In this document: in pieces, positions 1-34,401 of the stretch
Numbering within the stretch: the first letter of the stretch is position 1
Layout of the letters: every line of letters starts with the position of its first letter
NCBI GenBank assembly: GCA_002715485.1
Contig: PAZL01000029.1
Span: 1 to 34,401, forward strand
Source: Aequorivita sp.
GTDB taxonomy: Bacteria; Bacteroidota; Bacteroidia; Flavobacteriales; Flavobacteriaceae
Direction: 5' to 3'
DNA: 34,401 nt
Program-made: the position numbers and the translations under genes
Notes under the pieces: model-generated
Told to the model about the DNA's origin: nothing
Database searches by the model: none
Seen by the model: the letters and a program-made list of their open reading frames with translations, nothing else

Positions 1-48
1 AAAGAGAAACATAGGAAATAAAAAAACTAAGACCAGGAAACCTTTCAT
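1..48 (-). CDS. Start of an exported protein, cut by window edge
   Basis: An ATG at 48-46 opens a frame that stays open for all 16 codons to the window edge. The visible residues are MKGFLVLVFLFPMFLF: one lysine followed by a purely hydrophobic run, which is the start of a signal peptide or membrane anchor. It begins 13 bases after the wzc stop codon on the same strand, so it is probably the next gene of the polysaccharide operon. Nothing can be said about its function. Confidence 0.5.
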   Translation of the reverse strand, partial: MKGFLVLVFLFPMFLF

Positions 49-61
49 AGTAAGTAGCAGC

Positions 62-2449
62 TTATTGCTTATTCAAAATTCGTTTCAGCAACGACCGTTC
101 TTCCCTCGCATAGGCATAGCCATATTTATTTCCGTAGCCAAAATTGTTCAGATTTACATTGTTCAAAACAATAGCCACATTTGCCAATCGGCCATCATCG
201 ATTGCATCTTGTGGAAAATCGAGCAAACGTTTATCTGTATAACCAGCACGCACTACGTACAGCGTAATATCCGCCAACTTGTTAATCAAAATAGTATCTG
301 TAACCAACATCGATGGCGCAGTATCCATAATGATATAATCAAACTCTTTTTTAAGTTCTTCCACAAAGGTTGTGGTCCGCTTCTGCATTAACAATTCAGC
401 AGGGTTAGGTGGAATGGCACCAGAGAGAACAATACTCAAATTTTCATTGTAATCACTTTGCGACACAACATCTTCTACCTCAATATCGTCATATACAATA
501 TATTCTGTAAGTCCTTTGCTATTTTTTAAATGCTCTGGCAAATACCGTTGCAATTGTGGATTACGAATATCAGCGCCCACAAGCACTACCTTTTTCCCTG
601 TAAGGGATAAGGTCAATGCTAAATTGAAAGCCACGAAAGTTTTTCCTTCGCCCTTTATAGTTGATGTTACAATGAGTGTTTTCCCTTTCTCGTTTTCTTC
701 GAGTTTATTGATAAATAGATACTGTAGATTGGTCCGCAATATTCTATAGGCTTCGGCCATAATACTACGGTCGTTATGCTGTATTAAATCTGCTTCGTTG
801 CGTTTTATTCTCGGGATTTCTCCAATAATTGGCGTAGCTGGAAGATGGCGTTCCACATCTCTTCGGGAGGCTACTTTTGTATTTAAAAGATTAACTCCAT
901 AAATTCCCATAAAAGGAATCAAAAGTCCTGCTAAAAGTGCCCCCAAGTATATTAAAGGTTTTTTGGGGGAAACAGGCTTTTTTGTACTGTATGCATTATC
1001 CACAACTTTAGCCTTGGGCGATGTTGCCGCCAATGTAATTGATGCTTCTTCCCTTTGCTGAAGCAAGAAAAGATATAGCTGCTCTTTGATAGTCTGCTGT
1101 CTTTCAATACCTCTAAAAATCTTTTCCTTTGCTGGTACTTGTGCTATACGCGAATTCAATGTAGATTCCTGATAATTAATATCTTTCATTGCAATTTTTA
1201 AAGCATTGCTCGAATTTTTTAAACTGCTCAGAATACTGGAACGCATCTGCTCAATTTGCGTGTCTACATTTTGAACAACAGGGTTCTTTTCAGTTGAACT
1301 CTGTAATAATTTATTGCGATATAGAATTAACTGGTTATAATTATTAACTGCCCCTGCCACTTCTTCACTTTCAATACCGATATTAGATGGTAAAAGCTCA
1401 TTATTAGAGCTATTTTCCATATAATCGATCATTGTTTTAGAGAGTTCCAACTGTGTTCCTACATCTAATTGCTTTTTATTAAACTCACTAGCATTTTCAA
1501 GTATTATCTGTGCCTCGGCCTGAATATCGGTCAGCCTGTTATCGCTTTTGAAAATCTGCTTATTACGCTCCACAGAATCTAGCTCACGAGTAATAATCTC
1601 AAGTCTTGAGTCTATAAATGCAGATGTATTTCTTGCAATTTCATTTCTATCAGCAATTGCATCTTGATTGTATTGTGATACAAGCTCGTCGAGAAAATCC
1701 TCAGCCTTTTCGGTTACTGGAGTTAGCATACTCAGCTCGAGCACATTGCTGGATTTAATTTCGTTTTCTATAACAACTTTACCTTGGTAATCCAGTGCCA
1801 CGTTCTCAATAGGGCGATATGTTACAACCACGGTCCTATCTAAAAAGGATTCAAAATTTTCTTTATTCTCAAGATTTGGAAGAATGGTTATTTCGCCAAA
1901 TGGCAAAGAAAGTTGTTCCCCAAATTTATAAGTTCCCTCAAAAGTTTTTGCCTCATCTTCCAATATAAATTCGGTGGCAGATAGCACTTCAATGTACAAT
2001 TTTGGAACACTTATTTTGTTCCCTATCTCCTTAAAAGATTGATATTGTACATTAAAAGGAATGTAGGAATAAATTTCAGAAGTTTTTATTGCGCCTACCG
2101 ATTCGTATTTTATGTTTAGCCCAAGTTCCTTTATTGTTTTTGATATGATACGTTTGGAATTAAAAATAGCCAATTCATTATCAATCTTGCTAGTATTGAA
2201 TCTTGACAGAAAACTACCAAATTGTGAAAAAGCAGCCATCTCCATTGGGCTACTGGCGCTTTTTTCGTCTTTGATGATTATGGTTGCGCGGGTTTGGTAG
2301 AGTGCGGTGGTATATCTTAAATAAATAAATGCAAGTACCAAAGCAACTACGGCGCCTAAGACAAAAAGATACCAATAGCGTGTATATTGTTCAATTATTT
2401 CGCGGATTGATGTTTCCTTGGTCTCTGGCTTATATCGGTTTTCCTCCAT
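62..2449 (-). CDS. wzc: Wzc-type polysaccharide co-polymerase / BY-kinase
   Basis: 795-aa inner-membrane chain-length regulator with an autophosphorylating tyrosine kinase, acting with Wza and the Wzy polymerase in capsule or exopolysaccharide export. A Wzz-type N-terminus has a first membrane helix at about residues 26-45. A long coiled-coil periplasmic part follows, and a second helix lies near 505-525. The cytoplasmic kinase has Walker A KGEGKT at 599-604, Walker A' VGADIRNP near 625-631 and Walker B DYIIMDT at 704-710. The C-terminal tail carries a tyrosine cluster (Tyr772, 776, 778, 780), the usual autophosphorylation site. It is the penultimate gene of the cluster seen here, 16 bases after wza. 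No partner tyrosine phosphatase is visible. The family is certain; the polymer is inferred. Confidence 0.95.
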   Translation of the reverse strand: MEENRYKPETKETSIREIIEQYTRYWYLFVLGAVVALVLAFIYLRYTTALYQTRATIIIKDEKSASSPMEMAAFSQFGSFLSRFNTSKIDNELAIFNSKRIISKTIKELGLNIKYESVGAIKTSEIYSYIPFNVQYQSFKEIGNKISVPKLYIEVLSATEFILEDEAKTFEGTYKFGEQLSLPFGEITILPNLENKENFESFLDRTVVVTYRPIENVALDYQGKVVIENEIKSSNVLELSMLTPVTEKAEDFLDELVSQYNQDAIADRNEIARNTSAFIDSRLEIITRELDSVERNKQIFKSDNRLTDIQAEAQIILENASEFNKKQLDVGTQLELSKTMIDYMENSSNNELLPSNIGIESEEVAGAVNNYNQLILYRNKLLQSSTEKNPVVQNVDTQIEQMRSSILSSLKNSSNALKIAMKDINYQESTLNSRIAQVPAKEKIFRGIERQQTIKEQLYLFLLQQREEASITLAATSPKAKVVDNAYSTKKPVSPKKPLIYLGALLAGLLIPFMGIYGVNLLNTKVASRRDVERHLPATPIIGEIPRIKRNEADLIQHNDRSIMAEAYRILRTNLQYLFINKLEENEKGKTLIVTSTIKGEGKTFVAFNLALTLSLTGKKVVLVGADIRNPQLQRYLPEHLKNSKGLTEYIVYDDIEVEDVVSQSDYNENLSIVLSGAIPPNPAELLMQKRTTTFVEELKKEFDYIIMDTAPSMLVTDTILINKLADITLYVVRAGYTDKRLLDFPQDAIDDGRLANVAIVLNNVNLNNFGYGNKYGYAYAREERSLLKRILNKQ

Positions 2450-2465
2450 AACAATTGGGGGTATA

Positions 2466-3221
2466 TTATCGGGTTAAAAGAATAACGGTGCTTAGTACAA
2501 CCGTTACGAGTGAAAGAAGCGCGGGAACATCTGGAATAAACCCTGATTTGCGGACTCCTTTTAACGAAGGCTCAACGTAAACTATGTCGTTCTGCTTTAA
2601 AAAATAATAAGGTGATGTAAAAAGGTCTGAACTGGTATAGTCAATCCTGGCTACTTTACGCACACCATTTTCTTCACGTATAACCGTAACCTCCGTACGC
2701 TTTCCGTCTATGGTCAAATCTCCTGCCAAGGCAATTGCCTCTGGCAAGGTGACCCGTTCGTCCTGAATTCGGAAGACACCGGGATTTCTCACTTCTCCAA
2801 TTACCGTTATTTTGAAATTGATGATACGTACATCCACTACCACATCCGTTATATATTCTGAAAGCTTGGCTTTTAATTCCTCTTCTACTATACCTCTTGT
2901 TTTTCCCATCACTGAAAGGGTACCCAAAACTGGAAAACGAATATCTCCATCAGCATCCACTAAATACCCCTGTAACTGTATGTTGTTTGTTACGGGAGCT
3001 CCTTCTGAACCAATAGTGCGTTTGAATGGCCTTACTACTTCCTCGTCTATGGAAGATACGGTTATATAAAGAATATCATTGGGCTCAATGATAGGCTCAA
3101 AAGAGGTTTCAATTTCTTTCAAGTTTAGATTTTCAGCATCTTGAAAATACAAGATTTCCTTTTTTGTAGCACAAGAAAAAAGACTTGAACAGATTAAAAG
3201 CAGTATTGCAATTTTATTCAT
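2466..3221 (-). CDS. wza: Wza-type outer-membrane polysaccharide export lipoprotein
   Basis: 251 aa. The N-terminus is a lipoprotein signal peptide ending in SLFSC, with Cys17 as the lipidated residue. A polysaccharide export (Poly_export) domain spans about 40-135 and an SLBB-like domain about 140-210, with the typical VIGEVRNPGVF stretch. The C-terminus is hydrophobic (about 232-250). It should form the outer-membrane exit channel that couples to Wzc. It is shorter than E. coli Wza (about 380 aa), as is common for Bacteroidota exporters. The ATG at 3221 lies about 20 bases after a TATATTTG -7 box, so it may be transcribed on its own with wzc. Confidence 0.93.
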   Translation of the reverse strand: MNKIAILLLICSSLFSCATKKEILYFQDAENLNLKEIETSFEPIIEPNDILYITVSSIDEEVVRPFKRTIGSEGAPVTNNIQLQGYLVDADGDIRFPVLGTLSVMGKTRGIVEEELKAKLSEYITDVVVDVRIINFKITVIGEVRNPGVFRIQDERVTLPEAIALAGDLTIDGKRTEVTVIREENGVRKVARIDYTSSDLFTSPYYFLKQNDIVYVEPSLKGVRKSGFIPDVPALLSLVTVVLSTVILLTR

Positions 3222-3241
3222 TAAAGTTATTTTTTAAGGCG

Positions 3242-3249
3242 CAAATATA
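3242..3249 (-). promoter_or_regulatory. Candidate -7 box for wza
   Basis: TATATTTG on the minus strand is a perfect match to the Bacteroidota TAnnTTTG -7 element and would give a leader of about 14 bases. It sits beside an imperfect dyad centred on AAGGCCTT at about 3250-3257. I see no convincing -33 TTTG. Confidence 0.45.
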
Positions 3250-3308
3250 AGGCCTTCATATATTATAGCAGGTGTTTATTTAGTATCTCTGGGGATGAAA
3301 ATTCGAGA

Positions 3309-5234
3309 TTATGTGTGTTTCTGAACATCCAAAACTTCAAATTCTGAATTTTTGCTCAAAAACTCTGGAATCAATTCTTTTAACTTTTTTACTATTTCTT
3401 TACTTTTTCCGTTTTCAGAAATAGAAATAATTTCTTGCATCTTGGCAGCTATTAGCTCATATTCCACAACGGGAACTTTAGAAACCATAATTTTGGGGTG
3501 ATAGGTAGGCAATGAGGTACTACTGTCGTTCAACAATTCTTCGTATAACTTCTCACCGGGTCTTAGCCCTGTGATTTCAATATCAATATCCTCATATGGT
3601 TTTAATCCCGAAAGACGAATCATTCGTTTCGCCATGTCAAGAATTTTTATGGGTTTGCCCATATCGAAAACGTAAATTTCGCCTCCATTACCCATAGTTC
3701 CAGCCTGTAGCACCAATTGGCAGGCTTCACTTATGGTCATAAAATATCTAATAATATCTTTATGGGTTACGGTTAATGGCCCGCCAGCTGCAATTTGCTT
3801 TCTGAAATAAGGAATAACAGATCCGTTGGAACCCAATACATTTCCAAAACGGGTTGTGATAAAGCGTGTATTGTTGTTAACGTGATTTTGAAGTGATTGT
3901 ACATACATTTCCGCAGCACGCTTTGAAGCTCCCATTACATTTGTTGGGTTGACAGCTTTGTCCGTAGAAATCATTACAAATTTATCAACATTGTGCTTTA
4001 CTGAGAGATTTGCTAAATTGATAGTCCCGCCAATATTCACATAAATTGCTTCGTGCGGATTCTTTTCAATTAAAGGTACATGCTTATATGCCGCGGCATG
4101 ATAAACCAAGTCAAACTTGTATTTTGCAAAAAGCATTTCCATCCTTTCGCGGTTTCTTATATCTGCTAATAGGATTGAAAAACTCAAACCTTCGTGATGC
4201 TGATTCATGTAAAGTTCCATATCATGGAGGGCAGACTCAGCGTTATCCAAAATGACAATTTTCATTGGCTTAAAAGCCGCCAATTGTTTTACAATTTCAC
4301 TTCCAATAGAACCCGCACCCCCAGTAACTAAGATAGTTTTGCCCCGCAGGTCGTTTTTTATGAGTTCCACATCCATGGCTATTTGAGAGCGCTCTAGCAG
4401 ATCTTCAATCTGAATAGGTTTTATCTGTGTTTGAATATCCTCTTTTCTATTCCAGTGTTCCACAAGAGGCACATTAAAGATTTCAACCTTATTTGCCAAA
4501 CAAGCTTCAACAATTTGATTTTTTTCTTTAATGTTAAGAGATTCGCTAACTATTAAAACTCCATCTAGGTTATGCTGAGCCAAAAGTTCAGTAAACTCAT
4601 TGGATTCCGTAGTTATGGGCACTGAAAAAACTGGCTTGTTCAGAATTTTCAAACTCTTATTTATTTGGTTTTCAGTAATAAAGCCCACCAATTTGTATGG
4701 AAGGTTTGATTCTGTAGTTAGGGCTTTACCCAAGGAGATTGTTTGATCATCCGTGCCCAGTATCACTACTCTTTTCTTTAGCTTTCCAGTCGCACTAGCC
4801 TTTAGATATTGATATGCTTCTTTTACAGCAATTCTGAAGAAAAGCATAAAGGTGAAGGAAAAAAACATGTAAAGTAAAATTCCTGTAGTAAGGAATATTT
4901 TGTTCCCTGCGAAGGCAAAGTAAATATAGTTGAAAATAACAGCTGTTATAGCTGTTAAAAAAGAAGAAGACGCTACTTTAAAGACATCTGTAAATGTGGA
5001 GTGGCGAACAATCCCTGCATAAGTTCTTAAAGCATAGAAAAAGAAAATATTAATGGATAAAAGAAAGACCGCCCTAAAAGGAGTAGGCCAGGTGGAATGA
5101 AAATTTAAAGGCGTGCCATCCAATATCAAAAACATTAGGGCGAAAGAAATGATACATATAAAAATGTCCAATAAAAACACAGCCCAACGCGGAAGATATT
5201 TTTGATCTAAAAAGGTCAATTTTTTTGTTCGCAT
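3309..5234 (-). CDS. pglF: Membrane UDP-GlcNAc 4,6-dehydratase (PglF/CapD family)
   Basis: Predicted to convert UDP-GlcNAc to the 4-keto-6-deoxy sugar, the first step toward UDP-2,4-diacetamido-2,4,6-trideoxyhexose. Four N-terminal membrane helices (about residues 18-135) precede a CoA/NAD-binding-like linker and a C-terminal SDR domain. The Rossmann motif TGGAGSIGSE lies near 304-313 and the catalytic-region motif STDKAVNPTNVMGASK near 423-438. I chose the ATG at 5234 (MRTKKL, 641 aa). An in-frame GTG at 5270 would add 12 residues that do not look conserved. A TATATTTG box precedes the gene. It follows the aminotransferase pglE. The SDR family assignment is certain and the exact stereochemistry of the product is inferred. 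Confidence 0.9.
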   Translation of the reverse strand: MRTKKLTFLDQKYLPRWAVFLLDIFICIISFALMFLILDGTPLNFHSTWPTPFRAVFLLSINIFFFYALRTYAGIVRHSTFTDVFKVASSSFLTAITAVIFNYIYFAFAGNKIFLTTGILLYMFFSFTFMLFFRIAVKEAYQYLKASATGKLKKRVVILGTDDQTISLGKALTTESNLPYKLVGFITENQINKSLKILNKPVFSVPITTESNEFTELLAQHNLDGVLIVSESLNIKEKNQIVEACLANKVEIFNVPLVEHWNRKEDIQTQIKPIQIEDLLERSQIAMDVELIKNDLRGKTILVTGGAGSIGSEIVKQLAAFKPMKIVILDNAESALHDMELYMNQHHEGLSFSILLADIRNRERMEMLFAKYKFDLVYHAAAYKHVPLIEKNPHEAIYVNIGGTINLANLSVKHNVDKFVMISTDKAVNPTNVMGASKRAAEMYVQSLQNHVNNNTRFITTRFGNVLGSNGSVIPYFRKQIAAGGPLTVTHKDIIRYFMTISEACQLVLQAGTMGNGGEIYVFDMGKPIKILDMAKRMIRLSGLKPYEDIDIEITGLRPGEKLYEELLNDSSTSLPTYHPKIMVSKVPVVEYELIAAKMQEIISISENGKSKEIVKKLKELIPEFLSKNSEFEVLDVQKHT

Positions 5235-5291
5235 TATAATTTTTGAAAAAAGAGTAATATTATGAAACACGATTCATTCGATTTGGGGCTA

Positions 5292-5299
5292 CAAATATA
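5292..5299 (-). promoter_or_regulatory. Candidate -7 box for pglF
   Basis: TATATTTG on the minus strand, just after the pglE stop codon and about 57 bases before the preferred pglF ATG. It matches TAnnTTTG exactly, but no clear -33 element is seen. Confidence 0.35.
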
Positions 5300-5301
5300 C
5301 C

Positions 5302-6441
5302 TCAATTATCGATGAAACGCACTAAAACATCGTTAATCTTAACTTTTTCTTTAATTGTCAAATTCGAACCAGAGGGTAAACAAAGGCCGATATCGAATAG
5401 ATTCTCTGAAACTTTCCCGCCAAAATATGGAGCATTCTTAAATACAGGCTGTAAATGCATCGGCTTCCATAACGGTCTGCACTCAATATTATTTTCTGCC
5501 ATTGCCAACCTAATTTCTTCACTTGAAAAACCACAAACATTTTTATCTACAAGAACACAGGAAAGCCAATGGTTTGAAAAATAATTTTTGTTAGGTTCTG
5601 TGAATAATTTAACTCCATCTGTATTCTTAAAGATATCTTTGTAAAAGTCGTTCATTTTTCTTCGCAAAGCAACGTGTTTGTCTAATATCTCCATTTGTCC
5701 GCGACCTATGCCTGCTGAAATATTGCTCAACCTATAATTATAACCTATTTCAGAATGTTGGTAATGTGGTGCCGCATCCCTTGCTTGAGTTGCCAAGAAA
5801 ATAGCTTTTTCCTTGTGTTTCAAATTTCGGGATACCAAAGCACCTCCTCCCGAAGTTGTAATGATTTTGTTTCCATTGAAAGATAGGATGGATATATCTC
5901 CAAAGGTGCCACATTTTTGTCCCTTATAACTGCTTCCCAATGCTTCGGCACTATCCTCAACTATCGGGATTTCATATTTTTCTGAAATTTTCTTTATTTC
6001 TTCAGCTCTGTAGGGCATTCCGTAAAGATGAACGGCTATGATTGCTTTGGGTTTTTTACCCTTTGCAATACGGTCTTTTATAGCTTCCTCCAAATGGTTC
6101 GGACAAATGTTCCAAGTTTCGGGTTCGCTATCAACAAAAATTGGAGTTGCCCCTTGATAGACTATGGGGTTTGCAGAGGCAGAAAATGTCATACTTTGGC
6201 AGATTACCTCATCACCTTTACCCACTCCCAATAAAATTAAGGCTAAATGCAATGCTGCGGTTCCCGAACTCAAAGCTGCAACGTGGTTTCCATTCCCAAG
6301 ATAGCTTTCCAAATCTTTTTCAAAACCTATTACATTTGGGCCCAGAGGTGCAATCCAATTAGTATCGAAAGCTTCTTTAACAAAAGATTGCTCTGTACCG
6401 CCCATATGGGGAGAAGAAAGGTATATTTTTGATTCTGACAT
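5302..6441 (-). CDS. pglE: PLP-dependent sugar aminotransferase (DegT/DnrJ/EryC1, PglE-like)
   Basis: 379 aa, full length for the family. Predicted to aminate C4 of the keto sugar made by PglF, using pyridoxal phosphate and glutamate. The PLP-binding aspartate is in VEDSAEALGS (Asp163). The Schiff-base lysine is in SFNGNKIITTSGGG (Lys192). The substrate-side ALSSGTAALHLAL motif lies at about 56-68. It sits directly upstream of pglF, matching the Pgl pathway order. The ATG at 6441 has a TACTTTTG box about 20 bases upstream. Homologues with other sugar substrates exist, so specificity rests on the neighbours. Confidence 0.93.
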   Translation of the reverse strand: MSESKIYLSSPHMGGTEQSFVKEAFDTNWIAPLGPNVIGFEKDLESYLGNGNHVAALSSGTAALHLALILLGVGKGDEVICQSMTFSASANPIVYQGATPIFVDSEPETWNICPNHLEEAIKDRIAKGKKPKAIIAVHLYGMPYRAEEIKKISEKYEIPIVEDSAEALGSSYKGQKCGTFGDISILSFNGNKIITTSGGGALVSRNLKHKEKAIFLATQARDAAPHYQHSEIGYNYRLSNISAGIGRGQMEILDKHVALRRKMNDFYKDIFKNTDGVKLFTEPNKNYFSNHWLSCVLVDKNVCGFSSEEIRLAMAENNIECRPLWKPMHLQPVFKNAPYFGGKVSENLFDIGLCLPSGSNLTIKEKVKINDVLVRFIDN

Positions 6442-6461
6442 AACTGTCTACAATTTTTTTG

Positions 6462-6469
6462 CAAAAGTA
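6462..6469 (-). promoter_or_regulatory. Candidate -7 box for pglE
   Basis: TACTTTTG on the minus strand matches TAnnTTTG exactly. It lies 20 bases before the pglE ATG, inside a 177-base intergenic gap. No -33 box is obvious. Confidence 0.4.
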
Positions 6470-6618
6470 AGCAGTTTTAGAAGTATGCCCGCACTTTATC
6501 GCTATAAAGTTACCAACCAATTCCACAATAGTTTACGGTTACTGCTTACTATCAAAATATAAATAATTATTGCTTGTCTCAATTTCCACCATCTTGACTC
6601 GTAATTTGTATCCTTAAT

Positions 6619-7134
6619 TCAAATCCCTCCCGTTTTACGCAATAAACACTTCCATAAAATCCTTAAATCTTCTAAAAAAGATTGATTGTAATAGTATTCA
6701 AGGTTCATTTGCACTTTATCAGGAAATATAACCGTGTCGTTATAGTACAGAGGATCCTGCTGTGCAGCCAAGAGTGTCTCCTCGTTAAAATATTTCAGTG
6801 CAGCCCTACTGCAAAACCCAGGTTTTAATTTTAGAAGCTTCCGGGAATCTCCCTGCAATTGGTCATAATAGCCGGGTATATCGGGCCGTGGCCCTACAAA
6901 ACTCATTTGCCCCAGAATGATATTTAAAAGTTGTGGCAACTCATCCAACTTGGAACGTCGCAGAAATTTACCATAATTTGAAATATTTCCCTTTTTATTA
7001 TGCATACTTCGGATTTTATAAATAGTGAACAGTTTACCATACTGCCCTACCCGTGTTTGAAGAAAAAGGCCTTTGCCTGTATCTATAAAAGCAAAAAAAA
7101 TTAATATAAGGATTAACCAACCGAAAATTAGCAA
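6619..7134 (-). CDS. Second sugar-phosphate transferase, start codon lost
   Basis: 171 aa when read from the TTG at 7134. It is a monotopic phosphoglycosyltransferase of the PglC/WbaP C-terminal type, which moves a sugar-1-phosphate onto undecaprenyl phosphate. The catalytic Asp-Glu pair is in [10 protein letters not shown] (64-65), followed by [14 protein letters not shown]. The frame stays open upstream to a TGA at 7221-7219. Those codons read ...IRTFIKRTFDISLAITI, which is the normal start of this family. They contain no ATG, GTG or TTG, and an ATA sits at 7185 where an ATG would fit. The TTG start would therefore remove the N-terminal part of the membrane helix. It may be a decaying duplicate of the PglC at 7920-8525, or use a very rare start. 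Confidence 0.75.
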
Positions 7135-7275
7135 GATTGTGATAGCAAGGGATATGTCAAATGTTCTTTTGATAAAAGTGCGTATTTTGGGTTTGATTTC
7201 TAGGTTTAGGTCTAGTGTTCAGTAGGCGGTGGGGAGCTGTCTCTTCTTGTATAATAATATGAAATCAATAATAAA

Positions 7276-7917
7276 TTAGTTTTGCTTGATAATCTTAGCA
7301 GGAATACCCACGGCTGTACAGTTTGAAGGTAAGGACTTAGATACAACCGCCCCCGCCCCTACAACAGCATTTCTACCAATTTCCAATTGGTTGATAATTT
7401 TCGCTCCAGTGCCAATATATACACCCTGATGAATAATCACTTCCCCAGAAATATTAACGGAAGGCATGGCCGAAGAGTAATGTTTAATTATTGTATCATG
7501 GCCCACAGTACACATTAAGTTTAATATAACAAAATCTTGAATTTCTATATTGCATGTAAGAACAGTCCCTGCGCAAATTATACATCCTTTCCCAATTGAA
7601 ACAAAATCATCACTACAAATTACAGAAGGATGTATAAGAGTAGGGAATTTTACATTCACATTTTTTAATTGGTCAATTATTTTTTGCTTTGTTTCTGGTG
7701 CACCTATAGCTATAGCAACATAAGTTGATGATGATAATTTATTCAAATCTGATATACCCCCCAATACTTTATAACCATTAACCAACGTTCCTTTTTCGAT
7801 ACCGTCATCATAAAATCCTAAAAAATTATAGGTTGAGCGAATTTTATTAATATCGTCCACCAATACTTTTACTTCCCTCCCAAAACCTCCTGCTCCTATT
7901 ATTACAATATTTTTCAT
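7276..7917 (-). CDS. pglD: Sugar N-acetyltransferase, PglD/NeuD family
   Basis: 213 aa. An N-terminal nucleotide-sugar binding fold starts with IIGAGGFGREVKVLVDD. It is followed by a left-handed beta-helix of hexapeptide repeats (about 90-205) and ends with the common AVGIPAKIIK tail. Predicted to acetylate the C4 amino group made by PglE, using acetyl-CoA. The start codon lies 2 bases after the pglC stop, so the two are probably translationally coupled, an arrangement known from other Pgl loci. Some homologues act on sialic-acid precursors, but the PglF and PglE neighbours favour the bacillosamine-type route. Confidence 0.9.
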   Translation of the reverse strand: MKNIVIIGAGGFGREVKVLVDDINKIRSTYNFLGFYDDGIEKGTLVNGYKVLGGISDLNKLSSSTYVAIAIGAPETKQKIIDQLKNVNVKFPTLIHPSVICSDDFVSIGKGCIICAGTVLTCNIEIQDFVILNLMCTVGHDTIIKHYSSAMPSVNISGEVIIHQGVYIGTGAKIINQLEIGRNAVVGAGAVVSKSLPSNCTAVGIPAKIIKQN

Positions 7918-7919
7918 AA

Positions 7920-8525
7920 TTAATCTCCTTTAAACGCTTCAGCCGTAGCTTGGCCATCGGATGAAATCCCTTCTGATACCACTACTTTTTTTAAAGTTAA
8001 GAACAGTATTTTCAAATCTAATGCAAAGCTTTGGTGGGCTACATACCAAACATCATATTCAAACTTTTGTTCCCAACCGATGGCATTGCGGCCATTTATC
8101 TGTGCCCAGCCAGTAATCCCTGGTTTTACGTTATGCCGTATTCGCTGCCGATCAGTGTATAAAGGTAAGTATTCGGGCAATAACGGGCGTGGACCCACAA
8201 AGCTCATATCGCCTTTTAAAACATTTAGTAATTGTGGTAATTCATCCAAAGAGGTTTTACGCACAAAGCTACCTACAACAGTAAGTCGTTCCGCATCTGG
8301 CAACAATTGTCCTTCTTTATCTCGCCTATCGTTCATGGTCCTAAACTTCACTATTGTGAATATGCGTCCCCCTTTTCCCGGTCTTCGTTGGTAGAAAAAA
8401 GGTTTACCATGGTTTGCTATAGCTAGACACAACCAGACCAATAAAAAGATAGGACTTAAAAGGATTAAACCTAATAAAGCACAGATAAAATCTAAAAAGG
8501 GTTTTATGGTATCTTGATAATTCAA
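7920..8525 (-). CDS. pglC: Initiating sugar-phosphate transferase, PglC-like
   Basis: 201 aa, the usual length for PglC. A re-entrant N-terminal helix (about 8-36) is followed by the conserved [21 protein letters not shown] stretch in two parts, then the catalytic Asp94-Glu95 in [24 protein letters not shown] and [14 protein letters not shown]. It should transfer the phospho-sugar from the UDP-diacetamido sugar to undecaprenyl phosphate at the inner membrane, starting each repeat unit. The start is TTG at 8525: the only in-frame upstream option is closed by TAA at 8531-8529, and no ATG precedes the helix. A TATTTTTG box lies 18 bases upstream. Confidence 0.93.
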
Positions 8526-8542
8526 TGGTTATGATTTTTTTA

Positions 8543-8550
8543 CAAAAATA
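8543..8550 (-). promoter_or_regulatory. Candidate -7 box for pglC
   Basis: TATTTTTG on the minus strand, an exact TAnnTTTG match in the 64-base gap between the GT4 gene and pglC. It supports the TTG start at 8525. No clear -33 element. Confidence 0.4.
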
Positions 8551-8589
8551 GAATTAAAATCAACTGTAATTAAGCTTAAAAATGAGCAA

Positions 8590-9747
8590 TTATTTATCTT
8601 TTCCAAGCAATCGTTGATACTCAAATAGCAAAGCATCCCAAACCTGCTGCCGTTCATAATGTAATGTAACCCTTTCCCTACTATTTGCTTTTAAATTGGC
8701 AAATAGCGAAGGCTTTGTACTTAATTGTTTTATTGAATTGTAAAGTGCTTGCGTATCTTTTGAGGGAATTATTAATCCATTTTTCCCGTGTGCAATAATT
8801 TCGTTACAGCCATTTATATCTGTCACTATAGATGGTAACCCCATAGCTCCTGCCTGCATTACCACATTTGGAAAACCTTCACGATAGCTTGGAAATACCA
8901 ATGCATCAGCAATTGAGAAATACGGACGTACATCGCTTTGATAACCTACGGTGTAAATATTTGGGTGCTTTTCAATAGTGCTCAAGGTTTCTGGTAATAA
9001 GGGATCCAGGTCATTTTCAAAAGGGCCTACCAATAAGAGTGAAATAGTATTATTTGAATCGGAAAGTTTTGAAAAAGCAGTAATCAATTCATTTATACCT
9101 TTATCCTTTACCAAACGGCCCACAAAAATATAAAGGAAATGCCCCTGCGGAATTTTCAATTTATCGCGCAGTGAGATTTTATCATTTTCTGAATAGCTCA
9201 CTGGGTCAAAATATTTAGTATCAATTCCATTGCTACTTCCATTCCCAATTATTGAAAGCTTTGATGCCTTTGTGAAATTTTCGGCAATAATGAAATCATA
9301 AAGGCCCTTTGAGTTTGGGTAAACTTCGGTGGCAAATCTGTAAGTAAGTTTTTCAACGAAATTCAAAACCTTTCTTTTAAACCCCGATGCTTCCATTAAC
9401 GGCATTCCAGCAACGGTGTGTAATCGGTTTGGAACCCCAGCAAACCAGGCGGCTGTCATTCCCACAATACCAGCCTTTGGTGTATGGGTATGAACGATTG
9501 ACGGCTTTTCTTTTTTAAGGAAGCGATACAGTTTAAAAACCGCTGCTATGTCTTTTATTGGAGTGATTTTTCGCGTAAGCTCTAATGAAAACACTCGCAC
9601 TCCTTCCTTCTTTCCATAGGCTTCCAGTTTTTCCTTTTCAGCAGAAATTGCCACCACCTCAAAATATGCTTTCATAAATCCCAACTGGCCTTCGAGCAAC
9701 TTTTCAAGGGAAATGGGCACTGTTGTTATGCGGACAAGCTTTTTCAA
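8590..9747 (-). CDS. GT4 glycosyltransferase, PglA-like
   Basis: 385 aa cytoplasmic GT-B enzyme. It probably adds the second sugar to the undecaprenyl-linked diacetamido sugar. The N-terminal acceptor domain contains HTHTPKAGIVGMTAAW. The donor domain contains FVGRLVKDKGI and REGFPNVVMQAGAMGLP. In the canonical E-x7-E motif the second Glu is a Gln here, a variant I also associate with PglA-like proteins of this phylum. The start is TTG at 9747. The nearby ATG at 9758 is out of frame and runs into TGA at 9746-9744. It begins 15 bases after the preceding GT gene ends. Confidence 0.9.
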   Translation of the reverse strand: MKKLVRITTVPISLEKLLEGQLGFMKAYFEVVAISAEKEKLEAYGKKEGVRVFSLELTRKITPIKDIAAVFKLYRFLKKEKPSIVHTHTPKAGIVGMTAAWFAGVPNRLHTVAGMPLMEASGFKRKVLNFVEKLTYRFATEVYPNSKGLYDFIIAENFTKASKLSIIGNGSSNGIDTKYFDPVSYSENDKISLRDKLKIPQGHFLYIFVGRLVKDKGINELITAFSKLSDSNNTISLLLVGPFENDLDPLLPETLSTIEKHPNIYTVGYQSDVRPYFSIADALVFPSYREGFPNVVMQAGAMGLPSIVTDINGCNEIIAHGKNGLIIPSKDTQALYNSIKQLSTKPSLFANLKANSRERVTLHYERQQVWDALLFEYQRLLGKDK

Positions 9748-9762
9748 TTCAATTTCATTTTT

Positions 9763-10844
9763 TTATGCAGCTGACTTTATTGCTCTCTTTATTAGGGTCA
9801 ACCATTGTTTATAAACTACTTCTTCCCTATAATTATCATAAACATATTGGTAACCATTCTGCCCAAAATCTTGTCTTTCCTTTTCTGAAATTTGCATCAT
9901 TCCAACAATTCTTTCCGCTAATTGCTCTGGGTTTTGCTTTTCAAATAAGAAGCCACATTCTGAATTGAGAACAAGACTTTCACAACCTGGAATTCTTGAG
10001 GATATTACGGGAAGTTTATGAGCCATTGCCTCCAAAATTGCATTTGGTGTTCCCTCCCATAAAGATGAAAGCACCAGTGCATCAGCTGCTTGTAAGTACT
10101 CACCTGTATTTTGAACAAACCCAACTATCGAGACCAATTCTTCTATTTCCATACTCTTTAATTTATCAAATGGCCATTTTTGATCAAACGTATGACCCAA
10201 GACAAATAGTTTTACGGGAATGTTTTTATCCTTTAAAATCTTGATTGCGACAAATAGTGTAATATAATCTTTTTGTGGACGAAAATGTGCTAGGCTAATA
10301 ATAGTAAAGACCTTGGTTTTATTGCTGTTGCTATGCGATTCTGAAATTTTAATAGCATTATTTTGCAAAACAGATTTCTTGGGGTTTGTTAACTTCTGGG
10401 CAATAAACTTTTTTAATGCATATTCAGAGTTAAATGTAGACAACGTGTCAATGTTATAGCTTATTCGATAAAGCCAAAAATACAGATTAGAAATCTCATT
10501 GTTTCGAACTGAAGTTATTAATGGAATACCCGAAAAAAATTTGAGCATTCTGCAAATCAAATTCATACCGAACATAAATGAAATCATTAAATCTGGTTTT
10601 TCTTTTTTGACAAAACGCAGTAATTTGAAAAGTCCAACTAAAGATTTATAGTTTATGAATTGAACCCCGATTCCTGCTTTTGTTAATTCTTCATGAAAAT
10701 CGTTATGCGCAAGCCCATAAATAATTTTTACATCATAATTTTTTTTGCCAAAAACAATGCGAGTTTTACCAATTGGTTTTCTGCACCACCTTTTGCTAGT
10801 GAAATGGAAAATAAAAAAATGCTATGATTATTTGATTTTAGCAT
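9763..10844 (-). pseudogene. GT4 glycosyltransferase split by an A8-tract frameshift
   Basis: The gene starts at ATG 10844, 17 bases inside the end of the upstream polymerase gene. It reads MLKSNNHSIF, then SLAKGGAENQLVKLALFLAKK, which is the Gly-Gly-Ala-Glu N-terminus of a GT4 enzyme. At the run of eight A (10746-10739) this frame continues as IMM and stops at 10730-10728 after 38 codons. Homology continues in the -1 frame as NYDVKIIYGLAHNDF through to the 9763 stop, giving 360 aa if joined. The donor site motif SSLWEGTPNAILEAM with intact E-x7-E is in the downstream part. Zero-frame codons at the tract are GCA AAA AAA, a perfect -1 slippery heptamer. It could be a true lesion, a sequencing error, slippage-dependent expression or a phase-variable switch. 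Annotating only 9763-10587 would miss the N-terminal domain. Confidence 0.85.
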
Positions 10845-11991
10845 TAGCAAGGTTGCTTTTATATGAATTCATTAAAATAAAAAATACTATTATAATAAAA
10901 GGAAAAACCATCGTTTTCTGGCGAACCGCAATTCCCAAATTGATGAGAATATATGCCGACGGAATGCTCAATGTAAAAATTGATAAAAAAGAGAACCAAA
11001 AAAATGATTTGTACAGGTAATTTATCTTGGTTCTGATTCTTCTAAAGATATTAAGAAAAATAAGTACCCAAAGTGAATTTTCAACAGAGGAAATAAGCAG
11101 CAGTGGACTATTTGCATCAAAAAACAAAGGCCTAAACATATAACTCAACCATTTCACCAAAAGGTTTTGATTGGACATATCTATAGATGTTCCACCTTCC
11201 ACTTTTGTGGTTTCCAATGCTTCAAATTGCGCAATCAACGATTCGGTTTCTGTAAAACCTACTCGGGCCATCAAGAAGGGGAACAAAAAATATAAGGCAA
11301 TTAACAAAAAAAAGGAAGCGGCTATTTTATAAAAAAGCTTAAGCCTTTTGTTTAAAAATAATTGTGTAAAACCAAAAGCTAGTAAAATAAAAAACAGTAC
11401 ATGTAATCTAATAAATGCCACAAGAAGAATTGGAAAAATATATAAAAACCATTTTTTCCTAAAGAAATATAAATACGCAAGAAAGCTTATTCCAAAGAAA
11501 ATCAATGAATCTTTACCGATAGCTACTGACCAAAAATGTATGTTTGGCAGTAAGAGCAGGTAAAACCATTTTGTAAATTTAACATTTGAAATTCCTATTA
11601 ATATTTTTAATAAATAATAGTAGCCCAAAAGCCCGAAAAAGGAATAAACGAAAAAGGACCCAAAATATGTTAGTCCCAAAAACTTTACCAACGGATATAA
11701 TGTGAAGTAAATAAAGGTTGTTCCCTGACCAAAAGTTTCTCCCCAATTATCAAACAAAAAAAGTACGCGACGGTAATAACCGATTGAGTCAGCAACATTA
11801 TTTAACGTATAGAAGTAATATACAAAAGTAAAAAATAGATGTGTGATGCCTACCAAGGCAAACAAACGTACAAACTTCACCGAAACATCTCGAAACTTTT
11901 GCGCCAATGCCACTATTCCAATGATATACATCAATATCACGGAAATATCCAAAATGGTGACCCGGGTCAATATTTCGCGGGAAATTTCCAT
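10828..11991 (-). CDS. wzy: Wzy-like polysaccharide polymerase / EpsG-like membrane protein
   Basis: 387 aa with about ten hydrophobic helices and little else. The central RLHVLFFILLAFGF segment and a large loop (about 230-290, containing the acidic TETESLIAQFEALET stretch) resemble EpsG/Wzy polymerases. It would join lipid-linked repeat units in the periplasm. It overlaps the ATP-grasp gene by 1 base (TAATG) and the GT4 gene by 17 bases, so translation is probably coupled. Wzy proteins have very low sequence conservation, so the role rests on topology and on being the only polymerase candidate in a cluster that also has Wzx, Wza and Wzc. Confidence 0.75.
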   Translation of the reverse strand: MEISREILTRVTILDISVILMYIIGIVALAQKFRDVSVKFVRLFALVGITHLFFTFVYYFYTLNNVADSIGYYRRVLFLFDNWGETFGQGTTFIYFTLYPLVKFLGLTYFGSFFVYSFFGLLGYYYLLKILIGISNVKFTKWFYLLLLPNIHFWSVAIGKDSLIFFGISFLAYLYFFRKKWFLYIFPILLVAFIRLHVLFFILLAFGFTQLFLNKRLKLFYKIAASFFLLIALYFLFPFLMARVGFTETESLIAQFEALETTKVEGGTSIDMSNQNLLVKWLSYMFRPLFFDANSPLLLISSVENSLWVLIFLNIFRRIRTKINYLYKSFFWFSFLSIFTLSIPSAYILINLGIAVRQKTMVFPFIIIVFFILMNSYKSNLANAKIK

Positions 11992-13010
11992 TATTCCTTT
12001 AAAAAGTTTTCCATCATTATAGCTTGTGGGTTAAATGTGCCCGCTACGAAGCTCAAATCTTTTTTCCAATAGCCTGGACAAGCATCGTAGGCTTTCATCG
12101 AAAACCCAAAACATACCTCTACTATCTTAGGAACTTTGTTTTTATCATAAACAAAATCAAAAGCCAAACATTGGCCGCCAATTTTTTCTGTCACATTAAA
12201 AGCTATTTTTACCGTTTCCAGGTCAATTTTTGAAACGTCAAAATCCAGCTTACCGCTGCCAGAGGCACGAAAGTCATTTTCTTTGTTAAAACGTCTTATC
12301 CCAAAAGCGATCTCACCTACAACAATAATACGTGTATCAAAAGCATTATTTGGCATAAACTCTTGAAAATAGACATATCCTTTTTCGGCATTTGCCAATG
12401 AACGCTCCCTTTTATTCTTTTTGAAAAATCCTATGGTTTTCTTCGCCAATTTTATGGGATCTTTTATCTGCTTTGCAATACGCAGTTTTTGGTCAAAGTT
12501 GCCAAGCGCTGTGGCTGTAGATACTATACCTTCGGAAAACAGTTTTCTTATATACTCCTCGCCTTCAGTTTTTGAATTAATCAATTTTACATTTGTGGAG
12601 CCAGCGCCTCTTTTAAGTTTTGCAACTAAAGGCAATTCGGAAGTGTTTAAAAATTTTATGGCATCTTCCTTTTCATAGAAAACCGTGCTTTTAACCAATG
12701 GAGCACAAATACTCTCAAACAAATATTTCTGTGCCACCTTATCGTCAAAATGCCATCTCGTGTTGAAGTTGGGAAAGGTTTTAATATCCATATTATCTGC
12801 AGCGTTCATTACATAGGGATAAACCATTAAATCTTGGGATGAAGCGTGGTTTAGATGCCACATTAAATGGGTAATACTTTCTTTTTTGAAAAGCTCCAGA
12901 ATATTATTTTCAAAACAATTTACCAATAGATATTCAATGCCATTTTGCTGGCAGTATGTAACCCACCGTTCCGTAAAACCTCCTTCTCTGTTATGTATGG
13001 CTATTTTCAT
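11991..13010 (-). CDS. ATP-grasp family protein of the polysaccharide cluster
   Basis: 339 aa. The fold is RimK-like ATP-grasp: an N-terminal pre-ATP-grasp region, then the ATP-binding lysine in VAKLKRGAGSTNVKLI (near 130-133). YVYFQEFMP and FDTRIIVVGEIAFGIRR (Arg227) follow, then the metal-binding AFDFVYDKNK and VEVCFGFS (Glu298). The usual Asn after E-x is Cys here, so metal binding may be altered. ATP-grasp enzymes form amide or related bonds via acyl phosphates, so it could attach an amino acid to a sugar of the repeat unit. This is inference; no substrate can be read. It overlaps its neighbours by 1 base on both sides. Confidence 0.8.
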   Translation of the reverse strand: MKIAIHNREGGFTERWVTYCQQNGIEYLLVNCFENNILELFKKESITHLMWHLNHASSQDLMVYPYVMNAADNMDIKTFPNFNTRWHFDDKVAQKYLFESICAPLVKSTVFYEKEDAIKFLNTSELPLVAKLKRGAGSTNVKLINSKTEGEEYIRKLFSEGIVSTATALGNFDQKLRIAKQIKDPIKLAKKTIGFFKKNKRERSLANAEKGYVYFQEFMPNNAFDTRIIVVGEIAFGIRRFNKENDFRASGSGKLDFDVSKIDLETVKIAFNVTEKIGGQCLAFDFVYDKNKVPKIVEVCFGFSMKAYDACPGYWKKDLSFVAGTFNPQAIMMENFLKE

Positions 13011-13597
13011 TAGTATTGTTTAATAAGAATTGCAGGATTACCGCCAAAAATAGATTTTGCTGGCACATTACCTTTTACAATACTTCCGGCTGTAATAATA
13101 GCACCTTCACCTATTTTTGTTCCTCCTAAAATGATACAATTTGCCGCTATCCAAACATTGTCTGCTATAATAATAGGGTTACCATGATCTTTGGTATTAA
13201 TTCTATTTTCTGGGTTTTCCATACATAGCTCATGACCATTCCCGTCAATAATATTAGTGTTAGCTGCTATTAAGCAATTATTACCAATTTGAATTTTATT
13301 GAATGCATGTATACAAGTGCCGTGGACACGCGTATTTTCACCTATTTCGATAACAGCATTGGGACGATCTGCAAATAATTTACATTTTGAAAACATATTT
13401 ATATGATATCCAAAATTTGAAGAATTTATAGTAGAACCATTTCCTATGCTGATTTTTGCATCATTATGTTTTAAAATTTGGGGCATTAATTTAAAAACAA
13501 CTTTTTTCCCCAAGTGTAAATCTTCAAAAGTATAGACCCAATAGGTAACACATTTGTAAAATAATTGGTTAAATAATCCTTTAATTCGCTTCATCAT
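13010..13597 (-). CDS. Hexapeptide-repeat O-acyltransferase (WbbJ/LbH family)
   Basis: 195 aa left-handed beta-helix acyltransferase of the CysE/LacA/WbbJ type. Hexapeptide repeats run from about residue 45 to 190. The predicted active-site region is IIDGNGHELC, then IADNVWIAANCIILGGTKIG, and the protein ends with the acceptor-binding GNPAILIKQY tail. It probably acetylates a sugar of the repeat unit, using acetyl-CoA. The ATG at 13597 is followed by a second ATG, and either could be used. The gene overlaps the flippase end by 17 bases and the ATP-grasp start by 1 base, marking a tightly coupled block. Confidence 0.85.
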   Translation of the reverse strand: MMKRIKGLFNQLFYKCVTYWVYTFEDLHLGKKVVFKLMPQILKHNDAKISIGNGSTINSSNFGYHINMFSKCKLFADRPNAVIEIGENTRVHGTCIHAFNKIQIGNNCLIAANTNIIDGNGHELCMENPENRINTKDHGNPIIIADNVWIAANCIILGGTKIGEGAIITAGSIVKGNVPAKSIFGGNPAILIKQY

Positions 13598-14819
13598 ATT
13601 TCCATTTAAACCAAAGATGTCCGCCCATTAAAAAGCGAGCAATTAACAAATTTGCAGCAGCCCCAATAATATTAAAAAAATATATCAACGGAAAAGCCAA
13701 AACAAACCCAATAAGCGATGAAAGGATCGTATTTTTCATCACCAGTTTATCCTTTCTTCGGATGATAAAATAATTCAATCCAAAAATATCATAGGCCGTG
13801 TAACCTATAATACTTAACGATAACAAGATTAAAATTAACAGTGCATTTTTATATTCCATATCCAAATACCAAAAAACCAACGGATAACCCAATATGGGTA
13901 AGGCGGCCAGTAGCAATCCTAAACCCAACATTAAATTTCTGTACTTTGGAAAGGCATCCTTTCTTCTGTTGAGGAATGGAAAGAATACTCTTGAAACCAC
14001 ATTGAGCAATACGACGCAAAGGTCTATAATTTTTTTCAGGGCATCATAAATTCCTACTAAATAAGTGGTCGTGAAAATACCAAGGAGCAACGTATTTGTG
14101 TTGTTATAAAGGTTGGGCAAAAACTGATTTATGAAAATAGGAAAATTGTCCTTGATTGTGTTACGTACCATTTTAAAATGTAGCCATCGAAACTTAATTT
14201 TATATTTTTTTATAAGAATATATTGCCCAACCAAACCTGCACCAATAAAGCCAGCACTTTGAAGGAGTGGGTAAATCCAATAATCTTCTTTTTCTGTGAT
14301 AAAAATAAAAACACAAATGGTAAAGAAAAGCTTGATGCCAATATTCAAAAGAGAGATATACTTCATCTTTTCAATTCCCTGAAAAAACCATTCTGGAAAC
14401 AGGCCATACCCTAAAAGCAAGGGCATGGTTAGAAAAAAAACAGTCCGCTCTTCATAAAATGGGGGGTAAAGAAGTACAATAGTAGTAAGTATAAAAAAGG
14501 AAAATATTAAAAACATTCCCTTCACAATAAGCACTTTGCTGTAAATTATATTCAGCTTTTCTGGGCTATTTCGAAAGACCGCTACATCACGCGTAGCAGT
14601 AATTTTAAAACTATAATCGGTAATTGATTGAAAATAGGCAACCAATGATGCAGCCAAAATGACGATTCCGTAATTTGAAAATCCTAAAACGCGCAACAAA
14701 TAAGGCAGTGTAATTAGGGGCAATAGCATTCCCACTAGCTGTAATGCTGATAAAGACACAAAATTTTCCAACAGTACCTTTGCGTCTTTCCCTTTAAAAA
14801 TGTCGAAATATTTCTTCAA
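13581..14819 (-). CDS. wzx: Wzx-type repeat-unit flippase
   Basis: About 412 aa with roughly 12 membrane helices, MOP superfamily (oligosaccharide flippase). It moves undecaprenyl-linked repeat units across the inner membrane. The N-terminal VLLENFVSLSALQLVGMLL and LPLITLPYLLRVLGFSNYG are typical of the family. No ATG exists before residue 30 of the longest frame. A TTG at 14909 would give 442 aa but lies in the 3' arm of a terminator hairpin and before a -7 box, so it should not be on the mRNA. I prefer the TTG at 14819 (MKKYFDIFKGKDAKVL), which fits the family start. First gene of the polysaccharide cluster. Confidence 0.88.
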   Translation of the reverse strand: MKKYFDIFKGKDAKVLLENFVSLSALQLVGMLLPLITLPYLLRVLGFSNYGIVILAASLVAYFQSITDYSFKITATRDVAVFRNSPEKLNIIYSKVLIVKGMFLIFSFFILTTIVLLYPPFYEERTVFFLTMPLLLGYGLFPEWFFQGIEKMKYISLLNIGIKLFFTICVFIFITEKEDYWIYPLLQSAGFIGAGLVGQYILIKKYKIKFRWLHFKMVRNTIKDNFPIFINQFLPNLYNNTNTLLLGIFTTTYLVGIYDALKKIIDLCVVLLNVVSRVFFPFLNRRKDAFPKYRNLMLGLGLLLAALPILGYPLVFWYLDMEYKNALLILILLSLSIIGYTAYDIFGLNYFIIRRKDKLVMKNTILSSLIGFVLAFPLIYFFNIIGAAANLLIARFLMGGHLWFKWKYDEAN

Positions 14820-14863
14820 TCCGGAACCCTTAAGCCGAAAAATCGGTCGTAAAATTAAGCCTG

Positions 14864-14871
14864 CAAAGATA
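14864..14871 (-). promoter_or_regulatory. Candidate -7 box of the polysaccharide cluster
   Basis: TATCTTTG on the minus strand matches TAnnTTTG exactly. It lies between the cysN terminator and the wzx TTG at 14819, giving a leader of about 38 bases. The nearest TTG upstream is 26 bases away, too far for a standard -33 box, so this is moderate evidence. Confidence 0.5.
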
Positions 14872-14907
14872 CCACGCTCGTTTTGGTATTCAGCTATCAA
14901 TTTGCAC

Positions 14908-14944
14908 AAAAATTCCCTCTAAATGTATTTTAAAGGGAATTTTT
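14908..14944 (-). terminator. Hairpin terminator after cysN
   Basis: An 11-bp perfect inverted repeat, AAAAATTCCCT and AGGGAATTTTT, with a 15-base loop, about 30 bases past the cysN stop codon. Both arms end in A/T tracts, so it can work in either direction. It divides the sulfate operon from the polysaccharide cluster. Confidence 0.7.
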
Positions 14945-14972
14945 GGTTGTTTATCGAGAATTTCATTAAATA

Positions 14973-16229
14973 TTATACAATCATTCCCGCAGCAACAGTC
15001 TCATGTGTTGCATCATCAATCAACACAAAACTGCCGGTAAGTCTATTGTCACGATATTCGTCAACCATCAACGGACGCGTAGTTCGAATACTGATTCGGG
15101 CAATGTCGTTCATTTTTAATTCCTTGTCCTCTTCTTCGCGAGCGTAAGTGTTAATGTCAATTTTATACACAACCTCTTTTATCATCGCTTTTTGCTCGTT
15201 AGAAGTGTGCACTATCGTATATTTAGCTCTAGGTCTTGCTGGTGAATTGTTAAACCAACACAACATAGCGTCAAATTCCTGTAATGCTTTTGGTTGATTA
15301 TTTTCCTTAACAATCATATCGCCACGGCTGATGTCTATATCATCTTCCAAGCTAATGGCAACGGACATCGGCGCGAATACCTCTTCCAAAGAACCGTCCA
15401 TAGTGTCAATGCCTTTAATTTTGGAAGTAAAACCGGAAGGCAATACAACTACATCGTCACCAGGCCTAAAGATTCCACTGGCAACACGGCCTGCATATCC
15501 TCGGTAATCTATAAAACCCTCCCGTTGTGGGCGTAAAACTGTTTGTACTGGAAAGCGGGCATCTATTTTATTGATATCGCTACTGATGTGCATCGTTTCC
15601 AAAGTATATAATAAAGGAGCGCCCTTGTACCAGTCCATGTTTTTGGACCGATTTACCACATTATCGCCATCCAAAGCACTAATGGGAAGAAACTGAATGT
15701 CCTTTACATATAATTTTGAAGAAAATTCTTCAAATTGATTAATGATTTTTTCATAAACCTCTTCTGAATAATCTACCAAATCCATTTTATTGATACAAAC
15801 AATAATATGCGGAATCTGCAAAAGAGAAGCTATAAAAGCATGTCTTTTTGTTTGTTCAATTACTCCGTGACGGGCATCAATTAAAATTAAGGCAGCATTA
15901 GCGGTGGAAGCTCCCGTAACCATATTTCGGGTATATTGTATGTGACCCGGAGTATCCGCAATTATGAATTTACGCTTGGGAGTGGTAAAATACCTATATG
16001 CCACATCAATAGTTATACCCTGCTCCCGCTCATCGCGAAGCCCATCTGTAAACAAAGCAAGGTCAACACCCTCGTGACCTTTTTTACGACTGGTATTTTC
16101 TATAGCTTCCAGTTGGTCTTCAAAAATCGCCTTGCTATCGTAAAGCAACCTCCCTATCAACGTGCTCTTCCCATCGTCCACACTTCCAGCAGTAGTAAAT
16201 CTTAGTAGTTGGTTTTTGTCTATTTCCAT
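14973..16229 (-). CDS. cysN: Sulfate adenylyltransferase GTPase subunit
   Basis: 418 aa elongation-factor-like GTPase that drives ATP sulfurylase (CysD) to make adenosine 5'-phosphosulfate. G1 is GSVDDGKST at 15-23, G3 DTPGHIQYTRNM near 93-104 and G4 NKMDLVDY near 147-154. EF-Tu-like beta-barrel domains 2 and 3 follow. It lacks the C-terminal APS kinase domain of NodQ-type fusions, and a separate cysC is present nearby. Unusually, a four-helix-bundle gene and repeat arrays separate it from its partner cysD. A hairpin terminator follows. Confidence 0.97.
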   Translation of the reverse strand: MEIDKNQLLRFTTAGSVDDGKSTLIGRLLYDSKAIFEDQLEAIENTSRKKGHEGVDLALFTDGLRDEREQGITIDVAYRYFTTPKRKFIIADTPGHIQYTRNMVTGASTANAALILIDARHGVIEQTKRHAFIASLLQIPHIIVCINKMDLVDYSEEVYEKIINQFEEFSSKLYVKDIQFLPISALDGDNVVNRSKNMDWYKGAPLLYTLETMHISSDINKIDARFPVQTVLRPQREGFIDYRGYAGRVASGIFRPGDDVVVLPSGFTSKIKGIDTMDGSLEEVFAPMSVAISLEDDIDISRGDMIVKENNQPKALQEFDAMLCWFNNSPARPRAKYTIVHTSNEQKAMIKEVVYKIDINTYAREEEDKELKMNDIARISIRTTRPLMVDEYRDNRLTGSFVLIDDATHETVAAGMIV

Positions 16230-16232
16230 TAT

Positions 16233-16270
16233 AATGCTTTAGGCCGTAAGCTATAGGCTTTAGGCTATTT
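16233..16270. repeat. Heptamer array R1
   Basis: Five consecutive degenerate 7-mers on the plus strand: GCTTTAG, GCCGTAA, GCTATAG, GCTTTAG, GCTATTT (16236-16270). They fill the gap between the cysN start and the four-helix-bundle stop. The 34 bases from 16233 match array R2 at 29 of 34 positions in the same orientation. Confidence 0.85.
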
Positions 16271-16623
16271 TACTCTTTTAACTTTTTACTTAAATTATAA
16301 AGTTTTCCCTTAATATCATTTATTGACTTTGAAAGTTTATCTTCAGATTCAGTAGAAATAATGGATAAGTCTTTTGCCAGAATGAAAAAATACTCCAGTT
16401 CATGGGCAGATCCTAATGATATCTGTACAAATCTATTAAAATCCTTGTCTGAATCCCTTCCGCAGCCTTCACAAAAATTAGAAGTAATAGAATATGCAGC
16501 CCTTCGCATTTGCGTGGTCAATTGAAACTTTTCCGAATCAGGAAACCCAGAAGTAATTTTATAAACTTCCAAAACAAGTTCGTGACTTAAAACCCAAACA
16601 TCATATTTCCTAAAATCCCTCAT
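16270..16623 (-). CDS. Four-helix-bundle protein (bS23/TIGR02436-like)
   Basis: 117 aa, the standard length of the four-helix-bundle family related to 23S rRNA intervening-sequence proteins and to Avd of diversity-generating retroelements. The usual N-terminal FRKYDVWVLSHELVLEVYK is present, followed by FPDSEKFQLTTQMRRAAYSI and SNFCEGCGRDSDKDF. It is predicted to form a small basic oligomer that may bind nucleic acid; its cellular role is unknown. It interrupts the cysD-cysN pair. Direct repeats R1 and R2 lie immediately outside its stop and start codons, suggesting acquisition as a repeat-borne cassette. No reverse transcriptase or rRNA is in the window. Confidence 0.9.
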   Translation of the reverse strand: MRDFRKYDVWVLSHELVLEVYKITSGFPDSEKFQLTTQMRRAAYSITSNFCEGCGRDSDKDFNRFVQISLGSAHELEYFFILAKDLSIISTESEDKLSKSINDIKGKLYNLSKKLKE

Positions 16624-16628
16624 AAATT

Positions 16629-16666
16629 AATGCTTTAGGCTGTATGTTTTAGGCTTTATGCTTTGT
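16629..16666. repeat. Heptamer array R2
   Basis: Plus-strand 7-mers GCTTTAG, GCTGTAT, GTTTTAG, GCTTTAT, GCTTTGT (16632-16666), just upstream of the four-helix-bundle start codon. It is a direct repeat of R1 and inverted relative to R3. The message can pair GGCTGTA of R3 with TACAGCC of R2. Confidence 0.85.
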
Positions 16667-16770
16667 GTCCTTTGCTTGTTATCTATTTTATTAAGTTTAC
16701 GTCTTTGCACCCTAACTTTATATTATTTACTTCTTTTAAACATTCTTAATTTTTCACTTTATAAATCGAA

Positions 16771-16804
16771 TATAGCTTATGGCTTACAGCCTACAGCCTA
16801 CAGC
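16771..16804. repeat. Heptamer array R3, overlapping the cysD stop
   Basis: Minus-strand 7-mers GCTGTAG, GCTGTAG, GCTGTAA, GCCATAA, then GCTATA. The last base of the cysD TAG stop codon is the first base of the array. Opposite orientation to R1 and R2. The 104 bases between R2 and R3 show nothing recognisable. Confidence 0.85.
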
Positions 16805-17709
16805 TAAAAGTACCCCTGCCGCTTCCTATCCTCCATAGCTGTTTCGCTGCGTTTATCATCGCTTCGGTTGCCGCGTTCAGTCTGTTTCATTGCTGCAACT
16901 TCAACTACAATTTTCTCCAAAGTGTCGGCATCGCTTTCTATGCCGCCAGTAATGGTGATGTCTCCCAAAGTCCTAAATCGGATTTTTTTGCTTTCAATTT
17001 TTTCGTTTTCATCCAACTTTAAAAACTCGGAAACGGGAATCCAAGAATCGTTTCTCCAAACCACTTCGCGTTGGTGTGCCAAATACAGGGAAGGAATCTT
17101 TATATCCTCACGCTTTATATAATTCCAAACGTCCATTTCGGTCCAATTGCTTATAGGGAAAGCACGAAAATGCTCGCCTTCAAAATGTTTCCCATTTAAT
17201 AAATTCCAAAGCTCCGGCCGTTGGTTCTTTGGGTCCCATTGCCCAAAATCGTCACGGTGTGAAAAAAAGCGTTCCTTGGCACGGGCCTTTTCCTCATCAC
17301 GCCTACCACCACCTATTGCACAATCTATTTTGTTGCTTTCAATAGCATCAAGTAATGTTGTTATTTGAAGTGCATTACGTGTTGCGTTTTTTCCTTTTTC
17401 TTCAGCAACTCTTCCCGTGTCAATAGATTCCTGAACGGAGCCGACAATCAATTGAACGCCTAACGCTTCAATCAATTCATCGCGAAACTGAATAGTCTCT
17501 GGAAAATTATGGCCTGTATCCACGTGAAGCAACGGAAATGGAATCTTGGATGGATAAAATGCTTTTCTTGCCAAATGTGTTACCAGAATAGAGTCTTTTC
17601 CGCCTGAAAATAATATAACCGGATTCTGGAACTGTGCCCAAACCTCCCGGAGAATGTATATAGCCTCAGATTCAAGTTCATCCAAATAATTTAAATAGTA
17701 CTTACTCAT
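16804..17709 (-). CDS. cysD: Sulfate adenylyltransferase catalytic subunit
   Basis: 301 aa, full length. PP-loop ATP pyrophosphatase fold with SGGKDS at 35-40, HVDTGHNFPETIQFRDE near 81-97 and the GGGRRDEEKARAKERFFS stretch near 158-175. It makes adenosine 5'-phosphosulfate from sulfate and ATP with the help of the CysN GTPase. The basic C-terminus ending DRKRQGYF is typical. It follows cysC after a 138-base gap that contains array R4, and its own stop codon lies in array R3. Confidence 0.97.
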   Translation of the reverse strand: MSKYYLNYLDELESEAIYILREVWAQFQNPVILFSGGKDSILVTHLARKAFYPSKIPFPLLHVDTGHNFPETIQFRDELIEALGVQLIVGSVQESIDTGRVAEEKGKNATRNALQITTLLDAIESNKIDCAIGGGRRDEEKARAKERFFSHRDDFGQWDPKNQRPELWNLLNGKHFEGEHFRAFPISNWTEMDVWNYIKREDIKIPSLYLAHQREVVWRNDSWIPVSEFLKLDENEKIESKKIRFRTLGDITITGGIESDADTLEKIVVEVAAMKQTERGNRSDDKRSETAMEDRKRQGYF

Positions 17710-17826
17710 TTGCTATGCGTTAATTATGTTTAATTCGGGTTTCGTTAGTTTGCGATTCGTTAATTGGATATATAATCTTAATCGTTTATGATAAATCGTT
17801 TTCATAATCATCTTCAAATATAAATC

Positions 17827-17854
17827 ATAAAGCTTACAGCATAAAGCCTAAAGC
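17827..17854. repeat. Heptamer array R4, overlapping the cysC stop
   Basis: Minus-strand 7-mers GCTTTAG, GCTTTAT, GCTGTAA, GCTTTAT. The cysC stop codon TAG (17850-17848) is part of the first unit. Same orientation as R3. The rest of the cysC-cysD gap has imperfect CGTTAATT/CGTTAGTT repeats at about 17719-17766. Confidence 0.8.
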
Positions 17855-18435
17855 TTTGAACCAATAAATCTCATAATCAACGTCACCGCTTCTTCCACAG
17901 AAATCACAGTTGTATTTATTTCCACATCGGGAGCCATGGGTGCTTCGTAAGGGGCATTTACACCCGTGAAATTTTGAATTTCACCGGCTCGAGCCTTTTC
18001 ATACAAACCTTTTACATCACGTCGTTCGCACTCTTCAATAGGTGTGTTTACAAAAACCTCAACAAAGTTTTCATAACCCACAATTCGTTTTGCGTTTTCG
18101 CGGTCTTCCCTATAGGGTGAAACGAACGATGCCAAAACTACCAAACCTGCATCAATCATCAAATTGGCTACTTCTGCAATTCTTCTAATATTTTCAGATC
18201 TGTCTTCTGGCGTAAAGGAAAGATTATTGTTTAAGCCCTTGCGCACATTATCTCCGTCCAATAGGTAGGTATGGATTCCTTTAACAAAGAGAGCCTTTTC
18301 CAACGCATTTGCAATGGTAGATTTCCCAGAGCCCGAAAGCCCCGTAAACCAAATTAACAACGGCTCGTGCTTTTTTAAATCACTCCTTTGCCGCTGTGTA
18401 ATACTGAAGTTATGTGGAATTACATTTTCTTCCAT
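17848..18435 (-). CDS. cysC: Adenylylsulfate kinase
   Basis: 195 aa APS kinase, making PAPS (3'-phosphoadenosine 5'-phosphosulfate) from APS and ATP. The P-loop GLSGSGKST is at 32-40. LLDGDNVRKGLNNNLSF (about 58-74), FVSPYREDRENAKRIV and the GLYEKARAGEIQNFTG lid region are all present. A C-terminal stretch with EAPMAPDVEINT is typical. It begins 11 bases after the DUF2061 gene in the operon. Its last codons and stop coincide with heptamer array R4. Confidence 0.97.
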   Translation of the reverse strand: MEENVIPHNFSITQRQRSDLKKHEPLLIWFTGLSGSGKSTIANALEKALFVKGIHTYLLDGDNVRKGLNNNLSFTPEDRSENIRRIAEVANLMIDAGLVVLASFVSPYREDRENAKRIVGYENFVEVFVNTPIEECERRDVKGLYEKARAGEIQNFTGVNAPYEAPMAPDVEINTTVISVEEAVTLIMRFIGSKL

Positions 18436-18446
18436 AAAATTGTAAA

Positions 18447-18869
18447 TTAATTTCTATTTGGCAGTCCGTAATTTGTGCGATACCAAACGCGTTCGTGAAG
18501 ATAGTATAAAATCATTTTTGTCAAAAGTTCCGAAAGGCCAATCTTTAATCCTGTTAAAGGGTTTCCGGTAATGAGCCAAGAAAGTAACATAGTATCTAGC
18601 GTTCCTACACCACGCCAGGTAAGGGTTTTAAATACATGCCGTTTTCGACTTTCACGAATAATGCCTTTTTCCGAAAGATTAATGTTAAACCAAACCCTTT
18701 CGTGAAGATAGTATAGTATCATTTTGGTTATTACCTCCGCAAATCCAATTTTAAGCCCAGTCAACGGATTTCCTGTAATGAGCCAAGACAACAATATGGT
18801 GTCTAGTGTACCAACAATCCGCCAAGTAATGGTTTTGGCTATATGTCTTTTTCGGGATTGGTCCTTCAT
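18447..18869 (-). CDS. Duplicated DUF2061 membrane protein
   Basis: 140 aa made of two nearly identical DUF2061 units, at about 5-65 and 74-134. Both carry SRKRH, the T-W-R motif, GTLDT, SWLITGNPLTGLKIG and TKMILYYLHERVW. Each unit has two short hydrophobic helices. Family members often sit in sulfate-assimilation operons but have no assigned reaction. A role in sulfate handling is inferred from the neighbours. It starts 1 base after cysQ ends and is 11 bases from cysC. Confidence 0.9.
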   Translation of the reverse strand: MKDQSRKRHIAKTITWRIVGTLDTILLSWLITGNPLTGLKIGFAEVITKMILYYLHERVWFNINLSEKGIIRESRKRHVFKTLTWRGVGTLDTMLLSWLITGNPLTGLKIGLSELLTKMILYYLHERVWYRTNYGLPNRN

Positions 18870-18870
18870 C

Positions 18871-19656
18871 TTACACTTTTACCAAGAAGTAATTGTTAAG
18901 TAAATTGGGCTTGTTGTATTGCATATTTTTTTCCGTGGTCTGATCAATTACCGAAACCCCTACAGCATTACAGATTGCGTGTCCTGCGGCCGTGTCCCAT
19001 TCCATGGTTGGGGCAAAACGCGGATACAGTTGTGCAAGTCCTTCGGCTACTAAACAGAATTTTAATGAACTCCCTTTTGAAACAATTTCTACTTCATTTT
19101 GTTTTGCTATTTCTGCAATAAAATTTTTGGTTTCTTCATTCAAATGCGAACGGCTGCCTACAATTTTTACTACAGAAGCCTTACTTGGCTTTATTTCTTT
19201 AGCATTTTTTAAAATTTCCTCAACCGGATCATTTTCCGAAGAAATAATTATTTTCTTTGAAGTCTTACCGTCTGCAGATGTAAAATACAATTCTTTTGAA
19301 ACAGGAACGTAAATTACCCCAAGTACGGGATTACCATTTTCAACCAAAGCAATGTTTACAGTAAATTCACCATTTCGTTTTATAAATTCTTTGGTGCCAT
19401 CCAACGGGTCAACAATCCAACACCGGCTCCAGTCTTTTCTCTCAGCATAATCCAATTGCCTGTTTTCTTCACTTATAATAGGGATTACAGTAGATTTTAA
19501 ATACTCATTTATTACCTCGTTGGCATTTTTATCGGCCTGTGTAAGGGGTGAATCATCCTTTTTTTGTTCCACATCAAAGTTTGTGTCATAAACCATTAGG
19601 ATTTCTGTTCCGGCGGCTAAAGCAGCTTTTATTGCTACACTTAAAAGAGTATTCAT
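18871..19656 (-). CDS. cysQ: 3'(2'),5'-bisphosphate nucleotidase
   Basis: 261 aa inositol-monophosphatase-family enzyme that hydrolyses PAP (3'-phosphoadenosine 5'-phosphate), the by-product of PAPS use, to AMP. Metal ligands are visible in ISEENR (Glu63-Glu64), DPLDGTKEFIKR (83-94) and the C-terminal EWDTAAGHAICNAVG motif. First gene of the sulfate-activation operon. The 126-base region upstream, shared with a divergent small ORF, should hold the operon promoter. I find only near-matches to the -7 consensus there. Confidence 0.95.
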   Translation of the reverse strand: MNTLLSVAIKAALAAGTEILMVYDTNFDVEQKKDDSPLTQADKNANEVINEYLKSTVIPIISEENRQLDYAERKDWSRCWIVDPLDGTKEFIKRNGEFTVNIALVENGNPVLGVIYVPVSKELYFTSADGKTSKKIIISSENDPVEEILKNAKEIKPSKASVVKIVGSRSHLNEETKNFIAEIAKQNEVEIVSKGSSLKFCLVAEGLAQLYPRFAPTMEWDTAAGHAICNAVGVSVIDQTTEKNMQYNKPNLLNNYFLVKV

Positions 19657-19782
19657 TGTTAGGTTTTATTGAGTTTGGAAAGTTACAATTTTGAATTTAA
19701 AGAGAAGGTTTGAAACTATTGAAATACAAAGCAAATATTGGCTCCCTAAAAAAATCTTTGTAATTTTAAAGAAAAAGCAATT

Positions 19783-19926
19783 ATGGGAGATACTGTTGAC
19801 GGATTCGGAAAAAAACGCGACCACAACCAATATGGCGAGGTTAAAAAGGATAAGGACGAAATTGAAAAAGACACCAACTTGCCAAAACCCCCAAACCGGG
19901 CGAATGATAAAGATTCTAAAAAATAA
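19783..19926 (+). CDS. Possible small charged protein, 47 aa
   Basis: ATG at 19783 follows an A-rich stretch and opens 47 codons to TAA. The sequence begins MGDTVDGFGKKRDHNQYGEV and ends NDKDSKK. It is highly charged, lysine- and aspartate-rich, with no hydrophobic segment, so it would be a soluble, probably disordered cytoplasmic protein. An overlapping longer frame (19691-19939) looks random. I recognise no family. The imperfect -7 box AATCTTTG at 19753-19760 is suitably placed. Real status uncertain. Confidence 0.4.
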   Translation: MGDTVDGFGKKRDHNQYGEVKKDKDEIEKDTNLPKPPNRANDKDSKK

Positions 19927-19965
19927 AATAGCAAAATAATACCCCACCCGTGGATACTCCATAGC

Positions 19966-19995
19966 AAAGCCCTATCAAAGCCCTATCAAAGTCCT
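19966..19995. repeat. Short 11-bp tandem repeat
   Basis: AAAGCCCTATC occurs twice head to tail (19966-19987), followed by a decayed third copy AAAGTCCT. It lies in the gap between the small ORF and dps. The rest of 19996-20110 shows nothing I recognise. Confidence 0.6.
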
Positions 19996-20113
19996 TGAAT
20001 TGTAAGAAAATCGTCCATTTTTCCTACAAAAAATTTATTCTATTTTTTGAGCAATTTCAGGTACTGATTCTAGGTGTTTCATAGTTAAAAAAAGACTAAA
20101 CTATTTCTTAAAA

Positions 20114-20144
20114 TTGATTGCTATTCTAAGGTTAATTATCTTTG
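20114..20144 (+). promoter_or_regulatory. dps promoter
   Basis: A TTG at 20114-20116 and a perfect -7 box TATCTTTG at 20137-20144 are 20 bases apart, fitting the Bacteroidota -33/-7 layout. Transcription should start near 20150. This places the upstream in-frame ATG at 20142 off the mRNA and selects the ATG at 20169 as the dps start. Confidence 0.65.
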
Positions 20145-20168
20145 ATTGAAACCTTAAAAAACTACATA

Positions 20169-20660
20169 ATGAGCTATTTAAACCTCGATAAAAAGAAAAC
20201 TTCTGCAACAGCAAAAGAACTAAATGTACTTCTAGCAGATTACCATTTGTACTATCAAAAATTAAGAAATTTTCACTGGAACGTAATTGGTCATAATTTC
20301 TTTGATCTTCACATCAAGTTTGAAGAAATGTACGACGACGCAAAATTGAAAATTGATGAAATTGCTGAACGTATTTTGACACTTCGTTTTCAACCTACCA
20401 GTAATTTTACCGATTATTTGAAGATGAGCAATATTAAGGAATCCCCATCTGAAACTAAAGATTTAAAGATGGTTGAAATTTTACTGGAAGATCACGGTAA
20501 ATTACTGAAGCAAATGCGTACCGTAGTTGAAAAAGCAGATGCTGCTGGCGATGAAGGTACTATAGATATGATTGGTGGCTTTATTGGACATATAGAAAAG
20601 GTGAGTTGGATGCTAGATGCTTGGACAATGAAAACTGGAGAGGGCCACCCAGAAGCTTAA
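20169..20660 (+). CDS. dps: Dps-family ferritin-like DNA protection protein
   Basis: 163 aa from the ATG at 20169, the usual Dps length. It forms a 12-mer shell that oxidises and stores iron, using hydrogen peroxide, and protects DNA under oxidative or starvation stress. The inter-subunit ferroxidase ligands are visible at the spacing of E. coli Dps: His36 (NFHWNV), His48 (FDLHIK), Asp63 and Glu67 (KIDEIAERI). The C-terminus is short and acidic, without a lysine-rich DNA-binding tail. Single-gene unit with its own promoter and a hairpin terminator. The longer frame starting at 20142 (MIETLKNYI) begins inside the promoter and is rejected. Confidence 0.95.
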   Translation: MSYLNLDKKKTSATAKELNVLLADYHLYYQKLRNFHWNVIGHNFFDLHIKFEEMYDDAKLKIDEIAERILTLRFQPTSNFTDYLKMSNIKESPSETKDLKMVEILLEDHGKLLKQMRTVVEKADAAGDEGTIDMIGGFIGHIEKVSWMLDAWTMKTGEGHPEA

Positions 20661-20680
20661 ACTTTCCGATTTAAAAATTT

Positions 20681-20720
20681 AAAACTTGCTAGATATTTAA
20701 AGTATTTGGCAAGTTTTTTT
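20681..20720. terminator. Bidirectional terminator between dps and the phosphatase gene
   Basis: AAAACTTGC at 20681 pairs with GCAAGTTTT ending near 20717, and the inner part (AGATA/TATTT) pairs imperfectly. A run of eight T follows on the plus strand. It serves two convergent genes. Confidence 0.75.
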
Positions 20721-20722
20721 TA

Positions 20723-23700
20723 TTAAAAATCAAATCCCAATCCAAATGTAAGCCGTGTACCTTCGCTAGAATTAAATAGGCTGAGGTTAGCATTCACGCC
20801 CCCTGCCCCATTTATCCAAAAACCACCGCCACGGGAATTGTGCCATTTGTCTGAATTATCGTCACGCAACCAAACCCTTCCTAAGTCTCCCCCTCCGTAA
20901 ATCCCGATTTGGAATGGCAATAATCCTATCTTAAACTCTGGAAAACTATAGCGCAAATCTGCACTACCCACCAAAAATGACTTGCCCGTAAAACGTTGTT
21001 CTCTATAACCTCTTAAGCCATTGTCACCTCCCAGGTTTGCAGCTTGATAAAACTGGTATTTCTGACCTAAATTCAATTGGTAGTTAATATTGGTTTTTAG
21101 TACTAAGGTTCTGTTTTTAACTAAAGTATTATAAAACCCAAGTCGTGTTTTTAAAAAGCCAAATAAATCATCCATATCCTCCAGATTATCCGTGATCCCG
21201 GCGTTAAGATCAAACAACATTCCTATCGTCGGGTTTTGGGGATCATCAAAACTTCTGTAATTGTAAATTCCTTCCAAGGTTACGAAGGAGCTTGTTTCTC
21301 CTTTATTTTCAACATCTGCTTGAGAAATAAAATTGGTTGGTGAGTTCCCTACTTCATAAGCGTCAAAGGTAGTTTGCAACTTAAAAAAGCTACCAAAATT
21401 ACTATTGCGAAGCAATCCAATATTACCCGAAATATGCTGTACATCTACCCTATTATAATCATAACCATTTTCATCCTGCAGATTTTGGGTTTCATTTCCA
21501 AAACCAAAAAAATTAATCTTGTAATTTGGACTTGTAAGCCGCGCGCCAAAACTGAGGTTTAAATCGTCTTTTATATTTGCAAACTCGCCGGAATATGAAA
21601 GTTCAAAACTATTGATATCAGTGAAATAGGCTAAATTTACTATGTGTTTTTGGGAAAATGGATTTCGTTGAAAATTATCTACCCTATAGGCATATTGCAG
21701 TGCCGCACGAAAACCGTCATCGGGATTATACCCAATTGCCGAAACCAATCCTTGTGAACGGTCTATTTGCTTTCGATAATCATAGGTGTTTAAATTATAA
21801 ATATCCGTAAAACGTAAACTGCCCCCTTTTTTTTCTTCAATTACACTTGGCATACTTTCATAATCGTAAACCTTTAACCTTTTACCTTGCTTTAAACTAA
21901 AACTGTCTTCATCCCTTCCGCCAATTATTCTCAAGAAAATTAAATCATCCTCTTCTCCATTTACTATAAACTTATCATTACCACTAAGGCCGTATATCCA
22001 TATTTCCTTAGTATCGTTTTTAGAAAATGTTCTATTAATTAAAGTATCAGATTTTATACCATTAATAGTAGTATAACCTCTCACATTTGTTTTGCCGTCA
22101 GCAAGTCTTGTTATTTCAAATAAATCGTCATAATCGGTCCCAACGATCGTCTGTAATGTGGAAAGATAGGTGTAGTATTCATCGGCAATGGTAACTAGAT
22201 TTCTTTTTCGCTCCTTTAATTTTTGCTTTATATCTTCCAAGGATTCATCCCGCACCTCTGGTGGAATATTATTAAATGCTTTCTCTATAATAGCATCGGA
22301 AATACTATCTTGAATTGATTTTGCCAAATATTTCCATTGTTCGCGACCCGAGTTTTTTAATAATGCCCGGTCCAGAATTACTCCTTCTTTATTGAACCAT
22401 TCTAGATCGTTCAAGTTCTCTCCATACACGTGGGTTTGCAAAGAGCCACTAAAAACAGAGCGGGTATAATCAAAAATATTTCCTTCAAAACTGGAAAATG
22501 CGTTGTCGCGGTTGTTAGGTATGGGAACGTAAACATTTTTTTTATATCGGTTGTAGAATTCTGCCCATTGCCAATGGTTTGGCTCACGGTCCCAATCGCC
22601 AATTAGCATATCAAACAATCTGGATTTTATATAATTTTCCTCATCAACTTGAACATTCCCTGTCTTCCGAAGTTTGATTAAAATATCATCCGTTGTTTCT
22701 ACATCATCAGGGTATTTGAAAAGACCTTCCCCTTCGCTCTTCTCGGAGGGTTCTATAGAAATCAAATACAAATCATTTCCGAAGCTATCATTGTAGCCCT
22801 CCAAACTTTTCTGTTTGGGAACATAATATAATTGAGGCGTGGTATAAAAGATGTTTATTGCCTTGGCCATATCTGGAATCGCCAGGATTGCATAGGGATG
22901 TGAAGCGGTATAAAAATTCGTGTTTTGTCCTTTTACGGAAGGAACATCAGCCTTTTCGGTATCTGTAGGTTTGTCGTCGGTATCTTCAAAAATGAGCTTC
23001 CTTGAAATCTCCAAAGCGTTTTTACCCATTGCGCGCATACGATATTGGTTACCATTATTGTCTGCCAATAAAAGTGAATTGTAATCTAACCCCTTATTTT
23101 CCTGAATTACTTTTAAACCTCCATATAAAGTATCCAACGAAGCAACCTGTGCGGTAACTGGTGTAGAGTATGCTTCTTTGTATTTTGCACCCCATACTGT
23201 CTTAAAAAATAATGCCTCATTTATACTATCCTGTTTAAAGATGGGTACTGTATATTGCTGTGGAAAAATTTCAGGTAACTCAGATATATCTTTTTTTACC
23301 GGTGCGGGAACAACTTCTTTTTGAAAGAGCATTTTAGGTTGAAAATTTTCACCTTTCACGTAATAACGCACCCAAGAGGAACCATCTTCAAACACATCCA
23401 GCACCGCAAAACCCTGCATGCCAGTACTAAAAAAACCATCCTTTCCTAGTGCAGCATACGATTCTTTAGCGCCACCACCAGAAACTATTTGTTTTAGACC
23501 ATCTTTTTCTATATACTGTAAATTATGGTCATGGCCCGATACAAAAACCAATCGCTGATTATTTTTTACCAGCTCCTGTAGTCTGTTCATTAAATTATTA
23601 TATAGCTCATTATACCTATCCTGAACGGAAACCCCACCCTGAGAGCGTACCTGAACTACCAAGGAGGATAAAAGTGGCATAGGTATTTTTTTTTGAAAAG

Positions 23701-24436
23701 GATATAAATGCTTTTCGAGTGCAAAATAACCACCATGGTTTCCGTTGGTAAACATCGGGTGGTGCATAGCGAAGACGATGGTCTTATTTTGGTTTTTCTC
23801 CAATTCCAACGCGAGTTCAATAAAAAACTTTTCGCGGGTTTTTATATCGCAATTTTCATTAATTGTTGGGTTTGCGTTCCAATCTTCTAGATACCATTGC
23901 GTATCGATGATAATGAGCTGTATATTTTTAGATACCGCTACACTTTCCAGTGGACACCCATTGCTGGGTCTAAAGGCATCCTGTTCTGGGAATAGTGCTT
24001 CCACATAATTTTCTTCACGGGCAACGCCTATTACACCATTGTTATACCATTCGTGGTTACCGGGAATAAAGATTGTTTGGCCTTCATAATCCTTAACCGC
24101 CCTGTATTGGGCATCAATCATATTTTCAGACTCCTTTCTTCGCGGGTGACCCTCGGGGTCCAATCCGGATGGGTAGATATTATCACCCAGATAAATCGTA
24201 TAATTACCTTTTGTCTTTTCGTTTTTAAGATAATTATTGAAGGTCGCCAGCGCATCACTCATCCCGCCCATTGGTGAAAGTCCTGCATCGCCAACCAAGT
24301 AAAAAGTTTTTTCTATTTTTTTTTGCGACGGATACAATGGTGACGCATCCTTATCCTTAAACTGTGGCGCATAAGTAGCACAGGACGAAATAAAGAATGT
24401 TGCAAAAAATAAAAAATAAAACTTTTTAAAAATCAT
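20723..24436 (-). CDS. Lipoprotein metallophosphoesterase fused to an Omp85-type barrel (active-site intact)
   Basis: 1237 aa. The lipoprotein signal ends ISSC (Cys19). A tartrate-resistant-acid-phosphatase-like metallophosphoesterase follows with all motifs: GDAG (Asp50), LGDNIY (Asp85), GNHE (126-129), MHHP (His225-226) and GHDHN (301-305). A middle domain (about 400-850) has weak kinase-like motifs: GDWDREPNHW at 613-622 and IPNNRD at 639-644. The C-terminal 330 residues are a bacterial surface antigen beta-barrel with the Omp85 LRGYREQRF loop motif and a terminal LGFDF. It is predicted to be an outer-membrane phosphatase. Substrate and sidedness are unknown. It lies 6 bases after its paralogue and ends at the terminator shared with dps. 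Confidence 0.88.
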   Translation of the reverse strand: MIFKKFYFLFFATFFISSCATYAPQFKDKDASPLYPSQKKIEKTFYLVGDAGLSPMGGMSDALATFNNYLKNEKTKGNYTIYLGDNIYPSGLDPEGHPRRKESENMIDAQYRAVKDYEGQTIFIPGNHEWYNNGVIGVAREENYVEALFPEQDAFRPSNGCPLESVAVSKNIQLIIIDTQWYLEDWNANPTINENCDIKTREKFFIELALELEKNQNKTIVFAMHHPMFTNGNHGGYFALEKHLYPFQKKIPMPLLSSLVVQVRSQGGVSVQDRYNELYNNLMNRLQELVKNNQRLVFVSGHDHNLQYIEKDGLKQIVSGGGAKESYAALGKDGFFSTGMQGFAVLDVFEDGSSWVRYYVKGENFQPKMLFQKEVVPAPVKKDISELPEIFPQQYTVPIFKQDSINEALFFKTVWGAKYKEAYSTPVTAQVASLDTLYGGLKVIQENKGLDYNSLLLADNNGNQYRMRAMGKNALEISRKLIFEDTDDKPTDTEKADVPSVKGQNTNFYTASHPYAILAIPDMAKAINIFYTTPQLYYVPKQKSLEGYNDSFGNDLYLISIEPSEKSEGEGLFKYPDDVETTDDILIKLRKTGNVQVDEENYIKSRLFDMLIGDWDREPNHWQWAEFYNRYKKNVYVPIPNNRDNAFSSFEGNIFDYTRSVFSGSLQTHVYGENLNDLEWFNKEGVILDRALLKNSGREQWKYLAKSIQDSISDAIIEKAFNNIPPEVRDESLEDIKQKLKERKRNLVTIADEYYTYLSTLQTIVGTDYDDLFEITRLADGKTNVRGYTTINGIKSDTLINRTFSKNDTKEIWIYGLSGNDKFIVNGEEDDLIFLRIIGGRDEDSFSLKQGKRLKVYDYESMPSVIEEKKGGSLRFTDIYNLNTYDYRKQIDRSQGLVSAIGYNPDDGFRAALQYAYRVDNFQRNPFSQKHIVNLAYFTDINSFELSYSGEFANIKDDLNLSFGARLTSPNYKINFFGFGNETQNLQDENGYDYNRVDVQHISGNIGLLRNSNFGSFFKLQTTFDAYEVGNSPTNFISQADVENKGETSSFVTLEGIYNYRSFDDPQNPTIGMLFDLNAGITDNLEDMDDLFGFLKTRLGFYNTLVKNRTLVLKTNINYQLNLGQKYQFYQAANLGGDNGLRGYREQRFTGKSFLVGSADLRYSFPEFKIGLLPFQIGIYGGGDLGRVWLRDDNSDKWHNSRGGGFWINGAGGVNANLSLFNSSEGTRLTFGLGFDF

Positions 24437-24442
24437 AAATTC

Positions 24443-27400
24443 TTACATTGAAAAAGCAACGCCAAAGGTAAAGCGTACTCCTTCTTCCCCAGTAAAAACA
24501 TTAAACGTTCCGCTTAACAAATCTGCAGTATTTACCCAAAATCCGCCTCCATAAGAATTGTGAAACACATCGGAAGTATCATTTGGAACCCATACCCTTC
24601 CCACATCATAACCTCCAAAAATACCCAGCTGTATGGGTAAAAGCGCAGTCTTGAACTTATTGAAACTATAGCGCAGATCAGCACTCGCTACCGCAGCACT
24701 ACGCCCCGTAAAGCGTTCATCCCGATAGGCTCTAAGCCCCGTATCGCTTCCCAATTGGGCACCTTGGTAAAATTCAAAATTATTACCGATGTTGAATTGC
24801 CCGCGAACGTCAGTTTTTAAAACTAGTTTTCTGTTTTGGGTCAAAGCATTATAAAAAACTATTTGCGGCTTTATATAACCAAATATCCTTTCACTGTCAT
24901 CTACATTTTGGGTTCCCCCAGCCTTAAGGGAAAAATTCATGCCGCGTGTGGGGTTTACCCTGTTATCATAACTTTCGTATTGATACGTTCCTTCTGCGGA
25001 AACAAAATATTTTGTTTCGTCAAGCTCGGTGGGAGCGGGAACAACTTCGGTTATATACCTGTCATTTGTACCTTCCACTTCAATTCCTTCAAATATAGCC
25101 TTAAACTGAAATTTACTTCCATAAGGAGAGTCTTTTATCACTCCCACTGAGCCTCCATAACCGCCAATACGAACGCGATTGTAGTCCATATCAAAATCAA
25201 ATTCATATTGCGGGTTAAGGGTCTCATTCCCAAAACCGAAATAATTTTCAGAAAAATTAGGGTTCTTAAAATATCCTCCCAAAAGGAAATTCCAACTTCC
25301 GAATATATTTGCAAATTCGCCTTCATAATTGATGTCAAAACTATTGGTCGCAAAATAATAACCTGCACTTATCCTGTGCTGTTGCGAAAATGGATTTCTT
25401 TGAAAACCATTAAAGGTTAGCACATACGATGGCCCAATCTTAACACCATCATCAGGATTATAACCAATCGTTGGTAGAAAAAGGCTAATGCTTTGCTTTT
25501 GCTTTTTGTAGTCATAGGTATTATAATCATAATTATCCGTAAACTTAAAAGTTGCACCACCTTTTTCCTCTATAGTATTTTTCTTGCTTTTTTGGTCGTA
25601 AATTTTCACTTTTCGACCATTGGAAATTTTATAGGTGTCATTATTTTGCCCTCCAATAATTCTTAAAAATATAGGGTGATCACCTTTTCCTTTTACTTCA
25701 AAAACGTCATCATCATCCAAACCATATACCCAAATTGAATTAGTTTCATTTGCATCAAAAGTTCTATCAACCATTAAATCGCCCTTTTTTCCATCTTTGA
25801 TACGGTACGTTTTTATATTGGTTTTTCCTTCTGGCAAACGAGTTATTTCAAAGTAATCATCCTTATCGGTACCTGTAATGGTTTGAAGTTTTGCGAGATA
25901 TTCATAATAATCTTCCGCTATTTCAACAAGATTGTTACGTCTTCCCTTCAGTTTTTTTATTATTTCGGCAGCAGTTTCATCCTGCACTTCTGTGGGAAGG
26001 TCTTTAAATGCATCCTCAATTACCTCATCAGTAATACTTTGCTGTATAATTTCTGCTTCTTCCAGCCACGCTTGCCTTCCATTATTCTGAATTAAGGCGT
26101 GGTCCAGTTTTATTCCCGCAGCATTAAACCATTTGGTGTGTTTCAATTGCTCGTCGTAAACTTGAAATTGGCGGGAGGTATTAAAAACAGCCCGTGCCAA
26201 ATTAAATAGCCCACCGTCAAAATATGAATAAACCTGATCGCGATCGCGTGGAATGGGTTCAAAAGTTACCGTCCCGTCATCATTGTCGTGTTGGGTAAAC
26301 CGCCATTGATCATTGTGGCGATCCCAATCACCCACAAGCATGTCAAAAACCCGTGCACGTATGTAAGCCTTTTCGTTTAGCTTGTATTTTTCGTCCTCGC
26401 GTAGTTTTGCCAATAAATCGTCGGTACTTTCCATATCATCCGGATAATCAAAAATAGGCCCGGTAAAGGTTTCATCAGGTCTTTCTACTATCATATAGAG
26501 CGCATCACCGTAATCAGCATTGAAATTTCCCAAGGCTTTTTGTTTCGGAACATAATAGAGCTTTGGTTTGGTGTGCAATATATCTGCTGCTTCAGCCAAT
26601 TTAGGTATTGTAAAGGCTCCGTAAGGATGTGCAGCCGTATAGAAGTCGAGAATTAAGTCTTCGGGGATGGTATTCAGGAAATCATTTTCTATTTCCTTAT
26701 CTTTTATAATAACGGTTTGCAGAAATTGTACGGCACTCTTTTTCAAAGCCCTCATATTATAGGTTCTGCCATCTTTATCTTCCAACCGCAAAGAACGCGT
26801 CTGGTGCCCTCCACCAGCACGGATTACCTTCAATCCGCCGTAAAGGGTATCGAGCAATACTGTTTTTGCGGTAACTTCCGTTCCGTATAATTGACGGTAG
26901 TGGTCGCCCCATAAAAACTTATAAAAACCAGATTTATCAACCATTTCGTCTGTGTATACTTGCGATTTTACAGTTTCGGGAAATTTTTCATGTAGGGTTG
27001 AAAAATCGTAAGTTTCAATAGCAGGAAATATTTCCTTTTGAAAAATTAGTTGGTAATTCCCATCATTGCCAGATTTAAAGAACTCCACCTGCGAAGCACC
27101 ATTTTTACCTACATCAAGCTTTGCAAATCCTTCGTGGCCATATACAAATTGACCATATTGTCCAAGTGCGGCAGCAGTAGCGCCAGAGCCGGCACCAGAT
27201 ACAATTTGTTTTACCGTGCCGTCATCATTGTACTGTAGTGACTCATCATGACCAGAAACAAATACAAGGCGTTCCAAATCTTTGGTGAGCACTTTAAGAC
27301 GGCTCATTAAGGCATTATAACGTTCATTATAGCGGTCTTGTTTAGAGATTGCTCCCTGAATTTTTACCTGTTTGATAAGAGTGCTAAAAAAATCTTTGTG

Positions 27401-28120
27401 TATTGCTGGATATTTTCCACCGTGCTCACCATACGTAATCAAGGGGTGGTACATTGCGAAAACAATTGTTTTTGTAGCATTCTTCTTCAATTCTCCCTCT
27501 ATTTCTATAAACAATTTTTCACGTGTTTTTATATCGCACTTATCGTTCATTTTAGCGTTGCTGTCCCAGTCTTCCAAGAACCATTGGGTATCTAAGGCAA
27601 TCAGATGTACATTATCATTAATATCGATACTTTCAAGTGGGCAACCATTATTTGGCTGCAATACATCGGCATCGTTAAATCGTGCTTTAAGAAAATCCTC
27701 TTCAAGTTCTAAGCCGTCCACACCACCTATCCAGTCGCGGTTACCAGGCAATACCACTACCTTTCCCTTAAATCCTTTCAAGGCGTCTATTTGCATTTGC
27801 ATCCCCTTAGCAGCCTTTGCTTTTGCAACTTCATCCTTTGGTGGCATGCCCGAAGGATAAAAGCTATTTCCCAAAAACAACACATAGCTGTCTTCAGAAT
27901 TATTTTCTGCTATATATTTCTTTAAGGATTGAAGTGATTTTGAAGAATTTTCATCTGATTTTCCGACATTGCCAATAAGATAAAAAGTCTTATCAATAGT
28001 ATTCTTGGAAAGTGGTTGTGAAATTTCTGAATTGGGGTTTTTATATTGTGGATTGTAGGTTGCACAAGCTGATAAAAGCGCGGTGACAACAAAAGTTATA
28101 AAGATGTTAATTTTATTCAT
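24443..28120 (-). CDS. Paralogous barrel lipoprotein with degenerate phosphoesterase site
   Basis: 1225 aa, same architecture as the gene after it: lipobox LSAC (Cys19), phosphoesterase-like domain, middle domain, surface-antigen barrel. The phosphoesterase motifs have decayed: GNVG for GDAG (Asn51), LGNSFY for LGDNIY, GNRD for GNHE, MYHP for MHHP and GHDES for GHDHN. Most metal ligands are therefore lost. The middle domain is better kept: GGGHQTRSL at 436-444, RALKK at 457-461, GDWDRHNDQW at 597-606 and PRDRDQ at 624-629, resembling a kinase Gly-loop, lysine, DRHxxN/Q loop and metal-binding Asp. The Omp85 loop motif reads LRAYRDERF, with Ala for Gly. First gene of a two-gene operon, divergent from the HD-domain gene across 52 bases. 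Confidence 0.88.
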   Translation of the reverse strand: MNKINIFITFVVTALLSACATYNPQYKNPNSEISQPLSKNTIDKTFYLIGNVGKSDENSSKSLQSLKKYIAENNSEDSYVLFLGNSFYPSGMPPKDEVAKAKAAKGMQMQIDALKGFKGKVVVLPGNRDWIGGVDGLELEEDFLKARFNDADVLQPNNGCPLESIDINDNVHLIALDTQWFLEDWDSNAKMNDKCDIKTREKLFIEIEGELKKNATKTIVFAMYHPLITYGEHGGKYPAIHKDFFSTLIKQVKIQGAISKQDRYNERYNALMSRLKVLTKDLERLVFVSGHDESLQYNDDGTVKQIVSGAGSGATAAALGQYGQFVYGHEGFAKLDVGKNGASQVEFFKSGNDGNYQLIFQKEIFPAIETYDFSTLHEKFPETVKSQVYTDEMVDKSGFYKFLWGDHYRQLYGTEVTAKTVLLDTLYGGLKVIRAGGGHQTRSLRLEDKDGRTYNMRALKKSAVQFLQTVIIKDKEIENDFLNTIPEDLILDFYTAAHPYGAFTIPKLAEAADILHTKPKLYYVPKQKALGNFNADYGDALYMIVERPDETFTGPIFDYPDDMESTDDLLAKLREDEKYKLNEKAYIRARVFDMLVGDWDRHNDQWRFTQHDNDDGTVTFEPIPRDRDQVYSYFDGGLFNLARAVFNTSRQFQVYDEQLKHTKWFNAAGIKLDHALIQNNGRQAWLEEAEIIQQSITDEVIEDAFKDLPTEVQDETAAEIIKKLKGRRNNLVEIAEDYYEYLAKLQTITGTDKDDYFEITRLPEGKTNIKTYRIKDGKKGDLMVDRTFDANETNSIWVYGLDDDDVFEVKGKGDHPIFLRIIGGQNNDTYKISNGRKVKIYDQKSKKNTIEEKGGATFKFTDNYDYNTYDYKKQKQSISLFLPTIGYNPDDGVKIGPSYVLTFNGFQRNPFSQQHRISAGYYFATNSFDINYEGEFANIFGSWNFLLGGYFKNPNFSENYFGFGNETLNPQYEFDFDMDYNRVRIGGYGGSVGVIKDSPYGSKFQFKAIFEGIEVEGTNDRYITEVVPAPTELDETKYFVSAEGTYQYESYDNRVNPTRGMNFSLKAGGTQNVDDSERIFGYIKPQIVFYNALTQNRKLVLKTDVRGQFNIGNNFEFYQGAQLGSDTGLRAYRDERFTGRSAAVASADLRYSFNKFKTALLPIQLGIFGGYDVGRVWVPNDTSDVFHNSYGGGFWVNTADLLSGTFNVFTGEEGVRFTFGVAFSM

Positions 28121-28172
28121 ATATATTTATGTGCGTTGATTTTTTACTACTTTGGATACTTAAAAAAAATGT

Positions 28173-29357
28173 ATGAGCAATATTGTTGAGGCTGCAGATA
28201 ATTTCATCTTTCAACTGTTTAAGGATAAACTTCCAAGCACTTTCGTATATCACAATTATACCCATTCAAAACGTGTTTATAAAAGTATAAATGAAATTAT
28301 TGAAAACTCCCAAATTGATGTTAAAGATGCTACAATACTGCGATTGGCGGCTCTGCTTCATGATACCGGATACATAATTGGACGGGAAAATCACGAGGAG
28401 GAAAGTGTAAAAATTGCCAATAAATTTTTAAAGGAACATAAGGTAGAAGATGATATTATAAAGGGTGTAGAAAAATGTATTCTTGCCACAAAATTTAAGG
28501 ATACCACTCCACAATCTGAACTTGAAAAGGCAATTCGTGATGCAGATTCATCTCACTTTGGTAAGGATTATTTTGAGGAAGCTAGTGAATTTTTAAGACA
28601 GGAGTATCTATTCCAAAATGTCCATAATTATACTTCCAGGGAATGGTTGGATGAGAATATAAAAGTATTGGTAGAAAACCATCAATTCTATACCGAATAC
28701 GCTTTAAAGGAATGGCAGCCCGTAAAAGAGGAAAATCTTGCTGATCTGTTGAGCAAACGAAAAAAAAGAAAGGAAAAAATCCAGAAAGAACGTGTAAAGG
28801 CAAAGCTAAAGGCACAATATAAAAATGACAGCCCCGAACGCGGCATACAAACCTTTTATAGAACGGCCTTAAGAAACCATATGAAGTTGAGCGATATTGC
28901 TGATACAAAAGCGAATATCATGCTTTCTGTAAATGCAATTATCATTTCGTTGGTGCTTTCCAATCTTATCTCAAAATTGGATAACAACAATTACTTGATA
29001 ATTCCTACTGCCATATTTGTAATATTTAGTGCCATAACAATGATACTGGCTGTAATCGCCACTCGTCCAAATGTTACACGTGGTGAGTTTACGAAGGAAG
29101 ATGTGGCCAATAGAACCGTAAACCTTACTTTCTTTGGAAACTTCCACAAAATGGAACTGGAGCAATACGAATGGGCCATCGAGGAACTTCTTAAGGATAG
29201 AAATTATGTATACAAATCCCTAACAAAGGATTTGTATTTCTTAGGAAAAGTGCTGGATAGAAAATATCGGATTTTAAGACTTACTTACACAATTTTTGTA
29301 GCCGGAACTATTATATCGTTGATATCCTTTGCAGTTTTCTTTTATTTGGAAGTATAA
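28173..29357 (+). CDS. HD phosphohydrolase fused to a Pycsar-effector-like membrane domain
   Basis: 394 aa. The N-terminal HD domain (about 1-180) keeps its metal ligands: HNYTHS (His27/His31), LLHDTGY (His63-Asp64), NHEEES (His74) and RDADSSHFG (Asp123/125). A lysine-rich coiled linker (about 190-215) leads to a membrane domain with helices at about 247-267, 275-297 and 374-392. That region matches my recollection of the PycTM/Pycsar effector family (LRNHMKLSDIADTKANIMLSVNAIIIS in two parts: LSDIADTKANIML, then helix 1). Such effectors are thought to disrupt membranes when a cyclic pyrimidine nucleotide binds. No cyclase is adjacent. The HD domain might cleave the nucleotide or sense it. This may equally be a housekeeping signalling protein, since the same fusion appears common in Flavobacteriia. 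Confidence 0.85.
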   Translation: MSNIVEAADNFIFQLFKDKLPSTFVYHNYTHSKRVYKSINEIIENSQIDVKDATILRLAALLHDTGYIIGRENHEEESVKIANKFLKEHKVEDDIIKGVEKCILATKFKDTTPQSELEKAIRDADSSHFGKDYFEEASEFLRQEYLFQNVHNYTSREWLDENIKVLVENHQFYTEYALKEWQPVKEENLADLLSKRKKRKEKIQKERVKAKLKAQYKNDSPERGIQTFYRTALRNHMKLSDIADTKANIMLSVNAIIISLVLSNLISKLDNNNYLIIPTAIFVIFSAITMILAVIATRPNVTRGEFTKEDVANRTVNLTFFGNFHKMELEQYEWAIEELLKDRNYVYKSLTKDLYFLGKVLDRKYRILRLTYTIFVAGTIISLISFAVFFYLEV

Positions 29358-31724
29358 TTAATGCTCGATTTGCGAGATTAGATCTTCGTAAGTGTAGTAT
29401 TCCTTAACCTTGTCGTTGCTTTTACTGTAAAGCACCTTCACACGTAAAGCTTTTAGGCCAGTAACCCCTTGCAGATCCTCAAGTTCGAGTATTTCGATTT
29501 CTGTATCTATCATTTTTTGATGTTGCAGAAAAGACAAATATTTTAAATATTCTTCCTCGTCTTCTTTTTGGGAATAGATAATGGCTATTTTTCCGGGCTC
29601 TGTAATACGTTGGTCTGTGCCCTTTATGTTCGCTTTGTCCACTCGTTTTTTCACAACCTCATAGCGTGCATTATATGTTCCGTCAACGTCAAAGCGTTTT
29701 TCATCCATTCTAAAACGAAGTGATAATGAGCCATTAAACACTAAAAGCATTGAAGCTACATTGAGCCCCATGGGAAGCGAATCTTTAAAACGGTAAAAAC
29801 TGTTTTCCATCTCGCACATTACCTGCAACTGCCATAAACGTAGGTTTTTTAAATATATCTTATTAAAGGAACGCTCTTTCGTTATAGCTTCACCAATATA
29901 AAGATTATGTTCTACCCCATCTGTTTTAAAGCGCTCATAGTAATGTGGGTACATCTTTTGTGCATCTTGCTGCTTTCGGTCTAAAATAGCTGCAAGTCTT
30001 TTGTTAATTTGCATAACTGTCTCGTCGTAATCCTTTCGGAATTTATAGACAAAACCAGTATTTATATCTATGAGTTTGTAATACTCATCCACCCACTCCC
30101 TGTAAGTATCGTTTTTCTGCCTTATATGTTTTAGCAATGGGATGATTTCGGAAGAGATGAAATTCATAATCTTCCGCTCGGTATCAACCTGCAGATTTTC
30201 CTGAATCTCTTTTGAAAAACTTGCTATGCTAAACTTCATCTGCTCAAATATGGGGAGCGATGTTTGGTTGGAAAGTTTATTTAAAAGACTATCAATGTAA
30301 TTTAGCTGAAGAATAAGGTCTTGCTTTGTGGCTTCATTCCTGGCCTCAGAAGAGCCCTTAATATCGGTTTGTCCATATAATGGATAAATATCCTCAAAAA
30401 CTATTTCCCTAAAAAATGTAGGATTCCCGTCGTTAATGGTGTTGAGATATCGTTTTGCCTCTTGGCGGAATTTCCAGTGTACGCTGCTGTGTATGGCAGT
30501 ACATTCCTCTTGGATTATAAGTTCAAGTTCATTTTCAAGGTTTTCTTTGGAGCGCACAACAGAGTCAACCAGAAAAGGCATAATATCGCGCAGCTTATTG
30601 GCATTAATTGTATTTAAGTCATTTGCATTGGCCGAAACCAGTTCCAAAACTCCTAAAATTTTATCATCGTGTACAATAGAAGCAAAAATGGCGCTCCTCA
30701 TTCCCTGATCCAGCATTTTTTTATAGAGCAGGTTTTCTGGGTACATTTCATGATACCGTCCGGCATCCGTTACGCAATAAAACTCCTTCTGCTTAAAAAG
30801 GGTATAATAGGAAGCACTGCAAAGCGCATCCTTACTTAATTGCGATTTTTTACTATTGAGAATAAAGCTTGGGATTTCCTTAAATAAGGTTCTTTCAAAA
30901 GATTCGGTTTCCTCATTGTAATCCGTAAAACCAATCATTAATTCCTTTAAATCGAATATGGAACGGAAAATGCGGCTAAACTCGGTATTCGCAAAGCCAC
31001 CATTTTTTTCCAAACGTAACAGATTCGATTTAAAATCTGAAATGGAAACATTTAGGGTAACATCTGTTAAAGAGGCAATTACAAAACCATTGAAAATCCA
31101 ACTTTCGGGCGGAAATTTTTCTTTCCAAACAGAAACATCTTCAAAACTTTCCAAGAGTTCATTAATATCTTCTTCAGATATATCTTTGGCCTTATCGGTT
31201 TTTTGAATTTCTACAAAGTCTGCATTATAAAGCAACCTATAGTTTTTAACCATTCCCCGCTCATCGGGAATATTGTAATAGTAGGAACGCCTAAAGTCAA
31301 CTTTCTTACCATAATAAGCCCCTAAAATAATACTGCAACCCATGATATAAAATTGATCTTCATCAAAATTTATGATATCCAATTTAAAATCGGATCCAGC
31401 TGCCGCAATTATATTTTTATAGCGTTGAGTACTTTTAAAAGCTACGTCTTGGAAAGGAATGGTTGCAAACTTGATTTCATTTTTACCCAATGCCGATGGA
31501 AACAAAGGGTTCATAATTGTATTTATCTGTTCCTTATATTCTGATAGCTTATTAAAATCACTAATTCCTTCAGATAACTGTGGAAATTTTTCTTCAACTG
31601 AAAGGATTTGGGCAGCAAGATTTCTCTCTGCTTCGGTTTCGGGCGTATTATCCTTATAGGCATCAAAGACTTTTTTGAAACCTATTTTTAATTTTAATGG
31701 AAAGTCCCTTTTCAATTTCTTCAT
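29358..31724 (-). CDS. GAF-domain protein of unknown function
   Basis: 788 aa, soluble, no signal peptide. Residues 1-240 form an uncharacterised region containing KFATIPFQDVAFKSTQRY and a tyrosine-rich FRRSYYYNIPDERGM. A GAF-like sensor domain spans about 245-395 (YYTLFKQKEFYCVTDAGRYH, then MRSAIFASIVHDDKILGVLEL). The remainder is mostly helical, with a small C-terminal alpha/beta part (KIAIIYSQKEDEEEYLKYLS). I see no histidine kinase, GGDEF, EAL or cyclase catalytic motifs. It is convergent with the HD-domain gene and the two stop codons abut exactly (29357/29358), with no terminator between. Function unknown; a nucleotide- or ligand-sensing role is only a guess. Confidence 0.8.
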   Translation of the reverse strand: MKKLKRDFPLKLKIGFKKVFDAYKDNTPETEAERNLAAQILSVEEKFPQLSEGISDFNKLSEYKEQINTIMNPLFPSALGKNEIKFATIPFQDVAFKSTQRYKNIIAAAGSDFKLDIINFDEDQFYIMGCSIILGAYYGKKVDFRRSYYYNIPDERGMVKNYRLLYNADFVEIQKTDKAKDISEEDINELLESFEDVSVWKEKFPPESWIFNGFVIASLTDVTLNVSISDFKSNLLRLEKNGGFANTEFSRIFRSIFDLKELMIGFTDYNEETESFERTLFKEIPSFILNSKKSQLSKDALCSASYYTLFKQKEFYCVTDAGRYHEMYPENLLYKKMLDQGMRSAIFASIVHDDKILGVLELVSANANDLNTINANKLRDIMPFLVDSVVRSKENLENELELIIQEECTAIHSSVHWKFRQEAKRYLNTINDGNPTFFREIVFEDIYPLYGQTDIKGSSEARNEATKQDLILQLNYIDSLLNKLSNQTSLPIFEQMKFSIASFSKEIQENLQVDTERKIMNFISSEIIPLLKHIRQKNDTYREWVDEYYKLIDINTGFVYKFRKDYDETVMQINKRLAAILDRKQQDAQKMYPHYYERFKTDGVEHNLYIGEAITKERSFNKIYLKNLRLWQLQVMCEMENSFYRFKDSLPMGLNVASMLLVFNGSLSLRFRMDEKRFDVDGTYNARYEVVKKRVDKANIKGTDQRITEPGKIAIIYSQKEDEEEYLKYLSFLQHQKMIDTEIEILELEDLQGVTGLKALRVKVLYSKSNDKVKEYYTYEDLISQIEH

Positions 31725-31825
31725 GAGAAGTTATTTAATGGATAAAAGTAAAGGTTAATAGCGCCATTATATGTTAATAAATAATAAAAAAATAGCTCAT
31801 TTCGCACATTAAGAGAATAAACAGC

Positions 31826-31833
31826 TATTTTTG
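31826..31833 (+). promoter_or_regulatory. -7 box for the thioredoxin lipoprotein gene
   Basis: TATTTTTG matches TAnnTTTG exactly, 27 bases before the ATG at 31860. The 135-base gap is shared with the divergent GAF gene. No clear -33 element. Confidence 0.5.
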
Positions 31834-31859
31834 CCACAATCTTAAAAAAAGACAAATTT

Positions 31860-32975
31860 ATGAGACTGATTTTAGCTTTACTTTTAACAATTTCATTAAT
31901 CTCCTGCAATAAAGATACCAATTCATATAAGCTTGAAGGCGATGCGGTTGGTTTTGCGGATGGTACTGAAATGTATCTTTATACCTTGGAAAACAAACAA
32001 CCAAAGTTACTGGATACCATTACAATCAATCAAGGAAAATTTTCTGCAACCTATCCCAAAAAAGAAAATTCAAGCCTTAACTTCCTAAGGGTTAACGAAG
32101 TACAAGGCTCAGTTCTATTCTTTCCTGAAAATGTAGATATGAAAGCAACCATTTACAAAGATAGTATCCAAGCTTCACGTGTATCGGGCGGTAAACAGAA
32201 TGAAGCTTATACTGAGTTTGTAAATAGAATGACTGCTTTCAATAAAAGAAAACAAGAGAGCATGGAGCGTTTTCGTGCCGCAAAGCAGGCAAATGATACT
32301 GAGGCAATTGCACAGATTCAAAGCCAAAACCTAAACATACTGGCAGAAGAGACTGAATACAAAAAAGAGTTTTTAGACAATAACAACAACACATTATTTG
32401 CAGCTATGCTTATTTCTGAAATGGTTGGCAGGCAAGAACTTACTCCAGCCGAAGCCTCTGCATACCTTGAAAAGATGGATGCCAAAATAGCTTCAACAGA
32501 AATTGTGAAAGATCTAAAAACTAACCTTGAGGCAATGAAAAAAGCAGAAATAGGCAACGCTGCTCCCAATTTCAGCGCTCCTACTCCTAGCGGTGAAATG
32601 CTGTCATTAAAAGATGCCCTTGGCAAATATACCATTATCGACTTCTGGGCATCTTGGTGCCGCCCCTGTAGAATTGAAAACCCAAATGTGGTAAAGGTCT
32701 ACAATCAATATCACGATAAAGGTTTAAATATCATAAGTGTTTCTTTAGATAAAGCAGGACAAAAAGACAAATGGTTACAAGCCATACAAGATGATAAAAT
32801 GGATTGGTACCACGTTTCCAACCTTCAGTTTTGGCAGGATCCTATTGCACAGCAGTATAGCGTTAGGTCTATACCCGCAACTTTTCTTTTGGATGAAAAT
32901 GGAATCATTATTGACAAAAACCTTCGAGGAGCAGCATTGGAAGCAAAAATTGCTACACTTTTAGGTACGGAATAA
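31860..32975 (+). CDS. TlpA-like thiol-disulfide oxidoreductase lipoprotein
   Basis: 371 aa. The lipoprotein signal ends SLISC (Cys16). An N-terminal DUF4369-type beta domain (about 22-115) and a helical linker (about 115-230) precede a TlpA/AhpC-type thioredoxin domain. The active site is WCRPC (Cys267, Cys270) in FWASWCRPCRIENP, and the cis-proline loop is RSIPATFLL. It is predicted to be a periplasm-facing reductase for protein thiols or c-type cytochrome maturation, as for other Bacteroidota proteins of this type. Single-gene unit with its own -7 box and a strong terminator. Confidence 0.93.
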   Translation: MRLILALLLTISLISCNKDTNSYKLEGDAVGFADGTEMYLYTLENKQPKLLDTITINQGKFSATYPKKENSSLNFLRVNEVQGSVLFFPENVDMKATIYKDSIQASRVSGGKQNEAYTEFVNRMTAFNKRKQESMERFRAAKQANDTEAIAQIQSQNLNILAEETEYKKEFLDNNNNTLFAAMLISEMVGRQELTPAEASAYLEKMDAKIASTEIVKDLKTNLEAMKKAEIGNAAPNFSAPTPSGEMLSLKDALGKYTIIDFWASWCRPCRIENPNVVKVYNQYHDKGLNIISVSLDKAGQKDKWLQAIQDDKMDWYHVSNLQFWQDPIAQQYSVRSIPATFLLDENGIIIDKNLRGAALEAKIATLLGTE

Positions 32976-32994
32976 TCAGATAAAATTTAAATGT

Positions 32995-33030
32995 AAAAAG
33001 CCTCAGTTTAAGTTAAAACTGAGGCTTTTT
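32995..33030. terminator. Strong bidirectional terminator
   Basis: A 15-bp perfect stem, AAAAAGCCTCAGTTT paired with AAACTGAGGCTTTTT, with a 6-base loop AAGTTA. It has A and T tracts on both sides and sits between the convergent thioredoxin and SIMPL genes. Confidence 0.92.
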
Positions 33031-33047
33031 ATTTGGGAAAAAATTAT

Positions 33048-33734
33048 TTAGTTCAGTAGAAAGCTAACGTTTACCGTTGTTCTAATTTCCATTTCGCCAG
33101 GTGCGATTGTTTGTTCCCCACTTCCCGAAGAAGAATCCATCATTGCCATTTTATACATAGGTCTTGGTCCGCCAGGATTACTTAATTCACTAATAGAAAC
33201 TGCTTTGCCAACCATTTGGTTTAGTACTGAAGCATATTCCTTGGCTTTCATTTGGGCATTTTCAACAGCTTTTTTTCTAGCTTCGCTTTTTAGTGATTCT
33301 TCTTTTGAAGAAGAAAAGCTCACGCCATCAATCCTGTTAATTCCAGTATCTATCAAACCTTTCATTACTGCCTCATATTTTTTAAGATCACGCAATTTTA
33401 CCGAAAGTGATTGATTGGCAGCAAAGGTGTATGTTTTGCTGTTATAATCATAATTCTTGTTAAGGTTCATATACTCTGTTTTCACGTCCTTATCTGCAAT
33501 ATCCATTTTCTTTAGAAATTTTAAAACTTCATTAATGGTTGCATCGTTTTGTTCTTTAAGCGTTTTTGTATTTTCTCCAGTGTTTTCAACGCGAATGTTA
33601 ATTGTTACTTCATCTGGAACTACGCGAACAATCCCTTCGCCGGTAACATCTATTGTGTTTGGTGGTAATGCGTTTTGAGCCATTGCGGTAGTGGTTGTAA
33701 TTGCTAAGATTAATAGTATTTGTAAGGTTTTCAT
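33048..33734 (-). CDS. SIMPL-domain (DUF541) periplasmic protein
   Basis: 228 aa with a signal peptide cleaved after about residue 19 (TTTAMAQ). One SIMPL domain covers the rest. Typical motifs are IDVTGEGIVRVVPDEVTI at about 28-45, TYTFAANQSLSVKLRD near 101-116 and RKKAVENAQMKAKEYA near 153-168. SIMPL proteins form oligomeric rings and are linked to stress or envelope functions, but the molecular role is not settled. It follows the rhomboid gene by 12 bases on the same strand, so they may be co-transcribed. Confidence 0.92.
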   Translation of the reverse strand: MKTLQILLILAITTTTAMAQNALPPNTIDVTGEGIVRVVPDEVTINIRVENTGENTKTLKEQNDATINEVLKFLKKMDIADKDVKTEYMNLNKNYDYNSKTYTFAANQSLSVKLRDLKKYEAVMKGLIDTGINRIDGVSFSSSKEESLKSEARKKAVENAQMKAKEYASVLNQMVGKAVSISELSNPGGPRPMYKMAMMDSSSGSGEQTIAPGEMEIRTTVNVSFLLN

Positions 33735-33746
33735 AGTTTTTAATTT

Positions 33747-34397
33747 TTAAATTTTTCCTAGTTTATGAAGAATGAATAAAAGAATTAACGGGATGGCCAG
33801 TAAAACTACAATCCATAAACTTGTTTGAAACAAATAGGGTGCAAATATCAGCGTTAAAACGTAGCCTCCAATGGCCCCGCCTATGTGGGCATCATGGCCA
33901 ATGTTTCCCAATCTTTTTTTCATTCCGTATATAGAGTACAACAAATATGCCATCCCAAAAAGCCAAGCTGGTATTGGGATAGGAATAAAGAAAAGGTACA
34001 GTCCCATATCGGGGAAAAATAAAATAGCAGAATATAATACGCCCATAACTGCACCACTCGCCCCTATTGCACTATAATGATATTCGTCTTTATGGAAATA
34101 AAAGGAAAGTAAATTTCCAATCAGCAAACTCGCCACATAAATTATCACAAAATACGTTACGCCCACGCTCATAATAACTACTGGCGCAAAAAAGTATAGC
34201 GTAAGCATATTGAAAAGCAAATGTGAAAAATCTGCATGAAGAAAGGCCGAACTGAACATTCGTATTTGCTCCCCACGACGTATTCCCGCAATGTTGAATT
34301 TATATTTTTCAAAAAATGAAAAATCATTGAAGCCTTTCATAGAAATAATTACATTGGCGGCAATGATTACGATTGTTGCTATATCTAAGTTTTGCAT
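33747..34397 (-). CDS. Rhomboid intramembrane serine protease
   Basis: 216 aa with six predicted membrane helices, the basic bacterial rhomboid form. The catalytic serine is Ser114 in GASGAVMG and the catalytic histidine is His171 in DAHIGGAIGGY. The HADFSHLLFNM motif (His54, His59, Asn63) lies before helix 2 as in GlpG. It cleaves membrane proteins within or near the bilayer; the substrate is unknown. The ATG at 34397 lies 4 bases from the window edge, so its promoter cannot be seen. A longer start beyond the edge is not excluded. Confidence 0.93.
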   Translation of the reverse strand: MQNLDIATIVIIAANVIISMKGFNDFSFFEKYKFNIAGIRRGEQIRMFSSAFLHADFSHLLFNMLTLYFFAPVVIMSVGVTYFVIIYVASLLIGNLLSFYFHKDEYHYSAIGASGAVMGVLYSAILFFPDMGLYLFFIPIPIPAWLFGMAYLLYSIYGMKKRLGNIGHDAHIGGAIGGYVLTLIFAPYLFQTSLWIVVLLAIPLILLFILHKLGKI

Positions 34398-34401
34398 TGA
34401 G

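Follow-up and report, generated by a model that had tools for sequence, protein, structure and literature searches.

The window, that is, the whole stretch of 34,401 nucleotides analysed here, carries two adjacent genes, UP and DN, in which a phosphatase-like and a kinase-like site have been lost in complementary fashion. It is rather probable that UP and DN arose by tandem duplication of a gene for a bifunctional extracytoplasmic enzyme anchored in the outer membrane, and that the two activities were then divided between the copies. Direct observations are the order of the domains, the complementary pattern of loss, which recurs and keeps a fixed gene order, and, in close relatives, purifying selection acting on the eroded domains. 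The fixed-order division in related bacteria points to an undescribed phosphorylation and dephosphorylation system located beyond the inner membrane.

Both open reading frames reported by the sequence-only reading were found (Table 1), separated by 6 bp. The two products share one domain order: a metallophosphoesterase (MPE, phosphatase-like) domain, a kinase-like (KL) middle domain of ~380 residues, a linker and an Omp85-type barrel. All motifs quoted for the MPE region of UP were located (GNVG at residue 50, GNSF at 84, GNRD at 126, YHP at 224, GHDES at 290), as were the kinase-like motifs that UP was said to keep (GGGHQ at 436, MRALKK at 456, GDWDRHNDQW at 597, PIPRDRDQ at 622). DN, as claimed, keeps every phosphoesterase motif (GDAG at 49, GDNIY at 84, GNHE at 126, HHP at 225, GHDHN at 301), and its middle domain is eroded, the glycine loop being absent and the remaining motifs reading GDWDREPNHW (613) and PIPNNRDN (638).

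Table 1. Features of the UP/DN region, with positions in the window.
Feature	Position	Strand	Basis or remark
UP gene (first transcribed)	24443..28120	-	ORF of 1225 aa; MPE 2/7, KL 10/10: kinase-like site kept, phosphatase site lost
UP MPE-like domain	27086..28003	-	Alignment; ligand positions D50N, D85N, H128R, H225Y, H304E (DN numbering); no Pfam match
UP KL domain, residues about 366-745	25886..27025	-	Alignments A1-A3, hhalign, PDB profile search
UP glycine loop GGGHQTRSL, residues 436-444	26789..26815	-	Motif located in translation
UP MRALKK (R457, K461), proposed nucleotide-binding Lys region	26738..26755	-	R and K invariant across the 216 intact KL domains
UP catalytic-loop motif GDWDRHNDQW (D600; Q605 at +5)	26303..26332	-	Aligned with CotH QNFD (D228) and CtkA GNFDRHNGNW
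UP PIPRDRDQ (D626, CotH D251 equivalent)	26234..26257	-	Alignment with CotH
UP Asp/Gly-rich linker, KL to barrel	25541..25885	-	Conserved columns in alignments A1/A2; pattern check
UP Omp85-type barrel, loop-6 motif LRAYR	24446..25540	-	NF047779, 57.9 bits, below cut-off of 200
DN gene (second transcribed)	20723..24436	-	ORF of 1237 aa; MPE 7/7, KL 4/10: phosphatase site kept, kinase-like site lost
DN intact MPE domain (GDAG/GDNIY/GNHE/HHP/GHDH)	23402..24319	-	PF00149, 33.6 bits against cut-off of 21.5
DN eroded KL domain	22154..23308	-	End point estimated from alignment with UP
DN GDWDREPNHW	22571..22600	-	H237E, Q240H; D235 kept
DN PIPNNRDN	22502..22525	-	D261N; Ala at the matching CotH residue (D251A) abolishes activity
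DN Omp85-type barrel, loop-6 motif LRGYR	20726..21808	-	NF047779, 54.7 bits, below cut-off of 200
f0, HD domain and PycTM protein, divergent conserved neighbour	28173..29357	+	Pfam

The calcineurin-like phosphoesterase family of Pfam (Metallophos, PF00149) matched DN with E=6.7e-8 and the full set of ligands, in a pattern that we take to be of purple-acid-phosphatase type. In purple acid phosphatases it is the leading His of HxP that is used, so the first His of HHP was the one scored. For UP, the Pfam scan returned no match. The earlier claim that UP had lost nearly all MPE ligands holds in that most are gone, but it was worded slightly too strongly, as two of the seven scored positions are retained (three of seven with the second His of HHP in place of the first). 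Among the 77 copies of the family that keep only the KL site, H128 was retained in two (L214 and L216) and H304 in six, the two never occurring together.

In the KL domain, the glycine-rich loop reads GGG in UP and is gone in DN. The third loop glycine was present in 211 of 216 intact KL domains, the first two being used to define intactness; among 39 decayed domains, G436 was lost in 28 and G437 in 25. At +5 after the catalytic-loop D235, which is also part of the definition of intact KL, the usual kinase residue Asn is replaced by Gln in 214/216 intact domains and present in 2/216. The alignment register places D235 on D228 of CotH and D261 on D251, both required for CotH activity (D251A is inactive). 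D261, the DFG-type metal Asp, also lies near FDCG of CtkA and is Asn in DN. Since R92 (39/39), K96 (37/39) and usually D235 (31/39) are kept in eroded KL domains, some activity may remain in them.

The kinase-like interpretation of the middle domain had been advanced from motifs, and profile comparisons agreed with it, with similarity to CotH and HipA, and to CtkA in motif register. The KL profile comprised 154 of 235 motif-intact domains and is thus selected for intact motifs; CotH was the best of 95 profiles for it in hhalign. With CotH as the query, KL ranked first (P=1.4e-4, Prob 53) and HipA scored P=1.4e-3 in the same search; KL and CotH are about as close as CotH and HipA. With HipA as the query, KL came seventh of 95 (P=0.13), and CotH was found slightly better from HipA (P=0.0021) than from KL (P=0.0027). 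The reversed query took rank 2 in two of three hhalign searches, and none of 150 column shuffles reached the KL-CotH or KL-HipA score. P values for KL-CotH ranged from 1.4e-4 to 0.003 and are individually weak. In PDB profile searches, CtkA (3akj), presumably a HipA-like Ser/Thr kinase, was the top match for profile A3 (E=0.15, the catalytic loops lying in register) and for A5, and second of 10 for A4, where a non-kinase chain ranked above it; the other two E values were 0.33 and 0.38, none of the three being significant by itself, and A4 and A5 are disjoint. The eroded-KL profile A6 gave no kinase match in the PDB search, as expected.

Direct searches were less informative. KL had no match in Pfam, and no credible kinase match was found in Pfam, NCBIfam or PDB with single sequences or alignment A2. 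Kinase families were absent among 25 of the 27 Pfam and all 16 NCBIfam families matching 48 diverse members. Fam20C matched one of 22 members (E=0.16). Fam20C and PI3/PI4-kinase profiles were left out of the local comparison because searches of 118 Bacteroidota genomes each gave no match and the 14 controls almost none (Fam20C in none, PI3/PI4 in one, below its cut-off). KL probably has a kinase fold, and its kinase activity is what we infer from individually weak but consistent sequence evidence.

A kinase fold could also serve other chemistry, such as AMP or glutamate transfer or the phosphorylation of lipids or sugars, with MPE removing or recycling the group concerned; the split would then be real and the kinase/phosphatase label wrong or too narrow. 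Some kinase-fold proteins do transfer AMP, and SidJ, according to passages of the literature on it, is a kinase-fold protein that carries out polyglutamylation. The nearly universal Gln at +5 fits such chemistry, as does the periplasm, which is not known to hold ATP and where ATP would not be expected; this last point also counts against the preferred reading of a divided kinase and phosphatase. The agreement of the catalytic-loop and DFG-like register with the protein kinases CotH and CtkA speaks against it, and we regard it as unlikely. Still less likely is that KL, though conserved, has a binding or structural role and is no kinase, the resemblance being limited to short motifs; one copy would then have lost a binding site and the other phosphatase activity. 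The weakness of every single kinase match would suit it; the reciprocal best match with CotH, shuffles that never reach its score, and invariant residues sitting on catalytic positions would not.

The division itself was followed in 231 full-length homologues, of which 124 keep both sites, 77 only KL, 30 only MPE and none neither, seven MPE and ten KL positions being scored per copy. Full-length meant at least 1150 aa, and shorter, repeated or stretch-end-truncated entries were dropped from 297 KL ORFs; L037 and L068, each with an interrupted gene, were not counted, nor was the second L044 gene, which runs off its contig. With the second His of HHP scored, 118 copies had full marks in both sites and five had 7/7 MPE with 9/10 KL, 78 were MPE-degraded and 30 MPE-only; under either scoring, no full-length copy fell into the neither class. 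L164 and L166, MPE-eroded and without the proposed catalytic D235, may nevertheless be true double losses, and shorter relatives without MPE and with degenerate KL exist (L154, L169, L194, L196, L319).

All 73 genomes with a single full-length copy kept both sites in it. Each of the 30 multi-copy genomes had exactly one MPE-intact copy, with one to three KL-intact copies; the remaining matches, gone through in 20 of these genomes, were short KL-alone genes or fragments. In three genomes first seen with a KL-only copy (L081, L086, L089), the predicted MPE-intact copy was found elsewhere in every case, and that of Aquimarina brevivitae (L304, in the genome of L081) was independently KL-eroded. 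Genomes that failed to show both sites together numbered 3/107 with the first His and 5/107 with the second. Domain identity crosses over between the two types: against Leeuwenhoekiella single copies, UP-type copies gave 44.7 for MPE and 60.8 for KL, DN-type copies 55.2 and 44.5, and other single copies 54.4 and 52.2.

Whether related pairs show the same split had been raised from the sequence alone, and all 23 same-strand tandem arrays do, with the KL-only gene preceding the MPE-only gene (15 of two genes; eight of three, the third being KL-only again). Motif loss in orthologues is thus non-random in the full-length set, with the caveat of L164 and L166, and a peculiarity of the window alone is ruled out. 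Neither of the two outcomes named beforehand as refuting the sequence-only reading, a middle domain unlike any kinase or haphazard motif loss among orthologues, was encountered. The split in the window is not chance, because 23/23 arrays repeat it, though most of them go back to one ancestral event. The proposal that phosphorylating and dephosphorylating activities were divided between two barrel proteins gains support, with kinase activity predicted from sequence.

In the trees (147/207 rows after redundancy filtering, then 11 added, at least three of them duplicating by position a gene that was in the tree under another locus id: L309=L081, L313=L089, L305=L095), MPE-only copies have three or more separate origins and KL-only copies arose in nine or ten clades. 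The split also occurs outside tandem pairs. Median dN/dS in close pairs was 0.024-0.082 across four parts of both genes (3-6 usable pairs per domain), so the eroded domains are under purifying selection there and pseudogene rot is ruled out. The wider Aequorivita set left only 1-7 usable pairs per domain because dS saturates; the DN linker gave 0.148. Random decay is ruled out by the recurrent origins and the empty neither class. Ordinary relaxed decay after duplication, its complementarity a coincidence of one event inherited by many species, agrees with the concentration of the 23 arrays mostly within one MPE-only clade (18 tree rows), but is very improbable given the separate origins on both sides, the empty class, the selection on eroded domains and the single intact MPE in 30/30 multi-copy genomes.

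Under the preferred reading of a divided bifunctional enzyme, the ancestor would have removed phosphate with an N-terminal purple-acid-phosphatase-like domain and added it with a middle CotH/HipA-type domain, the barrel and a lipoprotein signal anchoring both domains to the outer membrane. After duplication in place, the phosphatase metal site would have decayed in UP, and in the third copy of the arrays that have one, while their kinase-like site persisted. In DN the phosphatase site would have persisted, and the glycine loop would have gone together with the two proposed kinase-like metal positions (Q240H, D261N). Phosphotransfer would presumably take place in the periplasm on a shared substrate. 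The daughters might co-assemble, in which case each eroded domain would act as the pseudoenzyme half of a pair, much as Fam20A does for Fam20C. More broadly, and tentatively, at a little under even confidence, this could be a widespread undescribed extracytoplasmic phosphorylation system of Bacteroidota, with kinase and phosphatase on one barrel protein, the first writing a mark that the second erases. Each genome would then hold exactly one intact phosphatase copy but could gain further kinase copies, and Aequorivita and its relatives would offer natural pairs in which the two functions are separated. If KL is a kinase, opposing activities sit on one outer-membrane protein, single-activity versions of which evolved several times; these would be ready reagents for asking whether protein, lipid or sugar phosphorylation occurs beyond the inner membrane of Gram-negatives. 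Attention is also drawn to a domain for which Pfam gave no match and which is present in 141/395 sampled Bacteroidota genomes.

Among known systems, CotH (PF08757; B. subtilis, PDB 5jd9) is similar to KL in the D228/D251 register and the reciprocal best profile match, and acts outside the cytosol. Unlike CotH, KL falls below every Pfam threshold and has Gln for Asn at +5; an N-lobe could not be aligned in their profile match, and KL forms one polypeptide with a phosphatase and a barrel. GNFDRHNGNW of CtkA aligns gap-free with GDWDRHxDQW, and CtkA was the top PDB match for two of three intact-KL profiles; however, it has neither barrel nor phosphatase, and its match reached only E=0.15. In passages of PMC5413348, the pseudokinase Fam20A activates the kinase Fam20C, an analogous pairing of a kinase outside the cytosol with a dead paralogue, but no significant sequence match links it to UP/DN, where the copy with the dead kinase has a phosphatase that is intact. 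PlpD-type Omp85 proteins, homodimeric according to part of PMC11116518, likewise tether an enzymatic domain to the barrel; theirs is of patatin type, whereas in UP/DN a pair of phospho-enzyme domains precedes the barrel and POTRA gave no match.

By architecture, rather than by its sequence list, the family probably belongs to the Omp85 'Metallo' subfamily, in which PF00149 is joined to the barrel as in UP/DN and called a metalloprotease (Heinz and Lithgow 2014, PMC4104836). The main text of that source does not contain the word 'kinase', and its 'Metallo' passages do not mention a middle domain, paralogues or motif division; a different reading of the subfamily is thus offered. Among the open-licence titles listed, none described the middle domain or the split, which does not imply absence from print.

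POTRA domains had no match in the Pfam or NCBIfam scans of UP and DN, their place being occupied by MPE and KL. Relatives L141 and L157 pass PF01103 (barrel). The Omp85 loop-6 motif is (V/I)RG(F/Y); in both-intact copies its Gly was found in 103/123 and Ala in three, the pattern not being found in 17. The divergent neighbour f0 adjoins the KL gene in 63 of 78 loci, with a median gap of 52 bp, and because this neighbour is conserved, the duplication is taken to have happened in situ.

The nearest named relatives of the window were Aequorivita spp., at 93–94% protein identity, and its host genome is that of an Aequorivita-like member of the Flavobacteriaceae. The two tandem paralogues are minus-strand ORFs with 46% identity, and a search of their own genome (assembly about 90% complete) gave no match besides them. 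Both encode, in this order, a lipoprotein-type signal (LLSAC and FISSC in the two ORFs), a metallophosphoesterase (MPE) domain, a kinase-like (KL) middle domain, an Asp/Gly-rich linker and an Omp85-type barrel. The curated Pfam cut-off was reached by the MPE domain of the downstream copy only. A loose lipobox pattern was present in 147 of the 231 full-length homologues, with ORF starts set mechanically.

Site retention was tabulated for 131 full-length homologues and then scored on 231. The scored positions were D50, D85, N127, H128, H225, H302 and H304 for MPE (numbering of the downstream copy) and G71, G72, R92, K96, D127, D235, H237, Q/N240, D261 and D263 for KL (domain numbering). Copies with 7/7 MPE and at least 9/10 KL positions were classed as both-intact, and those with all MPE ligands and at most seven KL positions as MPE-only.

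The sequence-only reading had claimed opposite motif decay in the two window genes, and the same pattern was evident across the homologues: 124 of the 231 kept both sets, 77 kept KL with MPE ligands lost (KL-only), and 30 were MPE-only. The random loss of motif sets named there as contrary evidence was not seen, as none of the 231 scored copies lost both, with the caveat that L164 and L166, two of the 77 from outside the Flavobacteriaceae, have no D235 despite a KL score of 9/10 and may have truly lost both sites. Within the KL-only copies, H128 was retained in 2/77 and H304 in 6/77, never together (0/77). Loss within decayed KL domains (n = 39) is specific: H237E occurred in 27, Q240H in 26 and D261N in 28, while R92 (39), K96 (37) and D235 (31) were still kept. 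In the 131-homologue table, MPE motifs were retained by the single copies of Leeuwenhoekiella, Gelidibacter, Flavobacterium and Tenacibaculum, and KL motifs by almost all of them; variants of DRH among them were DRD (L052, L079) and DRN (L059).

A match was present in 109 of 149 Flavobacteriaceae genomes, and the copies of 107 were read. All genomes with one full-length copy kept both sets (73/73), and all with several had exactly one MPE-intact and one to three KL-intact copies (30/30). The other four comprised G059, whose gene is broken in two with both sites present, G106 and G079, whose genes are cut by contig ends so that both sites are not shown, and G060, with a divergent homologue lacking either site. 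When 20 genomes were rechecked, no further full-length copy was found in them, the new matches being KL-alone genes of about 416–450 aa (16 genomes) or fragments; in the remaining genomes at most four candidates were scored each, so that some distant copies may have been missed. For three KL-only loci, the rest of the genome was searched after the rule had been formed, and an MPE-intact copy was present each time (3/3).

Gene order was compared at 78 loci (77 relatives and the window), of which 24 carried at least two full-length copies. Fifteen showed KL-only followed by MPE-only on one strand and eight showed KL-only, MPE-only, KL-only; the last, L091 of Ulvibacter, was a convergent MPE-only/KL-only pair. 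The split of the window pair is shared by all 23 same-strand arrays, each with KL-only first; L091 is split too, but convergent. A gene for an HD domain plus PycTM protein adjoined the KL gene in 63/78 loci and was present somewhere in 74/78. Because it is the divergent neighbour of arrays and of single-copy genes alike, in-place duplication is the most likely origin of the tandem array. The sulfate-assimilation-type cluster downstream of the pair contains a CysN-type elongation-factor-like GTPase, PAPS reductase, APS kinase, DUF2061 and an inositol-monophosphatase family gene.

Coordinates of the window genes and of related features at other loci (L) and in other genomes (G)
Feature	Source	Positions	Strand	Remark
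Upstream copy, KL-only	window	24443-28120	-	
Downstream copy, MPE-only	window	20723-24436	-	
HD domain + PycTM (Pycsar-effector-type membrane domain) protein	window	28173-29357		divergent from KL gene, gap 52 bp
788-aa protein, conserved family without Pfam match	window	29358-31724		follows HD + PycTM gene
Sulfate-assimilation-type cluster	window	14973-19656		downstream of pair
Ferritin-like gene	window	20142-20660		
Divergent KL-alone pair	L161	1498-3108 and 3226-4854	- and +	
Divergent KL-alone pair	L163	3433-5055 and 5192-6778	- and +	
KL-alone gene (example)	G027:C1	451640-452662		
CotH-family gene near KL gene	G216:C10	20223-24674		
CotH-family gene near KL gene	G167:C15	16534-20161		
Homologue interrupted into two ORFs	L037	13679-17394		left out of counts
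Homologue interrupted into two ORFs	L068	10001-13711		left out of counts

The number of independent losses was estimated from FastTree trees of the linker and barrel half, with 147 and then 158 rows; of the 11 rows added, three or more duplicate genes that the tree already contained, which affects clade sizes, not clade number. MPE-only copies formed mainly one clade (18 rows), so most of the 23 arrays share one event; two separate rows were L304 (Aquimarina brevivitae) and L197. KL-only copies formed ten clades, one of them L095 alone. Nine is the safer count, since L095 becomes both-intact under the second scoring of the HHP motif, which uses its first rather than its second His. Recurrence is seen in that KL was lost three times from MPE-intact copies and MPE about nine times from KL-intact ones, on trees whose inner branching is partly open.

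Identity to Leeuwenhoekiella single copies was 44.7% (MPE) and 60.8% (KL) for 20 genes of the upstream type, 55.2% and 44.5% for 23 of the downstream type, 39.7% and 56.8% for eight third copies, and 54.4% and 52.2% for ten other single copies. Every domain is under purifying selection within close Aequorivita pairs, which were few, with median dN/dS of 0.048 (MPE) and 0.032 (KL) for the upstream copy and 0.024 and 0.042 for the downstream copy. The eroded domains therefore still serve some purpose, and the simplest reading is a pseudoenzyme or docking role.

The barrels differed at the loop-6 motif, LRAYR in the upstream copy (residue 1129 region) and LRGYR in the downstream copy (1141 region). 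Under the first scoring, G was replaced by A or S in 21/78 KL-only, 5/30 MPE-only and 3/123 both-intact copies, so the barrel may also have diverged.

The kinase likeness of the middle domain, suggested speculatively by the sequence-only reading, gained support from profile comparison. In hhalign, a KL profile built from 154 rows was run against 95 profiles, which covered 45 neighbouring gene families and the same families reversed, CotH, HipA and reversed controls. The best match was CotH (P = 0.0027), followed by reversed KL and HipA. When CotH served as query, the best match was KL (P = 1.4e-4, probability 53), ahead of reversed CotH and then HipA (P = 1.4e-3); a HipA query placed CotH at the top (P = 0.0021) and KL only seventh (P = 0.13). 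No column shuffle reached the KL–CotH score (0/150; 33.4 against a null maximum of 26.2) or the KL–HipA score (0/150; 24.1 against 23.1), the positive control CotH–HipA giving 28.3 against 22.7. The CotH Asp residues aligned to KL are spaced by 23, as are D228 and D251; D228Q and D251A are reported inactive in a passage of PMC7821199.

In a PDB-wide search with a diverse KL profile, CtkA was the top match (E = 0.15), its GNFDRHNGNW lying beneath the KL catalytic-loop motif GDWDRHxDQW. Two disjoint subsets of intact KL domains placed it at rank 1/2 (E = 0.38) and rank 2/10 (E = 0.33); it was absent from the PDB matches of an earlier KL profile and of the eroded set. Taken together, these comparisons, none decisive alone, make a kinase fold the best reading of the KL sequence, and a quite probable one.

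The best-supported account is that the ancestral protein would have been a putative outer-membrane-tethered writer/eraser, and that duplication would have divided the two putative activities, writing and erasing, between copies. The main biochemical objection is that the periplasm is not known to contain ATP, although CotH and Fam20C too act outside the cytosol. Heinz and Lithgow (2014, PMC4104836) described an Omp85 'Metallo' subfamily with PF00149, which they read as a metalloprotease; neither a middle domain nor the split comes up in the passages concerned. Among the titles listed in searches of the open-licence literature, there was no other account of the middle domain, architecture or split.

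The earlier KL profile matched 141 of the 395 Bacteroidota genomes sampled. The loci read show three architectures: MPE–KL–barrel (about 1200–1350 aa), a form without MPE (about 820–910 aa; barrel checked in two, L146 and L157), and KL alone (about 420–570 aa; lipobox by eye in 8/11). Five copies without MPE (L154, L169, L194, L196 and L319), too short for the count of 231, have a degenerate KL; they are probably non-catalytic and possibly scaffolds.

The window's own assembly yielded no KL-alone gene. Three KL-alone proteins (L183, L320 and L322) keep the main KL motifs. At L161, L163 and L173, divergent KL-alone neighbours carry DWDRH in one and DWSRR, with the proposed catalytic Asp gone, in the other; they may form a kinase/pseudokinase pair that does not depend on the phosphatase. 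In two genomes, a CotH-family gene lies less than about 3 kb from a KL gene encoding 855–908 aa.
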